64,000 bases of DNA from Alphaproteobacteria bacterium (GTDB lineage: Bacteria; Pseudomonadota; Alphaproteobacteria; Thalassobaculales; Thalassobaculaceae), in assembly GCA_024742275.1 (NCBI GenBank), contig JANSYS010000006.1:124001-188000 (forward strand). Reading direction: 5' to 3'. A program made the translations under genes and the position numbers. Within the stretch, counting starts at the first letter, position 1. Each line of letters begins with the position of its first letter. Below the pieces are notes generated by a model, which made no database searches, was not told where the DNA came from, and worked only from the letters and a program-made list of their open reading frames with translations. This document shows, in pieces, positions 1 through 64,000 of this stretch.

Positions 1-1
1 C

Positions 2-457
2 GAGGCGCAGAACGCGCGAACGTCGGGTCTGTCGCAGAGCGAGGTCTATGCGTTGGATCGCGAGTGGCGCCAACAGCGCGAGGCGGAAAATCAGCCGATC
101 GTCGCTGAATTGCTCGGGAGTCCGCTCTCCGCGTACCTGATGTACGTCCAGGCCGCGTCTGTCGGCCTGATCACCGAAATCATCGTCATGGACGCGCGCG
201 GCCTGAACGTCGGGCAAAGCGCGCTGACGTCGGACTACTGGCAGGGGGACGAGGCGAAATTCACAAGGACGGTGCCCAGAGGCGCCGCCGCCGTGTTCGT
301 CGATGAAGTCTCCTGTCACCGGGAAACCGGCACCTGGCGGTGTCAGGCGAGTCTCACGTTGTCCGGGTCGAACGGGATGGTCATCGGCGCCGCCACGTTC
401 GAGATCAATCTGAACGAACTCGCCCGCCTGCGGGCTTTGAAGGCCGAGAGTCACTGA
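2..457 (+). CDS. PDC/Cache-like sensor domain protein (5' end missing)
   Basis: The reading frame is open to the left edge of the window, so the N-terminus, and any signal peptide, is missing; a TTG at 53 is in frame but is probably internal. The visible 151 residues look like a periplasmic PDC (Cache) ligand-binding domain: an LITEIIVMDARGLNVGQS strand-turn, the TSDYWQGDEAKF segment, then a two-cysteine hairpin (CHRETGTWRC) and a final GAATFEINLNEL strand. Such domains bind small ligands outside the membrane. The stop lies 7 bases before the chemotaxis receptor gene, so the two are probably co-transcribed and the protein may act as a separate ligand-binding partner of that receptor. Family call is by sequence pattern only. 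Confidence 0.6.
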   Translation, partial: EAQNARTSGLSQSEVYALDREWRQQREAENQPIVAELLGSPLSAYLMYVQAASVGLITEIIVMDARGLNVGQSALTSDYWQGDEAKFTRTVPRGAAAVFVDEVSCHRETGTWRCQASLTLSGSNGMVIGAATFEINLNELARLRALKAESH

Positions 458-464
458 GGAAATC

Positions 465-2210
465 ATGCTTAAGCGATCGTCTATATCAACGAGAATTTCC
501 GCCGTGTTTGTGACACTGGTGCTGGTGCTCGGCGGTGCGGGAGGAGTGATCTGGCAGCAGTCGATGCAATTGGATGAGTCCGCCCGGCTCCAGGGCGAGC
601 AGGTGGAACGGCTCAGGGCGCTTTCGGCGATACAGACCAGCGTTTTCGACCAGCGGACGGCGGTCCTGAACATGCTGATCACGGGCCGGCAGGATTTCGC
701 CGACGAGTACAGGAATGCCGTGGCGGAGGTCGACGGGGAGCAAAGCGAACAGTTCCGCCAGATCGCGGAGGGGCTTTCCACGCAGGGTCGTGGCAGACTC
801 GAGGAGATCGAGCGCGACATCCGGATCTGGCGTCGGGACTACGCCGACACTCAGATTCGCTTGATGAACCGTCCGTCGACGGTGAACGAGGCTCGCGCGA
901 TAGAAGTCGCGGGAGACCCGCAGGCGCTCTTCGACCGTTTGGATCAGGGGTTCGACACGCTCCGCGGCGTCGTGCTTGCCGATCTGTCGCGCCGCGATGC
1001 CGACTTTCACTCGGCGGCGATGCTGCTGCAGCTTTGGGTCGGGCTCAGCGGGGTGGTGCTGGTCGTGATCGCCGTCCTGGCGGGGGTGACCATGGTTCGT
1101 GGCGTCAGTCGCCCGATCCGGGGCATGACCGAGGCCATGCGGCGCTTGGCCGAAGGGGATCATCAGATCCATGTTCCCGGGCACGGCGCCGCCGCCGAGA
1201 TCGACCGCATGGCCGGTGCGGTCGAAGTGTTCCGGACCGCCTTGGTGCGGAACGAGGAGTTCCAGCGCGAGACCGATCGGCTGCAACGCGAGAGCCGAGA
1301 CGCGCTCAGCCGGGCGCGTTTGGAACTTGCCGATAGATTCCGCCTGCGGGTGGGATCGTTGATCGATGCGATCGTCGCGGACAGCGACACGCTGCGCGAC
1401 GACGCGACCGGCCTGTCTTCCACGGCGCGCCAGACCAAAGGAATAGCGGTCGCTGCCGCGTCGTCGGCGGATCTCGCGGCGGAGAACGGCGATAGTGTGG
1501 CCGCGGCGACAGAGCAACTCGAAGCGTCGATCAACGAGATCTCCGGACAGGTTGCTTCGCAGACGCATATGGCGAAGGACGCGGACAAGCTGGTAGGCGA
1601 ATCCACGGTTGTCATGCAACGCCTCGGCGCGGGCGCACGCGACATCGATTCGGTCGTCGATCTGATCGAAAAGATCGCCGACCAGACGAACCTGCTGGCG
1701 CTGAACGCCACCATCGAAGCCGCCCGTGCCGGCGTCGCCGGGCAGGGGTTCGCGGTCGTGGCGGGGGAGGTCAAGCGGTTGGCCGACCAGACGCGGGAGG
1801 CGACGGGCGATATCGCCGAGAGGATCTCAGGCATCCAGGCTGATGCGCAGGCGACGGTCGATGCGATCGCGTCGTTGCGGCAAAGCGTAGACCGGTTCGG
1901 CGAGGCGTCGAGTGTCGTCGGCGCTGCGGTTGAACAGCAGAATGCCGCAACGGGAGAGATCGCATTGGCGGTCCAGGGCGCGGCCAGGAATGCGCGCGAC
2001 GTCAGCCTTTCCATGGCCGAGATGCGCCAGGCCGCCAGCTCGACCGAGGACGTCGCGGGCCGATTTCTGAGCGCCGCCGAGGCCTTGACGGGCCGGGCGG
2101 AAACGTTGCGCCGGGAGGTCGAGAGCCTTCTCGCCGAGATGACCAGCGACGATGATGATGCGGCGGCCGCCCGCCGACCCGACCTGAGGGCGCCGGCGTT
2201 GGCGGCCTGA
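465..2210 (+). CDS. methyl-accepting chemotaxis protein
   Basis: A 581-residue transmembrane chemoreceptor that would control CheA kinase activity. It has a membrane segment at about 12-31, a periplasmic region of about 155 residues that is predicted to be mainly helical, and a second membrane segment at about 186-210. A HAMP domain follows at about 211-265, then a long cytoplasmic signalling coiled coil. The conserved hairpin tip ([20 protein letters not shown], then [18 protein letters not shown]) lies at about residues 398-440. The C-terminus (RAPALAA) carries no NWETF-type CheR docking pentapeptide. The start ATG follows a GAGGAAAT ribosome-binding site. No other chemotaxis gene is in the window. 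Confidence 0.95.
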
Positions 2211-2409
2211 GGGCGGCGTTGGTCCGACCGGCGCCATCTCGCCTCCCCCCGCGACACACGGTTCACCCCGGAGCCCGGCCTGTGCTAAACCCCCGCGCGG
2301 CGCTGGACGGGCGCCGGGGCGATACGGCGGATGTCGTGCGTCGACCCCCTACATCTGGTATAGAGAGTCGATTCGCGCCACGAACGGTCGCGAGCGGGAG
2401 CGTTTGGAA

Positions 2410-3159
2410 ATGGCCGGTCATTCCCAATTCAAGAACATCATGTATCGCAAGGGTGCGCAGGATAAGAAGCGCGCCAAGGTTTTCACCCGTCTGACGCGCG
2501 AGATCCAGGTCGCGGCGAAGACCGGCGGCGAGGACCCGGCATCGAACCCGGCGCTGCGCACCGCCATCGCGGCCGCGCGCAAGGAGAACATGCCGAAGGA
2601 CAACATCGAGCGCGCGATCAAGAAGGGCTCGGGCGGCGGCGACGACAACAATTTCGAGGAAGTGCGGTACGAGGGTTACGGGCCCGGCGGCGTGGCGATG
2701 ATCGTCGACGCGCTGACCGACAACCGGAACCGTACCGCCTCGGAGGTCCGCGCGGCGTTCTCCAAGTTCGGCGGCAATCTCGGCGAGACCAACTCGGTCT
2801 CCTTCATGTTCAATCGGGTCGGTCAGATCATCTACCCTGCCGATGTGGGGTCGCCCGACGACGTGCTGGAGGCGGCGATCGAGGCTGGGGCCGAGAACGC
2901 GGAGTCGAGCGAGACCGAGCACGAGATCACCTGTCCGATCGAAGACTTCAACACGGTCCGAGAGGCGCTCGAGGCCAGCCTCGGCGAGCCGCAGTCTGCC
3001 GGCTTGACCTGGAAGCCGCTGAACACGGTCGCAGTGGACGAGGATCAGGCGGGCACGCTGATCAAGCTGTTCGATACCTTGGACGACAACGACGACGTGC
3101 AGCAGGTCTCGGCGAATTTCGACATCGCCGACGATGTCATGGCGAAACTGTCCGCCTGA
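2410..3159 (+). CDS. yebC: YebC/PmpR family regulator (TACO1-like)
   Basis: A 249-residue YebC-family protein, a cytoplasmic family linked to transcription regulation and to translation through proline-rich or pausing stretches. The N-terminus [20 protein letters not shown] is the family signature, and the three-domain length is typical. The ATG at 2410 was chosen over an in-frame TTG two codons upstream because homologues start with MAGHS; a GGGAG site lies about 10 bases upstream. It precedes ruvC, as in many bacteria. The translation aid idea is attractive here because TolA downstream has long proline runs, but that link is inference. Confidence 0.95.
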
Positions 3160-3227
3160 GTTCGGATCAAGGCCGGGACAAGGGTCCGGGCCGGGATGTG
3201 AAGGAGGGCGGCACCACGGAGAGGCGC

Positions 3228-3836
3228 ATGCGGCTGATCGGGCTCGACCCCGGCCTCAGGAACACCGGGTGGGGGGTGATCGAGACCGACGGTGTTCGCC
3301 TGCGCCACGTCGCGGACGGCACCGTGCATTCCGATGGCAAGGCAGATATCGCCATCCGTCTGGTGCAGCTCTATGACGCAATTCTTGATCTGATCGACCG
3401 GTATCGGCCTGACGAGGCGGCGGTCGAGGAAACCTTCGTGAACCGCAACCCGGAAAGTACGCTCAAGCTCGGACTCGCCCGTGGCGTCGTCCTGCTCGCA
3501 CCGGCCAAGGCCGGGCTGAGAGTCGCCGAATACGCGCCGAAGCGGGTCAAGAAGGCCGTTGTCGGTACCGGAAGCGCGGAAAAGGAGCAGGTCCAGGCGA
3601 TGATCTCGACGTTGCTGCCAGGCGCCAGGATCAAAAGTCCGGACGCCGCCGACGCTCTCGCGGTGGCGGTCTGCCACGCTCACTACGTCCAGTCCCGCGT
3701 CGCCTTCGGCCAATCGGCCGGCGTCGCCGCGCGCAAGACCGGTGCCGTGACCGACATGGCGCCGGGCCTCGAACGGGCGATCGCCGCCGCGCTGGCGAAG
3801 GAAGCGGCCAAGGAACCGGTTGGAGGCGGATCATGA
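3228..3836 (+). CDS. ruvC: Holliday junction endonuclease RuvC
   Basis: A 202-residue RuvC nuclease that cuts Holliday junctions by symmetric nicks and works with the RuvAB branch-migration motor. The acidic catalytic set is visible: Asp7 in IGLDPGL, a Glu in the VEETFVN segment, and the C-terminal pair in [11 protein letters not shown]. The ATG at 3228 has a GGAGAGG site at 3218-3224; an in-frame GTG at 3198 would add ten residues not expected before MRLIGLDPG. The TGA overlaps the ruvA ATG (ATGA), indicating translational coupling. Confidence 0.97.
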
Positions 3837-4456
3837 TCGCGCGGCTCAAAGGCATCCTCGACGCGCTCGGCGACAATCAGGCGGTTATCGACGTCAACGG
3901 CGTCGGCTATCTGATCTTCTGCTCCGGGCGGACGTTGACGGCGCTCGGTTCGGTCGGCGATGCGGTCAAGGTCGAGATCGAGACCCATGTCCGCGAGGAT
4001 CATATCCACCTCTACGGCTTCACCGCCGGCTCCGAGAAGGCGGCGTTCAAGATGCTGCAGACCGTACAGGGGGTTGGCGCGAAGCATGCGCTGTCGATCC
4101 TGACCGTGCTGTCGCCGGACGAACTGTTCACCGCCATCGCCGCACAGGATCGGACCATGCTGACCCGGGCCGACGGCGTCGGGCCGAAGCTGGCCGCCCG
4201 GATCGTGAACGAGCTCAAGGACAAGACCGTCAACGTGGCGCTCGGGATCGCCGCTGACGCGCCCGCGGCCGCGCGCAGCGCCGCGGTGAAGGCGGCCGGT
4301 AGCGACACTCTGGCCGATGCCGTCTCCGCGCTCGTCAATCTCGGCTACGGCCGGGCCGAGGCCTATGGCGCGGTGCAGTCGGCGCAGGCCGCGCTCGGCG
4401 GGGACGCCGCCCTCGACAGGCTGATCACCGGCGGGCTGAAGGAGCTGGCCGGGTGA
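3833..4456 (+). CDS. ruvA: Holliday junction branch migration subunit RuvA
   Basis: A 207-residue RuvA, which binds four-way junctions as a tetramer and loads RuvB rings. An N-terminal OB-fold ([23 protein letters not shown]) is followed by two helix-hairpin-helix elements (QGVGAKHAL and [15 protein letters not shown]). A flexible alanine-rich linker leads to the C-terminal RuvB-contacting domain ([20 protein letters not shown]). It overlaps ruvC by ATGA and ruvB by GTGA, so ruvCAB is one coupled operon. No LexA-type operator was recognised upstream. Confidence 0.97.
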
Positions 4457-5526
4457 GCGGCGACTGGGATGAGGAAGCGGAGGATGCGGACCGCCTGATC
4501 GATGGCGAGCGTCGCCCGGAGGACATGGGCGAGACGACCCTGCGGCCGCAGACGCTCGACGACTTCACCGGACAGAAGAAGGTCCGCGAAAACCTCAAGG
4601 TATTCATCGATGCCGCCCGCGGCAGGGACGAGGCCCTGGACCATGTCCTGCTGTTCGGTCCTCCGGGGCTCGGCAAGACCACGCTTGCCCAGATCGTGGC
4701 GCGCGAACTTGGTGTGAATTTCCGCGCGACCTCGGGACCGGTCATCGCGAAGGCGGGCGACCTCGCCGCCCTGCTGACCAACCTGCAGCCGCGCGACGTT
4801 CTTTTTATCGATGAGATACATCGCCTTAATCCTGCCGTAGAGGAAGTGCTGTATCCCGCGATGGAGGATTTTCAGCTCGATCTCATCATCGGCGAAGGAC
4901 CGGCAGCGCGGTCGATCCGGATCGACCTTGCGCCGTTCACGCTTGTGGCGGCGACGACACGGTCGGGGCTGATCACGACGCCGTTGCGTGAGCGCTTTGG
5001 TATTCCTCTGCGCCTCCAGTTCTACGAACCCGACGAGCTGACCCGGATCGTCAAGCGTGGCGCCGATCTGCTGGAGTTCGGTCTGACAGAGGACGGCGCC
5101 GGCGAGATCGCGCGCCGAGCCCGCGGCACCCCGCGGGTCGCGGGGCGCCTGCTGCGCCGGGTCAGGGACTTCGCCGCCGTCGCGGGCAAGGCGGTGGTGG
5201 ACGCCGTGCTCGCGGACGCGGCGTTGACCCGGCTCGACATCGACCAGCGCGGCCTTGATGCGATGGACCGGCGCTACATGGGCTGCATTGCCGAAAACTA
5301 CGGCGGCGGGCCGGTCGGCGCGGAAACGCTGGGTGCGGCATTGGGCGAGCAGCGCGACGTCATCGAGGAGGTGATCGAGCCGTACCTGATGCAGCAGGGG
5401 CTGATCCAGCGCACGCCGCGCGGACGGATCCTGTCGGCGGCCGGCTGGCGCTATCTCGGCCTTGCCCCGCCCAAGACCATCGACTCCCAACTCGACCTGC
5501 TCGGCCGTGGGGAGGACGATGCCTGA
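4453..5526 (+). CDS. ruvB: Holliday junction branch migration ATPase RuvB
   Basis: A 357-residue AAA+ motor that drives branch migration with RuvA. Walker A (GPPGLGKTT) lies at about 69-77, Walker B (LFIDEIHRL) at about 117-125, sensor 1 is in [10 protein letters not shown], and the [15 protein letters not shown] arginine motif follows. The C-terminal winged-helix DNA-binding domain contains the conserved [17 protein letters not shown] segment. Translation starts at GTG 4453, inside the ruvA stop (GTGA). The last codons overlap ybgC by 8 bases. Confidence 0.97.
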
Positions 5527-5935
5527 CCCGTTCCGATTTCCCGTTCGGGTCTACTACGAGGACACCGATGCGGGTGGCGTGGTGTACCACGCGAACTATC
5601 TGCGTTTCGCCGAGCGGGCGCGGACGGAATTTTTGCGTGCGGCGGGGATCCAACAGCGGGAGATGCGCGAGGCCGACGGGTTCGCCTTCGTGGTCCGGCG
5701 CTGCAACATCGATTTCCGCGCGCCGGCTTTTCTTGACGACGCGTTGGAAGTGGTGACGCGGATCACCGGGGTTCGAGGGGCGGCTCTGGAAGCGATCCAG
5801 GAAGTCGTCCGGGAGGGCGAGACGGACCCCTTGGTCGTGCTGGAGCTGGTCATCGCCGGCGTGAACGGACGCGGACGCCCGGCGCGGCTACCGCAGAGAG
5901 TAAGAGACGTGGTCGGCGGCTTCGTCCCGGCCTGA
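5519..5935 (+). CDS. ybgC: YbgC-type acyl-CoA thioesterase
   Basis: A 138-residue hotdog-fold thioesterase of the tol-pal associated YbgC family, which hydrolyses acyl-CoA or acyl-ACP thioesters and is thought to act in phospholipid metabolism near the membrane. The signature [19 protein letters not shown] contains the catalytic Asp. The ATG at 5519 overlaps the end of ruvB by 8 bases; an earlier in-frame ATG at 5462 would add a non-homologous tail. Its place just before tolQ is the usual arrangement in proteobacteria. Confidence 0.95.
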
Positions 5936-5998
5936 CCGTGAACATCTGAAGGCCGGCGGTGTCTCGCGGAGGCGCCGGCAGCGGAGAAGAGGAAATCG

Positions 5999-6793
5999 AT
6001 GGAGCAAGTTGCACAAGCGGTAGTCGATACGGTCCAGGGAGCGGCGCAAGGGGCCGCCGCATCGGGGCTGACTTCACCGGGGCTGGCGGCGCCGGCGGCG
6101 GCGATGACGAGCGAGCTTAGCGTCTGGGCCCTCTTCATGATGGCCGATCCGGTGGTCAAGATCGTGATGCTGCTTCTGGTCCTGGCCTCGATCTGGAGCT
6201 GGGCAATCATCATCGAGAAGATCCTGAAGATGCGTCGGATGCGCCGCCGCGCGACCGAGTTCGAGGATGCGTTCTGGTCCGGCGGATCGCTCGAAGACCT
6301 GTACGACCGTATGGGCGGCCATCCGTCCGACCCGATGTCCTCGATCTTCTCATCAGCCATGCGCGAGTGGCGCCGTTCCGCGGCCAAGGGTTTGAATCAG
6401 CGGTCGACCGACCTGCGGGCAAGCCTGCGTGACCGCCTCGATCAGATCATGCATCTGACCATCAACCGTGAGATGGAGGCGCTGGAGAAGAGGATGACCT
6501 TCCTGGCGTCGGTCGGCTCGACGGCGCCGTTCGTCGGCCTCTTCGGGACGGTCTGGGGGATCATGAACAGCTTCCAGGCGATCGCGGCGTCGAAGAACAC
6601 CAGCCTGGCCGTGGTGGCCCCCGGTATTGCCGAGGCGCTGTTCGCAACGGCGCTCGGTCTGGTCGCGGCCATCCCGGCGGTCGTCGCCTACAACAAGCTT
6701 TCCAGCGATCTCGACCGCTACTCGGGACGGCTGGAGGGCTTCGCGACCGAGTTCGGCTCGATCCTGTCGCGGCAGATGGACGAGGGGCAGTAG
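5999..6793 (+). CDS. tolQ: Tol-Pal system motor protein TolQ
   Basis: A 264-residue inner-membrane protein of the MotA/TolQ/ExbB family that forms a proton-driven motor with TolR and energises TolA. Three membrane segments are visible: about 40-65 (LFMMADPVVKIVMLLLVLASIWSWAI region), about 158-180 (STAPFVGLFGTVWGIMNSF) and about 200-222 (LFATALGLVAAIPAVVAY). An AGGAAAT site precedes the ATG. The alanine- and glycine-rich first 40 residues are longer than in E. coli TolQ. It is followed 3 bases later by tolR. Confidence 0.97.
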   Translation: MEQVAQAVVDTVQGAAQGAAASGLTSPGLAAPAAAMTSELSVWALFMMADPVVKIVMLLLVLASIWSWAIIIEKILKMRRMRRRATEFEDAFWSGGSLEDLYDRMGGHPSDPMSSIFSSAMREWRRSAAKGLNQRSTDLRASLRDRLDQIMHLTINREMEALEKRMTFLASVGSTAPFVGLFGTVWGIMNSFQAIAASKNTSLAVVAPGIAEALFATALGLVAAIPAVVAYNKLSSDLDRYSGRLEGFATEFGSILSRQMDEGQ

Positions 6794-6796
6794 GAC

Positions 6797-7252
6797 GTGG
6801 CGGGCGGACTTATCAAACGCGGCGTGCCCGGACGTGGTGGGCGTCGCCGCCGGGTGCCGATGAGCGAGATCAACGTCACGCCGTTCGTCGACGTGATGCT
6901 GGTGCTGCTGATCGTCTTCATGGTGACGGCGCCTCTGTTGACCGTCGGGGTGCCCGTCGATCTGCCTCAAACCAAGGCCGCCCAACTCACGGATGAAGTG
7001 GAGCCGCTGGTCATTACGGTGCGCGCGGATGGCGGGATCTTTCTGCAGGAGACGTCGATCACCCGCGAGGAACTGGTGCCGAAGCTGGTGGCGGTGTCCG
7101 GTGCCAATCCCGATCTCAGGATTTTCGTCCGGGGCGACAAGTCGATCGCCTACGGAACGGTGATGGAGGTCATGGGGCTGGTGAATTCCGCCGGTTTTCG
7201 TCGGGTGGCTTTGCTGGCCGAACTGCCGGAGGACTCCGCCGGGACCCGCTGA
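6797..7252 (+). CDS. tolR: Tol-Pal system protein TolR
   Basis: A 151-residue ExbD/TolR family protein. It has a short basic N-terminus (GRGGRRRRVPMSEINVTPFVDVML), one membrane helix at about 30-50 whose Asp (FVDVMLVLL) is the expected proton-path residue, and a periplasmic domain. Translation starts at a GTG 3 bases after the tolQ stop, so the two are made together. It pairs with TolQ to form the motor that pulls on TolA during cell constriction. Confidence 0.96.
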   Translation: MAGGLIKRGVPGRGGRRRRVPMSEINVTPFVDVMLVLLIVFMVTAPLLTVGVPVDLPQTKAAQLTDEVEPLVITVRADGGIFLQETSITREELVPKLVAVSGANPDLRIFVRGDKSIAYGTVMEVMGLVNSAGFRRVALLAELPEDSAGTR

Positions 7253-7308
7253 GGTCCGGGCGCGAGGCGGGGCGATAGCGGTCCAATGAGGAGCGTGACG
7301 AACGATCG

Positions 7309-8400
7309 ATGAACGTGGCTCTGGTCATATCGATACTGCTGCACGCTGGCGTGCTGGCGCTGGCCGTTTTCGGTCTGCCTCGGCTTGCCCGCGAGGAGCC
7401 TATCGAGAACCGTCTCGTCGTCGTCGACGTGGTCACGGTGGCGGAGGTCACGAACGCCCCGCCGCCCGCCGAAGCCGCGAAGCCGGACAAGACGCCGCCG
7501 CCCCCGCCCCAGGCTGCGGCCAAACCGCAACCGGCCCCCCCGCCGCCACCTCCGCCGCCACCTCCGGCCCAGGCCGCCCCGCCGCCTCCGGCGGACGTGC
7601 CGCCGGCCGAAACCGCCCAACCGCCCGAACCTCCCCCACCGGCCGATGCGGAACCGGTTCCTATTCCGACCGAGCGGCCGGTTGCGCCGCAGCCGGAACC
7701 GGTCGCTCCCACGCCCGTTCCCGTGGAGAAACCCGAACCGCCGAAGCCCGAACCGGCTCCGCAGGTCGCCGCGGCGCCGGAACCCGAGAAGGCCGCGCCG
7801 CAGGTGCCGGAAGCGGCCAAGGTGGAGCGTGTCGAGGAGGAGAGTCCCGCGCCGGTTCCTGTGGCCCGTCCGACCCCGCCGGAGCGCCGCGCGCAGGTTG
7901 CCCGGCAAGAGACGCCGGAGACGCCCGAGAAGAAGGAGCCGGAGAAGACGGACACATTCCTGAACGTGCTGAAAACGGTTCAGGATTTGAAGAAGGACGC
8001 GCCCGCGCCTCAGGCGGAGCCGAGACCGACACCCGCACCCGATGCGGATACCACGGCGCGGCGGTCGAACTTCGACCCGAACCAGACGCTGTCGATTTCG
8101 GAGATGGACGCGATCCGACAGCAGATCAGCGGTTGCTGGCTGGTGCCGGCCGGCGCGAAGAACGCCGCGAACCTGGCGGTGGAGATCAACGTCACGATGA
8201 ATTCGGACCGCACTGTGCGGTCCGCCCAGGTGGTGGACAGAGGCCGGATGCAGAACGACCCGTTCTTCCGGTCCGCTGCCGAGAGTGCCCTCAGGGCGCT
8301 GAAATCGCCGAACTGTTCCCCGTTGCAACTTCCGCCGGAGAAGTACGACACATGGAAAAACTTCACGATCACCTTCGATCCGAGGGACATGCTGTCATGA
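7309..8400 (+). CDS. tolA: TolA-like cell envelope protein with proline-rich linker
   Basis: A 363-residue TolA that spans the periplasm and links the TolQR motor to TolB and Pal. An N-terminal membrane anchor at about 2-24 is followed by a very proline-rich spacer (about 45-230, including runs of nine and more prolines) and a short C-terminal TonB/TolA-like domain ([21 protein letters not shown] to [13 protein letters not shown]). E. coli TolA instead uses a long alanine/lysine helix, so this linker is a different solution, seen in other alphaproteobacteria. The TGA overlaps the tolB ATG. Confidence 0.9.
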
Positions 8401-9812
8401 TCGACACCTCCCACTCCGGCGCGCCTGTCACCGCGCCGCGGCCGCCGAGACCGTCCGTCGACATCGAGATGTCGCGCCGAGACCTCGCCCGCCTGTCGCT
8501 CGCCGGTCTTCTCGGCGCGACGGGGGTTGCGGGCTTCGCGGCGCCGGCCCGCAGCGAGTTGCGGATCGACATCACCCAGGGCCGGGTCGATCCGCTGCCG
8601 ATCGCGATCGCCGAGTTCAAGGGTGAGGGCATCGAAGCCACGCGTGTCGGTCGGACCATGACCGAGATCATCTCGGCGAACCTGGAGCGGTCGGGCCTGT
8701 TCAAGCCGATCGACAGCCGGGCGTTCATCCAATCCGATCTGGACTTCGACACGCCGCCGCGCTTTGGCGATTGGCGGCAGATCGCTGCCCAGGCTCTGGT
8801 TCACGGACGGGTAACGATCCCAGCGCCCGGGCAGTACCGGATCGAATACCGGCTGTGGGACGTGTTCGCCGAGCAGTACATGACGGGGACGTCGCTAACG
8901 GCGATCGAGGAGTCCCTGCGCCGGGCCGCGCATATCGTCTCCGACATGATTTACAAACGGATCACCGGAGAGGACGGATACTTCGATACTCGCTTTGTCT
9001 ATATCGCCGAGAGCGGCCCGCAGAACCGCCGCAAGAAGCAGCTCGCCATCATGGATCAGGACGGAGCGAACCATAAGTTCCTGACCGACGGCAATACGCT
9101 CGTGCTGACACCCCGGTTTTCGCCGACTGTTCAGGAGATCACCTACCTCGCCTACTATCAGAACCGGCCGAGGGTCTATCTCTTCAACCTGGATTCGGGG
9201 CAGCAGGAAGTGCTCGGAGACTTCCCCGGCATGACCTTCGCGCCGCGGTTCTCGCCAGACGGCAACCGGGTCATCATGAGCCTCGCCCAGAACGGCGTCA
9301 CCGACATCCACACCATGGATCTGCGGACGCGCAAGGTGGCGCAGCTCACGGATACGCGGTCGATCGATACGTCGCCGACCTATTCGCCGGATGGCAGTCA
9401 GGTGGTCTTCAACTCCGACCGCGGCGGGTCGCAACAGCTCTATACCATGGCCGCCAGCGGTGCGGGCGTGAAGCGGATCAGCTTTGGCCAGGGGCGCTAC
9501 GCAACCCCGGTCTGGTCTCCGCGCGGGGACCTGATCGCGTTCACCAAGATCACCGGCGGTACCTTCCATATCGGTGTGATGCGGCCCGATGGGTCTGGCG
9601 AACGTCTGCTCAGCCAGGGTTTCCTCGTGGAAGCGCCGAGTTGGTCGCCGAACGGGCGCGTTCTCGTCTATTTCAAGCAGGAGCCGACCGACCGGAACGG
9701 GCGTGGCGGAAGCTCGAAGTTGTATACGATCGACCTCACCGGCTATAACGAGCGTGAAGTCATCACACCGCTGGATGCGTCCGATCCCGCGTGGAGCCCC
9801 TTGCTTCGCTAA
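8397..9812 (+). CDS. tolB: Tol-Pal system beta-propeller protein TolB
   Basis: A 471-residue periplasmic TolB that joins TolA to Pal. The N-terminal domain ([21 protein letters not shown]) and a C-terminal six-bladed propeller with repeated [33 protein letters not shown] blades are clear. The export signal is unusual: [28 protein letters not shown] has a twin-arginine motif, preceded by about 25 extra residues. The ATG at 8397 has a GAGGGA site and overlaps the tolA stop (ATGA); an alternative ATG at 8469 begins directly at MSRRD but lacks a good site. Confidence 0.96.
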
Positions 9813-9830
9813 TCGATTAGAAGCTATAAG
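9801..9830 (+). promoter_or_regulatory. possible pal promoter
   Basis: A TATAAG -10 hexamer at 9825-9830 sits 18 bases after TTGCTT (9801-9806), overlapping the end of tolB. A perfect 12-base palindrome, CTAATCGATTAG (9809-9820), lies between them and includes the tolB stop. Transcription would start near 9837, exactly where the folded leader described next begins. The -35 match is poor. Confidence 0.35.
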
Positions 9831-9838
9831 GAAAAACG

Positions 9839-9918
9839 CTCGTGGTCGGCTGCCGGGGAACTGTGCAGTCCGACAAGGCGAGTCCGGGCCCGGCAGGCCG
9901 GGTCATCAGGACCACGAG
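9839..9918 (+). ncRNA. nested stem-loop structure in the tolB-pal spacer (pal leader?)
   Basis: Three nested helices can be drawn by eye. The outer stem pairs CTCGTGGTC (9839-9847) with GACCACGAG (9910-9918), 9 perfect pairs. The middle stem pairs CTGCCGGG (9850-9857) with CCCGGCAG (9889-9896), 8 perfect pairs. An inner hairpin pairs ACTG (9860-9863) with CAGT (9866-9869), extended by GG/CC. It lies 48 bases before the pal start. It matches no RNA family I recognise; it may be a structured mRNA leader, a small RNA or a palindromic repeat element. Confidence 0.45.
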
Positions 9919-9966
9919 GGGGGCGGGGCGCCCGGCACCACAGATTTCCAGAGGGACACACCTACC

Positions 9967-10470
9967 ATGCGCATCAAGTTTTTGAGTGTGTTCGCGGCCG
10001 TCGCGCTGCTCGCTGCCTGCGAGACGGCTCCGACTGATACCGCGAACACCAATACGGGCGGCAACACCCAGACGACGAGCTCCACCACGGCGGCGGCTCC
10101 GGCCGGCCCGACCCCGGGGAGCGCCGAGGACTTCGTCGTCAACGTTGGCGACCGGGTCTTCTTCGACTTCGATAGCTCCGCACTCGATGCGGATGCTCGC
10201 ACGACGCTTGAGCGTCAGGCGTTCTTCCTGCGCAAGTACCCGAGCATCTCGATCACCATCGAGGGCCATTGCGACGAGCGCGGCACGCGTGAGTACAACC
10301 TGGCGCTCGGCGAACGCCGCGCCGCCGCGACGCGTGATTACCTGGTCTCGCTGGGCATCGATCCGAGCCGTGTCACCACCATCTCCTACGGTAAGGAGCG
10401 CCCGGTGAACCCGGCTTCCAACGAGCAGGCCTGGGCCGAGAACCGCCGCGGCGTCACCGTCATCAACTGA
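9967..10470 (+). CDS. pal: peptidoglycan-associated lipoprotein Pal
   Basis: A 167-residue outer-membrane lipoprotein that anchors the envelope to peptidoglycan and binds TolB. The signal MRIKFLSVFAAVALLAAC ends in a lipobox, so Cys18 would be lipidated. A Thr/Asn/Ala-rich linker leads to the OmpA-like domain (FFDFDSSALDADA, then IEGHCDERGTREYNLALGERRA), which holds the diaminopimelate-binding residues. The ATG at 9967 was chosen because it gives the lipoprotein signal; the frame is open much further upstream. Followed by a strong hairpin terminator. Confidence 0.97.
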   Translation: MRIKFLSVFAAVALLAACETAPTDTANTNTGGNTQTTSSTTAAAPAGPTPGSAEDFVVNVGDRVFFDFDSSALDADARTTLERQAFFLRKYPSISITIEGHCDERGTREYNLALGERRAAATRDYLVSLGIDPSRVTTISYGKERPVNPASNEQAWAENRRGVTVIN

Positions 10471-10490
10471 CGGTCGGATATCGCATAGAG

Positions 10491-10523
10491 AACGGCGGTG
10501 CCCGGAAACGGGACACCGCCGTT
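10491..10523 (+). terminator. hairpin terminator after pal
   Basis: AACGGCGGTG-CCCG pairs with CGGG-(A)-CACCGCCGTT around a GAAA tetraloop (10505-10508), giving 14 base pairs with one bulged A at 10513. The following sequence is only weakly T-rich (CGCGTTTC), so it may need help from Rho or act as an mRNA-stabilising 3' end. Confidence 0.65.
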
Positions 10524-10643
10524 CGCGTTTCGGCGCCGAATTTCCTGATGGGCGCGTGAAGGCGGGAGCCCGGCGGAGCGGGTGCGGCGGCGGATTGCTG
10601 GTTCCGCCATATTTCCGCCGCGAGCATCCTGGAGAGTGGAGCC

Positions 10644-11603
10644 ATGATGCGTTCGGTTGTGACTATCCTGTGTTTTCTGGTTGCGGCGGTTCCGTCGGTG
10701 GCTTCCGCTCAGCAGGACATCTCGGGTCTTCTGAACCGGATGGCGCGGCTGGAGCGAGAGCTGGCGGATTTGCAGCGGACCGTCTTTGCCGGCGGCCAGC
10801 CCCCCGCGTCGGTGACCGCGGGCCAGGCCGCTCAACTCGTCCAGCCGGATGGTTCCGGCGGATCGCCGTTGGCCCGTATCGAGATCCGATTGCAGGAGAT
10901 CGAAGCGGATATCCGCCGAATAACCGGGCGCGTCGAGGAGCTTGGATTCACGGTTCAGAACGTTTCCGATCGGATGGACCGGCTCCAAACCGATACCGAC
11001 ATCCGTTTCCGCGAGCTTGCCGCGGGGGCGGGACAGACGACCGGTTTTCAGGACACCGGCAGCGGCGTTCAGGACACCTCTTCCGCGCCGGCCGTCAATC
11101 CGACCCAATCGCCCGGGGCGCCGCCATCGACGCTCGGATCGTTGTCGGGCAGCGACGTGTCCGCCCTGCAGGCGACCGCGCCACCGCAAACGGCGTTGTT
11201 GCCGGCCGACCAGTCGGTCGAAGATCAGTACAAGGCGGCGTTCGATCATCTCGTCAAACACGACCTGCCGACTGCCGAAGCGGCGTTCAGGGCGTTCCTG
11301 GCGGAACACGCCGAGGATCCGCTTGCCGGCAACGCGCAGTATTGGCTGGGCGAGACCTACTACGCGCGGGAACGCTACGAGGAGGCTGCCGTTGCCTTCC
11401 TTGAGGGCTACCAGAGCTATCCCGACAGCCCCAAGGCGGCTGACAATCTGCTCAAGCTCGGCATGTCGCTGGCGCGGATCGACCGCAAGGAGGAGGCGTG
11501 TACGACCTTCGCCAAGTTGAGCGCGGACTTCCCCAACGCGCCCACCAACATCAAGCGCCGGCTTATCAACGAGACCAAGGCGTTGAACTGCGCGACCGGT
11601 TGA
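10644..11603 (+). CDS. cpoB: Tol-Pal associated periplasmic protein CpoB (YbgF)
   Basis: A 319-residue periplasmic protein that coordinates peptidoglycan synthesis with Tol-driven outer-membrane constriction. The signal peptide MMRSVVTILCFLVAAVPSVASA is followed by an N-terminal coiled coil (LNRMARLERELADLQRTV and IEADIRRITGRVEELG), a low-complexity linker (about 130-190), and C-terminal TPR repeats (YKAAFDHLVKHDLPTAEAAF, YWLGETYYARERYEEAAVAFLEGYQ). A GGAGAGTGGAG site precedes the start; ATG 10647 is an equally possible start. Its stop codon overlaps the tilS start. Confidence 0.93.
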   Translation: MMRSVVTILCFLVAAVPSVASAQQDISGLLNRMARLERELADLQRTVFAGGQPPASVTAGQAAQLVQPDGSGGSPLARIEIRLQEIEADIRRITGRVEELGFTVQNVSDRMDRLQTDTDIRFRELAAGAGQTTGFQDTGSGVQDTSSAPAVNPTQSPGAPPSTLGSLSGSDVSALQATAPPQTALLPADQSVEDQYKAAFDHLVKHDLPTAEAAFRAFLAEHAEDPLAGNAQYWLGETYYARERYEEAAVAFLEGYQSYPDSPKAADNLLKLGMSLARIDRKEEACTTFAKLSADFPNAPTNIKRRLINETKALNCATG

Positions 11604-12976
11604 ACAGGGACCCGCTCCGCCACGAAACGGCGGCTCTGTCGGATCCGATCACCGAGGGTGAGGGCGCGGCGTTGCTGGACGCGGTCCTCGGCGACGAGGC
11701 GCTCGTCGCCGTCGCCGTTTCCGGCGGACCGGACAGCACCGCGCTCCTGCATGTCGCCGATCGATGGGCGCGGCGGCGCGGCCGCCGGCTCCTGGTTCTG
11801 ACCGTCGATCACGGGCTGCGCGCCGGGTCGGCGGCGGAGTCGGCATCTATGGCAGCGCTGGCCCGAGCGCTTGGCCACGAACACCGCACCCTACATTGGC
11901 AGGGCTACAAGCCGTCCGCCGGTCTCCAGGCGGCGGCACGGGAGGCCCGGATGGGTTTGCTGGCGTCGGCCTGCCTCTCGGCCGGCGCGGGCACACTGAT
12001 GCTGGCCCATCATCTCGAGGATCAGGCGGAGACCGTCCTGCATCGCATCGACCGAGACACGGGTCCGGAGGGGCTGGCGGCCATGGCGTCGGAGACCTGG
12101 CGTCTGGGCGTGCGGCTGGTCCGTCCGTTCCTGACCGTTCCGAAGGGTCGTCTCCTGGACACCTGCCGCGCGGCCGGCCTCAGCTACAGCGAGGATCCAT
12201 CGAACGACGATCCGCGCTTCAACCGTGTGCGATTGCGACGGATGCGGGCCGACCTGGACGCGGTCGGCGTAACCGTGGACCGTCTGACGCGGTTGGCCGC
12301 CGCAATGGGGATCGCCCGCCGCCGGATGGATGCGGAGGTTCGCGCCTGGCTGGCAGCCCATGGCCGGATCCATGGCTGTGGCACGCTCCGGTTCGATCGC
12401 GCGGCGCTGATCAAGGCGCCCGGGCCACTGGTCGATGCCGTCCTACGCAGAGCCTTCCGGATCGCCGCCGGCGACGGCTATCCCCCGCGCACCGCTGCAC
12501 TTGCCGCACTGGCCGACTGGATTGCTTCGGCGGCTTCCGGGGGAAGACGGACGCTCGGCGGATGCCTGTTCGAAATCTGCGGAGAGACGGTCGCCGTAAT
12601 GCGGGAAGCGGCCGCCTGCGCGTCGCCCAGGACCGTCGAGGCGGGCGGAACCTTGTGCTGGGACGGCCGTTTTCTGATTTGCAACCGTACTTTCCGGCCA
12701 GTACGGATCGGTGCCTGCGGTCCGGATGGTTGGCGTCGGATCAAACGGTTAGGGATCGCGGCGTCGCTCTCGCCGGAGGCGCGGGCGCTACCGCATGCGG
12801 CCCGTCTGGCGTGGCCGATTGTCACTGACCTTGACGGGGTGGTCGTGCTCCCCCACCTTGTTGCAGGCGAGCGGACAACGCCCGGTGGGTGGGGAATTGA
12901 CGTGTCGATACACCTGCTTGCGACGCGTGAGCGACGGATCGATGGCCCGATGGCCGATGGAAGGCTGACGACGTGA
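11600..12976 (+). CDS. tilS: tRNA(Ile)-lysidine synthase TilS
   Basis: A 458-residue enzyme that attaches lysine to C34 of the CAU-anticodon tRNA-Ile so that it reads AUA. The PP-loop ATP pyrophosphatase motif [13 protein letters not shown] lies near residue 37, followed by VDHGLR and [11 protein letters not shown]. The start is uncertain: I chose TTG 11600, which overlaps the cpoB stop as TTGA, because the frame has no ATG or GTG close to the conserved region. The C-terminal part is less conserved. The stop overlaps the ftsH GTG. Confidence 0.9.
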
Positions 12977-14913
12977 ATAATTTCGGTAAGAATCTCGCCC
13001 TCTGGATCATCATCGGCGTCCTGCTCGTGGCGCTGTTCAATCTTTTCCAGGGATCCAACACCCGGACCGCCCAGCGAAGCCTCGCTTACTCGGATTTCCT
13101 GTCCGAAGTGGAGAGCGGCCGTGTGAACCAGGTGACCATTCAGGGTCAACAGATCTCGGGCCGATTCTCCGACGGGAGCACGTTCCAGACCTACGCGCCG
13201 CAGGATGCTGAACTTGTCCCGCGCCTGAACGAGTCCGGTGTCCGGATATCCGCCGCGCCGCCGGAGGAAGGCAGTTCGGGTCTGTTCCAGATCCTGATCA
13301 GCTGGTTCCCGATGCTTCTGTTCATCGCGGTCTGGATCTTCTTCATGCGCCAGATGCAGGGCGGCGGCGGCAAGGCGATGGGCTTCGGCAAAAGCCGTGC
13401 GCGTCTGCTGACCGAGAAGACCGGCCGGGTTACCTTCGACGATGTTGCCGGCATCGACGAGGCGAAGTCGGAACTCGAGGAGATCGTCGAGTTCCTGAAG
13501 GACCCGCAGCGGTTCCAGCGCTTGGGTGGCAAGATTCCGAAAGGCTGTCTGCTGGTGGGCCCTCCGGGTACCGGTAAGACGCTGCTGGCCCGCGCGATCG
13601 CCGGCGAAGCGAACGTGCCGTTCTTCACCATCTCCGGGTCGGATTTCGTGGAGATGTTCGTTGGCGTCGGTGCCTCGCGTGTCCGCGACATGTTCGAGCA
13701 GGGAAAGAAGAACGCTCCCTGCATCATCTTCATCGACGAAATCGATGCGGTTGGTCGCCATCGCGGTGCCGGTCTTGGCGGCGGCAATGACGAGCGCGAG
13801 CAGACCCTGAACCAGCTCCTGGTTGAGATGGACGGGTTCGAAGCGAACGAGGGCGTGATCCTCATCGCCGCGACCAACCGTCCCGATGTGCTGGACCCGG
13901 CGCTGCTGCGACCGGGCCGCTTCGACCGTCAGATCGTCGTTCCGAACCCGGACATTCTGGGTCGCGAGAAGATCCTGAAGGTCCACATGCGCAAGGTGCC
14001 GCTTGGTCCGGACGTCGACGCCCGAACCATCGCGCGCGGTACGCCCGGCTTCTCCGGCGCCGATCTGGCGAACCTCGTCAACGAAGCCGCCCTTCTGGCC
14101 GCCCGCAAGGGTAAGCGCGTGGTCGGCATGACCGAGTTCGAAGAGGCCAAGGACAAGGTGATGATGGGATCGGAGCGCCGATCCATGGTCATGACCGACG
14201 ACGAAAAGAAGCTGACCGCCTATCATGAGGCCGGTCACGCCATCGTCGCGCTACACTGCCCGGATAGCGATCCGATTCACAAGGCGACGATCATCCCGCG
14301 CGGACGTGCGCTCGGCATGGTGATGCGCCTGCCGGAGGGTGACAGGATCTCGCTGTCGAAGGCGAAGTTGGAGGCCGATCTGCGGGTCGCCTGCGGTGGC
14401 CGTATCGCCGAGGACCTGATTTTCGGGGCGGAGCGGATCACCACCGGCGCCTCGTCGGATATCCGCATGGTGTCCGACATGTCGCGCCGGATGATCACCG
14501 AATGGGGCATGAGCGACAAGCTGGGCTTCCTGGCCTATTCGGCGGATCAGCAGGAAGTCTTCCTCGGCCATTCCGTGACCCAGCAGAAGAATGTCTCTGA
14601 CGCGACGGCCAACGTGATCGACGAGGAGATCCGGCGGATCACCGACGAGGCGTATGACGACGCCCGACGTATCCTCGAAGAGAATATGGACGACCTGCAC
14701 AAGCTCGCGAAAGGGCTCCTCGAGTACGAGAGCCTGTCCGGCGACGAGATCCAGGAACTTCTGGAGAACGGCACGATCAATCGGGGCGGACGGGACGAGC
14801 CCACCAAGCCGAGCGGCCCTGGCCGACGCGCCTCGGTGCCGACCGGCGGAACCGCTCCGGGCGGTGGCAGCGGTCCCGGCGGGATGGAGCCAGATCCGCA
14901 ACCGGGCGACTGA
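12973..14913 (+). CDS. ftsH: membrane ATP-dependent zinc metalloprotease FtsH
   Basis: A 646-residue membrane protease for quality control and regulated degradation of membrane and cytosolic proteins. Membrane helices lie at about 8-26 and 107-125, with a small periplasmic domain between. The AAA domain has Walker A GPPGTGKT (196-203), Walker [16 protein letters not shown] and the second region of homology ([20 protein letters not shown]). The zinc site HEAGH is at 418-422. The C-terminal tail is Gly/Pro-rich. Translation starts at GTG 12973, coupled to tilS (GTGA). Confidence 0.98.
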
Positions 14914-14934
14914 GCCGCAACCACGGGTCGCTTC

Positions 14935-16089
14935 GTGACTCTCCCCATCGTCCGTGAGCCCGCGCAACAGCGCGGGCTTTCCGCATCCGCAGCCTCTCGG
15001 TCAGATCTTGCGGCATCCTATGGGCGGCCGGTCGGACTGCTCTATGGCGACACGGCCGTCGCGGCCATCGCCGCCGGCGATGCTCTGCCTCTTGCCGGCG
15101 GACCGATCGCCTTTGGCGCTCTCGACCTGATCCGACGCGACGTCGAGGCGATCGTCGTTCGGACGGTTGCGGTCGGCGATCTGGATCCGGCGATTTTGCC
15201 CGACGGCTTGCTCGACCGCCTTACCCGCCCCCGCTGGCCGGTGTGGACTGCCGGCGGCGCCGCATGCGATGGATCCGTCGCCGCTGGCGTGCCGGCCCCC
15301 GCCATCATGGGAATCGTCAACGTCACCCCCGACAGTTTCTCGGACGGCGGTCGTTTCGTCTCGCGCGATGCCGCCATCTCTCAAGGACGGCGGCTGGCCG
15401 AAGAGGGAGCGGACATCCTCGATATCGGGGGCGAGTCCACCCGGCCCGGCGCCGCGGAGGTGAGCGTCGCCGAGGAGATTGACCGCGTGGTACCGGTTAT
15501 CGAAGCGCTGGCTGCCGATGGGCACAGGGTTTCCGTCGACACGCGCAAGGCGCCTGTCATGCGCGCGGCGCTCGCCGCCGGTGCGGCGATCGTAAACGAT
15601 GTCTCGGCACTGACCTTCGACCCCGAGGCGTCGAACCTGCTGGCCGGGTGCGATTGCCCGGTGGTCCTGATGCATATGCGCGGCGAGCCGGGCACGATGC
15701 AGACCGATCCGCGCTATGCCTGTGCCCCATTGGAGGTTTTTGACGAGTTGTCGGATCGGTTGGCGGCGGCCCAGGACAAGCGGGTTGCAAGAGACCGGTT
15801 GGTCGTCGATCCAGGTTTCGGCTTTGCCAAGACTCCCGCCCACAATGTTCAGGTGACGGCTTGGCTATCCTTGTTGCACGGCACCGGTCGACCGATCCTG
15901 TTCGGAGCGTCGCGCAAGAGTTCGATCGGATCACTGTCGCGCGGTGAACCGGCGGACGCGCGCCTGCCGGGATCGATTGCTCTTGCGCTGACCGCCATGG
16001 AGCAGGGGGCCCAGACGATCCGGGTACACGACGCGGCGGAAACCGCACAGGCGTTTGCACTGCGGCGGGCAATTCTCGCGACTTCGTGA
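14935..16089 (+). CDS. folP: dihydropteroate synthase
   Basis: A 384-residue dihydropteroate synthase, which condenses 6-hydroxymethyl-dihydropterin diphosphate with p-aminobenzoate in folate synthesis. The TIM barrel begins at about residue 123 with MGIVNVTPDSFSDGG; the DIGGESTRPGA loop and the VDTRKAPVM, VLMHMRGEPGTM, VVDPGFGFAK and GASRKSSIG motifs follow. About 110 extra N-terminal residues (YGRPVGLLYGDTAVAAIAAGDALPLAGGPIAF) resemble the extension seen in alphaproteobacterial FolP. The only plausible start upstream of that extension is GTG 14935, which puts a terminator-like hairpin within the coding sequence; the start is therefore unsure. Confidence 0.92.
   Translation: MTLPIVREPAQQRGLSASAASRSDLAASYGRPVGLLYGDTAVAAIAAGDALPLAGGPIAFGALDLIRRDVEAIVVRTVAVGDLDPAILPDGLLDRLTRPRWPVWTAGGAACDGSVAAGVPAPAIMGIVNVTPDSFSDGGRFVSRDAAISQGRRLAEEGADILDIGGESTRPGAAEVSVAEEIDRVVPVIEALAADGHRVSVDTRKAPVMRAALAAGAAIVNDVSALTFDPEASNLLAGCDCPVVLMHMRGEPGTMQTDPRYACAPLEVFDELSDRLAAAQDKRVARDRLVVDPGFGFAKTPAHNVQVTAWLSLLHGTGRPILFGASRKSSIGSLSRGEPADARLPGSIALALTAMEQGAQTIRVHDAAETAQAFALRRAILATS
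14957..14980 (+). terminator. intrinsic terminator-like hairpin after ftsH
   Basis: AGCCCGCGC (14957-14965) pairs perfectly with GCGCGGGCT (14970-14978) around an AACA loop, followed by TTT CC. It lies 43 bases after the ftsH stop and would end that transcript, but it falls inside the first codons of the folP frame if the GTG at 14935 is the true start. Confidence 0.6.
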
Positions 16090-16094
16090 CGGCA

Positions 16095-16126
16095 GCGCAT
16101 TAATCTCCTTTAAAGGTGCAATGCGC
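16095..16126. promoter_or_regulatory. nested palindromes upstream of glmM
   Basis: GCGCATT (16095-16101) and AATGCGC (16120-16126) form a perfect inverted repeat that encloses the 10-base palindrome CCTTTAAAGG (16107-16116). A TATAAA follows at 16127-16132, though no good -35 lies 16-18 bases before it. The site could be an operator for glmM or an RNA hairpin at the folP end. Confidence 0.35.
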
Positions 16127-16164
16127 TATAAATGTCGAAACTATCGAGAGATCGTGAACGAGAC

Positions 16165-17526
16165 ATGGCCCGCACTCTTTTCGGAACAGACGGCATTCGC
16201 GGCCGCGCCAATGCCGAACCGATGACGCCTGCGACGGCGATGGCTGTTGCAATGGCGGCCGGCGCTCGCTTCCGCGGCGATCACGGCCGTCGGAATTTCG
16301 TGCTGATCGGCAAGGACACGCGTCTGTCGGGATACATGATCGAGCCGGCGATGGTTGCCGGCTTCACCTCCATTGGAATGGACGTCGTTCTGGTCGGACC
16401 GATGCCGACCCCGGCTGTAGCCATGCTGGTTCAATCCATGCGGGCGGATCTGGGCGTAATGATCTCCGCCTCTCACAACCCTTTTTCCGATAACGGCATC
16501 AAACTGTTCGGCCCGGACGGCTTCAAACTGTCCGACACGGTCGAGGCCGAAATCGAGGAAATGGTGGGGCGTTGGCAAAGCCTGCCGCTTGCGGACTCCG
16601 ACGCTCTGGGACGCGCCCGAAGGCTCGAGGACGAGCAGGGTCGCTACATCGAGGTCGTCAAATCGACCTTTCCACGGGACCTGAGCCTGGACGGCGTGAA
16701 GGTGGTGGTCGACTGCGCGAACGGGGCCGCCTACAAGGCCGCTCCCCGGGTTCTGTTCGAGTTGGGCGCCGAGGTGATCCCCATGGGGGTCTCGCCCGAC
16801 GGGTTCAATATCAATGACGGCTGCGGCGCCACCGCGCCCGAGGCCATGATGGCCCGCGTCGTGGCCGAGGGGGCCGATGTCGGTGTAGCGCTGGACGGCG
16901 ATGCCGACCGGCTGATTCTCGCGGACGAGACCGGGCACAAGCTGGACGGCGATCAGATTCTGGGACTCATCGGCGGCTCTTGGCTGGTGGACGGCAGGCT
17001 GAGCGGCGGCGGGGTGGTCGCGACGGTGATGTCCAATCTCGGCCTGGAGCGATACCTGAATGGTATCGGTCTGGAACTGGTGCGGGCCAAGGTCGGTGAC
17101 CGCTACGTGCTCGAGGCGATGCGTAAAGGCGGCTTCAACGTCGGTGGCGAGCAGTCCGGCCACATGATCCTGTCTGATCATGGAACCACCGGCGACGGTC
17201 TGGCCGCCGCGCTGCAGGTGCTGGCGGCGATGAAGCGGGCGGACAAGCCTCTCTCACAGGTCGCCCGCGTCTTCGAACCGATGCCGCAGGTCCTGAAGAA
17301 CATCCGGTTCTCCGATGGTGATCCGCTGTCGACCGACGGCGTCAAGAAAGCGATCGCCGAGAGCGAACGGGCCCTCGGAAGCGAGGGACGGCTTGTGATC
17401 CGCAAGTCCGGGACGGAACCCTTGATCCGCGTGATGGCGCAGGGATCGGACGACCAGCAGGTCACCGATGCAGTCGACCGGATCGTGGATGCGATAGAAT
17501 TGTTGGCTACCAGTTCGGCGGAGTGA
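16165..17526 (+). CDS. glmM: phosphoglucosamine mutase
   Basis: A 453-residue mutase that converts glucosamine-6-phosphate to glucosamine-1-phosphate for UDP-GlcNAc, and so feeds peptidoglycan, LPS and the UDP-GlcNAc used by PseB elsewhere in the window. The N-terminus [14 protein letters not shown] is the family signature. The phosphoserine loop SASHNP has its active Ser at 103, the metal loop is DGDADR, the sugar loop GGEQSGH, and the phosphate-binding loop [12 protein letters not shown]. The ATG at 16165 is chosen over 16132 because the added residues are not family-like. ThiD follows closely. Confidence 0.97.
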
Positions 17527-17533
17527 AGAAGGT

Positions 17534-18346
17534 ATGTCGAGATCGATGACGGGCCGTGTCCTGATCGCCGCCGGGTCCGATTCCGGAGGCGGCGCCGGGA
17601 TTCAGGCGGATACCAAGACGGTGACCGCGCTGGGTGGATACGCGATGACCGCGATTACCGCCCTGACGGCGCAGAACACAAAAGGCGTGTTCGGAATCCA
17701 CGAAGTGCCGATAGCGTTCCTGCGTCAGCAACTCGATCTTTTGATGGACGATATCGGTGCCGACGCGATCAAGACGGGCATGCTCCATTCGGGGCCTGTC
17801 ATCGACACGATCGTCGACGTGATCGAAGAGAAGGCGATGGATATCCCGCTGGTCGTCGACCCGGTGATGGTCGCCAAGGGCGGTCATCCGCTTCTGGATC
17901 CCGATGCCATGCAGGTGCTGAAGGCGCGGCTGATCCTGCGCGCGGATCTGCTGACGCCCAATCTGCCGGAGGCCGAGATCCTGACCGGCATGACCATCAA
18001 GGATGTGGACGATATGCACCATGCCGCCGAGATGCTGTTGTCCCTCGGACCGCCCGCCGTGCTTCTCAAGGGGGGGCACCTGTCGTCCGAAGAGGTGGTC
18101 GACCTTCTGGTCACCGAGGACAGCACCCGTGAGTTCCGCAGTCCGCGGATTCGCAGCACGAGCACGCACGGCACCGGTTGCACTCTGTCGTCCGCCATCG
18201 CCTGCGGACTGGCGCAGGGCTTGGAGCTGGAAGCATCGGTTGAGCGAGCCCGGAATTTCGTGGCGACGGCAATTGCCACGGCACCCGGCTACGGCAACGG
18301 CCATGGACCGCTCAACCATGCGCACACGGTAGAACCGGCGGCCTGA
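17534..18346 (+). CDS. thiD: hydroxymethylpyrimidine/phosphomethylpyrimidine kinase
   Basis: A 270-residue ribokinase-fold enzyme that phosphorylates HMP and HMP-phosphate in thiamine synthesis. Visible motifs are the N-terminal IAAGSDSGGGAGIQADTKT, the PVMVAKGGHPLL segment, LTPNLPEAEIL, and the catalytic anion hole STHGTGCTLSSAIA with its Asp/Thr-Gly-Cys. It begins 7 bases after glmM, so it is probably in the same transcript; an ATG four codons downstream (17546) is an alternative start. It converges on the minus-strand ggpS gene. Confidence 0.95.
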   Translation: MSRSMTGRVLIAAGSDSGGGAGIQADTKTVTALGGYAMTAITALTAQNTKGVFGIHEVPIAFLRQQLDLLMDDIGADAIKTGMLHSGPVIDTIVDVIEEKAMDIPLVVDPVMVAKGGHPLLDPDAMQVLKARLILRADLLTPNLPEAEILTGMTIKDVDDMHHAAEMLLSLGPPAVLLKGGHLSSEEVVDLLVTEDSTREFRSPRIRSTSTHGTGCTLSSAIACGLAQGLELEASVERARNFVATAIATAPGYGNGHGPLNHAHTVEPAA

Positions 18347-18381
18347 AGCCACCGCTCACCTCGGCGGAGGGCGGGAAGAGA

Positions 18382-19908
18382 CTACTCGGCGGCGGCCGAT
18401 TTCTTGTGGCTGACGGGCCGACCGGCCCGGCTCTCCGCGAGTTCCTCGAAACGCTCCATGGTGTGCTGCGACCACTGCACGATGTCGTAGTTGCTGACGT
18501 TGCGGCGCATCATCTGCATGCGGGCGCGCTGCTCCTCCGGCTTCATGTCCAACGCTTGGTCGATCGCCGCATCCATGAACCGCTCCGAGTACGGGTTGGT
18601 CATCACGGCGTAGGGGAGCTGAACGGCCGCGCCCATGAATTCGGAGATGACGACGCATCCCTGCTCGTCCACCCGGGCGGCGCAGTACTCCTTGCAGACC
18701 AGGTTCAGGCCGTCCCGCAGCGGCGTCAGCCAGCAGACGTCGGCGGCCCGGAAATAGGCAATCAGATCGTTCAGCGGCACGGCGCTGGTAAACAGCATGA
18801 TCGGCGTCCACTCGAACGTGCCGAACCGGCCGTTTATGCGGCCGACGAGCCCCTCGATCTCCTCCTGGACCCGCCGGTAGACGGCCATGTTCTGATTAGC
18901 CAGGACCGAGACGCACATCAAACGCACCTTGCCATGCAGGTCCTTGCGCCGTGTGAGGAGCCGCTCGAACGACTCCAGCATCTCCTTCGTGCCCTTAGTG
19001 TAGTCGGTCCGAGCCACCGAGACGATCAGGCGCTTGTCGCCGAGCTCCTCCCGGATCTCCTCGAGCTTCTTCTCGGTCGCTTCCGACCGCGCGACCTCTT
19101 CGATGTAGTTGACGTTGGTTCCAACCGGGAACGCATCGATGTTGACGATCTGATCGCGATACTTCAGCCGCGTGATGATTGTCGGTTCCGACAGTGCCAT
19201 GCCGCGGGGCGACATGCCGTCCTCGACATCGATTTCCTCCTCGACGCTGACGTCAAACAGCGTCCGGGCCGTGTTCGCGAAATTCTGCGCGTAGCGCGGG
19301 ATATGGAAGCCGACCTGATCGCAATGCAGCAGGCTTTCCATGATCTCGTTGCGCCACGGCAAGATGTTGAACACGTCGGGCGCCGGGAACGGCGTGTGGT
19401 GGAAGAAGGAAATCCTGGCGTTCGGCTTCATCTGCCGCAGGTAAATCGGAACGAGCCAGAGGTTGTAGTCGTGAATCCAGATGATGGCGTCGTCCGCCGC
19501 CTGCTCGGCGGCAGCCTGGGCGAACAGGAAATTCACTTCTTGGAACATCGGCCAATCGACCGGCCCGTAGTCATAGGCGTCGACGAAGGAGTGCAGGATC
19601 GGCCAGAGGGCCTCCTTCGAGGTCACGGCATAGAAGCTGTTCACCTGCTCCTCGGTGAGGGCGAGGCGAGACACGGTGTAGTCGCCGAAGTCGTCGCTGA
19701 TGGTGACGATCCGCTCCCAATCCGGCATCTCGCCATATTCGCGAAGCTTCCAGGCGATCCAGGCGCCGTGGGAGACCTCTCCGAAAAAGCTCTTCAGCGT
19801 CGGGACGATTCCGTTTGGGCTCTTGTTCGGCCGCAGCTCGATCTTCCTGTCGACCTCCACCTCCTCGTAGGGTTGACGATGGTAGACGATGACCAGATCG
19901 GATTTCAT
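18382..19908 (-). CDS. ggpS: GT20 synthase, probably glucosylglycerol-phosphate synthase
   Basis: A 508-residue retaining glycosyltransferase of family GT20 (trehalose-6-phosphate synthase fold). Donor and acceptor motifs are present: WIHDYNLWLVPIYLRQ, FFHHTPFP, VARTDYTKGTKEML and TPLRDGLNLVCKEYCAAR. The N-terminus (YHRQPYEEV, then NKSPNGIVPTLKSFF) resembles GgpS, which joins ADP-glucose to glycerol-3-phosphate, more than OtsA. The gene overlaps a HAD sugar-phosphatase gene by 4 bases, which in turn overlaps gpsA, the source of glycerol-3-phosphate, and a GghA-like hydrolase lies divergently. The context supports glucosylglycerol as the product; trehalose-6-phosphate is the alternative. Confidence 0.75.
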   Translation of the reverse strand: MKSDLVIVYHRQPYEEVEVDRKIELRPNKSPNGIVPTLKSFFGEVSHGAWIAWKLREYGEMPDWERIVTISDDFGDYTVSRLALTEEQVNSFYAVTSKEALWPILHSFVDAYDYGPVDWPMFQEVNFLFAQAAAEQAADDAIIWIHDYNLWLVPIYLRQMKPNARISFFHHTPFPAPDVFNILPWRNEIMESLLHCDQVGFHIPRYAQNFANTARTLFDVSVEEEIDVEDGMSPRGMALSEPTIITRLKYRDQIVNIDAFPVGTNVNYIEEVARSEATEKKLEEIREELGDKRLIVSVARTDYTKGTKEMLESFERLLTRRKDLHGKVRLMCVSVLANQNMAVYRRVQEEIEGLVGRINGRFGTFEWTPIMLFTSAVPLNDLIAYFRAADVCWLTPLRDGLNLVCKEYCAARVDEQGCVVISEFMGAAVQLPYAVMTNPYSERFMDAAIDQALDMKPEEQRARMQMMRRNVSNYDIVQWSQHTMERFEELAESRAGRPVSHKKSAAAE

Positions 19909-20675
19909 GCCGCTGCCCCCCGCAGGCTTGCCAGTGTTTCAATCACCTCGTGGATACCGGCGGCGCCGTTGCCGCGGCTGATGCTGGTGTTCTCCAGGTT
20001 CTTGACGCGCGAGACCAGGTCCGGCTCGCTGTTGGCCACTGCGACGCCGCGCAGCCCGGTCTCGAACAAAGAAAGATCGTTCATGGTGTCGCCGGCGACG
20101 AGGACGCGCCCCGGGTCGATCCGCAGATGGTCGACCAGCCGCAGCAGGGTCGGTCCCTTGCTCACGCCCTTGGGAAGAACGTCGAGGTAGGTGCTCGCCG
20201 AGGTCAAGCAGTCGAAGCCGGCTTCCTCGATCCTTCGGGCCACGCTCGGATCGTAGCGCTCCGGATCGTAGTAGTAGCTCACACGGTAGCGGAACGGGGT
20301 CGGCTGGAGTTCCAGCCAGTCGACATCGTCCAGCATCGCGCGGACCCGGTCGCCGGCGTCGCCCCACCGCCGCGCGATATCGGCTTCAAGTTCCGGCACC
20401 GTCTCGAAGTCCTCGCCCTGGACGATGGTCGTGCCGACATCGCCGATGACGTAATCCGGCTTGGGCACCCAGCCGTCCGAGGTGAGATCGCGGATGAACG
20501 GGATGTCGCGCCCGGTGACGAAGACCAGTGCGACCCGATCCCGGTTCGCATCGATGGCCGAATACAGCTTGGTGCGCTCGTCGTCGGTTCCGCCGAGGAA
20601 CGTCCCGTCCAGATCGGTGGCGAGAACCACGTCGGCGCGTGTCGGATCTGGGCGATGGGTGCTAGGGGCGTTCAT
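19905..20675 (-). CDS. HAD-superfamily sugar phosphatase (glucosylglycerol-phosphatase candidate)
   Basis: A 256-residue HAD hydrolase of the sucrose-6-phosphate-phosphatase type. The nucleophile motif is VLATDLDGTFLG, motif II is in VFVTGRDIPF, a lysine lies in VSKGPTLLRL, and the metal-binding motif is VAGDTMNDLSLFE. The cap domain carries YRVSYYYDPERYD. In some gammaproteobacteria a similar HAD domain is fused to the N-terminus of GgpS; here the two are separate genes overlapping by ATGA. It also overlaps gpsA upstream. The likely role is removal of phosphate from the GT20 product. Confidence 0.8.
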   Translation of the reverse strand: MNAPSTHRPDPTRADVVLATDLDGTFLGGTDDERTKLYSAIDANRDRVALVFVTGRDIPFIRDLTSDGWVPKPDYVIGDVGTTIVQGEDFETVPELEADIARRWGDAGDRVRAMLDDVDWLELQPTPFRYRVSYYYDPERYDPSVARRIEEAGFDCLTSASTYLDVLPKGVSKGPTLLRLVDHLRIDPGRVLVAGDTMNDLSLFETGLRGVAVANSEPDLVSRVKNLENTSISRGNGAAGIHEVIETLASLRGAAA

Positions 20676-21772
20676 GGCATGATCTCCGATACGTACTCCT
20701 CGACCTCGTCTTCGTTCCCATGGGGGATGCTGAAGTCGAGCGCCGCCGGTTCTCCCTTGAGCGGCCGCTCCATAAGCCGGCCGATGGCATCCGAAATTTC
20801 CACGCCGTCCGCGACGATGGATCGGACCGCCTCGCAGATCGGCATCTCGATCCCGAGTCTGCGGGCGAGGTCGGTCACCGAGACCGCGTTCACGACACCT
20901 TCAACGACGCTGCGCCGGTTGCTCAGCAAATCCTCCTGGCGTTGCCGCTGGCCGAGCGCCTTGCCGAACGACATGTTGCGCGACTGCTCGCTGGAACAGG
21001 TAAGGGCCAGATCCCCCATACCGGAGAGCCCGGTCACCGTTTCGCGTCGTCCGCCAAGTGCCTGAGCAAGCGTCTTCATTTCGTCGAGGCCGCGCGTGAT
21101 CAGCGCCGCCCAGGTATTCGCGCCGAACCCGAGACTGCTGGCGATGCCGCAGGCGATGGCGATCACGTTCTTGACCGCGCCGCCGACCTCCACGCCGATC
21201 AGATCGTCTGATATGTAGGGGCGGAAGGAAGGAGTGGCGAGCGCCAGGGACAGGCGGGTGGCCAGTGAACCGTGCGGATTGTCGGTCGCGTCTGCCGAGG
21301 CGATGGTGACGGCGGTCGGATGGCCGTCGGCGACCTCGGCGGCGAAACTCGGGCCGGATAGGACCGCGATTTGCCGTCCGGGCATCGCTTCGGCGACGAC
21401 CGTCGTCATCAACTTGCCGCTGTCGCGCTCCACGCCTTTGCTGGCCAGCACCACGGGGATGTTCGGAGCAGCGGCCGCATGAACCCGTTCGCCGATATCG
21501 CGGATCGCCTGTGAGGGCACCACCAGCATGATCGCATCCGCTCCCCTGGTCGCCTCGGCCATGTCGGACGTGGCGACCACGTTGTCCGGGATGGCGCGGC
21601 CGGCCAGAAGTTGCGCGTTGATCCGATCGCGGGCGATCGCGGCCGACAGGTCTGGATCGCGGGCCCACAGCGCGACGTCCGAGCCGGCGCGGGCCGCCGT
21701 GATGGCCAGGGCGGTTCCCCACGCTCCCGCACCGATAACGGCAAATCTGGCTATTTGGCGGTCGTCGTTCAT
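20672..21772 (-). CDS. gpsA: NAD(P)-dependent glycerol-3-phosphate dehydrogenase
   Basis: A 366-residue GpsA, which reduces dihydroxyacetone phosphate to glycerol-3-phosphate. The dinucleotide-binding motif is FAVIGAGAWGTALA, with VLASKGVE, VLSGPSFAAEVADGHPTAVTIA and the catalytic VGGAVKNVIAIACGI segment and LTCSSEQSRNMSFG. The ATG at 21772 is chosen over a TTG at 21784. A C-terminal extension of about 35 residues ends in an acidic DEVEEYVSEIMP. It leads a three-gene operon with the HAD phosphatase and GgpS-like synthase, so besides phospholipids it probably feeds osmolyte synthesis. Confidence 0.95.
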   Translation of the reverse strand: MNDDRQIARFAVIGAGAWGTALAITAARAGSDVALWARDPDLSAAIARDRINAQLLAGRAIPDNVVATSDMAEATRGADAIMLVVPSQAIRDIGERVHAAAAPNIPVVLASKGVERDSGKLMTTVVAEAMPGRQIAVLSGPSFAAEVADGHPTAVTIASADATDNPHGSLATRLSLALATPSFRPYISDDLIGVEVGGAVKNVIAIACGIASSLGFGANTWAALITRGLDEMKTLAQALGGRRETVTGLSGMGDLALTCSSEQSRNMSFGKALGQRQRQEDLLSNRRSVVEGVVNAVSVTDLARRLGIEMPICEAVRSIVADGVEISDAIGRLMERPLKGEPAALDFSIPHGNEDEVEEYVSEIMP

Positions 21773-21998
21773 AGCGGATGGCAACGCAGCTTCGTCGGCG
21801 ATGGGACAGGCTCCGTGAAGTCGGCGGGACCCTTAAGACATGCATCCAATCGCCTCAGGATCAAGGGGCGAAAGCCGTTCGGGTTCGGTGTTTTGTTGCG
21901 CTGCAGCACCAATCGGGTTGATCCGACGACCGTGTCGCGGTTAGCACTATGAGGGTCCCGCGGGGCATCCTTGCCACTTGAAAGAGGAAGGAATCGCG

Positions 21999-24380
21999 AT
22001 GACGACCGCGGTCTCTCAGAACGACGGCCGAACCCAGGAACTGATCGCATGGTGCCGCAACGCGCTCGATACTGCGGCGACGAATTTCGATGCCGGCATG
22101 CAGATCGCGCGCGGGCTCGGGGCACACAAGCGGGACGGGATGTGCGAGGTCGGGTTCTGGGCGCCGGAGCTTCTGGAGCGGCGAATTCCCGACGGCGACA
22201 TCTTCCTGGAGGTGCTGGAACCGGAGGAGCCGGTCGATCTCACCGTATCGCGTCAGACCCTGCGGATGCGCCGCCATCTCGTGCCGGTCGGGCGCTGCGA
22301 TGCGTTCTGCTTTGCCGCCGTCGAGGGGATGCGGGCGGGTAGCCGCGACGAAATCGGTTCGTTCTACGCCCTGGCCTGGCGCGACGACGAGGGGTGGCAC
22401 CGGATATTGGATCCGCTTGCGGCATCGTTGCCTTTCGGGGTCTTCGCACCCGCTGAATACTACGATGTCGAGGGCATGCAGGCCGCCCGGGGTGACCGCG
22501 ATTACTTCGCCGCTCTCCCCGAGGGCGATCCGGTCAAGCTCGGCCCGCCCGTCAACATCCTGCAGATCCATGTGGGAACGGCCACCGCCGGCGGGACCCT
22601 TGCCAGCCTTACGCGCCGCTTCGAGCATCTGGCCGAGCGGGTCCGAATGAAACTGCCGGTGGAGCCGGCAGATCGAATCTTCCTCGGCTACGACGCCGTC
22701 CAACTTCTTCCCGTCGAGCCGACGACCGTCTTCGAGAAGGGGCCGGAGTTCTGGCAGGAGGCCGTCGACGAGGCCCCCGACGGCGAGAGCATCACCGTGG
22801 ACTTGCATCGGCCGAACACCACGAACTGGGGGTACGACATCGTCATCTCCGGTATGGGGACGGTGAATCCGGCGATCCTCGAGACCGGCCGTCCGGACGA
22901 GCTGGTCGATCTCGCCGCGGTCCTCCACAACTTTCCGAGCGGGCCGAAGAAGCTGGTGTTCGACGTCGTCTTCGGGCACAGCGACAATCAGGGACTGAGA
23001 GCTCTGAACTACCACTATTTCGCCGGCCCGAACATGTACGGGCAAAACATCAATTACCTCAGCGGTATCGTCCGCGCGATCCTGCTGGAGATGCAGCGCC
23101 GGAAAGGCAATTTCGGGGCCGACGGAATCCGCGTCGACGGCGCTCAGGATTTTACCTACTGGGATCCGAATACCGAGCGCGTCGAGCATGACGACGAGTA
23201 TCTGCAGTCGATGTCCGATGTGGTGCAGGAGGTGGCAGGGCGACGGTACAGGCCGTGGTTCGTCTTCGAGGACGGCCGGCCTTGGCCCCAGGAGGATTGG
23301 GAGCTGTCGTCGACCTATCGCGCGGTGATCGATGCCCAGCGCGACGACGATGTGTTCCAGTGGGGGCCGCTGACCTTCGCCCACAACACCCCATTCCTCT
23401 ACACGTTCTGGCTCTCCAAATGGTGGCGGATCCGCGAGATCATGGAGCGTGGGTCGCATTGGATCTCCGGCTGCGCGAACCATGACACCCTGCGCCGCGG
23501 AACCCAGATCAATCCGAAGCTGAACGTCAACACGCGTCTCGGCGACACCCGTATGGAGATTCTGGACAGGGCTTATGACAATCCTGCCGTTTCGTTGATC
23601 ACCTACGCGGCCTTTCCAGGCGTTCCGATGGACTTTCTGAATGCCTCGGCACGCGCGAGTTGGGGCTTCATCCGCAACCAGGACGACCAGTACGGGGTCA
23701 AGGTGGTGGCCGAGGAGGCGATCTCGCTGAAATGGCAGGTCGACAATTACTCCTACTCCATCCCCATGGCCTTTCGCCGGTTGAAGGCGATGGGGTTCGA
23801 GGATCGGGCGAGCCTGGTTCGCTTCATGGAGTTCTTGCCCGCACTGGTGGAGGTCACCGACTACGATCTGGACGTTATCGCCAAGCTGCTGAACGAGGTC
23901 GATCCGCCCCTCGCGGGTCCGGCGCCCTTCACCGTGCCGATCCTCAAGGAGATCGCAAGGGCCTGGATGGACGACATGCACGACTACTGCAACGTCTCCG
24001 GCTACGAGGCCGCATTGAGCGAGAGCCAGACTGCCTTCAATCTCGGCCTTCGCGAGTTCCGTCACGCCCGGCCTTGGCTGCGCGGAAACCTGGGACCGGG
24101 TGACGTCTACGAGTATCGCGAACCGGTCGATGGCCGGGTGCTGTTCGCGACACTCCGGCACGGGCCGGATGGCGAACAGGTTTTCGCCGTCGCCCACCTG
24201 GAGGGCGGAGCCATGGAGGATTTCGACCCTCTGGCGATGCCGATCGAGGGCTTGGCTGGCGACGGTTGGAACGTGGCGCTACGCACGCCGCCGATCGGTG
24301 GCGACTATATAGGCGGTCCGCTCACCCTCTCCGACAGCATGGGAGTGCTGTACACCCGCAGCAGCGCCGATCGCCGTTGA
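21999..24380 (+). CDS. GH13-like glucosylglycerol hydrolase (GghA-like)
   Basis: A 793-residue glycoside hydrolase with a GH13 catalytic core. The three catalytic positions are visible: the nucleophile Asp in ADGIRVDGAQDF, the acid/base Glu in WFVFEDGRPWP, and the transition-state Asp in GCANHDTLRRG. The overall plan resembles cyanobacterial GghA, which splits glucosylglycerol into glucose and glycerol. It lies divergent from the gpsA-HAD-ggpS operon, so synthesis and breakdown could be controlled from the shared 226-base spacer. The ATG at 21999 has an AGGAAGGAA site at 21985-21993; an upstream TTG at 21978 lacks one. Confidence 0.7.
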   Translation: MTTAVSQNDGRTQELIAWCRNALDTAATNFDAGMQIARGLGAHKRDGMCEVGFWAPELLERRIPDGDIFLEVLEPEEPVDLTVSRQTLRMRRHLVPVGRCDAFCFAAVEGMRAGSRDEIGSFYALAWRDDEGWHRILDPLAASLPFGVFAPAEYYDVEGMQAARGDRDYFAALPEGDPVKLGPPVNILQIHVGTATAGGTLASLTRRFEHLAERVRMKLPVEPADRIFLGYDAVQLLPVEPTTVFEKGPEFWQEAVDEAPDGESITVDLHRPNTTNWGYDIVISGMGTVNPAILETGRPDELVDLAAVLHNFPSGPKKLVFDVVFGHSDNQGLRALNYHYFAGPNMYGQNINYLSGIVRAILLEMQRRKGNFGADGIRVDGAQDFTYWDPNTERVEHDDEYLQSMSDVVQEVAGRRYRPWFVFEDGRPWPQEDWELSSTYRAVIDAQRDDDVFQWGPLTFAHNTPFLYTFWLSKWWRIREIMERGSHWISGCANHDTLRRGTQINPKLNVNTRLGDTRMEILDRAYDNPAVSLITYAAFPGVPMDFLNASARASWGFIRNQDDQYGVKVVAEEAISLKWQVDNYSYSIPMAFRRLKAMGFEDRASLVRFMEFLPALVEVTDYDLDVIAKLLNEVDPPLAGPAPFTVPILKEIARAWMDDMHDYCNVSGYEAALSESQTAFNLGLREFRHARPWLRGNLGPGDVYEYREPVDGRVLFATLRHGPDGEQVFAVAHLEGGAMEDFDPLAMPIEGLAGDGWNVALRTPPIGGDYIGGPLTLSDSMGVLYTRSSADRR

Positions 24381-24394
24381 GAGGCGCCGGCGCT

Positions 24395-27300
24395 TCATTC
24401 CGCCGCTTGCCTATTGCCGTCGGGGGCCGTCGCTTCGTCATCGGCGCGGCGTTCCCATGGTTTCTCAACGCGCGGCGGTACGGCGAATGTCGGTGTCTCC
24501 TGGTCCAGGCTGAGATTCGGGTTGAAATACGGGTCGGCGTCCAGCGCGTCGCCCCATTTGTTGCGCATCCAAAGCATCTCGCTGCGGAACCGCTCGCGTT
24601 TTTCAGCCGTATCCTCCAGTCCTCGGGACACCGACTCGTGGTGGTAGAGTTCGGCGTAAGGCGTCAGCACGATCCGGTAACCGGCCGCCCGGATCTTCAG
24701 GCAGAAATCGACGTCGTTGAACGCCACCTTCAGCTCGTTCTCGTTCATGCCGCCGATTTCTTTGTAGATCCTCTTGGTGGTCAGCAGGCACGCAGCGGTC
24801 GTCGCCGAGACGTTGTGGACGAGTTGGGCCCGGCTGAAGTAACCGGGAGCCTCGCGTGGCAGGTGCTTGTCGAAGTGGCCGGCCACGCCGCCGATGCCGG
24901 TGGTCACGCCTACATGCTGTACGGTGTCGTTCGGATAGTAGAGCTTGGCGCCGACCGCACCGACACCCGGTCTTTGGAGGTGACGTACCATCTCCTCCAG
25001 CCAGCCATCGCCGATCGGTTCGATATCGTTGTTCAGAAGCAGGATGAGCGGGCCCTTCGCTTTCTCGACGGCGAGATTGTTGAGCCGGGAGAAATTGAAC
25101 GGCGCATCGTCCCGCAGCACCGAGATCCGTTTGTCGGCCTGAATCTCGGCGAAATAGTCGAGCGTTTCGGTTTTCTCGCTGCCGTTGTCGACGATGACGA
25201 GATCCCAGTTCGGATACGCGGTGCTCTCCAGCAGGCCGGTCACCACCATGCGCATCATGTCCAGTCGATCGCGGGTCGGCACGATGACGGTGACGTGCGG
25301 TTTGCGCGCCGGCAGCGCTGGCAGGACCCGATGGCTGAACCCGTCGCGGCCGGCCGTCACCTGAGCCTTCACGCCGGAGCGTTCGAGATGTTCGGCGATC
25401 GCGGTGCGGGCCCGTTCGTACGGATAGGACTTCTCGTCGGTAGCAAGCGCTACGCTGCCCTCCACCATGCGCCAGTGGTACAGAACGACTGGGACATGGC
25501 GGACCCGGTCCGGCGTGGTTTGCTCCAGGACCCGCAGGGCGAGGTCGTAGTCCTGGCTGCCCTCGAACCCCTCTCTGAACCTTCCCGCCTTCTCGACCAG
25601 CGCCCGTCGGTAGACCCCGAGGTGGTTGATCATGTTCTGCGACAGGAACAGTTCCGGCGACCAGTCCGGCTTGAAGTACGGGTCGCAGAACTTGCCGTTC
25701 TCGTCGATCTTGTCTTCGTCGGAGTACAGGATGTCGGCGTCAGGGTCTGCTTCCAGACTTGCCGCCATCCAGTAGAGGGCGTCCTCCGTCAGCTCGTCGT
25801 CATGGTCGAGCAGTGCGATCCAATCTCCGGTCGCCAGATCCAGCGCCGAATTGGTGGCGGCGGAGATATGGCCGTTGGTCTCGCGGAACACGATCTTGAT
25901 ACGCGGGTCCTCGGCGGCATAGCGCTCAAGCAGCCGCCGGGTGTCTTCGCTCTTCGATCCGTCGTCGGCAATGCATAGCTCCCAGTCTCCGTAGAGCTGC
26001 GCCTTCACGCTTTCGACGGCCTTCTCCAGTAGCTCCGTGGGTGTTTCGTAGGTGGGCATGACGACGGAGAACAGCGGCCGCGTTTCCATCCTATCGATGT
26101 GCGCCCGGATTTCGGCGCGGTCGGCATCGGTCAGCCGGTAAAACAGGTCGTACCAGTCCTCGTAGGTCTCGATCGGAGTGGGCAACTTCTTGATCAGGTA
26201 TTCCTTCAATCCCTGGATGCCGCCTCGGCGGAAGGTGCCGATCATCGGACGCAGCCCGTCGGTCGCGTACGCATTGGCCGCGAGTTCCCGAAGAAGTTCT
26301 GCCCTTGAGATTTCCCGGGCGGTGATGGGGCCCATTTCGAACCGGCCCTTCCAACTGATCGGATCCAGGCGCAGGCCTTTCACGTCGTCAGGAAGCCGCA
26401 CGAAGCAGGTCACCGTCTCGCCGTTGGTCACCGGCAATCGCTTCCGGTCGATCTCCGTCGTCCCGGTCCCCAAATCCGCGAACAGGGAAGGGGCCGCGAT
26501 CTTGTCGGCCTTGATGCTGTAGGTCAGTTTCACCCAGCCGGTCGGCATCCGGATCCGGTTCGACTCCAGGACCATGACCGGAAAAGTATCCGTCGCCTCC
26601 CAGATGTCGCCCTCCACATGCTTGGCGCGGAACAATTCTCCGGGGGTGAGGATGTGCGTGACGCGGCGCAGGCGACGCACCCAGTTGCCGACCTTGCGCA
26701 CGGGAGCGGTCAGGCGCCAGGACGTTGACGCCTCCATCGCCACGATGTGCTTCTGCAGATCGGATCGGGCGGCTGCGAGCGCGTGGATGTGGCCGTCCCG
26801 CGTCTCGATCTCCACCTTCAGATCGTCCACGTCGTCCCGAAGATCGTCGATCACCGAATTCAGCCCGTCGACGGTGCCATTGAGGGCGTCGATCGTCCCT
26901 TCACGCTCGGCGATCTGCCGGTCCCGCTCGGCGATCTGCCGGTCCCGCTCGGCGATCTGCCGGTCCCGCTCGGCGATCCGCGAGTCGCGCTCCGCGACCC
27001 AGGCGTCCCGTTCCAAAAGGCCTTGATCAAGCGTTCTGATCCGGTTGTCCCGGATGTCGATCTCATCACGCAGACGGAGCTCGGTCCCGGCCCAGCCGGC
27101 GAACGTATCGTCGAAATAAAAGGCCGCGCGGTCGATCTCGGTTCCGACGTCGCGAACGACGGCGAGGGCGCGTTCACGATCGCCGCCATCGGCGAGCCGG
27201 ACAGCGTCGTAGACGCGGCCGATCCAGGCGGCCAGCGCCGGGTCATTCTTCAGGATGTCGTCATCCAGCGCATGATGACGCAATCCGGTATCGATGAAAT

Positions 27301-28012
27301 CCTCGATGGCGTCGGCCGCGCCGTCCATGTGGGCGCCGAAATCCATGCGCAGGTCGCCATCGACCCGTGTCATTTCGTTCCGCCACCCGGCCATCAGGCG
27401 GTCGAAGCTCGCCCAGGACTGAACCAGGCCGTCGCTGAACGCCAGGGCTTCGATCTGGTGGCGCAGCCACAGCAGCAGGGCCCGCCCCCGTGGCATGGCA
27501 TCGCGGCGTTCCAGCGATCGAGCGATCTCCATCGGGTGGCGGAGCATGTGCAGCGCCGCCACCTGAACATTCCGCGCTTCCAGCATTTCCCGCCAAAGCG
27601 GCAACAGGCGGCATAGGCGCGGATCCTTCACGCCCCAGAGGCGCGCGGAGGCGAACTCGTCGTCGAGAATTGTCTCCAAGTCCCGTCGGGCGGCAAGGGT
27701 TGCCGGATGCCGGAGCCAGTCTCTCGGCATTGCGCGCGGGTCGTCCCAGCGCATCCCCAGATCGGCGAGCAGCCGGTCGTGCCGGTCGACGACGCCCTGA
27801 TGCTCCCAGAACCCGCGCTCGTTATTGCCTTCCGCTGCTTCCATCAGATCGCTGCCGAGGTCGACACCGAGCAGATTCACGACGCGGGTAAGCGCGGAGG
27901 TTCCGCTGCGGTGCATGCCCAGGATGAGCAGGGCGCGAGAGCTGCCCGTGTCCAGGGTCCCTGAGGCGTCGGAGTCCCTAAAGGCGGGTTTTGCGTCGGG
28001 CAAAGTTGGCAT
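24395..28012 (-). CDS. sulfotransferase / coiled-coil / double GT2 glycosyltransferase fusion
   Basis: A very long protein of about 1205 residues. The N-terminal 270 residues form a sulfotransferase-like domain with the PAPS 5'-phosphate loop LILGMHRSGTSALTR. A coiled coil follows at about 330-420, including three perfect and one partial 7-residue AERDRQI repeats. Then come an unassigned linker and two GT2 domains, FSVVMPTYETP (about 645-880; IADDGS, LLDHDDE) and VTVIVPTRDRLDMM (about 905-1140; IVDNGS, LLNNDIE). It probably builds and sulfates a surface polysaccharide or glycan. Start uncertain: ATG 28012, ATG 28048 or TTG 28069. It ends near the convergent gghA-like gene. Confidence 0.85.
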   Translation of the reverse strand: MPTLPDAKPAFRDSDASGTLDTGSSRALLILGMHRSGTSALTRVVNLLGVDLGSDLMEAAEGNNERGFWEHQGVVDRHDRLLADLGMRWDDPRAMPRDWLRHPATLAARRDLETILDDEFASARLWGVKDPRLCRLLPLWREMLEARNVQVAALHMLRHPMEIARSLERRDAMPRGRALLLWLRHQIEALAFSDGLVQSWASFDRLMAGWRNEMTRVDGDLRMDFGAHMDGAADAIEDFIDTGLRHHALDDDILKNDPALAAWIGRVYDAVRLADGGDRERALAVVRDVGTEIDRAAFYFDDTFAGWAGTELRLRDEIDIRDNRIRTLDQGLLERDAWVAERDSRIAERDRQIAERDRQIAERDRQIAEREGTIDALNGTVDGLNSVIDDLRDDVDDLKVEIETRDGHIHALAAARSDLQKHIVAMEASTSWRLTAPVRKVGNWVRRLRRVTHILTPGELFRAKHVEGDIWEATDTFPVMVLESNRIRMPTGWVKLTYSIKADKIAAPSLFADLGTGTTEIDRKRLPVTNGETVTCFVRLPDDVKGLRLDPISWKGRFEMGPITAREISRAELLRELAANAYATDGLRPMIGTFRRGGIQGLKEYLIKKLPTPIETYEDWYDLFYRLTDADRAEIRAHIDRMETRPLFSVVMPTYETPTELLEKAVESVKAQLYGDWELCIADDGSKSEDTRRLLERYAAEDPRIKIVFRETNGHISAATNSALDLATGDWIALLDHDDELTEDALYWMAASLEADPDADILYSDEDKIDENGKFCDPYFKPDWSPELFLSQNMINHLGVYRRALVEKAGRFREGFEGSQDYDLALRVLEQTTPDRVRHVPVVLYHWRMVEGSVALATDEKSYPYERARTAIAEHLERSGVKAQVTAGRDGFSHRVLPALPARKPHVTVIVPTRDRLDMMRMVVTGLLESTAYPNWDLVIVDNGSEKTETLDYFAEIQADKRISVLRDDAPFNFSRLNNLAVEKAKGPLILLLNNDIEPIGDGWLEEMVRHLQRPGVGAVGAKLYYPNDTVQHVGVTTGIGGVAGHFDKHLPREAPGYFSRAQLVHNVSATTAACLLTTKRIYKEIGGMNENELKVAFNDVDFCLKIRAAGYRIVLTPYAELYHHESVSRGLEDTAEKRERFRSEMLWMRNKWGDALDADPYFNPNLSLDQETPTFAVPPRVEKPWERRADDEATAPDGNRQAAE
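26904..26987 (-). repeat. 21-base tandem repeat inside the glycosyltransferase gene
   Basis: Three perfect 21-base units (26904-26924, 26925-26945, 26946-26966) and one degenerate copy lie head to tail. Each encodes the heptad AERDRQI, so copy-number change adds or removes exactly one heptad and keeps the frame and the coiled coil. Confidence 0.9.
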
Positions 28013-28148
28013 CGGCTGTCCCGGCAATTGTCTGTCGGTGCGATACATGGGGCGGGAGGTTCCGGTCAACCGCCAAGCCCAATGGAAGCATCAGGAGACT
28101 GAGGATTTGCAACCCTAGTCGTTTCGTAACACACTCCGGCCCGGTGGC

Positions 28149-28164
28149 GGGAATGACGATTCCC
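28149..28164. promoter_or_regulatory. inverted repeat directly upstream of a promoter
   Basis: GGGAAT (28149-28154) and ATTCCC (28159-28164) flank GACG. The site ends two bases before the -35 hexamer of the promoter below, a typical activator or operator position, and sits in the spacer between divergent genes. Confidence 0.4.
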
Positions 28165-28166
28165 AT

Positions 28167-28194
28167 TTGATGAACGGGTTCGTTTGGCTATAAG
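28167..28194 (+). promoter_or_regulatory. sigma70-like promoter for the small orphan gene
   Basis: TTGATG (28167-28172, 4 of 6 matches) and TATAAG (28189-28194, 5 of 6) are separated by 16 bases. The -10 lies within the small palindrome GGCTATAAGCC. Transcription would begin near 28201, leaving a leader of about 55 bases before the ATG at 28257. Confidence 0.5.
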
Positions 28195-28256
28195 CCGACT
28201 GATCCAACTTGGCTCTGACCACCGGTTCGGACACAACAGCGACAGCGGACGGAACT

Positions 28257-28550
28257 ATGGGTAAGTATCTCGACGATCTTTGGAACGACCTTGAGAAGAC
28301 TTGGGATCTCGCAATGGAGATCAATGATCTTCCCGAGGCCGATCGAAACGATGTCTCCGCTGCCTGGGAAAAGTTCAAGGCATCCGATCTTGTCGATGCC
28401 GCCCGTACCGAGACCGAAGCGGCCGGGACGCTGCCGCCGCAGAAGGTTTTTTGCACCAACATCTATGGAATTCAGTACAATACTGAAACCAAATACTGGA
28501 TCCCGTTCCGCCACGGAGACATCGACCTCGCCAAGTTCACCGAGGATTGA
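28257..28550 (+). CDS. small acidic protein of unknown function
   Basis: A 97-residue protein that I do not recognise. It is acidic and helix-prone in its first half (MGKYLDDLWNDLEKTWDLAMEINDLPEADR), with an alanine/glutamate-rich middle, then a short motif-like end (KVFCTNIYGIQYNTETKYWIPFRHGDIDLAKF). No signal peptide or membrane segment is visible. It has its own promoter and lies just upstream of a type I secretion exporter, on the same strand, so it could belong to the secretion locus; this is context only. An in-frame TTG at 28209 would add 16 residues. Codon use looks native. Confidence 0.65.
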   Translation: MGKYLDDLWNDLEKTWDLAMEINDLPEADRNDVSAAWEKFKASDLVDAARTETEAAGTLPPQKVFCTNIYGIQYNTETKYWIPFRHGDIDLAKFTED

Positions 28551-28560
28551 TGCCATTGAT

Positions 28561-28581
28561 ACCCCTACTGTCCGGGGGTTT
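28561..28581 (+). terminator. weak hairpin terminator candidate
   Basis: ACCCC (28561-28565) pairs with GGGGT (28575-28579) around a 9-base loop, followed by TTTA. It lies 11 bases after the small orphan gene and may separate it from the secretion genes. The stem is short. Confidence 0.3.
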
Positions 28582-28645
28582 ACGGCGGTACTCTGTCGGG
28601 CGGTGATACCTTAGGGTCAATGGTGCCGGACTGGTCAGTGCCGCG

Positions 28646-30733
28646 ATGCAGAAGCAAGAGCCCGTATCTGTCCACAACCTTATGAAGGCGTGCTACACCG
28701 CGTTTTTCGCGTGCGGCGTGTTTAGTTTCTTCGTCAACCTGCTTATGTTGACGATGCCGCTGTTCATGTTTCAGGTGTTCGACCGGGTGCTGGCGAGCCG
28801 GAGCGAGACGACCCTCTTCCTTCTGTTGATGATCGCCGCGAGCGCCCTCTTCGTTCAGTCGGCGCTGGACAGTGTCAGATCATTCGCGTTCGTTCGGATT
28901 TCCCGCTGGATTGATCGGCGAATCGCGCCGCTGCTGCTGTCGGCGGCTGTCGCCGAAGCGCTCGACCGGTCGAAAACGGCAAACAGCAATGCCCTGCGCC
29001 AGCTTGCCGTGCTGCGGAATTTCCTGACCGGGCCGGCGATGCTGACGATCCTCGACATACCCTGGGTACCGATCTTCCTGCTGCTGATTCTGTATCTGAA
29101 TGCCCCCATGGGGTTCGCCGCGCTCGGCGGCGCCTTGATCATGCTCGCGCTCGGTCTGGCCAATGACCATCTGACGCGCCCCGCTTTGAACGAGGCCCAG
29201 GCCTACTCCAACCGCGCCTATGCCGCCGCCGACGCGGCGGTCCGCAACGCGTCCGTTGTGGAGAGCATGGGGATGCGGCAGTCGGTGATTCGGCGGTTTC
29301 TGACCGAAAACGAGGCGGTGCTCGCGCTGCAGAGCCGGGCGAGTGACCGGGCCGCCATGTTCCTGGCGGCGTCGAAATCCACGCGCATGCTGATCCAGAT
29401 GTTGATCATGACGGTGGCGGCGGTCCAGATCATCGACCCGCATACGCCGATGACCGGCGGTATGATGATCGCCAGCGTCCTCATTCTTGGCCGTGCGCTG
29501 CAGCCGATCGAACAGGGTGTGGCGCAGGCGCGCGGCATGGTCGAGGCACTCGGTGCCTTTCGGCAGATCGAGGAAACCCTGCTCAATGCCCAGGCTCAGC
29601 CGGAGCGCATGCGCCTGCCGGACCCGGAAGGCCGGCTGAGCGCCGAGAACCTGTTCTACCAGCCCCAGGGTCTCGCAAAGCCTATTCTCCAGCGCATCCA
29701 GTTCGAGATCGAGGCGGGTGAGACGCTGGGTGTTGTCGGTCCGTCTGCGGCGGGCAAGTCGACTCTCGCGCGGCTGCTGGTGGGCGTCGAGCGTCCCACC
29801 GTCGGCACGGTTCGGTTGGACGGCGCCGATATCTATTCCTGGGACAACGAGGCACTCGGCCAGCACGTTGGGTACATGCCGCAGGATGTCGAATTGTTTT
29901 CCGGAACGGTCGCTCAGAATATCGGCCGGCTGCAGGACAATCCGGACCCGGACGAGGTGGTTCGGGCGGCGAAGCTCGCAGGTCTGCACGAACTGATCCT
30001 GCGACTGCCGGACGGCTACGATACGGAGATCGGTTGGGGCGGGCAACTTCTGTCCGGCGGCCAGCGACAGCGGGTTGCCCTGGCTCGGGCGCTGTATGGT
30101 CGACCGCGCGTGGTCGTTCTGGACGAGCCGAATGCCAACCTGGACAGTCAGGGCGACGATGCCCTGGTGCAGGCCATCAAGGCGCTGAAGGAGGCCAAGG
30201 TCACGGTGATCCTGATTACCCACCGGCCGTCGACCCTTTCGCTGATGGACAAGATCATGGTGCTGAACGGCGGTACCGTGCAGCGCTTCGGCCCCCGCGA
30301 CGAAACCCTCTCGTTCCTGCAGCAGGGCCGCCGTCCGAGCGTCGAAGGCCCTCAGCAGGGCAGTGCGCAAATCGCCGACCAGCGTGACTTCAAGTCGCGT
30401 GGCGGGACGATAGAGCCGCCTCACGAACGCGGAACCGAGCGATCCGAGGACAGGGCCTTGTCCCGTGGCGTCATCGATGCCGATGCCGGACCCTTGGCCG
30501 AAGGCGCGGGGAGCGACCAGCTCGGCGAGACACCGCGGGCCGTGTCGCAACAGGCCGAAGCCATGCCCGACATTCCCGAGCCGCCGACACCGGAAGACGC
30601 CGAGCCCGATGCGCCGAAAGGACCGCGTGGCCGGGGGGCTGTGGTCCGGCCTCCGGGACCGATCAAAGCGCGGGCCACGTCCCTGCAGGTGCAGAGCGTG
30701 CGGGCGATTTCGGCCGAGCCCGACAAGGACTGA
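28646..30733 (+). CDS. type I secretion ABC transporter (PrtD/HlyB class)
   Basis: A 695-residue inner-membrane exporter with an N-terminal six-helix ABC transmembrane domain (segments from about residue 20 to 300) and a C-terminal ATPase: Walker A GPSAAGKSTL, signature LSGGQRQRVALARAL, Walker B VVVLDEPNANLD, and the switch His in ILITHRPS. It lacks the C39 peptidase-like domain and so is of the PrtD type that exports RTX and similar C-terminal-signal proteins. A tail of about 125 residues after the ATPase is rich in Glu, Pro and Arg and is not usual for the family. Partner adaptor follows by 15 bases; no outer-membrane TolC or substrate gene is in the window. Confidence 0.93.
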   Translation: MQKQEPVSVHNLMKACYTAFFACGVFSFFVNLLMLTMPLFMFQVFDRVLASRSETTLFLLLMIAASALFVQSALDSVRSFAFVRISRWIDRRIAPLLLSAAVAEALDRSKTANSNALRQLAVLRNFLTGPAMLTILDIPWVPIFLLLILYLNAPMGFAALGGALIMLALGLANDHLTRPALNEAQAYSNRAYAAADAAVRNASVVESMGMRQSVIRRFLTENEAVLALQSRASDRAAMFLAASKSTRMLIQMLIMTVAAVQIIDPHTPMTGGMMIASVLILGRALQPIEQGVAQARGMVEALGAFRQIEETLLNAQAQPERMRLPDPEGRLSAENLFYQPQGLAKPILQRIQFEIEAGETLGVVGPSAAGKSTLARLLVGVERPTVGTVRLDGADIYSWDNEALGQHVGYMPQDVELFSGTVAQNIGRLQDNPDPDEVVRAAKLAGLHELILRLPDGYDTEIGWGGQLLSGGQRQRVALARALYGRPRVVVLDEPNANLDSQGDDALVQAIKALKEAKVTVILITHRPSTLSLMDKIMVLNGGTVQRFGPRDETLSFLQQGRRPSVEGPQQGSAQIADQRDFKSRGGTIEPPHERGTERSEDRALSRGVIDADAGPLAEGAGSDQLGETPRAVSQQAEAMPDIPEPPTPEDAEPDAPKGPRGRGAVVRPPGPIKARATSLQVQSVRAISAEPDKD

Positions 30734-30748
30734 GCGAGGATCGACGGC

Positions 30749-32107
30749 ATGGCGATCGTACCGAGCGACGAGTCGAGGGACCTGACCCGCTGGGACAACC
30801 CGCTGGCACACGATCCCGACCGGAACCCGATGTCCTGGCGTCCCGTGCTCTGGGTCGGCTTTGCTATCCTTTTCCTCTTCTTCGGCGTGTTCGGCGTCTG
30901 GGCCGCTCTGGCGCCGCTCGGATCCGGAGCGATCGCCGTCGGCCAGGTCGAGGTGGCGGGGAGCGAGAAGGTCGTGCAGCACCTGGAAGGCGGGATCATC
31001 AAGGAGATCCGCGTTCAGGAGGGCGATATCGTCCGGGAGGGCGATATCCTAATGACGCTCGAAGGAACACAGGCCACCGTCAACCAGGGACGGCTTACCC
31101 AGCGCACGCTGGCGTTGAGAGGCGAAGAGGCACGGCTTCTTGCCGAACGCGACGGCCTCGAGACCCTTGCCTTCCCGCCCTCCCTGACATCGTTGGCCGA
31201 CGATCCGTACGTCCAGTCGATCATGGACGGCGAGCGACGCCTGTTCGAAGGTCGCCGGGCCGCGGTCAGCAGTCAGGAGGGTCTGCTGGATCGCCGTGTC
31301 GACAAGAGCCGGGAGGAGATCACGGCCCTGAAAGCCCAGCAACGCTCGGACCGTCGCCAACTCGCCATCATCGAGGAGGAAATTTCCGGCGTTCGCGAGC
31401 TGTTCAACAAAGGGCTGGAACGCAAGCCGCGTCTGCTGGCGTTGGAGCGACAGCAGGCGGCCCTCCAGGGCTCGATCGACAACCGCGAGGCGCTAATGGC
31501 GCGGGCTGAACAGACCATCGCGGAAACCGAGTACCAGCGTCTTACGCTTCTGGATCAGAACCGGGCGGATATCGAGACCCAGCTTCGCGAGACCCAGACC
31601 CAGCTCCGCGACCTGCGCGAGCAACTCATCTCGGCCGACGACACGATCGCCCGGAACACCGTCCGCGCGCCGCGCAGCGGCAAGGTCTATGGCCTTCGCT
31701 TCCACACCGTCGGCGGCGTCATCGGGCCGGCCGAGCCGATCATGAACATCGCCCCCGAGGGCGAGGAACTGATCGTCAACGCCCGCCTCCAGCCCACGGA
31801 TATCGATGTGGTGGAGATCGGCGCCCCGACGACTGTCCGTCTGACGGCCTACAGCCAGCGGACGGCAAAGCCGATCGACGGCCGGGTCGTCTATGTGTCG
31901 CCGGACGTGGTGACGCCGCCGGAGGGCGGCCAGCCCTACTACGAGGCGCGTATCCGGCTCAGCACGGAGATGATCGCGAACAACGACGTGACGCTGGTGC
32001 CGGGCATGCCGGCGATGGCGATCATCTCGACCGGCGACCAAACGCTGCTCGAATATCTTATCTCGCCGTTGACGCGGTCGCTCGATACCGCACTGCGCGA
32101 GCAATGA
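30749..32107 (+). CDS. type I secretion membrane fusion protein (PrtE/HlyD class)
   Basis: A 452-residue periplasmic adaptor linking the ABC exporter to an outer-membrane channel. One membrane helix at about 34-56 (VLWVGFAILFLFFGVFGVWAAL) is followed by a split lipoyl/barrel-sandwich domain (HLEGGIIKEIRVQEGDIVREGDILMTLEG) and a long alpha-helical hairpin rich in Gln, Arg and Glu (about 110-290). The second half of the barrel (ARNTVRAPRSGKVYGLRFHTVGG-type segment, here TIARNTVRAPRSGKVYG) and a beta domain follow. It is the second gene of the exporter operon. The start ATG has a GAGGAT site. Confidence 0.93.
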   Translation: MAIVPSDESRDLTRWDNPLAHDPDRNPMSWRPVLWVGFAILFLFFGVFGVWAALAPLGSGAIAVGQVEVAGSEKVVQHLEGGIIKEIRVQEGDIVREGDILMTLEGTQATVNQGRLTQRTLALRGEEARLLAERDGLETLAFPPSLTSLADDPYVQSIMDGERRLFEGRRAAVSSQEGLLDRRVDKSREEITALKAQQRSDRRQLAIIEEEISGVRELFNKGLERKPRLLALERQQAALQGSIDNREALMARAEQTIAETEYQRLTLLDQNRADIETQLRETQTQLRDLREQLISADDTIARNTVRAPRSGKVYGLRFHTVGGVIGPAEPIMNIAPEGEELIVNARLQPTDIDVVEIGAPTTVRLTAYSQRTAKPIDGRVVYVSPDVVTPPEGGQPYYEARIRLSTEMIANNDVTLVPGMPAMAIISTGDQTLLEYLISPLTRSLDTALREQ

Positions 32108-32153
32108 GCCAAGTTCTCCAGCCCGGCTCTCCCCCGGTCCGCGCGGCGGGGGC

Positions 32154-33371
32154 GTGCCCGTGAGCGTGCCGCCGCCGTTTCTGCCGTACGGCCGTCAATG
32201 CGTGGACGATGCGGATGTCGCTGCCGTGGCGGAGGTCCTGCGCGGCGATTTCCTGACGACGGGCCCGACGGTGGACGCTTTCGAGACGGCTTTCGCGACC
32301 GCCGTCGGAGCGCCGCACGCGGTCGCGTGTTCCAGCGGGACCGCCGGTCTGCACCTGGCGATGATGGCATTGGGAATAGGTCCCGGCGACGTGGTGGTGG
32401 TTCCGACCGTGACCTTTCTCGCCAGCGCCAACTGCGCCGTCTATGTCGGGGCCGAACCGGTCTTCGCCGATGTGGATGCTGAGACGGGTCTGACCACGCC
32501 GGCGCTGATCGCCGAGGCTGTGGCGCGGGCCGGGCGGGATCGTGTGAAAGCGATCGTCGCCGTTCACCTTAACGGCCATTGCGTCGACGTCGCCGCTCTG
32601 GCGGAGACCTATCCGGAGATCCCAATCGTCGAGGACGCCTGCCATGCGCTGGGTGCGACCGTCGGCGACGTTGCCGTCGGAGCCTGCGCCCATTCCGCCG
32701 TCACCATGTTCTCGACTCATCCGGTAAAGACCGTAGCCAGCGGCGAGGGGGGCGTGCTCTGCACCCCCGATCCGGTACTGGACGAGCGTCTGCGCCGGTA
32801 CCGCAACCACGGGATGGTTCGCGAGCCGGACCGTTTCGAGGATCGGGCCGCCGGTTTCGATGCATCCGGTGAGCCGAACCCCTGGTACTACGAGATGCCG
32901 GAGCCCGGGTACAACTACCGTCTGTCGGATATACATGCCGCCCTGGGACTATCTCAGATCGGCCGCCTCGGTGCGTTCGTCGCCCGCCGCCGCGAGCTGC
33001 GGCGGGAGTATGAGGCCGCTCTGTCTCGCTGTGGCCCACATGTGCGCGCACTGGTGACGGCGCCCGGCTGCGATCCGTCCTGGCACCTGTCGGTCGCCCT
33101 GATCGACTTCGTAGCGCTAGGGGTCGCGCGCGGTACGGTCATGCGCCGACTGCGCGAGGCCGGAATCGGTACCCAGGTCCATTACTTTCCGGTTCACCGT
33201 CAGCCCTACTACCGCCGAACCGTGGACACTCCCCCGCTCGTCGGGGCGGACGCGTACTACGAGCGATGTCTGTCCCTGCCGCTGTTTCCGGCGATGGTCG
33301 ACGGGGATGTCGATCGGGTGGTGTCCGAGCTGATGCGCGCCATCGGCAACGGCGGCGACGGGACCGGATGA
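32154..33371 (+). CDS. pseC: PseC-type aminotransferase
   Basis: A 405-residue PLP-dependent DegT/DnrJ/EryC1 aminotransferase. The PLP-binding Lys is in MFSTHPVKTVASGEGG, near residue 190, with DACHALG providing the pyridine-nitrogen Asp. The HPVKxxxxGEGG form is typical of PseC, which aminates the 4-keto sugar made by PseB on the way to pseudaminic acid (CMP-Pse), a surface or flagellin sugar. Start codons GTG 32154 and GTG 32160 are both possible. PseB follows 84 bases later; the later enzymes of the pathway are not in this window. Confidence 0.85.
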   Translation: MPVSVPPPFLPYGRQCVDDADVAAVAEVLRGDFLTTGPTVDAFETAFATAVGAPHAVACSSGTAGLHLAMMALGIGPGDVVVVPTVTFLASANCAVYVGAEPVFADVDAETGLTTPALIAEAVARAGRDRVKAIVAVHLNGHCVDVAALAETYPEIPIVEDACHALGATVGDVAVGACAHSAVTMFSTHPVKTVASGEGGVLCTPDPVLDERLRRYRNHGMVREPDRFEDRAAGFDASGEPNPWYYEMPEPGYNYRLSDIHAALGLSQIGRLGAFVARRRELRREYEAALSRCGPHVRALVTAPGCDPSWHLSVALIDFVALGVARGTVMRRLREAGIGTQVHYFPVHRQPYYRRTVDTPPLVGADAYYERCLSLPLFPAMVDGDVDRVVSELMRAIGNGGDGTG

Positions 33372-33455
33372 CGCCAACCTTGCCGCCGGCGTCGCGCGGC
33401 GGGACAATGCGGGGTGATTCGCGCGCCCTGGACGGGGTTTAGGCAGGAGGGCCGC

Positions 33456-34472
33456 ATGCGGCAATTCGATCAGAACTTTATCGACCTGAACGGCAAGACG
33501 GTGCTTGTCACCGGCGGCACCGGGTCGTTCGGCAAGCAGTTCATCCGCACCGTGCTGGCCAACTTCAAGACCCGGCGCTGCATCGTCTTTTCGCGAGACG
33601 AGCAAAAACAGTACGAGATGGGGCTCGAGATCCCCGTCGAGAAGCATCCGGAGATGCGTTACTTCCTCGGCGACGTCCGCGACGTCGACAGGTTGGAGAT
33701 GGCTATGCGTGGCGTCGACTACGTGATCCACGCCGCGGCGATCAAGCATGTGCCGACGGCCGAATACAATCCGTTCGAATGCGTGATGACGAATATCCAC
33801 GGCGCAGAGAACATCGTGAAGGCGGCGATCCGCAGCGGCGTGAAGCGGGTGATCGCACTCTCCACCGACAAGGCGGCCAATCCGATCAACCTGTACGGTG
33901 CCACCAAGCTCGCCTCGGACAAGATCTTCATTGCCGCCAACAACCTGTCCGGCGCCGGCGGCTGCACCTTCTCGGTCGTCCGATACGGCAACGTCATCGG
34001 CTCGCGCGGCAGCGTGATCCCCTTCTTCAAGCAGCTTATCGCCGACCGGAAGGACCATCTGCCGATCACCGACGAGCGCATGACCCGCTTCTGGATCACC
34101 CTGCAACAGGGCGTCAATTTTGTGCTCAGCAGTCTGGAGATGATGAAGGGCGGCGAGATTTTCGTGCCGAAGATCGCATCGATGAAGATCGTCGACGTCG
34201 CCGCCTGCCTCGGCCCAGGTCTGCCGCACAAGGTGGTCGGCATCCGACCCGGAGAAAAGCTGCACGAGGTGATGGTCCCGGAAGACGATGCCCGGACCAC
34301 CGTGGAGATTGACGACCGCTACATCATCCTCCCGTCCTTCTCCGAAGGTCCCCGAAAGATCTGGACGACGTCGGGCGCGAAACCGGTCGATCCGGAGTTC
34401 CGCTACGCCAGCGACAGCAACGACGAATGGCTGACGGCGGACGATCTCGAAGGGATGGTCGAAGCACTCTAG
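33456..34472 (+). CDS. pseB: UDP-N-acetylglucosamine 4,6-dehydratase (inverting)
   Basis: A 338-residue extended SDR enzyme that dehydrates and epimerises UDP-GlcNAc, the first step of pseudaminic-acid synthesis. The NAD(P) motif is LVTGGTGSFGKQF; the catalytic residues sit in LSTDKAANPINLYGATKLASDK (Thr-Asp-Lys and Tyr-x3-Lys). The segment RYGNVIGSRGSVIPFF is also typical. The ATG at 33456 is preceded by AGGAGGG (33444-33450), which decides the start over an in-frame ATG at 33414. Gene order pseC-pseB is the reverse of the more common pseB-pseC. Confidence 0.9.
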   Translation: MRQFDQNFIDLNGKTVLVTGGTGSFGKQFIRTVLANFKTRRCIVFSRDEQKQYEMGLEIPVEKHPEMRYFLGDVRDVDRLEMAMRGVDYVIHAAAIKHVPTAEYNPFECVMTNIHGAENIVKAAIRSGVKRVIALSTDKAANPINLYGATKLASDKIFIAANNLSGAGGCTFSVVRYGNVIGSRGSVIPFFKQLIADRKDHLPITDERMTRFWITLQQGVNFVLSSLEMMKGGEIFVPKIASMKIVDVAACLGPGLPHKVVGIRPGEKLHEVMVPEDDARTTVEIDDRYIILPSFSEGPRKIWTTSGAKPVDPEFRYASDSNDEWLTADDLEGMVEAL

Positions 34473-34624
34473 ACGCTTTCAGTCGCCCTCCGGTATCGGT
34501 AGTAGAGCCTGGATCGACGATCCCGACAGGCCGTCCAGACACCAGCGCATCACCTTGAAGCCGGTCAACGCGAGCGAATGCCGCCACGAACGGCAGCGTT
34601 TTCTTGTGTCGTGGCGCCAAGGTT

Positions 34625-34648
34625 AATCTCCGCAAGGTTGCGGAGATT
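34625..34648. repeat. 24-base near-perfect palindrome
   Basis: Two 11-base arms, AATCTCCGCAA and TTGCGGAGATT, are separated by only GG. It lies in a 212-base spacer after pseB and 36 bases beyond the DUF2842 stop. No T-run follows on either strand, so it is not a classic terminator; it could be a protein binding site or recombination site. Nothing else is visible in this spacer. Confidence 0.5.
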
Positions 34649-34684
34649 GTATCAAGCCTGCATGAGCGACAGAAGGGCGCCGGA

Positions 34685-34891
34685 CTAGGCTTCCTCGGAG
34701 CCCGGGTCCTGCCGGGCCCAGCCGATGACCGATACGGCCGGCCAGATCCAGGCGATACCGGCGACGAGGTAGTACACCGTCTCGGCCAAAACATGATTCG
34801 GGATGAAGTCTGCCAGCGTGACCGCGGCGATCACGTAGACAACAAGCCCGGCGATGATTGCCAAGCCGGCAAGGGGAGATCTCCAACGCAT
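34685..34891 (-). CDS. DUF2842 small membrane protein
   Basis: A 68-residue membrane protein of the alphaproteobacterial DUF2842 family, function unknown. Two membrane helices are predicted, at about 8-30 (LAGLAIIAGLVVYVIAAVTLADF) and 36-55 (LAETVYYLVAGIAWIWPAVSVIGW); the YYLVAGIAWIWP segment is the family hallmark. The ATG at 34891 was preferred over upstream in-frame starts because the extra residues (MPRYCVGIALGPTARYLAF) cross a set of direct repeats and are not family-like. It is divergent from the MFS gene. Confidence 0.65.
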   Translation of the reverse strand: MRWRSPLAGLAIIAGLVVYVIAAVTLADFIPNHVLAETVYYLVAGIAWIWPAVSVIGWARQDPGSEEA

Positions 34892-34922
34892 GAACGCGAG
34901 ATAGCGCGCGGTTGGCCCCAGG

Positions 34923-34953
34923 GCAATACCGACGCAATACCGGGGCAATACCG
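34923..34953. repeat. three direct repeats with exact 11-base period
   Basis: The 9-mer GCAATACCG occurs at 34923-34931, 34934-34942 and 34945-34953, each separated by two bases, so copies fall on the same face of the helix. The array is 32 bases upstream of the DUF2842 start and 200 bases upstream of the divergent MFS gene. It may be an operator array. Confidence 0.6.
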
Positions 34954-35153
34954 CAGCGGCTTCGGATCACGCGGCAACTGCCCTAAACCCGACCATCGAC
35001 AACGCTTCTGTCGTTCCTGAGAGAGTGGCCCGGATGGTCGTGTGATATCCGGGCTGCAGACAATGATTGACGGTCCCGTTTTCGCTTGGGCCCGTCCATC
35101 CGATGCCAGCCCCGACCCCGCAGGCCAGAAAGGCCCAAACGGAAAGGCCCGCC

Positions 35154-36437
35154 ATGCCCGCGCTCTCCCCGGCCGTTGTGGCCCTGCTTCTCAGTGTGGT
35201 GTTGCTGCAGGTAGCCAACGGCATGTTCGCCTCCCTGCTCGGCGTTCGGCTGGGGCTTGAGCCGGGAATCAATTCCCAGGTCGCCGGCTTGGTCATGTCC
35301 GGCTATTTCGTGGGGATGGTCCTGGGCTGCCTCGTCGTGCCGCGGATCATCGAGCAGGTCGGCCATGTCCGGGCCTTCGCGGCTCTGGTGTCGATCATGT
35401 CGGCCGCGTCGATCGCCCACGCGTTCTTCGTCGATCCCTGGTACTGGTTCGTCCTGCGGGTGGTCTACGGCGTCTGTGTCGCGGGCGCGTACATGGTGGC
35501 GGAATCCTGGCTGAACGGCGCGGCCAGCAACGATCAGCGCGGGTCGCTGCTGTCGATCTACATGGTCGCGCAGTATGTGGCGATGACCAGCGCCCAATAC
35601 CTCTTGAATCTGGCGCCTCCAACCAGCTTCGTGCTGTACGCCCTGGTCTCGATCCTGTTCAGCCTGGCGCTCGTGCCTTTGACCCTGTCGCGCTCGGCTG
35701 GATCCGGCTCGGTCGCCCGCTCGGCGCTAAGCTTCAAGCAGCTCTATGAGATTTCGCCGCTCGGGATGGTCGCCAGCTTCGGTAGCGGCATCCTGAACGG
35801 GGCGCTGTTCGGGGCCGCTTCGGTCTTCGCCACCACCATCGGCTTCACCGTGTCGGAGGTGGCGATCTTCGTGTCCGCCATTCTGATCGGCGGTCTCGTG
35901 GTGCAGTGGCCGATCGGCAAGGCGTCGGACCTGTTCGACCGCCGCACGGTGATCGCCGCGTCGCTCGGCATGACGACCGTGCTCGGCCTGCTGCTCGCGT
36001 TCCTGCCGTTTCCGGGCTTCTGGATCTATGTCGCGATGGCCGGGCTCTATGGCGGATTGTGTATGACGATCTATTCGCTCGCGGTCGCCCATACCAACGA
36101 CTATGTGGATTCGACCGATCTGGTCGCCGCAAGCGCCGGACTCCTGTTGGCGTTCGGGATCGGCGCCGTGGTCGGTCCGATCGCCACCACGTCGGCGATG
36201 CAGTGGGTTGGAAACTGGGGGTACTACGGCATCGGCGCCGGGGTGTCGGCTGTGGTCGGCCTGTTCACCGTCTGGCGCATGAAGCAACGCTCCGCCCTGC
36301 CGGTCGACGAGCAGGGACCGTGGGTCTCGGTCTCGCGCACGACGCCCGTCGCTGCCGAACTCGATCCGCGCTGGGAGCCGGAAGAGGCCGATGGGGAGGA
36401 CGAAAAGGATGCGGCGCCGACCCCGGCGCCGGGGTGA
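35154..36437 (+). CDS. MFS transporter (YcaD-like)
   Basis: A 427-residue major facilitator with twelve predicted membrane helices, from PALSPAVVALLLSVVLLQ to the WGYYGIGAGVSAVVGLFTV helix, and the usual central cytoplasmic loop (after LSRSAGSGSVARS). The AYMVAESWLNGAASNDQRGSLLSIYM region resembles the YcaD/UMF2 subgroup, whose substrates are unknown. The C-terminal tail is acidic (EEADGEDEKDA). ATG 35154 is preceded by GGAAAGG; an upstream ATG at 35067 would add a proline-rich non-membrane leader. No neighbouring gene tells the substrate. Confidence 0.85.
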   Translation: MPALSPAVVALLLSVVLLQVANGMFASLLGVRLGLEPGINSQVAGLVMSGYFVGMVLGCLVVPRIIEQVGHVRAFAALVSIMSAASIAHAFFVDPWYWFVLRVVYGVCVAGAYMVAESWLNGAASNDQRGSLLSIYMVAQYVAMTSAQYLLNLAPPTSFVLYALVSILFSLALVPLTLSRSAGSGSVARSALSFKQLYEISPLGMVASFGSGILNGALFGAASVFATTIGFTVSEVAIFVSAILIGGLVVQWPIGKASDLFDRRTVIAASLGMTTVLGLLLAFLPFPGFWIYVAMAGLYGGLCMTIYSLAVAHTNDYVDSTDLVAASAGLLLAFGIGAVVGPIATTSAMQWVGNWGYYGIGAGVSAVVGLFTVWRMKQRSALPVDEQGPWVSVSRTTPVAAELDPRWEPEEADGEDEKDAAPTPAPG

Positions 36438-36449
36438 CGAGATATCGGC

Positions 36450-37397
36450 TTAGGCCGCTTCCGCACCGTAGTAGGTGGTGACCACATGGGTCGCCTGGGC
36501 AAAGAACAGCCAGCGTTCGACCACGACGCCGACCGACCCGGACACCGCCGCCAGCAGGGCAGGGAACCAGCCGCCCGCGGTCCCGATCGCGCCGGCCACC
36601 ATGAGCAGGGCAAAGGGAACGACGATGCCGGTGACCGCAGCGATCGTGCGCAGTTTCGGGACGTGCTTCCGGGCGACGCGGTACCCCATCTCCCGCATGA
36701 CGAAGTTCTTCGAGGTCGACGGGCCCTCAAGCATCCTCACCCGGCCGAGTTGGCCGAGGCCGGTGGCGGTCCCGGAGGTGGTCACCGGCGCATCGGTATC
36801 GATCCGCGACCAGTACACCCACTTCACCGCCGCGGCCGCGGATCCGGCGACTATCGTCGACCAGATCAGGACGAAAGCGTCGCCGCCGAACGCGCAGACC
36901 AGCACCGCCATCCAGAGCCCACCCGTGTAGAGGGAGAGCAGCAGGTAGCCCGGCAGCACCAATGGATGGTGCCACTGCCGGATGGTGCGCAGCGATGCGT
37001 AGATCATGCCGGTACAGACCACGGTCGCGACCGCGCCGCCGCTGGCCAGGATTCCGAAGACACCCCAAATGCCTCGCGCGTCCTCGGCCAGAATCCACCC
37101 CAAGGCGAATACTCCCGCGGGCAGGTATGTGATCACCGCCGCAAGACCTTCGCGGGAGAGCCACGACGAGCGCCACTGCGACATCGCCCTCCATGCTCGT
37201 TCCGGATGGCCGAGATGGAAGGTGGAGGCGAGCAGGCCGGCCGTGATCAGCCCAAGAGCGAGCGCGAACCCGACCAGACCGGACCAGAGACCGGCGGGGA
37301 CCAGTCCGGCAGCGCCGGCCAAGCCCATCAGGAACAGCAGACCATAACCGGCACCGGACGCTGTGGTGAAGAAGATGACGGAGGATGCGGGATGCAT
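36450..37397 (-). CDS. soeC: membrane anchor subunit of a DMSO-reductase-family enzyme (SoeC-like)
   Basis: A 315-residue DmsC-type membrane protein with about eight helices that exchanges electrons with the quinone pool. A conserved stretch STFHLGHPERAWRAMSQWRSSWLSREGL sits in an early loop. It is the last gene of the operon encoding the molybdenum subunit and the iron-sulfur subunit. In sulfite dehydrogenase SoeABC this subunit passes electrons from sulfite to quinone. DmsC of a DMSO reductase is the alternative, but the operon's exporter and missing Tat signal favour Soe. Confidence 0.75.
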   Translation of the reverse strand: MHPASSVIFFTTASGAGYGLLFLMGLAGAAGLVPAGLWSGLVGFALALGLITAGLLASTFHLGHPERAWRAMSQWRSSWLSREGLAAVITYLPAGVFALGWILAEDARGIWGVFGILASGGAVATVVCTGMIYASLRTIRQWHHPLVLPGYLLLSLYTGGLWMAVLVCAFGGDAFVLIWSTIVAGSAAAAVKWVYWSRIDTDAPVTTSGTATGLGQLGRVRMLEGPSTSKNFVMREMGYRVARKHVPKLRTIAAVTGIVVPFALLMVAGAIGTAGGWFPALLAAVSGSVGVVVERWLFFAQATHVVTTYYGAEAA

Positions 37398-37413
37398 GGC
37401 TCTCTCTCCTCCC

Positions 37414-38214
37414 TCAGCGCGACAGCATCGCGTCTACCCACGCGAGGAAGCCGTTACCTTCCGCGCCGGACGGCACAGCATCCGCCGCTTCCGCCGCCAG
37501 CGACTCAAGCCTGGTCGGCGCGCCGGTTGCGCCCGCTGTGTTCTTGCGCGGCCGGGGAGGCAGGTACTTGTTCGTGGGCCTGTACCCCATCTCCGGCATG
37601 AGATCGTATCCGCCGCGCTCGGAGACGAGTTTCGACACGGCGCTGTCGGCGTCTCCGAGATCGCCGAAATGGCGCGCGCCCACGGGACAGGTCGACACGC
37701 AGGCCGGAACCCGGTCCACCTCCTCAAGGTTCTCGTTGTAGATCTTGTCGATGCAGAGCGTGCATTTCTTCATCACGCCGTCGGTATAGTCGTACTCGCG
37801 GGCGCCGTAGGGGCAGGCCCAGGAGCACAGCTTGCAGCCGATGCACGTCTCCGGGTTGACGAGAACGATGCCGTCCTCCTCGCGCTTGTAGCTCGCGCCG
37901 GTAGGACAGACGGTGACGCAGGCCGGCTCTTCGCAATGCAGGCAGGAGCGGGGGAAGTGAACCGTCCGGCTCTCGGCACCGTCGCCGGCCTCGTAGGTGT
38001 GGATCCGGTTGAACCAAACGCCCCAGGCGCCGGCATCCTCGCCATCCGCGCTTTCGCTGCCGGAATAGGCGTTCCAATCGGTCATCGGGGCCGAATGGCC
38101 GCCCGAGTTCCACTCCTTGCAGTTCACCGCGCAGGCATGGCAGCCGACGCAGATATCGAGGTCGATAACGAGGCCGAGCTTCTTCGCGGGCGCCTTCGTG
38201 GGAAGCGAGGTCAT
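37414..38214 (-). CDS. soeB: four-cluster iron-sulfur subunit (SoeB-like)
   Basis: A 266-residue ferredoxin-type electron transfer subunit. Four cysteine groups for [4Fe-4S] clusters are visible: CVGCHACAVNC, CLHCEEPACVTVCPTGA, CIGCKLCSWACPYGA, and CTLC with CVSTCPVGA. It would carry electrons from the molybdenum subunit to the membrane anchor. Its ATG overlaps the end of the catalytic gene by 4 bases, and the anchor gene follows 16 bases later. The protein has no export signal, consistent with a cytoplasmic-facing complex. Confidence 0.8.
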   Translation of the reverse strand: MTSLPTKAPAKKLGLVIDLDICVGCHACAVNCKEWNSGGHSAPMTDWNAYSGSESADGEDAGAWGVWFNRIHTYEAGDGAESRTVHFPRSCLHCEEPACVTVCPTGASYKREEDGIVLVNPETCIGCKLCSWACPYGAREYDYTDGVMKKCTLCIDKIYNENLEEVDRVPACVSTCPVGARHFGDLGDADSAVSKLVSERGGYDLMPEMGYRPTNKYLPPRPRKNTAGATGAPTRLESLAAEAADAVPSGAEGNGFLAWVDAMLSR

Positions 38215-41108
38215 TCGGCGGCCTCCCCGGAGATCTTGGCCCCGTACCGCAGGGTGTCGGGTCCCGCCTTGCCGCCTGGCGGTTTCGGAAGCGGCGCGAA
38301 ACGCGGCTCCGCCTCGGTTCCCGGGGCGTCCGCCTCGGCGCGTTCTATGCGGACGCGCAGATCGTACCAGGCCGCCTGACCCGTGACCGGGTCCGCGTTC
38401 GCGTAGCGGTATCCGCCCCCCTTCGGTGGTAGCAGCTCCGAAATCAGATGGTTCAACAGGAAGCCTTTGGTCGCCTCGGGCGCTTTCGGGTCGAGCGCCC
38501 AGGTGCCTTTGCGCTTACCGATGGCGTTCCAGGTCCAGACCGTGTCCGGGTTCACCCCTTCCATCAGCTTGACCTGCGCCTTGATGCGACCGTGGTGGGA
38601 CGTGACGTGGACCCAGTCGTCCTCGGCGATGTCGAGCTCTTCGGCCCGCTCGCGGCTCATGTAAAGCTTGTTCAGGCCGTGGATCTGTCGCAGCCAGGCG
38701 TTCATCGAGCCCCAGGAATGATACATGGCGGCCGGGCGTTGGGTGATGGCGTGCATGGGGAACTTGTCCAGTTCCTCGCCCAGCATCTCGCCCTCGAAGG
38801 GTGCGTACCAGAAGGGCAGCGGGTCAAAATAGGTCTTCACCCGCTCGCGGTGATGTTCCGGGGGAACCACGTCGCCGTGGCCCTCGGCCGCGAGGCGGAA
38901 GGTTTGCAGCGGCTCGGAGTAGATCTGATGGATGATCGGGTTCGCTGCGCCGATCAGACCGAGCGACACTGCCTTTTCCAGATAGTCCTTGTTGGCGTGC
39001 TTGAAGTAGCGCTCCGACGGCGCGAATTCATGGCGCCAGAAACACTGGTTGTCGACATAGCGCTGGAGCTGGTCCGGGTTTGGCTCGCCCTTGCCTTCCT
39101 TGGTGCCGTCCGCGCCGCGGAAGCCGGCAAGCGGTCCGACGCCGGGCGCGCGCTCATGGTTGGCGAGGTAGTCCGGGTAGCCGCCCGGATACTTCGCCGA
39201 TCCGTCTTCGTTGGTCAGGCCCGGCAGGCCGAGACGGACGCCGATCTCGATCAGCGCGTCCTGGAACGGTCGGACATCACGGTCCGGCTTGACCACCGGT
39301 TGGCGGATCGAGTCCGCCGCGCCGTCTGCGTCGCAGATCGGCCGGTCCAGCAGCGAGATGCAGTCCCAACGCTCCAGATAGGTGGTGTCCGGCAGAATCA
39401 GATCAGCGTAGGCGACCATCTCGGACGCGTAGGCGTCGGAATAGATGATCTTCGGGATCTTGTACTCGCCGGTCGCCGGGTCCTTGTCGGTCAGCATCTT
39501 CATCGTCCCCGACGAGTTCATCGTCGAGTTCCAGCTCATGTTCGCCATGTACATGAACAGGACGTCGATGGGATACGGATCGCCGGCCCAGGCGTTCTGG
39601 ATCACCATGTGCATAAGCCCGTGGGCGGCCACCGGCGCGTCCCAGGAATACGCCTTGTCGATGCGCCTGGGCGTTCCGTCGGCCTCGATGAGCAGATCGG
39701 CAGGGGAGGTGGGGAAGCCCAGCGGCGGACCGCCCATCGGCTTGCCGGGCGTTATCTGATTGGCCTTGCCTGCCGGCTTGAGCGGCGGCGGTACCGGACG
39801 GGGGAACGGGGGCTTGTAGCGGAAGCCGCCCGGCGCATCGATCGAGCCGAGCAGAAGCTGGAGCAGGTGGAGAGCGCGGCAGGTATGGAAGCCGTTGGAA
39901 TGGGCCGAGATGCCGCGCATGGCGTGCATCGCCACCGGCCGGCCGATCATTTTCTCGTGCCGTCGACCGGCCCAATCCGTCCAGGGCTGATCGATCACCA
40001 CTTCCTTCTCGAAGGCGGCATGGGCCAACTCCGCGGCGATCCTCCGGATGCGGTCCGCGTCGAGACCGCAGCGTTCGGCCACCGCGTCGGGCGCGTACTC
40101 GTCCGACGTGTAGCGATCGTATAGAAGCTGGAAAGCCGGGACCGCCTTGCGGCCGTCCTCCAGCGTATGCTCGCCGACCAGAGCCGGGGCGACCTCCGCC
40201 GTCATCGCATTGGCCAGCGCGCCCGCCTTTTTGTCGAAGCAGAGCGGCGCCCCGTCGGCATCGCGCGCAAATAGCCCGTGGTCTGCCGCTCCCGGATCCT
40301 GGATTACCAGCCAAGGGGCGTTGGTGTAGCGCACGAGGTAATCCAGATCGACGCGGCGAGCCTTCAGCAACTCGTGCATCAGTGCCATGACAAACAGGCC
40401 GTCGGTACCGGGCCGGATGCCGACCCACTCGTCGGCGATCGCGGAATAGCCGGTCTTCACCGGGTTGACCGAGACGAACTTGGCGCCCCGCGTCTTGATC
40501 TTTCCGAGGCCGGTCTTGATCGGATTGCTGTCGTGATCCTCGGCGACGCCGAACATCATGAAGTATTCGGTGTGCTCCCAGTCCGGCTCACCGAACTCCC
40601 AGAACGAGCCGCCGATCGTGTATAGCCCGGCGGCGGCCATGTTCACCGAACAGAACCCGCCGTGGGCGGCGTGGTTCGGTGTCCCGAACTGGCTGGCCCA
40701 CCAACCGGTCAGCGACTGCGACTGATCGCGCCCGGTGAAGAACGCAAGCTTGCGGGGGTCGGTATTGCGTACGCTGCCGAGCCACTCGGCCGCAGTCGAC
40801 AGCGCCTCTTCCCACTCGATCTCCTTGAACTCACCGGAGCCGCGCGGCCCGACCCGTTTGAGCGGCTTGGACAGCCGCGCGGGCGAGTAGTGCTGCATGA
40901 TCCCAGCGGATCCCTTGGCGCACAGCACACCCTTGTTCACCGGGTGGTTCTTGTTCCCCTCGATGTATCGGATCTTGCCGTCTTTGAGGTGAACCTTGAT
41001 GCCGCAGCGGCAGGCGCACATGTAGCAGGTCGTGTAGGCGACCGAGTCGGAGACGGTCGGCGACGTTTCTACGACCTCGCGCACCGTCTCCAAGGGATTT
41101 GAAATCAT
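38211..41108 (-). CDS. soeA: molybdopterin oxidoreductase catalytic subunit, probable sulfite dehydrogenase SoeA
   Basis: A 965-residue DMSO-reductase-family molybdoenzyme. Near the N-terminus Cys28, Cys31, Cys35 and Cys63 (CYMCACRC...GVLCAKG) would bind a [4Fe-4S] cluster; a bis-MGD molybdenum centre is expected. There is no twin-arginine signal, unlike DmsA or polysulfide reductase, which fits cytoplasmic SoeABC, the enzyme that oxidises sulfite to sulfate and reduces quinone. Context supports it: a TSUP anion exporter and rhodanese lie upstream. The start is ATG 41108; an in-frame TTG at 41171 would add 21 Cys-rich residues. Substrate is inferred, not proven. Confidence 0.75.
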   Translation of the reverse strand: MISNPLETVREVVETSPTVSDSVAYTTCYMCACRCGIKVHLKDGKIRYIEGNKNHPVNKGVLCAKGSAGIMQHYSPARLSKPLKRVGPRGSGEFKEIEWEEALSTAAEWLGSVRNTDPRKLAFFTGRDQSQSLTGWWASQFGTPNHAAHGGFCSVNMAAAGLYTIGGSFWEFGEPDWEHTEYFMMFGVAEDHDSNPIKTGLGKIKTRGAKFVSVNPVKTGYSAIADEWVGIRPGTDGLFVMALMHELLKARRVDLDYLVRYTNAPWLVIQDPGAADHGLFARDADGAPLCFDKKAGALANAMTAEVAPALVGEHTLEDGRKAVPAFQLLYDRYTSDEYAPDAVAERCGLDADRIRRIAAELAHAAFEKEVVIDQPWTDWAGRRHEKMIGRPVAMHAMRGISAHSNGFHTCRALHLLQLLLGSIDAPGGFRYKPPFPRPVPPPLKPAGKANQITPGKPMGGPPLGFPTSPADLLIEADGTPRRIDKAYSWDAPVAAHGLMHMVIQNAWAGDPYPIDVLFMYMANMSWNSTMNSSGTMKMLTDKDPATGEYKIPKIIYSDAYASEMVAYADLILPDTTYLERWDCISLLDRPICDADGAADSIRQPVVKPDRDVRPFQDALIEIGVRLGLPGLTNEDGSAKYPGGYPDYLANHERAPGVGPLAGFRGADGTKEGKGEPNPDQLQRYVDNQCFWRHEFAPSERYFKHANKDYLEKAVSLGLIGAANPIIHQIYSEPLQTFRLAAEGHGDVVPPEHHRERVKTYFDPLPFWYAPFEGEMLGEELDKFPMHAITQRPAAMYHSWGSMNAWLRQIHGLNKLYMSRERAEELDIAEDDWVHVTSHHGRIKAQVKLMEGVNPDTVWTWNAIGKRKGTWALDPKAPEATKGFLLNHLISELLPPKGGGYRYANADPVTGQAAWYDLRVRIERAEADAPGTEAEPRFAPLPKPPGGKAGPDTLRYGAKISGEAAE

Positions 41109-41253
41109 TACCTCGTCCGGGCTCTGTAAGCATGGCGCGCAAGCATCGCAGTCGGCGGCATGAGCGGTCAAGCGACGGTCGGGCTGGGATGCTCCGCGAG
41201 CTGCCCCATGTCGACCCTCGTCGAAATGGGGTCAGCTCGGATGTCCGCCCGAG

Positions 41254-41736
41254 CTAGGTCAGGGCGTCGATCTCGGCGTCGGTCAGGGAGCCCGGAACGA
41301 TCGTGATCGGTATCCGCAGCCGGTCTGCCGCCTTGGTCATGAGGTGACTGACCAGCGGACCGGGATTGTCCGACTTCGGCGCCGCCGCCAGCACGAGGAT
41401 GGAGATCGACGGCTCTTCCTCTATCAGCTTCAGCAACTCGTCCCGGGCGGTCCCCTCGCGGATGTAAAGCACCGGGATCGACCCGGAAAGGTCCAACACC
41501 TGCTGGCTCACTCGGTCGAGCAGTTGTTCAGCCTCCTGACGCGCCTCCTCGCGCATCAGTTCCCCGACGCCCATCCAGTGCTGGAACTCGATCGGCTCGA
41601 CGCTGCGGAACAGTGCTACCCGGCCTCCGGTATGCTTGGCCCGCTGGCAGGCAAACCGCAGCGCCACCTTCAGTTCCTCGCTGTCGTCCACGACGACGAG
41701 GAATACGCGGTGGCTCTCGTCCGACGTCTCGCTCAT
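41254..41736 (-). CDS. universal stress protein (UspA family)
   Basis: A 160-residue single-domain UspA-fold protein. The N-terminal strand VFLVVVDDSEELKVALRFACQRAKHTGGRVALFRSV and the C-terminal LRIPITIVPGS strand fit the family, but the usual ATP-binding GxxGxxxxxxxxxGS pattern is degenerate, so nucleotide binding is uncertain. It lies between the TIGR02186 gene (33 bases) and soeA (145 bases) on the same strand, and is probably part of the sulfur operon. Confidence 0.85.
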   Translation of the reverse strand: MSETSDESHRVFLVVVDDSEELKVALRFACQRAKHTGGRVALFRSVEPIEFQHWMGVGELMREEARQEAEQLLDRVSQQVLDLSGSIPVLYIREGTARDELLKLIEEEPSISILVLAAAPKSDNPGPLVSHLMTKAADRLRIPITIVPGSLTDAEIDALT

Positions 41737-41769
41737 ATCCGCTCGACCCTGATCTCGCGATCCAATCGC

Positions 41770-42522
41770 TCAACCGACCTTACGACCGATCCACGCCGCA
41801 AGCCACCCCGCGGCCACGGCAATGATGATCGCGAGCACACCATAGGCGGCGGAGTTGGTGTGCGCGAACAGGAAAATGTCGGCGCCTATGCCCGTCTTCG
41901 ACACCACCAGCGGCGTCGTCTGCGCATGAACGGCGGAACCGTCGCGCAGATAGTAGACAGCGACGGTGTAGGTGCCGATCGCCACATTGGCGGGCAGATG
42001 TATGCGGGTGCGAAACAGTCTGTTGGACAGCACCGTGACCGGCAGGACGTCGTCGGCATAGAGGCCGGCGGCCCGTTTGTTGCGGATCAGGCCCGCTCGG
42101 AATGCGGCGGCCGTCGCCGCATCGATCGCCGCGTCGTCGGGGACCATGGCGACATTCTCGATGCCGATCTGCTGTCGCTGTCGGATATCGGGTGTCGCGA
42201 CGCTCTCGAGCGGTTTGGTCGCCGCCACTGCATAGAATGCCGGCACGTTTGCGAAGGTCACGGCCTCGACATTCGCCCAGACCCCCACGACCCGCTCCTT
42301 GCGCCGGACCGTCACGTCGCCACGCGGTCCCGTCACCGTGACCACGATCTCGCCCTCGCCTTCGACGGCTCCGAACAGCAGGACATCGGCTCCGGTGAAA
42401 CCCGTGGTTATCGCCACCAGATGGTCGCTCAGATCGGCGACGAGATCCTGCTGCGCGCGTGCCGGCATGTCGCCGAACAGGCCGGCGGCCATGGTGAGGA
42501 AGAGGAGCAAGCGGGCGGCCAT
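41770..42522 (-). CDS. TIGR02186-type membrane-anchored periplasmic protein
   Basis: A 250-residue protein with a signal peptide (MAARLLLFLTMAAGLFGDMPARA), a periplasmic beta-rich domain (HLVAITTGFTGADVLLFGAVEGEGEIVVTVTGP) and a C-terminal membrane helix (YGVLAIIIAVAAGWLAAWIG). This is the plan of the TIGR02186 family, function unknown, that accompanies TSUP transporters in many proteobacteria. It starts 2 bases after the TSUP stop, so the two are translated together. A role in sulfite or sulfonate export is inference from this pairing. The start ATG 42522 is clear from the signal peptide. Confidence 0.8.
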   Translation of the reverse strand: MAARLLLFLTMAAGLFGDMPARAQQDLVADLSDHLVAITTGFTGADVLLFGAVEGEGEIVVTVTGPRGDVTVRRKERVVGVWANVEAVTFANVPAFYAVAATKPLESVATPDIRQRQQIGIENVAMVPDDAAIDAATAAAFRAGLIRNKRAAGLYADDVLPVTVLSNRLFRTRIHLPANVAIGTYTVAVYYLRDGSAVHAQTTPLVVSKTGIGADIFLFAHTNSAAYGVLAIIIAVAAGWLAAWIGRKVG

Positions 42523-42524
42523 GG

Positions 42525-43445
42525 TCAATGCCCGTCGTCGAGGTTGATCGAAAAGAGATCGGACGGGGTCGCCACCAGATCGTAGCCGAGCTTGGCGCAG
42601 ACTCCGAGCACCATCACGGCAAGCAGGCCGCGCAGTTCCTCTCCCCTCAGGGAACCGGCGAAACGGCTGCCGATCTGGGCGCCGACGACCGCGCCGGCCA
42701 GCAGCATGAGGGCGAGCACCACATCGACGGTCTGCGTGTTCACGGCCTGGAGGAAGGTCACGTTGGCGGTCACGAAGATGATCTGGAACAACGAGGTTCC
42801 GACGACCACGCCCGTCGGCATGCCGAGCAGGTAGATCATCGCCGGCACCATGATGAAGCCGCCGCCCACGCCCATCAAGGCGGCCAGGATACCGACGAAA
42901 AACCCGATCCCGAGCGGCAGAAGCGCGCTGATGTAAAGCTTCGAGCGCCGGAAGCGCATCTTCAGCGGCAGGCCATGGAACCAGGTGTGCTGATGCAGTT
43001 TCGTGCGGCGCGGCGTACTGGAGCGCGCCTTGACGATGGCCCGCGCGCTCTCGTTCAACATCAGAGCACCAATGATTCCGAGGAAAATCACGTAGCATAG
43101 CTTGATCGTAAGATCGATCTGTCCGACCTCGCGCAGGGCGGCGAACGCCCATACGCCGACGGTGGAGCCGACGAAGCCGCCGACCATAAGCACCGCGCCC
43201 ATCTTGAAGTCGACGTTGCCGCGGCGCCAATGGGCGATAACCCCGGACACCGACGAGGCGACGATCTGATTAGCCTCCGTTCCGACCGCGACGGCGGGGG
43301 GTACGCCGATGAAGATGAGGAGCGGCGTCATCAGAAACCCGCCGCCCACGCCGAACAGTCCGGACAGGAACCCCACCATGCCGCCCATCCCCAGAATGAG
43401 GAATAAGTTCACCGATATTTCGGCGATGGGCAGGTAGATGTGCAT
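42525..43445 (-). CDS. TSUP (TauE/SafE) family anion exporter
   Basis: A 306-residue membrane protein with about eight to nine helices in two repeats, each with a glycine-rich GGGFLMTPLLIF / GGGFIMVPAMIY motif after LFGVGGG / LMGVGGG, which identifies the TSUP family. Members export sulfite, sulfoacetate or related organosulfur anions. It leads the minus-strand operon running through TIGR02186, USP and SoeABC. Exporting excess toxic sulfite beside a sulfite dehydrogenase makes sense, but the substrate is not shown. No firm promoter was found in the AT-richer spacer upstream (43446-43633). Confidence 0.85.
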   Translation of the reverse strand: MHIYLPIAEISVNLFLILGMGGMVGFLSGLFGVGGGFLMTPLLIFIGVPPAVAVGTEANQIVASSVSGVIAHWRRGNVDFKMGAVLMVGGFVGSTVGVWAFAALREVGQIDLTIKLCYVIFLGIIGALMLNESARAIVKARSSTPRRTKLHQHTWFHGLPLKMRFRRSKLYISALLPLGIGFFVGILAALMGVGGGFIMVPAMIYLLGMPTGVVVGTSLFQIIFVTANVTFLQAVNTQTVDVVLALMLLAGAVVGAQIGSRFAGSLRGEELRGLLAVMVLGVCAKLGYDLVATPSDLFSINLDDGH

Positions 43446-43633
43446 CAGGCGCCCGATCCGTGGGGGTCAAGAGGCGGGAAGAGTTCTTGGTCAGTATCTG
43501 CAGCGGGGTAACCGTCGCCGTAAACAGGAGCGCGCCCCACCGCAAATGCGGGGGACGACGAAACATCCCTACACCCTAACGTCGGATCTTGAAAGGTTTA
43601 TTTATTTGAGGGCCTTAGCCGCGCAATTGACGA

Positions 43634-43960
43634 TCATGCACCGGGTTCTATCGGATGTCCCGACCGGTGCCAGCCGATGATGCCGTCCCGCAGCCGGTAA
43701 AGCTGCCGCTGCTCGCCGCTGTCGATCATCCTGTCCGTGGCATGACCGCAACGCACACCGCTCTTGCAATGGAAGACCACCTTCTTGTCAGCCGAGAGTT
43801 CGACGTCGGCCGGGTCGAAGCCGGACAGAGGGACCAACCGGGAACCGGGAATCCGGGCCTGGGCGAACTCGGACTCCTCGCGCACGTCGATGAGGTCGAC
43901 CGATCCGTCCGCCAACCATTCGGCAAGAGTCTCGGCATCGATGAATTCGGGGCTGGGCAT
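43634..43960 (-). CDS. single-domain rhodanese-like protein
   Basis: A 108-residue rhodanese domain. The loop FHCKSGVRCGHATD carries the catalytic Cys and the CxxGxR pattern of active sulfurtransferases, and DVREESEFAQARIPGSRLVPL is the family N-terminal motif. It could move sulfane sulfur from thiosulfate or persulfides. ATG 43960 is preceded by GAGGAA; the frame extends upstream but without rhodanese homology. It lies 188 bases upstream of the sulfur operon on the same strand and divergent from hutI. Confidence 0.85.
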   Translation of the reverse strand: MPSPEFIDAETLAEWLADGSVDLIDVREESEFAQARIPGSRLVPLSGFDPADVELSADKKVVFHCKSGVRCGHATDRMIDSGEQRQLYRLRDGIIGWHRSGHPIEPGA

Positions 43961-44089
43961 TGGGGCGTTCCTCGTTTCGGGGCATGTCTGGCGGACAAGG
44001 TGGCGCGGACGGGGGCACATCACAAGCCTTGGCAGGGCGCGACGACACCGCCTAGTCTGCCGGCGAACCGCGGGTGAGGGTTGGCAGAC

Positions 44090-45313
44090 ATGTGGGACGC
44101 GCTCTGGATCGACGTGGACATCGCCACCTGCACGGTGCCGGGAGAGTACGGGCTGATCGAGAACGGAGCGATCGGCGTCGAGGACGGCCGCATCGTCTGG
44201 GTCGGACACCGGGAAGACCTGCCGGGGCCGGTGGAGGAACTTGCCGCCGTCCTGCATCAGGGCGAGCAGAAATGGATCACGCCGGCCCTGATCGACTGCC
44301 ACACCCACCTCGTGCATGGCGGCCAGCGTGCGGGCGAATTCGAGTTGCGGTTGTCCGGGGCGAGCTATGCCGACATCGCCCGCGCCGGCGGCGGTATCCT
44401 ATCCACCGTCGCCGCGACCCGCGCGGCCGGCGAGGTTGATCTTCTCGCATCGACCCTCCGGCGCTTGTCGCCGCTGATCGCCGAGGGGGTGACCGTCGTC
44501 GAGATTAAATCCGGATACGGCCTCGATCTTGATACTGAATTGAAGATGCTTCGCGTCGCGCGGGCGGTGGAGCGGGAAGCGCCGGTCGATGTGATCACAA
44601 CCTTCCTCGGCGCCCATGCGGTGCCGCCGGAGTTCGCGGGCGATGCCGACGGCTATATCGATTTCATGTGCGACGAGGTACTGCCGGCGGCGGTGGAACA
44701 GGATCTGGTCGACCAGGTCGACGCCTTCTGCGAGACGATCGCCTTCTCCCCGGCCCAGGTCGAGCGGGTGTTCGAGGCGGCGAAGCTCTTCAACCTGCCC
44801 GTCAAACTGCATGCCGAGCAGCTTAGCGACTACGGGGGAGCGGAACTGGCCGCCCGATACGGAGCGCTTTCGGCGGACCATTTGGAGTACCTGTCGCCGA
44901 CCGGCGTTCGGGCCATGGCCGCGGCCGGGACCGTTGCCGTGCTGTTGCCCGGCGCCTTCTATATGTTGGGTGAAACCCGGCATCCTCCGATCGGCCGGTT
45001 GCGGGATGCGGGCGTGCCGATTGCGCTTGCGACGGACAGCAATCCGGGCTCGTCGCCGATGACGTCGCTTCTGCTGACCATGAACATGGGGTGTGTCCTG
45101 TTCGGACTCGCGCCTGTCGAGGCCCTTGCGGCCGTCACCCGCAACGCGGCCCAAGCCCTGGGGCTCGCGGATACGCGCGGGACGTTGGAGGTTGGGAAGA
45201 TCGCGGACTTCGTGATCTGGGACATCGAGGAACCCGCGGAACTGGCCTACCGGATCGGCTTCAATCCCTGCGTAGAGGTTATCCGGGCTGGAGCGCCGAC
45301 TCTGGTTCGGTGA
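44090..45313 (+). CDS. hutI: imidazolonepropionase
   Basis: A 407-residue metal-dependent amidohydrolase that opens imidazolone-5-propionate to N-formimino-glutamate in histidine breakdown. The metal motif [28 protein letters not shown], a central [15 protein letters not shown] and the [21 protein letters not shown] segment are all family features. ATG 44090 is the likely start; a TTG at 44081 sits too close to the GAGGG site. No other hut gene is in the window, so it stands alone. Its 3' end overlaps the convergent ABC ATPase gene by 35 bases. Confidence 0.95.
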
Positions 45314-46079
45314 TCGGATGCCGGCTCGCCGCCAACGCACGCTCGATCATTCCCCGGGCTTCCAGGAACTCGGCGGACAACCGCAACTTCTCGTCGCGCG
45401 GGTGGGCGAACGGGGCGACGATCTCGGCGACCACCCGGCCGGGGCGCGGCGAGAGGACAACCACTCTGTCGGCCAGGAAGAGAGCCTCCTCAACATCGTG
45501 GGTCACCAGGATCACGGTGGCGGATGTGCGCTGGCGCACGCTTTCCAACAGCGCCTGCATGTCCCGGCGGGTCAGGCTGTCCAGCGCCCCGAACGGCTCG
45601 TCCATCAGCAGTAGGTCCGGTTCCGGCGCCAGAGCCCGGGCCAGGGCCGCGCGCTGTGCCATACCGCCGGACAGTGTTGCCGGGAGCGCACGGGCGAAGT
45701 CGACGATTCCGACGGCCTCGAGCCAGTCTCTCGCGCGGCGGTCGCCTTCGGCACGCGGCACCTGCCGTTCGTCCAAGCCGAAGCGCACATTGGCGGCGAT
45801 GTCGAGCCAGGGGAAAAGGGCCGGTTGCTGGAACACCATGCCCCGGCGCGGATCCGGACCGTCTACGGCGGTGCCGGCGGCGAAGACTCTGCCGGTGGAG
45901 GCGGGCACCAGTCCGGCGATCAGCCGCAGCAAAGTCGACTTGCCGCAGCCGGACGGGCCGACCAGGGCGACGAATTCGCCATCGGCGACCGTCAGGTCGA
46001 GAGGCCCGAGGACGTCCAGTGCGCCGAACCGATGCGCGACGGCGGAAAGCGCGACGGCCGGTGCCGCTGCGTTGGTCAT
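45279..46079 (-). CDS. NitT/TauT-type ABC transporter ATPase
   Basis: A 266-residue ABC ATPase of the nitrate/sulfonate/taurine class. Walker [15 protein letters not shown]-loop FQQPALFPW, signature [15 protein letters not shown], Walker [13 protein letters not shown] and switch VTHDVEEAL are intact. No permease or substrate-binding gene is adjacent, so it either serves a system encoded elsewhere or is a leftover. The start ATG 46079 overlaps the end of the glutathione S-transferase gene by 4 bases, indicating they are co-expressed. The nearby sulfur operon makes a sulfonate (SsuB/TauB) role tempting but unproven. Confidence 0.88.
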
Positions 46080-46669
46080 GCCGGAACCGGGTCCAGGTTC
46101 AACTCGGCCTCGCAACGCGCGATCCAGGACGAGAGAGCCGGCCGGGCGGCGAGATCGAATCCGCCCTGGCCCGCCATCCGAGTATAGGCGACCAGCGCAA
46201 TGTCGGCGATCGTGAGGCTCGCGCCGACGAGGAACGTCCGGTCAGCCAACGCCCGGTCCATCGCATCCAGCGCCGCCTCGCCGCGCTCGACCCGCCAGCT
46301 CTCCCGGGTTTCCTTCGGTTGGCGCCGATAGACCATGTGGAAGCGGCAGACGGCGATGTAGGGTTCGTGGCTGTATTGTTCCCAGAACAGCCATTCCGCG
46401 ACCTTGGCCCGGTCGAAGGCGTCGCCCGGAGCGAGGTCAGTGCCCTCGGACAAGTATTGCAGGATGGCGTTCGACTGGGAGATCGCCCGGCCGTCGTCCA
46501 GCACCAGGACCGGCACCTGTCCCATCGGGTTGAGAGCGAGGAATTCGGGGGTCCGGCTCTCCCCTTTCAGGATATCGACCGCTGCCCAGTCGTATGACAG
46601 GCCGAGACGGTCGGCCGTGTATTTGACCTTCAGGCAGTTGCCCGAGGCGAGGTCGCCAAGGATTCGCAT
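46076..46669 (-). CDS. glutathione S-transferase family protein
   Basis: A 197-residue cytosolic GST. The thioredoxin-like N-terminal domain begins RILGDLASGNCLKVKYTADRLGL, with the cis-proline motif NPMGQVPVLVLDDG and the glutathione gamma-Glu-binding ISQSNAILQYL. An all-helical C-terminal domain ends RPALSSWIARCEAELNL. The substrate is unknown. It overlaps the ABC ATPase downstream and lies 26 bases after the 346-residue unknown gene, all on the same strand. Confidence 0.92.
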   Translation of the reverse strand: MRILGDLASGNCLKVKYTADRLGLSYDWAAVDILKGESRTPEFLALNPMGQVPVLVLDDGRAISQSNAILQYLSEGTDLAPGDAFDRAKVAEWLFWEQYSHEPYIAVCRFHMVYRRQPKETRESWRVERGEAALDAMDRALADRTFLVGASLTIADIALVAYTRMAGQGGFDLAARPALSSWIARCEAELNLDPVPA

Positions 46670-46695
46670 GTCTTGCTCCGAGAAGAAGAGGCGTC

Positions 46696-47736
46696 TCAGA
46701 CCTCGTCGAGCGACGGGGCCGTGCGCTGAATATGGCGGATCTTATCAAGACCCGGAACCATCTCCGCGACCAGCCAGTCGGCACGCTTGTTCGGGCTACC
46801 GCTCTCGCCGGGGAAGTCTTCCTGCCAGCGGATCATCTTGACGGCCAGCCCGCAGAGGATGCCACCGATCGTATGGTGATTGCTGGATACGAGACGGCGC
46901 AGACGGGCGTAGCGGTATTTGCAGAGATCCTTCCAGAACTCCCGACTCGCCTCGTCGAAAGCCTTGAAGCGCTGCATGGTGAACGCGATCGCCTCCTCGA
47001 CCTGTACGTCCACGATATCGCAATGGCGCATCGCGTCCTTGTTGTGCCGCAGGTGGGAATTGCGGATCCCCTCGTCGGTCCACGCCTTGAACCTTTCGAA
47101 GGTCGGACGGATCTCTTCCATGTATCGTTTGAAGTAGGATAACGACAGGAAGATGTCCCCATAGTCCTCCAGAAATCCTGGGATCTCGTCGACCTCGATA
47201 TCGAGGGCGTCGGAGATTGCCTTGATGCGTTTCAAGGCCTCTTCCCGGTCGACGCCGCGGAACATGTCGAAGATTTCGGTGGCCGACGATACGTCCTTGG
47301 TATCGTCGCCGAATACCTTTTGCACGAGCGGTCGGGTGAAGACGCGCATGTACTCCGTCAGCTTCGCCTGCATCTGAGGCGACAGACGGAGGTGCTCGGC
47401 CTGGTCGATCTTGATGTTGTGGGACCGTAAGGTGAGCCGGAGCGAGTACACGTCGAAGCTCGGCGCCTGGGCCAGGGCCTCGATGATCGTTCGGTCGTCC
47501 TCGAATGTCGGGGCGTTTGCGTCGAAGAATGTGGAAAGCGCATTGATATCGATCTGCCCGGAGCCCGCGCGGTTGTCCTTGAACAACTCGACCACCGTTT
47601 CCAGGCGAGCGTTCTTCACCAGTCGGGTTCGGCGCATGCCCGGAGTCTGCAAGGGAATGATCGCCAGCGGAAGGATATGCAACGCATCCTTCTCTTCCGC
47701 GGTGTATCCTTCCGTGTCGATGGCCTCCGCCGACAT
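46696..47736 (-). CDS. conserved-looking protein of unknown function
   Basis: A 346-residue protein that I do not recognise. It is soluble, charged and mostly helical, without signal peptide or membrane helix. The first 30 residues carry a short hydrophobic stretch (DALHILPLAIIPLQTPGMRR). The middle is rich in Asp/Glu, and the second half has several His and aromatic residues (LRHNKDAMRHCDIVD, SSNHHTIGGILCGLAVKM). Codon use and G+C match the host genes. It leads a minus-strand set with the GST and ABC ATPase and is divergent from the PilZ gene, with a 162-base shared spacer. Confidence 0.8.
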   Translation of the reverse strand: MSAEAIDTEGYTAEEKDALHILPLAIIPLQTPGMRRTRLVKNARLETVVELFKDNRAGSGQIDINALSTFFDANAPTFEDDRTIIEALAQAPSFDVYSLRLTLRSHNIKIDQAEHLRLSPQMQAKLTEYMRVFTRPLVQKVFGDDTKDVSSATEIFDMFRGVDREEALKRIKAISDALDIEVDEIPGFLEDYGDIFLSLSYFKRYMEEIRPTFERFKAWTDEGIRNSHLRHNKDAMRHCDIVDVQVEEAIAFTMQRFKAFDEASREFWKDLCKYRYARLRRLVSSNHHTIGGILCGLAVKMIRWQEDFPGESGSPNKRADWLVAEMVPGLDKIRHIQRTAPSLDEV

Positions 47737-47898
47737 CGGTCCCCCTAAAATGCCGGTAAATTGCTATGTTTCCGGCTCAAGCTCCGCACCTTTATCAGAC
47801 CGACCGGGGCGCGAACAACTGTGACGCATCGCGGAAACCCTCGGCCGGACGTCGCGCAACACGACATCTCAGGGTATCATGTGACGTGGGAGGACCGG

Positions 47899-48297
47899 AT
47901 GTCGATTTTTACCTGGATACGCGAACGGCTTTTCAGATCGACGCCAAACGAGGCGGAACGCCGTCGAAACGAACGCTATGCGGTTTCTTCCGGGCTCGAA
48001 ATCAACGTAGGGGGGAAGTCCTTCGCGTGCGCGATCGACAACGTTTCCGCCGGTGGTGTGCGGATCACTCCCGCGCTGGACGCCCCTGTCGGTACGGTGG
48101 TGAGCGTATGCGATCCGGCGACCGCCATGCGCCTGGACGGAACCGTACTCGGTCACGAAGGCGGCGGAACGAGGCTTCAGTTCGCCTCCGAGGACGCGGG
48201 AATCATCGTCTCGACCTGGTTGCGAATGGCCCAGGAAGGGAGTGGTGGGAACACGCTAGAAGTCGAGCCGCATAGGAACGGGTCGAGCGCCGTGTAG
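47899..48297 (+). CDS. PilZ domain protein (cyclic-di-GMP receptor candidate)
   Basis: A 132-residue protein consisting of one PilZ domain. The RxxxR motif is in RRRNERY and the (D/N)xSxxG motif is DNVSAGGVRI, so the residues needed to bind cyclic-di-GMP are present. An N-terminal amphipathic segment (MSIFTWIRERLFRS) may touch the membrane. The ATG at 47899 follows GGGAGGA at 47887-47893; in-frame GTG 47881 lacks such spacing. No diguanylate cyclase gene is nearby. A strong hairpin follows the gene. Confidence 0.9.
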   Translation: MSIFTWIRERLFRSTPNEAERRRNERYAVSSGLEINVGGKSFACAIDNVSAGGVRITPALDAPVGTVVSVCDPATAMRLDGTVLGHEGGGTRLQFASEDAGIIVSTWLRMAQEGSGGNTLEVEPHRNGSSAV

Positions 48298-48324
48298 TCG
48301 TTTCGGTGCGTGGTCCGGTATGGA

Positions 48325-48355
48325 CCGGGTGGGAGGTTGATGCCGTCCCACCCGG
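48325..48355. terminator. bidirectional hairpin terminator
   Basis: CCGGGTGGGA (48325-48334) pairs perfectly with TCCCACCCGG (48346-48355) around an 11-base loop. It lies between the convergent PilZ and pirin genes and could end both transcripts; a moderately T-rich stretch (GACTTTCTTG) follows on the + strand. Confidence 0.6.
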
Positions 48356-48378
48356 GTAGACTTTCTTGCGGCCGACGC

Positions 48379-49083
48379 TCAGACGACGTCGACCAGGACA
48401 ATCTCCGCTTCGTCGATGGCGGTAATCGTAACGGTCGGTTCGTCTGCGATGGCCACGCCGTCCCGGGCTTTCGCCTTCACGCCGTTGACCTCGATTTCTC
48501 CGGTCGCCGCGACCAGATATGCTTTGCGGCCTGCGTCGAGCTGGTGGGTCACGGACTCGCCGCTCCTGATCGTCGCTCCAAGAACCGCGGCGTCCTGGTT
48601 GATCGAGAGCGCGCCGTTGCCGGCGTCGACGGAACGCCCTGAAGCCAACGCGACAAGGCTACCCGAGCGGTCTCCCTTGGGGAACTGGCGGGCGTCCCAG
48701 CGCGGCTCGAACCCTGGACCGGCCGGCTCGATCCAGATCTGAAAGATCTGCGTCTCGTCCGGCTCCTGGTTGTACTCGGCGTGGACGATGCCGGTACCCG
48801 CCGACATCACCTGCACGTCGCCCGCCTCGGTCCGGCCTTTGTTGCCGAGACGATCCATGTGGGTGATGGCTCCTTTCCGGACATAGGTGATGATCTCCAT
48901 GTCGCGGTGCGGGTGCGGGTCGAAGCCGGTGCCGGGCTGGATGGTGTCGTCGTTCCATACCCGCAGGGCGCCGAACCCCATGCGGTTTGGATCCACATAG
49001 TGGCCGAAGCTGAAATGATGGCTGGCGTTCAGCCAATCGATACGGAACTTGCCCAGGGAGTCGAAGGGGCGGACGTCGATCAT
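48379..49083 (-). CDS. pirin family protein (quercetinase-like cupin)
   Basis: A 234-residue bicupin of the pirin/YhhW family. The metal-binding histidines are in GFDPHPHRDMEIITYV and GTGIVHAEYNQEP. Members can oxidise flavonoids such as quercetin or act as redox sensors. The N-terminal HHFSFGHYVDPNRMGFGALRVWNDD signature is intact. It lies 38 bases downstream of wrbA on the same strand, so the two form a likely operon next to a divergent LysR regulator. Stop is followed by a hairpin terminator. Confidence 0.93.
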   Translation of the reverse strand: MIDVRPFDSLGKFRIDWLNASHHFSFGHYVDPNRMGFGALRVWNDDTIQPGTGFDPHPHRDMEIITYVRKGAITHMDRLGNKGRTEAGDVQVMSAGTGIVHAEYNQEPDETQIFQIWIEPAGPGFEPRWDARQFPKGDRSGSLVALASGRSVDAGNGALSINQDAAVLGATIRSGESVTHQLDAGRKAYLVAATGEIEVNGVKAKARDGVAIADEPTVTITAIDEAEIVLVDVV

Positions 49084-49121
49084 CTTAGTCTCCTTTCATC
49101 GCGGAGTTTGTGGACTCATTC

Positions 49122-49733
49122 CTACTTCGCCAGCGCGGCGCCGACGCCGGATGCGATCTTAGCAACATGGCTGCCCTGGTACTCGGCCAACGCCAACTCC
49201 TTGGCCGACGGCTTGCGCGATCCGTCCGGTCCCGCGATCGTCCCGGCACCGTAGGGCGAGCCACCCCGAACCTCGCTGATGTCGAGCAGTTCTCCGGCCG
49301 CGTACGGCAGGCCGACGATCACCATGCCGTGGTGCAGGAGCGTCGTATGGAACGAAGTGATGGTCGTCTCGTTGCCGCCACCGGTTCCCGTGGACACAAA
49401 GACGCTGCCGACCTTGCCGATCAGTTCGCCCCTTGCCCAAAGGCCGCCGGTCTGGTCCAGGAAGTTTCGCATCTGCGACGCCATGTTGCCGAAGCGGGTC
49501 GGCGTTCCGAAGATGATCGCGTCGTAGTCCTTCAACTCCGCAGGTGTGGCGACCGGCGCTTCCTGGTCGAGTTTCATGCCAGCGTTCTTGGCGACGGTGT
49601 CCGGGACCAGCTCCGGCACCCGCTTCACGGAAACCTCCACGCCGGGAACGCTTGCCGCGCCCTTGGCGACGGCGCCGGCCATCGTCTCGATGTGGCCGTA
49701 GCTCGAATAGTACAGCACCAGAACCTTGGTCAT
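49122..49733 (-). CDS. wrbA: NAD(P)H:quinone oxidoreductase, WrbA type
   Basis: A 203-residue flavodoxin-fold enzyme that binds FMN and reduces quinones by two electrons, preventing semiquinone stress. The FMN phosphate loop is [21 protein letters not shown]; the family motifs [37 protein letters not shown] and [13 protein letters not shown] follow. It leads the pair wrbA-pirin and is divergent from a LysR regulator, a common arrangement for quinone or electrophile response. Confidence 0.96.
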
Positions 49734-49813
49734 TGATCATCTCCCGCCGCGAACCAGAGGAGGCGGCCAGTTGGTCGATTGAGCGGACACGCCGCGTTCG
49801 GTCACTATTTGGT

Positions 49814-49850
49814 GTTCTCCATTCGGATATAAAATAGGATATTTGAGAAC
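49814..49850. promoter_or_regulatory. putative LysR operator in the wrbA-LysR spacer
   Basis: GTTCTC (49814-49819) and GAGAAC (49845-49850) form an inverted repeat around an AT-rich core that contains two GGATAT direct repeats (49825-49830 and 49837-49842). The core is much more AT-rich than its surroundings. This is a plausible site for the adjacent LysR protein and the overlapping divergent promoters. Confidence 0.4.
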
Positions 49851-49882
49851 GAATTGTTTCCATATGAAGACAATGAGGGCGC

Positions 49883-50824
49883 ATGATCGATCACCTTTCG
49901 GCCATGGCGGTCTTTGCGCGCGTCGTCGATACCGGCGGATTCTCAAGGGCGGCGGAGAGCCTCGGGATCTCCAAGTCGGCCGTGTCGAAACAGGTTTCCC
50001 GCCTGGAGGACCGGTTCGGCACCCGGCTGCTGAACCGGACGACCAGGCGGATCAGTCTGACGGAAGCGGGCGAACGCGTCCTGGAGCACAGCCGTCGGGC
50101 CGTCGCGGAATTCGAGGCTGCCGAAGCCGAGGTCGGAGCCCATCGAGACACGCCGTCGGGTCTGCTCAGGGTCAGTGCCGGCGTCTCCTTCGGCCAGAGC
50201 GAGTTGGCGCCGAGACTGGCAGGGTTCCTGGGAAAGTGCCCTGATCTTTCGATTGATTTGGTGCTCAACGATCGCCGGGTCGATTTGGTGGAGGAGGGGT
50301 ATGACGTGGCTCTCAGGATCGGCGTTCTGCAGGACTCGAGCATGATGGCGCGGCGGATCGCGTCGGTGCGGAGCCTGACCGCGGCCGCCCCTGCGTATCT
50401 CGCCGGTCGGGGACGCCCCGCGGTGCCGGCGGATCTCGCCGCCCACGACTGTCTCGGCTACAGCTATCTGAACGGCGGCGGATTGTGGACGTTCGACGGT
50501 CCGTCCGGTCAGACGCGCCATCGTTTCACGCCCAGACTGATGTCGAACAACGGCACCGCCCTCGCGGCGGCGGCGGAGCGGGGACTTGGCATCGTTCAGA
50601 TGCCCAGCTTCATCATCGGCGACGCCGTGCGATCGGGGCGGCTGCAGGAGGTCCTTGCGGACCACCGCAAGCCGGATGTCGGTCTCTACGCCGTCTATCC
50701 GGCCGGACGGCCGCTCGCCGCGAAGGTCCGGGCGTTCATTGACTTCGCGGTGGCGGCTTTCGGTGGGGCTGCGCCGGATGCGGCGGACGCTGGCGCCGAC
50801 GCAGCCGGGGCGCTCAGTCGGTGA
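49883..50824 (+). CDS. LysR-family transcriptional regulator
   Basis: A 313-residue LysR regulator. The winged helix-turn-helix is at about 3-60 (MAVFARVVDTGGFSRAAESLGISKSAVSKQVSRLEDRFGTRLLNRTTRRISLTEAG pattern, given here only by its start and its ends), followed by a linker helix and a two-lobed effector-binding domain from about residue 92 to 295. It is divergent from wrbA-pirin, so it probably senses quinones or related electrophiles and controls them. Its last 11 bases overlap the next, minus-strand gene. Confidence 0.95.
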   Translation: MIDHLSAMAVFARVVDTGGFSRAAESLGISKSAVSKQVSRLEDRFGTRLLNRTTRRISLTEAGERVLEHSRRAVAEFEAAEAEVGAHRDTPSGLLRVSAGVSFGQSELAPRLAGFLGKCPDLSIDLVLNDRRVDLVEEGYDVALRIGVLQDSSMMARRIASVRSLTAAAPAYLAGRGRPAVPADLAAHDCLGYSYLNGGGLWTFDGPSGQTRHRFTPRLMSNNGTALAAAAERGLGIVQMPSFIIGDAVRSGRLQEVLADHRKPDVGLYAVYPAGRPLAAKVRAFIDFAVAAFGGAAPDAADAGADAAGALSR

Positions 50825-51149
50825 TACCGATCGCTTCGAACAGACCGGACGCGAAAGCCTCGCCGCTATCGAAAGGGTGCGGCTGCCAACGCTCTCCGTC
50901 CCAGACGTCGAGCGTGACCGATCGACGAACGGCCGACAGGGCGAGGATCAGGCCATCTACGGTTCTCGGATCGACCTTGTCGGCGGACAGGCGGACCCTG
51001 ACGCCATTGTCGTTCCATGCGACGGCAGCGTAACCGAGTTCTTCCAAAGCATACCAGGCCGCCGCCTCGCCAGTCTTGTCGCGTATGATGTTGCTCAAAG
51101 ACAGAATTCTACCGGACTTGTCTATCCAATGACCAAAGATACCGTCCAT
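50814..51149 (-). CDS. small protein of unknown function
   Basis: A 111-residue soluble protein that I do not recognise. It has alternating strands and helices (WYALEELGYAAVAWNDNGVRVRLSADKVDPRTVDGLILAL, then WDGERWQPHPFDSGEAFASGLFEAIG), with no signal peptide or known motif. The ATG at 51149 has two Shine-Dalgarno-like runs just upstream (GGGAGGG and GGAG), which supports translation. Its end overlaps the convergent LysR gene by 11 bases. An AT-rich spacer with a TATAAA lies upstream. Confidence 0.7.
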   Translation of the reverse strand: MDGIFGHWIDKSGRILSLSNIIRDKTGEAAAWYALEELGYAAVAWNDNGVRVRLSADKVDPRTVDGLILALSAVRRSVTLDVWDGERWQPHPFDSGEAFASGLFEAIGITD

Positions 51150-51188
51150 TGCTCCGGCCCTCCCGACACCGAAGAGGGCTGTTACAAC

Positions 51189-51194
51189 TTTATA
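51189..51194 (-). promoter_or_regulatory. possible -10 element for the 111-residue gene
   Basis: Reading the minus strand, TATAAA at 51194-51189 lies about 40 bases before the ATG at 51149 in an AT-rich spacer. No good -35 hexamer is found 16-18 bases upstream of it, so this is weak. A GGCCA/TGGCC hairpin (51257-51276) nearer the preceding gene could be its terminator. Confidence 0.25.
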
Positions 51195-51291
51195 GTGTAC
51201 AGGTCACGGTAAAAATATTTGAAAAGTCGTTCGTATCTTTACGAAAAGGGCGGGATGGCCAAATCTAGACGTGGCCTTATTCGAGCGGCGT

Positions 51292-53370
51292 CTACTGGCC
51301 TTCGCGGCGCCAGGCCAGCATAAGCGTTCCCATGACAAGGGCCAGGGCGAGGCCCGCCGGAAGTGCCGGCAGAAGTGAGACCCCGGTGACGACGTAGTCG
51401 CCGTTTTCACGGAGCCCGATCCAACCGCGACCAGCCGTGGACCGGCCAGCCGCCACCCGGCGCACCGAGGGGATGGGTGAGGCGCCGATCCAAGTCACGG
51501 ATCCGCCGGTTGCTTCCGCGACGGGTCCGAGCTTTGCCTCGGTCGCGGCCACATCCGTAAGCTCCAGGGGGTTCAGGGCGCCGACCGCCACAAGGGTTTC
51601 CTGCTCGCCGTCGCTCAGCCGATAGAGCCCTGCCCGATCGACCTCGACTTCGCCACGGGCCCGTCCGGGCTCGAAGGGTGTGAGATCGACCGTGGTCTGC
51701 GAGCCATCCGGGGACGTCACGCGCACCGGCGCGAAGCCCTCGCCGAGGGTTCTGCGTTCGATCTCGACAACGCGGCCTCGGGAGATCGCCCGCAGGTCGT
51801 CTTCCTCCAGGTCCGGTTCTTCCATAAGCCAGTGAGCGGTCCGTCGGAGCACTTCCGCTTGTGGGCCACCACCCTCGAAACCACGACTCCACAGCCAGAT
51901 ATGATCGGAGAGCAGGTGAGCCACCCTGCCGTCGCCTACCCTGTCGAGCACCAGGAGCGGCCGCCCGCCCGCGCCGCTCATGATCGCGTTGCCCCGGGTT
52001 CCCTGGCCGTCGATCTGCCGGAACCAGCGGCCCCAGACCGGATCCGTCAGGCTATCGGAGTTGGCTCCCGCCAGGGCGCTGGTCACCGGATGGCGTTGGC
52101 CGATATCGGTCACACGCGGCCTGAACGCCTGCTCGATCACGCCGCCGGTCGGGTTGATCGGGAGCACATCTCCGAGCGGCGTGCGAGCCAGGCTGAGCCG
52201 GCCGGCGAAGGTCGGCCCCGACGCCTCCAGCAGGGCGCCGCCGTCGCGCACATAGTCGGCGATGTTGCGGAGGTACAGGCGCGGCAATACACCTCGCCGG
52301 CGATACCGGTCGAAGATGATGAGATCGAACTCCGCGAGTTTCAGCTCGAACAGCTCGCGGAACGGAAAGGCGATCAGCGACAATTCACGGATCGGCGTGC
52401 CGTCCTGCTTCTCGGGCGGGCGCAGGATCGTGAAATGCACCAGGTCAACGGAGGGGTCGGACTTGAGAATGTCGCGCCAGGTCCGCTCGCCGGCGTGGGG
52501 GGCGCCGGAGACCAGCAGCACCCGCAGGCGGTCGCGCACGCCGCTGACACCGACCACCGCGCGGTTGTTCTCCAGCGTCAGCTCCGCCGGCCCGGGTTCG
52601 ACGGCAAGCTCGACGATGGTCTGGCCGGCGTGGTCGATCGGGATTTCGATCTCGTGCTCGACATTGGCCGGGACGGGCACGTTGGGACCCGGTTCGCCGT
52701 CGATCGACAGCTCGACGGCCACCGGTTCGCCGCGCGGGGTGGCCGGGTCGACGACTTCGACGGTGAGCGTCACCGATTTGCCGACCATTCCGAAGCTGGG
52801 CGCCCGCGTGACCCGCAGACGCCGGTCGCGCTCGCCCTGATCGCCGGTCAGCAGAACATGAACGGGCGCGTCGGCAAGGTCCGCCAGCCGGGCGGTATCA
52901 TGGACCTGTCCATCGGTGATGGCGATCACACCCGCGATCCGACCCTGGGGAACGTCGCTCAACGCTTCGCGGACGGCTGCTCCGAGGCGGGTGCCTTCCG
53001 TGGTCTCGCCAATCCCGCCATCTCGGACGGTCACGCGCTTCACGCCGAGACCGTCGAGCCGGGCGAGGCGTTCCTCGAGCGCATCAAGCGCGGCATCCGT
53101 CCGAGTGGCGCGGTCGCCGATCGACTGACTGGTGGTGCGATCCACCGCAACGACCACGACATCCTCTCGGGGTTCGCGCCGCTCGGCGATCAGAGTCGGG
53201 TTGGCGAGCGCCAGCGTCAGGGCGGCGAGCGCCAGAGTGCGCCACAGGATTCCGTTGGCGCGGCGAACCCATCCAAGGGTCAGAACCGACAACGCCAATA
53301 CGCCAAGCGCGACGACCAGTACCCAAGGCACCAGCGGAGCGAAGCTTAGAGCGACGGAATCCGCCATCAT
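51292..53370 (-). CDS. large membrane protein of the MoxR/BatA cluster
   Basis: A 692-residue protein with membrane helices at the start (about 10-55, VLVVALGVLALSVLTLGWV and LWRTLALAALTLALANP) and end (about 663-686). A central domain of class I glutamine-amidotransferase-like fold (DRLRVLLVSGAPHAGERTWRDIL, then LIIFDRYRRRGVLPRLYL) is predicted, along with a VWA-like segment near residue 75 (VVVAVDRTTSQS). Function is unknown. It is the last gene of the moxR-DUF58-BatA/DUF4159 operon, 40 bases after the upstream gene. Confidence 0.85.
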   Translation of the reverse strand: MMADSVALSFAPLVPWVLVVALGVLALSVLTLGWVRRANGILWRTLALAALTLALANPTLIAERREPREDVVVVAVDRTTSQSIGDRATRTDAALDALEERLARLDGLGVKRVTVRDGGIGETTEGTRLGAAVREALSDVPQGRIAGVIAITDGQVHDTARLADLADAPVHVLLTGDQGERDRRLRVTRAPSFGMVGKSVTLTVEVVDPATPRGEPVAVELSIDGEPGPNVPVPANVEHEIEIPIDHAGQTIVELAVEPGPAELTLENNRAVVGVSGVRDRLRVLLVSGAPHAGERTWRDILKSDPSVDLVHFTILRPPEKQDGTPIRELSLIAFPFRELFELKLAEFDLIIFDRYRRRGVLPRLYLRNIADYVRDGGALLEASGPTFAGRLSLARTPLGDVLPINPTGGVIEQAFRPRVTDIGQRHPVTSALAGANSDSLTDPVWGRWFRQIDGQGTRGNAIMSGAGGRPLLVLDRVGDGRVAHLLSDHIWLWSRGFEGGGPQAEVLRRTAHWLMEEPDLEEDDLRAISRGRVVEIERRTLGEGFAPVRVTSPDGSQTTVDLTPFEPGRARGEVEVDRAGLYRLSDGEQETLVAVGALNPLELTDVAATEAKLGPVAEATGGSVTWIGASPIPSVRRVAAGRSTAGRGWIGLRENGDYVVTGVSLLPALPAGLALALVMGTLMLAWRREGQ

Positions 53371-53410
53371 GCTGCCCTCCGCATCGACGCCGCGCGCATC
53401 CCGTCGCCCG

Positions 53411-56206
53411 TCATTGGCCCAGCCTCTCCAGGATCGAGGGAACGTGGACCTGGTCCGCTTTGTAGTTGCCCGTCAGCGCGTACATCACGAGGTTGATGCC
53501 GAAGCGCGTGGCCATCTCGCGTTGGATCTCGCCGCCGGGAACCACCGGGAAGCGAGCCAGTCCGGCGCGGTCGCGGGCCCAAGCGCCGGCCCAGTCGTGG
53601 CTGCCGACCAGCACCGGCGAGACCTCGGTGTCGGAGGAACGCACCCGCTCGTCCTCCAGCCAGACGGTGCCGCCTGTATAGCGTCCGGGAAACTCGTCCA
53701 GGAGGTAGAAGGCGCGGGTGAGAACATGGTTTGGCGAGGCGGGCGCCAGCGGCGGAATGTCGAGATCCTCGCTGAGTTGCACCAGCCGCCGCAGCCCGGA
53801 ACCGCCGGCTGCCCCCGGCATCGTCACCTCGGACCGGTCGCGGGTGTCGAATATGATGATCCCGCCGTTCCTCATGTAGTCGTTCACCCGTGCAACGGCT
53901 TGGCCGGACAGCGAGGGTTGCTCGCGGGTGATCGGCCAGTACAGCAGGGGAAAGAAGGCGAGTTCGTCGCGCTCGACGTCGACACCGAAGGGAGCCGCGG
54001 GTTCGACCGCGGTGCGGCGGGTCAGTTCCTCGCCGAGGCCGGTGAGGCCGTCATGGCTGATGCCGTCGATCCAGCTGTCGCCTGTCAGGACATAGGCGAG
54101 CCGCATATCTGAAGCGGCCGCGAGCGCGAACGCCTCCGGGTCGGCCGGTTTACCTTCGGTCATCTGCCCCTGAAGCTGCTGTGCCGTGCCTGGGGAGGGT
54201 GCGAGCAGGAACGCGGTCAGCACGAGGACCGCAACCTCGTCGCCGACCCGGGCCGCCGACAGCTTGCCGGTCAACAGGCCACGCAGCGCGAGGCCGACCA
54301 GCGTGTCAACGATGGCCAGGAGCAGCGCCATCGCGAAGACCCAGCCTTGCAGTTCGGTATCCCGTCCGGCCTCCAACGGCTGTCGCGCCGCCCCGTCCGG
54401 AACGCCGGACGCGACCACCGCGCCGGCGAGGGAGGGGCCGAGATTGCGTGCCTCGCGGGCATTCTCGTCGCCGTAGAAACCCGGAGGATGGCGTGGGCCG
54501 ATGGGCGGCATGCCGGTCTCTGCGCGAGCGGACGCGGAGGGAAGCGGTTCCGTTCCGGCGACGCCGCCGCCGAGGGTGCCGAAACCGTCCAGCAGCCTAT
54601 AGGGCGGCATCGCCCGTTCGACCGTACCGCCGACGCCCTGGCTCAACGCCACGATCCGCCGGAGCATCTGAACGAAGAGCCCAGAGAGCGGGAGGTTGGA
54701 CCAGTCGGCATTGGCGGTGGTGTGGACCAGGACGAGCCAGCCGTCGCCCCGCCGCTCGGCGGTGACCAGCGGTGTCCCGTCGACCAGCCGCGCCCATGTC
54801 TTCTCGCCGAGGTCGATGGACGGCTCGGCCAGGATCTGTCGGGACACGGTGACATCTTCGGGCACCGCGATCCCGGCGAAGGGACTGGAGCCGTCGAACG
54901 GCGCCAGAGGTTCCGGCCGCGACCAGGAAAGCGCCCCGCCCAGGGTTCGGTCGCCGCGCCGGACGCGCACCGGGAGCAGGGTGTCGCCGCCGCCATCAGA
55001 GTCGGAGGCCGCGAGCCGTTCCCCGGCGAAACGCAGGATCACGCCGCCGTCTTCCAGAAACGCTTCGAGCTGTTCGCGTTGCTCGAACGTAATGCCGCCG
55101 GCGTCTGCCAACACCGCGACCGCGAGTTCGCGTTGCAGCAGGGTGTCTACGTCGCCGCGCCGGATCTCGGTGAAGGGCGCCAGCGCCCGCTCCAGGTAGT
55201 ACAACTCGTCCAACAGCGGCTGCGAGCCCTCGAAGTCGCTGGACGAGATCAGGCCAACCGGGCGGCGTTTGTAACTCTCGTCCACCAGGAAGACCGAGGC
55301 GGCGGTGTTTTCGTCTTCGACCTCAAGGCGGGCGACGTCGTTGCGCAACTCCGTCGGCAGATCGATCTCCACCGTCAGCCGATCGCTGTCCGGCTCGAAC
55401 GCCGCACTCTGGCGGGTCAGCACCCGCCCGTCCTCTGCGATCGCGCGCACGGCCACCGGCCGGTCCCCGATCGTGGTTCCGCGACGCAACTCGGCGGTCA
55501 GGGCAAGGTCGGCCGGATCGGGGTCGTCGATCCAAACCGGCCCACCGTCCGCGCCGTCGATCACGATCAGGTCTCCCAGGGCCGACAGCCGGTCGCCGAA
55601 AGCCTCGGCGCCGTCTCCGGCAATGCCTTCACGCAGCCAGACGACCGTCGTTTCCGGCTCCAGGCCGGCGGCGTCGATAAGGTTGGCGACGGTCTCCGGG
55701 TTGCGGCCCCACGGCTTGGGTTGGAGGGCGCCGATGGCTGACCGAAGCGCCGAGGGCGGCGACAGGTCGACCTCGCGCCTTTGTCCCGGCAGCGGATCGG
55801 CGGTCGTCACCAGGGCGACCGCGCGGTTCTCCCGCTCCGACTGATCCAAGATTCGCAGTGCCCTGTCGCGCCGGGCTTCGAAGTCCCGGGCCGACGACCA
55901 GCCGTCATCGAACACCAGAAGGATCGGTCCGCCCGCCGGGAGCGCCGTCCCCGAAGGTATGAGTGGCCGGGCGATTGCCAGGATCACCAGCGTGACGATC
56001 AACAGCCGGAGCAGAAGCAGCCACCAAGGGGTGGAATGGGGCGTGTCCTCTTCGGGGCGCAAGCCTTCCAGCAGTCGGATCGCCGGAAAGCTGATGCGCT
56101 GCGGTGCCGGCGGGATCACCCGGAGCAGCCACCAGAGGATCGGCAGGGCCGCCAGGGCGGCGAGCGCCCAGGGAACTGCGAAGGCCAGAGGACCCAGAAT
56201 CAGCAT
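53411..56206 (-). CDS. BatA/DUF4159 membrane protein
   Basis: A 931-residue membrane protein. The N-terminus is an aerotolerance-regulator type BatA segment with two helices (FAVPWALAALAALPILWWLL, LLLLRLLIVTLVILAIARPL). A VWA-like domain follows (LLVFDDGWSSARDFEARRDRAL), then other helices at about 630-680, and the C-terminal DUF4159 domain (about 705-925), which carries DLRLAY-type and GGIIIFDTRDRS motifs (MRLAYVLTGDSWIDGISHDG here). It belongs to the MoxR-linked operon and probably acts in assembly or quality control of envelope proteins, which is inference. Confidence 0.88.
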   Translation of the reverse strand: MLILGPLAFAVPWALAALAALPILWWLLRVIPPAPQRISFPAIRLLEGLRPEEDTPHSTPWWLLLLRLLIVTLVILAIARPLIPSGTALPAGGPILLVFDDGWSSARDFEARRDRALRILDQSERENRAVALVTTADPLPGQRREVDLSPPSALRSAIGALQPKPWGRNPETVANLIDAAGLEPETTVVWLREGIAGDGAEAFGDRLSALGDLIVIDGADGGPVWIDDPDPADLALTAELRRGTTIGDRPVAVRAIAEDGRVLTRQSAAFEPDSDRLTVEIDLPTELRNDVARLEVEDENTAASVFLVDESYKRRPVGLISSSDFEGSQPLLDELYYLERALAPFTEIRRGDVDTLLQRELAVAVLADAGGITFEQREQLEAFLEDGGVILRFAGERLAASDSDGGGDTLLPVRVRRGDRTLGGALSWSRPEPLAPFDGSSPFAGIAVPEDVTVSRQILAEPSIDLGEKTWARLVDGTPLVTAERRGDGWLVLVHTTANADWSNLPLSGLFVQMLRRIVALSQGVGGTVERAMPPYRLLDGFGTLGGGVAGTEPLPSASARAETGMPPIGPRHPPGFYGDENAREARNLGPSLAGAVVASGVPDGAARQPLEAGRDTELQGWVFAMALLLAIVDTLVGLALRGLLTGKLSAARVGDEVAVLVLTAFLLAPSPGTAQQLQGQMTEGKPADPEAFALAAASDMRLAYVLTGDSWIDGISHDGLTGLGEELTRRTAVEPAAPFGVDVERDELAFFPLLYWPITREQPSLSGQAVARVNDYMRNGGIIIFDTRDRSEVTMPGAAGGSGLRRLVQLSEDLDIPPLAPASPNHVLTRAFYLLDEFPGRYTGGTVWLEDERVRSSDTEVSPVLVGSHDWAGAWARDRAGLARFPVVPGGEIQREMATRFGINLVMYALTGNYKADQVHVPSILERLGQ

Positions 56207-56219
56207 AGCCGAGCCCTCC

Positions 56220-57077
56220 TCAATCCGGCCGCTGACCGATTACGGCGTACAGCGCGAGGAGCGCCGCCTCCGCCGGACGGTCCGTGGTGTGATAGGCGAA
56301 AGTCCAACCCGAGCGGCGGGCCACCTCGGCGAGCCCGGCCCGATGGGCGGCAAAGCGTCCGGCATAGTCGTCCGCCACCCGTTCGGCCCTGCCGAGCAAC
56401 TGCGGCAACTCCTGCTCCAGTCCTTCGAACCGGACGCGGCCGCGGAACGGGAAGCTCTCCTCCGCCGGGTCGGTAACCTGCAAAATGTGCCCCCGAACGC
56501 CTTCCGAGGACCATCGGCGGAGCAGGGCATCGATTTCGGTCAAAGGGTCGAACAGATCGCCGATGAGGACCGCCGTGCTGTGGCGCGCCAGCGGTTCGTA
56601 GACCGGCAGAGACCCGGCGGAATCCGCGGTCGCCGACAGCAGGGCTGCCATCGGCTCCAGAGCCGGACGGCCGGTACGCGGCGGAAGCTGCTCGCCGAGC
56701 AGGCCAACGCGCTCGCCGGCTTCGATCAGCAGAACGCCCAGCGCCATGGTCAGCAACGCCGCCCGTTCACGTTTCTCGGGCAGGTTCCGGTCAGACCGCC
56801 ACCGCATGGACGGCGAGGAGTCGCGCCAGAGATGGACTGTCTGAGCCGTGGACTGTTCTCGCTCGCGCACGAAGGTCGTCTGCCCCATCGCCGAGCGCCG
56901 CCAGTCGATGCTGCGGGCGGCGTCGAACGGTTGGTAGGGCCTGAACTGCCAGAAGTCGTCGCCAAGTCCCGCCCGGCGCCGCCCATGGGCACCGGGTGCC
57001 ACGGTATGGGCCACGCGCTGCGCCGCCACCAGAAGCGGTGGCAACGTGGCGGCGAGATCCTGGGCCTGCTGGCGCAT
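56220..57077 (-). CDS. DUF58 domain protein
   Basis: A 285-residue protein of the DUF58 family, a VWA-like fold found with MoxR ATPases. The family motif GDDFWQFRPYQPFDAARSIDWRRSA is at about 38-62 and the metal-ion-site-like DSSPSM at about 85-90. The ATG at 57077 was chosen because the residues upstream are poor; a longer frame begins at 57182. It sits between moxR and the BatA/DUF4159 gene on the same strand. Confidence 0.9.
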   Translation of the reverse strand: MRQQAQDLAATLPPLLVAAQRVAHTVAPGAHGRRRAGLGDDFWQFRPYQPFDAARSIDWRRSAMGQTTFVREREQSTAQTVHLWRDSSPSMRWRSDRNLPEKRERAALLTMALGVLLIEAGERVGLLGEQLPPRTGRPALEPMAALLSATADSAGSLPVYEPLARHSTAVLIGDLFDPLTEIDALLRRWSSEGVRGHILQVTDPAEESFPFRGRVRFEGLEQELPQLLGRAERVADDYAGRFAAHRAGLAEVARRSGWTFAYHTTDRPAEAALLALYAVIGQRPD

Positions 57078-57132
57078 CAGGGCTCCGTCGCGCGCGCGCC
57101 GCGGTCGGGCGCGGAACGGGTCGACGCCGTCA

Positions 57133-58161
57133 TCAGCGGTACGGCGCGCACAGGCGCTCGATGACCGAGTCCAGGGAAACACCCTCGGCCCGAGCGGCGA
57201 AGTTCAGCGCCATGCGATGGCGCAGGACCGGCAGAGCGAGCGCCAGCACATCGTCCATAGACGGCGCCAACCTCCCGTCGAGCACGGCGCGGGCGCGCAC
57301 GGCGAGCATCAGCGCCTGGCTTGCGCGCGGTCCGGGTCCCCAGGAGACGTGGCGCCGAACCTCGTCCACATCGCTGGTATCCGGACGACCGGATCGCACG
57401 ATTCCGAGGATCGCCTCGACCAGAGTTTCGCCGACCGGCAGGTGTCTCAGCAACCGCTGTGCCTTGAGCAGCGCTTCCGCCGAGAGGATCTGACGCGGTT
57501 TCTCGTCCGTCGCGCCGGTCGTGGCGATCAGCATGGCCCGTTCCGACTCCAGATCGGGATAGCCGACACTGACCTGCAGCAGGAACCGGTCGAGTTGCGC
57601 CTCCGGAAGCGGGTAGGTGCCCTCCTGTTCAAGCGGGTTCTGAGTCGCGAGAACATGGAACGGGCTCGGCAGGGCGCGGGTGTGCCCGGCGACGGAGATG
57701 CTGTGCTCCTGCATCGCCTGAAGCAATGCGGATTGAGTCCGCGGGCTGGCGCGGTTGATCTCGTCGGCCATGAGCAACTGAGCGAAGACGGGACCTTCAA
57801 CGAACCGGAAGCTGCGCTTGCCCGCCGAGTCCTCGTCGAGAATCTCGGAGCCGAGAATGTCGGCCGGCATCAGGTCGGGCGTGCATTGGATGCGTTTGTC
57901 GTCGAGGCCGAGGACGGTGCCGAGGGTCTCGACGAGACGCGTCTTCGCCAACCCCGGCACGCCGATCAACAGGGCATGGCCGCCCGCCAGCACCGTCACC
58001 AGGGTTTGATCGACCACTTCCTGCTGGCCGAAGATTACTTTCGCGACGCCTTGGCGGACCTCGGCAAGCGAGTCGGCGAGGGCTTCGATCTCCCTGATGA
58101 AGGCGGCGCCGTCTTGCGGGATACCGGTCGAGCTGGGGTCAAGGGTGGTGGTATCGCTCAT
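57133..58161 (-). CDS. MoxR-family AAA+ ATPase
   Basis: A 342-residue AAA+ chaperone-like ATPase. Walker A is LLIGVPGLAKTRLVETL, with the Ala of the MoxR variant, Walker B is FAQLLMADEINRASPRTQSALL, the sensor is VLATQNPLEQEGTYPLPEAQLDRFL, and a C-terminal lid domain follows. MoxR proteins work with VWA-type partners, here encoded by the next three genes, to insert metals or mature protein complexes. The gene leads the operon and is divergent from DUF1285. Confidence 0.94.
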   Translation of the reverse strand: MSDTTTLDPSSTGIPQDGAAFIREIEALADSLAEVRQGVAKVIFGQQEVVDQTLVTVLAGGHALLIGVPGLAKTRLVETLGTVLGLDDKRIQCTPDLMPADILGSEILDEDSAGKRSFRFVEGPVFAQLLMADEINRASPRTQSALLQAMQEHSISVAGHTRALPSPFHVLATQNPLEQEGTYPLPEAQLDRFLLQVSVGYPDLESERAMLIATTGATDEKPRQILSAEALLKAQRLLRHLPVGETLVEAILGIVRSGRPDTSDVDEVRRHVSWGPGPRASQALMLAVRARAVLDGRLAPSMDDVLALALPVLRHRMALNFAARAEGVSLDSVIERLCAPYR

Positions 58162-58289
58162 CGCAGCTATATTTCCTCATTGGGGGCCCGGCTTACGGTT
58201 GCGTCCAGCCCGATCGGGGCGACACGGTCTCGAACGATCAACGACGAACGCGGCCGGGTCGATACACGCCAGAAGCGGATATCAGAAAC

Positions 58290-58907
58290 ATGGGGCAAGA
58301 CAGCGTTCGGTCCATCCATGACATTGAGCGTAGCGTGAAGCGGGCCGCGCACAAGGGGGCTTCGGACCCGCACAACGAATCGTGTGCTGCGGACGCTGCA
58401 GACGCCCATGGCGCGAAACACACGCCGCGCGACTTCGGCCTGCGTATCGGTCGGGACGGAACCTGGTACTATCTGGACTCGCCGATCCACCGCATACCCC
58501 TCGTGAAACTGTTCTCCACCGTCCTTCGCCGGGACGAGTCCGGCCATTTCTGGCTGGTCACGCCTGCCGAACGCGGCATCATCCATGTCGACGACGCGCC
58601 GTTCGTGGCCGTCGACGTCGATATCGATCCGCCGGCCGAGCAGGCTGGTCCCGGTTCGACCTTGAGTTTCCGAACCAATCTTGACGAAACCGTGGTGGCG
58701 GGGCCGGATCATCCGATTCGTCTGGCCACGGATCCGGAGACCGGCGAACCGGCCCCGTATGTGCTGGTCCGCGACGGTCTTGAGGCGCTGATCAACCGCG
58801 CGACGTATTATCGTCTTGCCGATATGGCGGTCGAGCGGGACAGCGGATCGACTGAACTCGGCGTTTGGAGCGGCGGCGCGTTTTTCCCGCTGGGTGAGGC
58901 CGATTGA
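58290..58907 (+). CDS. DUF1285 family protein
   Basis: A 205-residue protein of the DUF1285 family, function unknown, found mainly in proteobacteria. The core runs from LRIGRDGTWYYLDSPIHRIPLVKLFSTVL to YVLVRDGLEALINRATYYRLADMA. About 45 N-terminal residues (rich in His, Ala and Asp) are an addition before the core, and the true start may be further in. It is 13 bases upstream of the NUDIX gene, so the two are probably co-transcribed. Confidence 0.88.
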   Translation: MGQDSVRSIHDIERSVKRAAHKGASDPHNESCAADAADAHGAKHTPRDFGLRIGRDGTWYYLDSPIHRIPLVKLFSTVLRRDESGHFWLVTPAERGIIHVDDAPFVAVDVDIDPPAEQAGPGSTLSFRTNLDETVVAGPDHPIRLATDPETGEPAPYVLVRDGLEALINRATYYRLADMAVERDSGSTELGVWSGGAFFPLGEAD

Positions 58908-58920
58908 AGGGCGGGATCGA

Positions 58921-59628
58921 GTGAGCGACAGAGCCGAACTTGAGATTCCGGAAAGTCACGAGGCGTTTCGCCGTCGTTTCCTCACCGCAACGGCCGGCAC
59001 CGTGACGGACGGACTGCCGCATGCGGTATCCCCGGTCGTCCACTATCGCGGCGACCACGATCTCAACCCCGGCATGGGCGTGCCGAAGGATCCGCGCCAC
59101 GCCGCGGTTTTGGTGCCGATCGTGGAACGCGATGGACACCTGACCGTGCTGTTGACCCGCCGCTCGGACGATCTGCCGGTTCATCGCGGCCAGATCAGCT
59201 TTCCCGGCGGGCGGGTCGAGGAAGGGGACGCCAGTCATATCGACACCGCGTTGCGCGAGAGCGAGGAGGAGATCGGCCTGCGCCGGGGCGAGGTCGACGT
59301 GGTCGGGCGCCTGGATACCTATGTCACCCGCACCGGGTTCTCCGTCACGCCGGTGATCGGGTTCGTGCGCCCGCCGCTCGACCTGACCCCGTGTCCGATC
59401 GAGGTGGCGGAAATCTTCGAGGTGCCGCTCGGTTTCGTGCTCGACCGGGCCAATCAGGAACGCCATAGCCGGGAATGGCAGGGTCAGACCCGCTATTTTT
59501 TCGTTCTACCCTACCAGCATTATTACATCTGGGGGGCTACGGCGGGCATGTTAGTCAACCTGTCGGATGTCCTGCACGCCTCCTCGTCGCCGCCTGCCAC
59601 GCCCCAGCCCAGCGCGCCTCGGGGCTGA
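58921..59628 (+). CDS. NUDIX hydrolase, coenzyme A pyrophosphatase type
   Basis: A 235-residue NudL/CoAse-type NUDIX protein, which splits CoA into phosphopantetheine and ADP or acts on related substrates. The UPF0035 motif LTRRSDDLPVHRGQISFPGG is followed by a NUDIX box GRVEEGDASHIDTALRESEEEIGL; the Asp before Ala-Ser is the CoAse form. GTG 58921 has a GAAGGGCGGG site; the frame runs open further upstream, but those residues overlap DUF1285. It ends 9 bases before the CCA-adding enzyme. Confidence 0.92.
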   Translation: MSDRAELEIPESHEAFRRRFLTATAGTVTDGLPHAVSPVVHYRGDHDLNPGMGVPKDPRHAAVLVPIVERDGHLTVLLTRRSDDLPVHRGQISFPGGRVEEGDASHIDTALRESEEEIGLRRGEVDVVGRLDTYVTRTGFSVTPVIGFVRPPLDLTPCPIEVAEIFEVPLGFVLDRANQERHSREWQGQTRYFFVLPYQHYYIWGATAGMLVNLSDVLHASSSPPATPQPSAPRG

Positions 59629-59637
59629 GGTCCGGCG

Positions 59638-60870
59638 ATGGAGCCCGTCGAAACCATTCCCGTCGCCGACTGGATGCGGCATCCGGCGGCGGTCGCCGTG
59701 CTGTCGGCGCTGGCGGCGGGCGGCCATGTCGGCCGCTTCGTCGGCGGCGCGGTCCGCAACCACCTGCTCGGCCTGCCGGTCACGGATTTCGACATCGCCA
59801 CCGACGCGACCCCGGAGCGCGCCCTGGCGCTCGGCCGCGCCGCCGGCCTCAAGGCGGTCCCGACCGGGCTGGAGCACGGCACCGTCACCCTCGTCGTCGA
59901 CCGCGAGCCGGTGGAGGTCACGACCCTGCGCCGCGACGTGGAGACCGACGGCCGCCGCGCCGTGGTCGCCTTCACCGACGACTGGGTCGAGGACGCGCAG
60001 CGGCGGGACTTCACCCTCAACGCGGTCTATCTCGACGCCGACGGCACGCTCTACGACCCGACCGGCTTGGGGATCGCCGACGCCCGCGCGCGGCGCATTC
60101 GCTTCGTCGGCGACCCGGAGACCCGGATCCGCGAGGACGTGCTGCGCATCCTGCGGTTCTTCCGCTTCCACGCGGCCTACGGGCGCGGGGCGCTGAACCC
60201 CGACGGTCAGGCCGCCTGCGCGGCGCTGGCGCCGTCCATGGCCCGGCTGTCGGGCGAGCGGATCTGGAAGGAACTCTCCCGGCTGCTGGTCGCCGCCGGC
60301 GCCCGGGACGTGCTGGTCTCCATGGCCGAGACCGGCGTGGCCCGCCACCTCTGGGACGGGCCCGTGGATGCCGGGCGGGCGGCGGCGCTGATCGATCTGG
60401 AGGAGCGGTACGGCCTCGCGCCGGACGCGCTCCGGCGGCTCGCGGCCCTGGTCGCCGAGCCCGACGGGGCGGAGGCGGTGGCGGAGCGGCTGCGGCTGTC
60501 CAGGGCGGAGACCCGACGCCTCGCCCTCGCCCTGGCTACACCAGCGGATGCGCCCATTGACGACCGGGCCCGGCGGGCCGCCGTCTACCGTCACGGGGCG
60601 CAGGCGTTCGTCGATGCGCGGCTGCTGCGTGCGGCGCAAACGGGGGAGGAGGTGGCGGCCGATCTGGCGCTCGCCGCCGCCTGGACGCCCCCGGCCTTTC
60701 CCCTCGGCGGCGGCGACGTCACCCGTCTCGGCATCCCGCCGGGGCCGCGCGTCGGAGAATTGCTGCGCCGGGCCGAGGAGTGGTGGATCATGGGGGACTT
60801 CGCCGCCGATGCGGAGACCTGCCGGGCGGCGCTCGCGCGCCTGGCGTCACAGGGAGGAGACAGAGAATGA
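59638..60870 (+). CDS. cca: CCA tRNA nucleotidyltransferase
   Basis: A 410-residue class II CCA-adding enzyme that builds or repairs the 3'-CCA end of tRNAs. The nucleotidyltransferase motif FVGGAVRNHLLGLPVTDFDIATDA (with the catalytic DxD), RRDFTLNAVYLDADG and the neck RIREDVLRILRFFRFHAAYG are intact. No C-terminal HD domain is seen. It lies in an operon after the NUDIX gene (9-base spacing) and overlaps the FAH gene by 4 bases. G+C is very high; one hand-counted 60-base line inside it (60241-60300) is 75%. Confidence 0.96.
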   Translation: MEPVETIPVADWMRHPAAVAVLSALAAGGHVGRFVGGAVRNHLLGLPVTDFDIATDATPERALALGRAAGLKAVPTGLEHGTVTLVVDREPVEVTTLRRDVETDGRRAVVAFTDDWVEDAQRRDFTLNAVYLDADGTLYDPTGLGIADARARRIRFVGDPETRIREDVLRILRFFRFHAAYGRGALNPDGQAACAALAPSMARLSGERIWKELSRLLVAAGARDVLVSMAETGVARHLWDGPVDAGRAAALIDLEERYGLAPDALRRLAALVAEPDGAEAVAERLRLSRAETRRLALALATPADAPIDDRARRAAVYRHGAQAFVDARLLRAAQTGEEVAADLALAAAWTPPAFPLGGGDVTRLGIPPGPRVGELLRRAEEWWIMGDFAADAETCRAALARLASQGGDRE

Positions 60871-61628
60871 CCAGCCCGTTCGCCGCGGCGATGATCGAGG
60901 CGCGCAGCACCGGAACCCGCATTGCCCTGCCCGAGTCCGTGCCGGACAGCCGCGAGGCGGCCTTCGCCGCGCAGGTCGAGACCATGACCGGCATGGGCCT
61001 CGCCGTCGGCGGCTTCAAGATCGGCGCCCAGGGCCGCGCGGGCGAGCCGACCGCGGCCCCCCTGGCGGCGACCACCGTCCACCGCGACCACGCCCGGATT
61101 GTGTCGACCCGCGCGATGCCGCTCTGGCTGGAGGCCGAGGTCGCGATGGTGGTGGGCCGGGACATTCCCTGCGACCACGGCACGACCCAGGACGAGGTTC
61201 TGGCGGCGATGGAGGGTCTGGCCGCCGCCATCGAGGTGGTCGAGCCCCGCATCGCCGACTGGCCGAACATCCCGCCCCTGGCGGCGATGGCGGATTTCCA
61301 GGCCAACGGCGCCACGGTGGTCTCCGCCGTCGGGCGGCCGGCGACGGGTGTGAACGTCGAGGACCTGACGGTCGTGTTCGAGATGGGCACGGTGCATGTG
61401 GAGGTGCAGGGCCGGAACTACCCCGGACAGGACATGAACCGGCTGCCGACCTGGCTGGTGAACCACATGACCGGCTGGGGCCCCGAAATGGCGGCGCGCG
61501 GCCTGAAGAGGGGGGACGTGCTGATCACCGGCTCCTGGGTCGGTGTGATCCCCGCAGAGCCGGGCGAGACCGCCACGGTCACCGTGCCCGGCATCGGCTC
61601 GGTCAGCGTCGAGATCGCCGCCGAGTAG
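60867..61628 (+). CDS. fumarylacetoacetate hydrolase-family protein (2-keto-4-pentenoate hydratase-like)
   Basis: A 253-residue protein related to the 2-oxo-hept-3-ene-dioate / 2-keto-4-pentenoate hydratase branch of the FAH family. The metal-binding acidic residues should be in LWLEAEVAMVVG and EVVEPRIADW; GVIPAEPGETATVTV is a C-terminal barrel. The ATG at 60867 overlaps the cca stop (ATGA) and has an AGGGAGGAGA site. It is not near other aromatic-degradation genes, so the substrate is unknown. It is the last gene before the AT-rich island. Confidence 0.88.
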   Translation: MTSPFAAAMIEARSTGTRIALPESVPDSREAAFAAQVETMTGMGLAVGGFKIGAQGRAGEPTAAPLAATTVHRDHARIVSTRAMPLWLEAEVAMVVGRDIPCDHGTTQDEVLAAMEGLAAAIEVVEPRIADWPNIPPLAAMADFQANGATVVSAVGRPATGVNVEDLTVVFEMGTVHVEVQGRNYPGQDMNRLPTWLVNHMTGWGPEMAARGLKRGDVLITGSWVGVIPAEPGETATVTVPGIGSVSVEIAAE

Positions 61629-61732
61629 CGGGGGCTAAATAGTGTCCCAATTTGAAATACATAGGGATTGATACGGTATCGAACTTTGGCCAAGCTTCCT
61701 ATATGTTCAACTTTAGGTATGTAGGAAGCGAT

Positions 61733-61900
61733 ATGACTTGGTTCGTCAGATTTCGGTTGGAGGACGGGACTGTGCCAAAGGTGCTTTGTCACACCCGTCC
61801 TGACGTAGCGGAGCACCTGCGAGAGCAGAAGGCTCAGAGCCGAGAAGTGTGGGTCGAAGACGTCGATGGCAGGCAAATTGAAGAATCGGAGTTTGCCTGA
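61733..61900 (+). CDS. small protein at the start of the AT-rich operon
   Basis: A 55-residue unknown protein: MTWFVRFRLEDGTVPKV at the start, RPDVAEHLREQK in the middle and VEDVDGRQIEESEF at the end, with strong charge. The ATG at 61733 is preceded by AGGAAG, which decides it over earlier starts (TTG 61652, ATG 61703). The stop overlaps the next ATG (TGATG, 61898-61902), and the chain of overlaps continues through the kinase and DUF3037 genes. No promoter is evident. A DNA-binding or antitoxin-like role is speculation. Confidence 0.55.
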   Translation: MTWFVRFRLEDGTVPKVLCHTRPDVAEHLREQKAQSREVWVEDVDGRQIEESEFA

Positions 61901-62049
61901 TGCCTATAGTAGACCCCAAAGGTCAGAAGCGTCCCGCCGACGTGATCGGCAACGCCTTCCGAGCAATGCTTGTCGTAACTAGCGAGGCTCAGGAAGAGAG
62001 CGACACTGACGACCGGAGAGATCCGTCGGCCTCAGGCAGGCTGAAGTAG
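61900..62049 (+). CDS. 49-residue small protein in the HipA-like operon
   Basis: A 49-residue ORF, MPIVDPKGQKRPADVIG at the start, then a short hydrophobic stretch (NAFRAMLVVTSEAQEE) and a charged end (DTDDRRDPSASGRLK). It overlaps the upstream stop (ATG at 61900 in TGATG) and its own TAG is joined to the kinase GTG as TAGTG, so all three frames are linked by ribosome reinitiation. The KRPADVIGNA and DPSASGRLK parts recall a family of small proteins that start with K/R-P-x-D-x-I-x-A-x-x-A-x-x-A-x-G/S-E and carry DPxAxxLGRxGG; this match is from memory and unproven. Confidence 0.5.
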   Translation: MPIVDPKGQKRPADVIGNAFRAMLVVTSEAQEESDTDDRRDPSASGRLK

Positions 62050-62789
62050 TGCTGGTTCCGCTGCAAATTCAATGGAGAGACCCGGCCAATTTGGGATCGC
62101 TAGATTCCGCCGGTTCTTGTCGATGCGATGATGGCTGCGAGTACGTCCTTAAGGACACGAGTGACCACCCGCTCATGCCCCACTCTGAATGGTTCTGCAC
62201 AAAGTTGGCAGAAGCCGTCGGTATAGCATGCCCTCCCTGCGCTGTTATCAGGGACGAATCTGGGGTGTTCTTGTTTGGTTCTAGGTGGGAAGGCGGTATA
62301 AGTAGCGAGAAATGGTGGGAGCTTCTATATGCCGGAGAAATTGATCCGGATATTATATATCCAGTTTTGTCCCGTGTTTTGGCATTCGATCTATTTGTTC
62401 ACAATGATGATCGCCATTTGAATAATTTTCTTACCAGGGAAAGTAGAAACAGCTATTCACTTTTGGCATTTGATTTTTCTAGCTCTTGGGCGATTCATAG
62501 AATACCTCCACTTGATTTACCGCTTCAAAAAGAGGCACTCACTTTGCGTGCCCATAGAAAAATGAAAAATATGTTCGGTGATTTTTTAGACATAGATTGC
62601 GTAAACGAGACAATTGATAGAATTTCAGATGTTTCTTCTGTAACTATACAGAATATTATTAACCAACATCCGCGTGAATGGTTGTCCGCCGCAGAAGAGA
62701 GTGATATTCTTTCTTGGTGGGATTCCGATCTACGGGCTAACCGGCTTGACGGAATCCGTGAGGGTATAGGCAATGGCTCGCTCCTTTGA
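62049..62789 (+). CDS. HipA-like kinase domain protein
   Basis: A 246-residue HipA-like kinase. A likely ATP-binding Lys is in EYVLKDTS near residue 35. The catalytic loop is VHNDDRHLNNFL and the metal motif LLAFDFS, a DFS variant of DFG. HipA kinases phosphorylate targets such as glutamyl-tRNA synthetase and act as toxins or defence effectors; no target can be told here. GTG 62049 is joined to the preceding TAG. The gene is strongly AT-rich (35% G+C in one hand-counted line at 62401) and overlaps the DUF3037 gene by 17 bases. Toxicity is inference. Confidence 0.75.
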   Translation: MLVPLQIQWRDPANLGSLDSAGSCRCDDGCEYVLKDTSDHPLMPHSEWFCTKLAEAVGIACPPCAVIRDESGVFLFGSRWEGGISSEKWWELLYAGEIDPDIIYPVLSRVLAFDLFVHNDDRHLNNFLTRESRNSYSLLAFDFSSSWAIHRIPPLDLPLQKEALTLRAHRKMKNMFGDFLDIDCVNETIDRISDVSSVTIQNIINQHPREWLSAAEESDILSWWDSDLRANRLDGIREGIGNGSLL

Positions 62790-63603
62790 TTATGTGATCC
62801 TTATGGCGATCCCGAACCCACGCCGGGGCGAGCGGGTAAATGTGGGTGTTGCTGTGTTTCTCGATGACCGGGTCGATATCAGGCTACCGCAAGCATCTTT
62901 TAAAATAAGAGCACTCACCGGGAAAAATTGGGATGATCGGATAGAAAGTGCAGAGGCTGCTCTTCAAGAATCTTTTAGGCCTGGAGTTCCTGCTGCTGAA
63001 ATTTTAGCTTCTTTTGATATGGTCGAGCAGTTGCTCGTTCCTTCAAAAATTGGTTATTTGGTTGCAAATAGTGCGGAGCAGTATGAAGAGAGGGTTGATC
63101 AGATTCTGCAATCTCTTGTAGCGCTGCCTAAGAAAGAGCGTTCTACTCAAAAATCAAGAATTAATACGGAAATCGCTGCTGAATTCAGAAGGGTGAAAAT
63201 TCTGGCTCGCGGAAATGAAACTATCGAAGACCACAAAGTGGTTAGAAATTTTGTTATCGATAGCAAAGAAGGGCTGGCTGCAGATTTTGCTTTAAGAAAC
63301 GGGAAGTTTCATGTGGCGAGTACGTTGGATTTAAGAAAGCAAACCGCTGGACTCGGTGAGGCTGCTCTCAAGTCAATTGTTTTGGATAAGGCGAAAAAGA
63401 GATTTTCTGATAAAGCTTTGACTATTGGCGTATATGCTATTGATCAAAATATGAGAGATGAGTTTCGAGCTCACATAGAATTACTTGGAGACTACTCAAA
63501 TGAGTTGTACGATTGGACTGATTCGATGAGCCGATCACGGCTTCAGAAGCGGGTCTATGATGCACTAACCCCATCCTACGGTGGGAAATTGACATTGACG
63601 TGA
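62773..63603 (+). CDS. DUF3037-family partner of the HipA-like kinase
   Basis: A 276-residue protein. The first 45 residues (FDYVILMAIPNPRRGERVNVGVAVF) match the DUF3037 family, whose members often follow a HipA-like kinase gene. The remainder is helical and charged, with an unassigned C-terminal part that makes it longer than typical single-domain DUF3037 proteins. The ATG overlaps the kinase gene by 17 bases, so the pair is translated together and may form an antitoxin-toxin or effector-regulator pair. The gene is AT-rich like the kinase. Function is unknown. Confidence 0.75.
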   Translation: MARSFDYVILMAIPNPRRGERVNVGVAVFLDDRVDIRLPQASFKIRALTGKNWDDRIESAEAALQESFRPGVPAAEILASFDMVEQLLVPSKIGYLVANSAEQYEERVDQILQSLVALPKKERSTQKSRINTEIAAEFRRVKILARGNETIEDHKVVRNFVIDSKEGLAADFALRNGKFHVASTLDLRKQTAGLGEAALKSIVLDKAKKRFSDKALTIGVYAIDQNMRDEFRAHIELLGDYSNELYDWTDSMSRSRLQKRVYDALTPSYGGKLTLT

Positions 63604-63918
63604 ACTGCTGGACGCTAAGCATACAAGTTCAAACGTCAGGGGTGGAGCAAGTTGCCCCTCCTGAAGCGCGTATAACTCATCTGACCATACCGACAAGTTG
63701 TGGCTAACGGGATGCGTCGCAGCCTAGTAGAGGCTACGGTCCAGAAACAGCGACAGCGCGGCACGAACAATAACGGTTAGTCCAAAACATCAAACTGACG
63801 CACCATCCATCGCTTGATGTCCCCAACCGACGCGGTATATCCGCTCCTGCGAGGCCACGTCCTCCCCCGCCAAGGGTAGAAGTCCGGGACGGCCCGGCGC
63901 GCCACCGAGGAGGTCGCC
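63604..63918. other. 315-base gene-free spacer before sugE
   Basis: No convincing ORF or tRNA was found. Several small inverted repeats are visible: AGCCT (63721-63725) / AGGCT (63731-63735), and ACATCAA (63787-63793) / TTGATGT (63814-63820). It marks the right edge of the AT-rich island; no flanking direct repeat or attachment site was found. Base composition returns to about the host value near 63850. Confidence 0.5.
63884..63897 (+). promoter_or_regulatory. ACGG-loop hairpin before sugE, possible guanidine-II-like element
   Basis: CCGGG (63884-63888), loop ACGG, CCCGG (63893-63897): a perfect 5-pair hairpin with an ACGR loop, as in mini-ykkC (guanidine-II) riboswitches, ending 9 bases before the sugE ribosome site. 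That class needs two such hairpins; upstream only GAGG/CCTC around CCACGT (63851-63864) is visible, with ACGT rather than ACGR. SugE genes commonly carry guanidine riboswitches. Confidence 0.35.
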
Positions 63919-64000
63919 ATGCCGTGGGTCGTTCTTGTCGTCGCCGGTCTGTTCGAGGTCGTCTGGGCGGTCGCGATGAAACAGTCGGCGGGGTTCACCC
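63919..64000 (+). CDS. SugE/Gdx small multidrug resistance transporter (3' end beyond window)
   Basis: The first 27 codons are present and run off the right edge. MPWVVLVVAGLFEVVWA is the first helix of an SMR protein, with the conserved Glu at position 13 that binds the cation or guanidinium, followed by MKQSAGFT, typical of the guanidinium-exporting Gdx/SugE branch. A GAGGAGG site at 63907-63913 precedes the ATG. A hairpin resembling half a guanidine-II riboswitch lies upstream. Confidence 0.85.
   Translation, partial: MPWVVLVVAGLFEVVWAVAMKQSAGFT

Follow-up and report, generated by a model that had tools for sequence, protein, structure and literature searches.

When sulfonates and other sulfur compounds are broken down, toxic sulfite arises as an intermediate. 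Does a marine bacterium whose DNA places a putative sulfite oxidase and a putative sulfite exporter in one row of genes possess a purpose-built detoxification unit, or have two separate modules been brought together? The question is raised by a locus in a relative of Thalassobaculum, contained in a 64,000-nucleotide stretch of DNA analysed as a whole (the window). Seven genes lie on the minus strand across positions 43960-36450, as read from the open reading frames (ORFs) and the DNA, in the order rhodanese, TSUP transporter, PF09608/TIGR02186-like protein, universal stress protein (Usp), SoeA, SoeB and SoeC (Table 1). The rhodanese gene stands 188 bases ahead of TSUP, and the gaps downstream from TSUP are 2, 33, 145, -4 and 16 bases, with 145 bases between Usp and SoeA, a 4-base overlap of the SoeA and SoeB reading frames, and the last gap between SoeB and SoeC. 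An earlier note had described just such a one-direction row, and its spacings and upstream rhodanese are confirmed; it had also read the row as a single detoxification unit, of which the shared row stands while the purpose-built unit gives way to a composite of two modules. Probably, then, a cytoplasm-facing SoeABC sulfite:quinone oxidoreductase and a separate TSUP-PF09608-Usp module occupy one gene row, and since the identical gene order recurs in other families, this row rises above chance.

Table 1. Positions of the genes and signals of the row in the window, with the evidence for each.
Feature	Position	Strand	Evidence
Rhodanese-domain protein, 108 aa, CKSGVR loop	43634..43960	-	PF00581, 54.3 bits (cut-off 22.2)
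Leader between rhodanese and TSUP	43446..43633	-	Blocks kept in three Thalassobaculaceae (alignment); GC-rich hairpin (folds)
TSUP/TauE-SafE family transporter, 306 aa, 8 hydrophobic segments	42525..43445	-	PF01925, 179.9 bits (cut-off 32.6); hydropathy
PF09608 protein (Alph_Pro_TM, TIGR02186-like), 250 aa	41770..42522	-	PF09608, 252.6 bits (cut-off 24.5)
Universal stress protein, 160 aa	41254..41736	-	PF00582 (Usp), 39.6 bits (cut-off 24)
SoeA, molybdopterin catalytic subunit, 965 aa	38211..41108	-	Molybdopterin Pfam, 74.6 bits (cut-off 24)
SoeB, 266 aa	37414..38214	-	PF13247 (Fer4_11), 86.8 bits (cut-off 26.2)
SoeC, DmsC/NrfD-like membrane anchor, 315 aa	36450..37397	-	PF04976 (DmsC), 49.5 bits (cut-off 22.3)
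Terminator-like hairpin, GC-rich	36412..36431	-	18 bases 3' of SoeC; pattern scan only

Linkage of the two modules across genomes

SoeA and PF09608 are found together in 71 genomes. They lie within 1.2 kb of each other in 17 of these, which span 11 families, and show no such linkage in 52; in some of these 52 the genes sit on separate contigs, so that linkage there is not fully excludable. The 2 remaining genomes were unplaceable. Uniform placement would yield 0.094 linked genomes by chance, and the 17 are about 180 times that figure. The break-up in relatives that the earlier note had set as a refutation of its operon is therefore seen in 52 of the 71, against linkage in 17 that is recurrent and far above chance. 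Of the 289 alphaproteobacterial genomes sampled, 189 carry PF09608, and in 118 of the 189 a search at E 1e-60 finds no SoeA. The TSUP module would thus have a task even where SoeABC is absent, and it could carry some other anion. Because TSUP-PF09608(-Usp) mostly occurs without SoeABC, yet the two are adjacent in 17 of the 71 genomes, from 11 families, against a chance expectation of about 0.1, the row is best read as two modules that have been joined recurrently.

The same 118 genomes also favour the strongest alternative, according to which SoeABC is a sulfite oxidase while TSUP, PF09608 and Usp serve another purpose, such as the export or uptake of a different sulfur anion or an organic acid, the two groups being neighbours by descent in one lineage, with no shared task. 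It draws further support from the 145 bases between Usp and SoeA, from a second TSUP copy elsewhere in the genome (72% identical, located after an acetyl-CoA synthetase gene and without PF09608), and from the 103-row SoeA tree (FastTree), in which 21 of the 22 rows labelled linked sit in one 42-row part, so that the recurrence is partly inheritance. Against it stand the excess over uniform placement and the at least 7 changes that linkage needs on that tree, counted by starred branches, as well as six genomes of another group (f160) in which PF09608 lies 2.7-3.0 kb from SoeA, with TSUP present in the one genome fetched from that group (L188). Descent without a shared task is accordingly rather unlikely, although it keeps some weight, and the joining of two modules is the preferred reading.

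The transporter, PF09608 and the universal stress protein

TSUP most likely exports sulfite. In T. litoreum the operon lacks a complete TSUP, with the remaining genes kept. At three loci where TSUP is missing, an aminotransferase lies upstream in one (L273), and in the two others (L267, L230) the upstream ORFs match nothing in Pfam, nor in NCBIfam at E 1e-40; no substitute exporter thus came to light there.

TSUP lies directly ahead of PF09608 in 72 of 80 named loci, which makes the latter a candidate partner of the putative sulfite exporter. All 84 PF09608 matches in a sample of 349 genomes of the phylum fall in the Alphaproteobacteria. The protein had earlier been named TIGR02186: kinship with the family holds, as the PF09608 score indicates, but the NCBIfam model TIGR02186 itself gives 205.6 bits, below its curated cut-off of 255.25, and PF09608 is therefore the safe family name. 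The protein is predicted to consist of a signal-like hydrophobic N-terminus, a beta-sandwich and a C-terminal helix that would anchor it (AlphaFold2 model, pLDDT 78.8, pTM 0.67). Foldseek returned no match to this model at E 0.001 or better, the best being arrestin-like N-lobes at 5.1e-3, and a second fold comparison gave a best Z of 9.3 over 94 residues, followed by a long tail of macroglobulin-type and immunoglobulin-like domains. As modelled, the fold is of a common type that gives no function. The PDB sequence search brought one match up to E 10, at E 1.4, and literature searches under the names TIGR02186, PF09608 and alph_Pro_TM found nothing. It is tentatively proposed that PF09608 may serve the TSUP sulfite exporters of Alphaproteobacteria as their own periplasmic partner, a membrane-anchored beta-sandwich that would be produced together with the transporter and would gate or complete it. 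If so, its recurrent union with SoeABC would give a function to a class-wide family that has no assigned role, and the locus supplies a genomic reason to consider this unstudied family a candidate for a part in sulfite handling.

Usp follows PF09608 in 77 of the 80 named loci, with SoeA nearby in 9. The pairing of Usp with sulfite oxidation, on which the detoxification unit of the earlier note had partly relied, is thus not specific. The protein lacks G2xG9xG(S/T), the usual ATP-binding motif of universal stress proteins, which 5 of the 106 rows of homologues carry.

Identity of the molybdoenzyme

The three-subunit enzyme is well supported, from sequence comparison, as SoeABC, a known kind of enzyme. 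SoeA begins with ATG, an alternative upstream TTG at 41171 being possible, and with either start it carries neither a Tat motif nor a TM-like segment by pattern and hydropathy, as had been claimed of the catalytic subunit. It holds one [4Fe-4S] set, CxxCxxxC..CAKG, at Cys 28-31-35-63. The 16 cysteines of SoeB form four sets (22-25-28-32, 91-94-99-103, 124-127-130-134 and 151-154-172-176), which would leave room for four [4Fe-4S] clusters, and the 8 hydrophobic segments of SoeC in the hydropathy profile are those expected for the 8 TM helices of the NrfD/DmsC type.

SoeA orthologues are 51-95% identical; matches at E 1e-60 or better occur in 45 of 349 genomes of the phylum, all with at least 51% identity. 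In the 40 plasmid records listed, the remaining molybdoenzymes share 23-31% identity with SoeA. In a 31-row tree with long outside branches, 18 SoeA rows form one clade (100/100) that excludes the DmsA, PhsA, Ttr and Arx/Arr-like rows, the 'Arx' and 'Dms' labels of some outside rows having been assigned in the present analysis. The clustering with DmsA or TtrA that would speak against SoeABC is absent from this tree, which is without PsrA, and the earlier identification is upheld. The PhsA row comes from a Proteus mirabilis record; a search for PhsA in 200 genomes at E 1e-100 found none. An earlier quick tree with four molybdoenzymes of the same genome had very long branches; there too a branch at 99 set SoeA apart, and two of the four (L033, L035) stood adjacent to it at 87; this adjacency is read as a long-branch effect, and all four were omitted from the 31-row tree.

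Could the enzyme instead be a cytoplasm-facing reductase of polysulfide, thiosulfate, tetrathionate, DMSO or arsenate? SoeC does match Pfam DmsC, the Ttr rows are the nearest group outside the SoeA clade (89/82), and the top NCBIfam model for SoeA is PhsA (NF012032). Its 218.3 bits are nevertheless far below the cut-off of 694, while the Proteus PhsA used in the tree scores 1292.7. The DmsA/YnfE model TIGR02166 gives 149.5 of 777.7, with no Tat motif either, and the TtrA model NF011567 gives 116.5 of 1750, a cut-off that the tree's own Ttr rows likewise miss (1413.2 and 1215). With the SoeA clade so clearly separate, a reductase is very improbable, and this identity was rejected on the NCBIfam scores and the tree.

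Two SoeABC orthologues adjoin sulfonate genes that release sulfite, which also argues against a reductase. These matches concern two orthologous loci and are not a count across all orthologues. In genome G154, whose SoeA is 61% identical, the order is MocR-type regulator, Xsc (933.8 bits, cut-off 676.4), Pta and then SoeABC, and on plasmid p4 of Azospirillum brasilense a SoeA orthologue (69%) has SauS (810.5 bits, cut-off 600) on one side and Xsc (988.9 bits) on the other. The flanking ORFs scanned at two other SoeABC loci (L092, L098) held no sulfonate genes, and the best Xsc score in the window's genome is 271.3 of 676.4, below the cut-off. SoeABC in Alphaproteobacteria is accompanied by sulfur gene sets that differ between lineages.

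The row as a whole and its known counterparts

Co-transcription of the row is inferred from its layout. That it comprises several transcription units with an unrelated rhodanese is hardly credible, for although the rhodanese is upstream of TSUP in just 6 of the 17 linked loci (the window's counted) and the 188-base gap holds a conserved leader, TSUP, PF09608 and Usp are spaced by 2 and 33 bases in an order kept in other families, and the SoeA/SoeB overlap speaks against a split row. An Rfam search of 30000-50000, leader included, gave no match up to E 1. The region holds 8 terminator-like sites against a shuffle mean of 3.8, which makes for weak evidence for the hairpin after SoeC, and a sigma-70 pattern scan of the same region found 0 promoter-like sites (shuffles 1.3).

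We infer sulfite as the substrate of both enzyme and transporter, together with the orientation in the membrane and what PF09608 and Usp do. A bis-MGD molybdenum centre in SoeA would be the site where cytoplasmic sulfite becomes sulfate, SoeB would relay the electrons via its four putative [4Fe-4S] clusters, and SoeC would deliver them to quinone. The upstream genes would form a separate alphaproteobacterial module, with TSUP as the likely exporter, PF09608 as a periplasmic beta-sandwich anchored beside it, and the small Usp probably regulating or stabilising the exporter module. With both modules in one gene row of this Thalassobaculum relative, sulfite would thus be both oxidised and expelled.

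Literature searches for an operon of TauE, universal stress protein and rhodanese found nothing, and the available parts of papers treating SoeABC with TauE do not describe the present row. In Cupriavidus necator, TauE is a sulfite exporter, as cited in PMC5373536, a paper whose own model sets an exporter of sulfite beside sulfite oxidation. The window's TSUP belongs to the same named family, and has next to it PF09608, found in Alphaproteobacteria only among the 349 phylum genomes. In Ruegeria sp. TM1040, Sinorhizobium meliloti and Sphingomonas parapaucimobilis, TSUP is directly followed by a TIGR02186-family protein as in the window, but the stretches covered there, of about 10.6 kb, contain neither SoeABC nor an annotated Usp. 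Ruegeria pomeroyi DSS-3 has another alphaproteobacterial soeABC (SPO3559-3557), placed beside pta and near tauR (PMC4334477); the MocR-xsc-pta-soeABC order of G154 resembles it, whereas in the genome of the window no Xsc exceeds the cut-off. In the SoeABC sulfite dehydrogenases of Allochromatium vinosum and Aquifex aeolicus, as described in PMC8076601, SoeA contains bisPGD molybdenum and one [4Fe-4S], SoeB contains four [4Fe-4S], SoeC is NrfD-like, and SoeAB are regarded as lying on the cytoplasmic side. By that published description the window's enzyme is like them in its three subunits and matching predicted cofactor sets, and unlike them in that its soe genes sit behind TSUP-PF09608-Usp.

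The gene row and its molybdoenzyme

Seven genes follow one another on the minus strand, and the positions and spacings given for them in an earlier note are matched by the open reading frames (ORFs) and the DNA. Profile searches with Pfam and NCBIfam also confirm the families named there: a rhodanese, a TSUP transporter, a TIGR02186 protein, a universal stress protein (Usp) and a three-subunit molybdoenzyme. The name TIGR02186 holds in part, as the protein scores far above the cut-off of Pfam PF09608 but below that of NCBIfam TIGR02186; it is called PF09608 here. It is 87% identical to its counterpart in a Thalassobaculaceae MAG and 85% to that of Thalassobaculum litoreum DSM 18839, while SoeA, the catalytic subunit of the enzyme, shares 95% identity with the T. 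litoreum protein. These identities mark the organism as a relative of Thalassobaculum.

Coordinates of the features discussed
Feature	Location	Strand	Remark
Gene row, rhodanese to SoeC	window 43960-36450	-	
Leader, between rhodanese and TSUP	window 43446-43633		no Rfam family matched
Imidazolonepropionase (HutI)	window 44081-45313	+	468.2 bits
ABC ATPase	window 45279-46115	-	top NCBIfam match a taurine ATPase model, below cut-off (224.4 of 357)
Rhodanese-PF09608 interval	window 43633-42522		
Same interval, T. litoreum	L206:7680-8010		
Second TSUP, same contig, outside the window	C59:100625-101524		72% identity; preceded by an acetyl-CoA synthetase gene; without PF09608
SoeA match in genome G077	G077:C149:2953-3918		50% identity; eight internal stops (5 TGA, 3 TAG)

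The cysteine set of SoeA (CxxCxxxC..CAKG), the 16 cysteines of SoeB in four sets, the eight hydrophobic segments of SoeC and the absence of a Tat motif from SoeA, whichever start is taken, are together consistent with a SoeABC-type complex. In NCBIfam, SoeA matched 25 models, none close to its cut-off. A 31-row tree places 18 SoeA rows together on one side of a branch supported at 100/100, apart from E. coli DmsA and FdnG, two Proteus rows joining DmsA, Proteus PhsA, three Ttr rows, one Ttr-like archaeal row and four Arx/Arr-like rows. Of these groups, Ttr comes closest to SoeA (89/82), although several outside branches are long and the order among them is unsure. DmsA, FdnG and Pseudomonas TtrA are named from record annotation, PhsA by a score above cut-off, and the others by below-cut-off scores and gene neighbours, "Arx" being our own label. 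The identification as SoeABC without a Tat signal, already proposed from the sequence, thus stands. At three loci (L068, L070, L105), an ORF of about 770-780 residues, adjacent and convergent to SoeC and forming one cluster, also matches the SoeA profile and is a second molybdoenzyme-like gene.

TSUP and PF09608 as the core

PF09608 occurs in 189 of 289 sampled alphaproteobacterial genomes, and in a phylum sample of 349 genomes all 84 hits fall within Alphaproteobacteria. Neighbours were counted in 80 named loci. These are the best-matching of 326 and so represent close relatives, not a random sample. TSUP lies immediately 5′ of PF09608 in 72 of them, Usp immediately 3′ in 77, and SoeA nearby in nine. 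Two of the eight loci without TSUP (L233, L237) start at or near PF09608. Annotated TSUP-TIGR02186 pairs without Usp are found in Ruegeria, Sinorhizobium and Sphingomonas. From these counts and pairs, the core is formed by TSUP and PF09608; Usp frequently comes third, and SoeABC is added occasionally. Of 106 rows of Usp homologues of this module (L106-L145, L205-L284; certain genomes are represented more than once), 101 lack the ATP-binding motif, and the GPGPL signature is strongly kept.

The AlphaFold2 model of PF09608, built from a 64-row alignment (pLDDT 78.8, pTM 0.67; ten-residue means of 80 or more at 51-200, below 50 at 8-41 and 211-218), is a beta-sandwich followed by a helix at the C-terminus (224-249). 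Taken together with the hydrophobic N-terminus, it suggests a domain in the periplasm with an inner-membrane anchor. No conserved cysteine was seen in PF09608, which speaks against a thiol or metal-cysteine role, and fold searches with the model returned nothing beyond a generic beta-sandwich.

Rhodanese and PF09608 are about 305 bases apart in the T. litoreum draft, which leaves no room for a TSUP gene. The leader is kept, together with an apparent TSUP start, and PF09608, Usp and SoeABC follow downstream. A single TSUP of 74% identity sits at another place on this contig, where the surroundings are syntenic with those of the window genome's second copy, and there is an additional weak match (42 bits). 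PF09608 can therefore persist without a neighbouring TSUP: either the model of PF09608 as a TSUP partner is weakened, or it can serve the second TSUP. Conserved blocks and a GC-rich hairpin are shared by the leaders of three near sequences, those of the window, T. litoreum and MAG L205; the T. litoreum stem shows an apparent single paired change.

Linkage of SoeABC to PF09608

SoeA matches at E 1e-60 or better are found in 75 of the 289 genomes, including partial genes at contig ends and the G077 match, probably a decayed copy or misassembly; in the phylum sample they occur in 45 of 349 genomes, Alphaproteobacteria accounting for all but 13. PF09608 is present in 71 of the 75 (absent from G064, G070, G176 and G210) as against 118 of the 214 without SoeA (Fisher p = 1.8e-11, ignoring kinship and genome size).

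Positions were compared by hand and on maps, SoeA within 1.2 kb of PF09608 being scored as linked. This is the case in at least 17 genomes from 11 families (G000, which is the window's genome, G107, G226, G122, G011, G056, G208, G274, G178, G087, G200, G160, G086, G195, G080, G105, G071). Six of the 71 lack a listed PF09608 position; the SoeA regions of four of these (all but G077 and G222) were examined and are free of PF09608, so that 17 is a minimum. Four of the nine SoeA-near named loci (L235, L248, L262, L273) are those of G107, G226, G071 and G200, so the two counts overlap. The order TSUP-PF09608-Usp-SoeABC is kept in 14 of the 17 (the G087 contig stops before SoeC); G200 lacks the upstream TSUP, G105 lacks Usp, and in G160, without Usp, the TSUP-PF09608 pair is divergent from SoeABC. 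The TSUP-less stretch 5′ of PF09608-Usp-SoeABC in G200 (L135, contig C152) carries PEP mutase and phosphonopyruvate decarboxylase, of phosphonate synthesis.

In a FastTree of 103 SoeA rows (reduced from 144 by removing rows with a common identical 200-residue stretch), the linkage label, borne by 22 rows, requires 12 changes, with a minimum of 7 by starred branches, and 21 of the 22 fall inside one 42-row part. The label is an under-call because many rows come from loci with just 1.5 kb of flank. In six rows of one group (f160; L147-L152), PF09608 is 2.7-3.0 kb from SoeA; at L188, the one of these stretches that was examined, two other ORFs separate them.

The single-purpose detoxification unit proposed in the earlier note is thus upheld in part: uniform placement in 4 Mb would give about 0.09 linked genomes against the 17 observed, but SoeABC is just occasional beside TSUP-PF09608.

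Sulfur context and known systems

The window's genome carries a Sox-type set on contig C54, with SoxY, a SoxA/TsdA-type cytochrome, a YeeE-type sulfur transporter, a 5′-nucleotidase-family protein that is probably SoxB by position, and an Oxidored_molyb protein that is probably SoxC. No Xsc above cut-off was found in this genome.

The link of SoeABC to sulfite rests on gene neighbours, observed locus by locus rather than as a frequency over all loci. G154, judged from gene order probably a member of the Rhodobacteraceae, has a SoeA 61% identical to the window's in the order MocR-type regulator, Xsc (933.8 bits; cut-off 676.4), Pta, SoeABC. In R. pomeroyi, SPO3561 is presumably xsc. The soeABC genes of that organism are SPO3559-3557, adjoining pta (SPO3560), and tauR is SPO3562 (PMC4334477). 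On plasmid p4 of Azospirillum brasilense, a 69% identical SoeABC lies between SauS (810.5 bits; cut-off 600), accompanied by a CoA-ligase-like pair, on one side and Xsc (988.9 bits) on the other. This gene content is that of a sulfoacetate-type cluster, which yields sulfite as product. At two other SoeABC loci (L092, L098), the scanned flanking ORFs held no sulfonate genes. The gene row adds a new case to a type of system already known, and PF09608 is its one useful lead.
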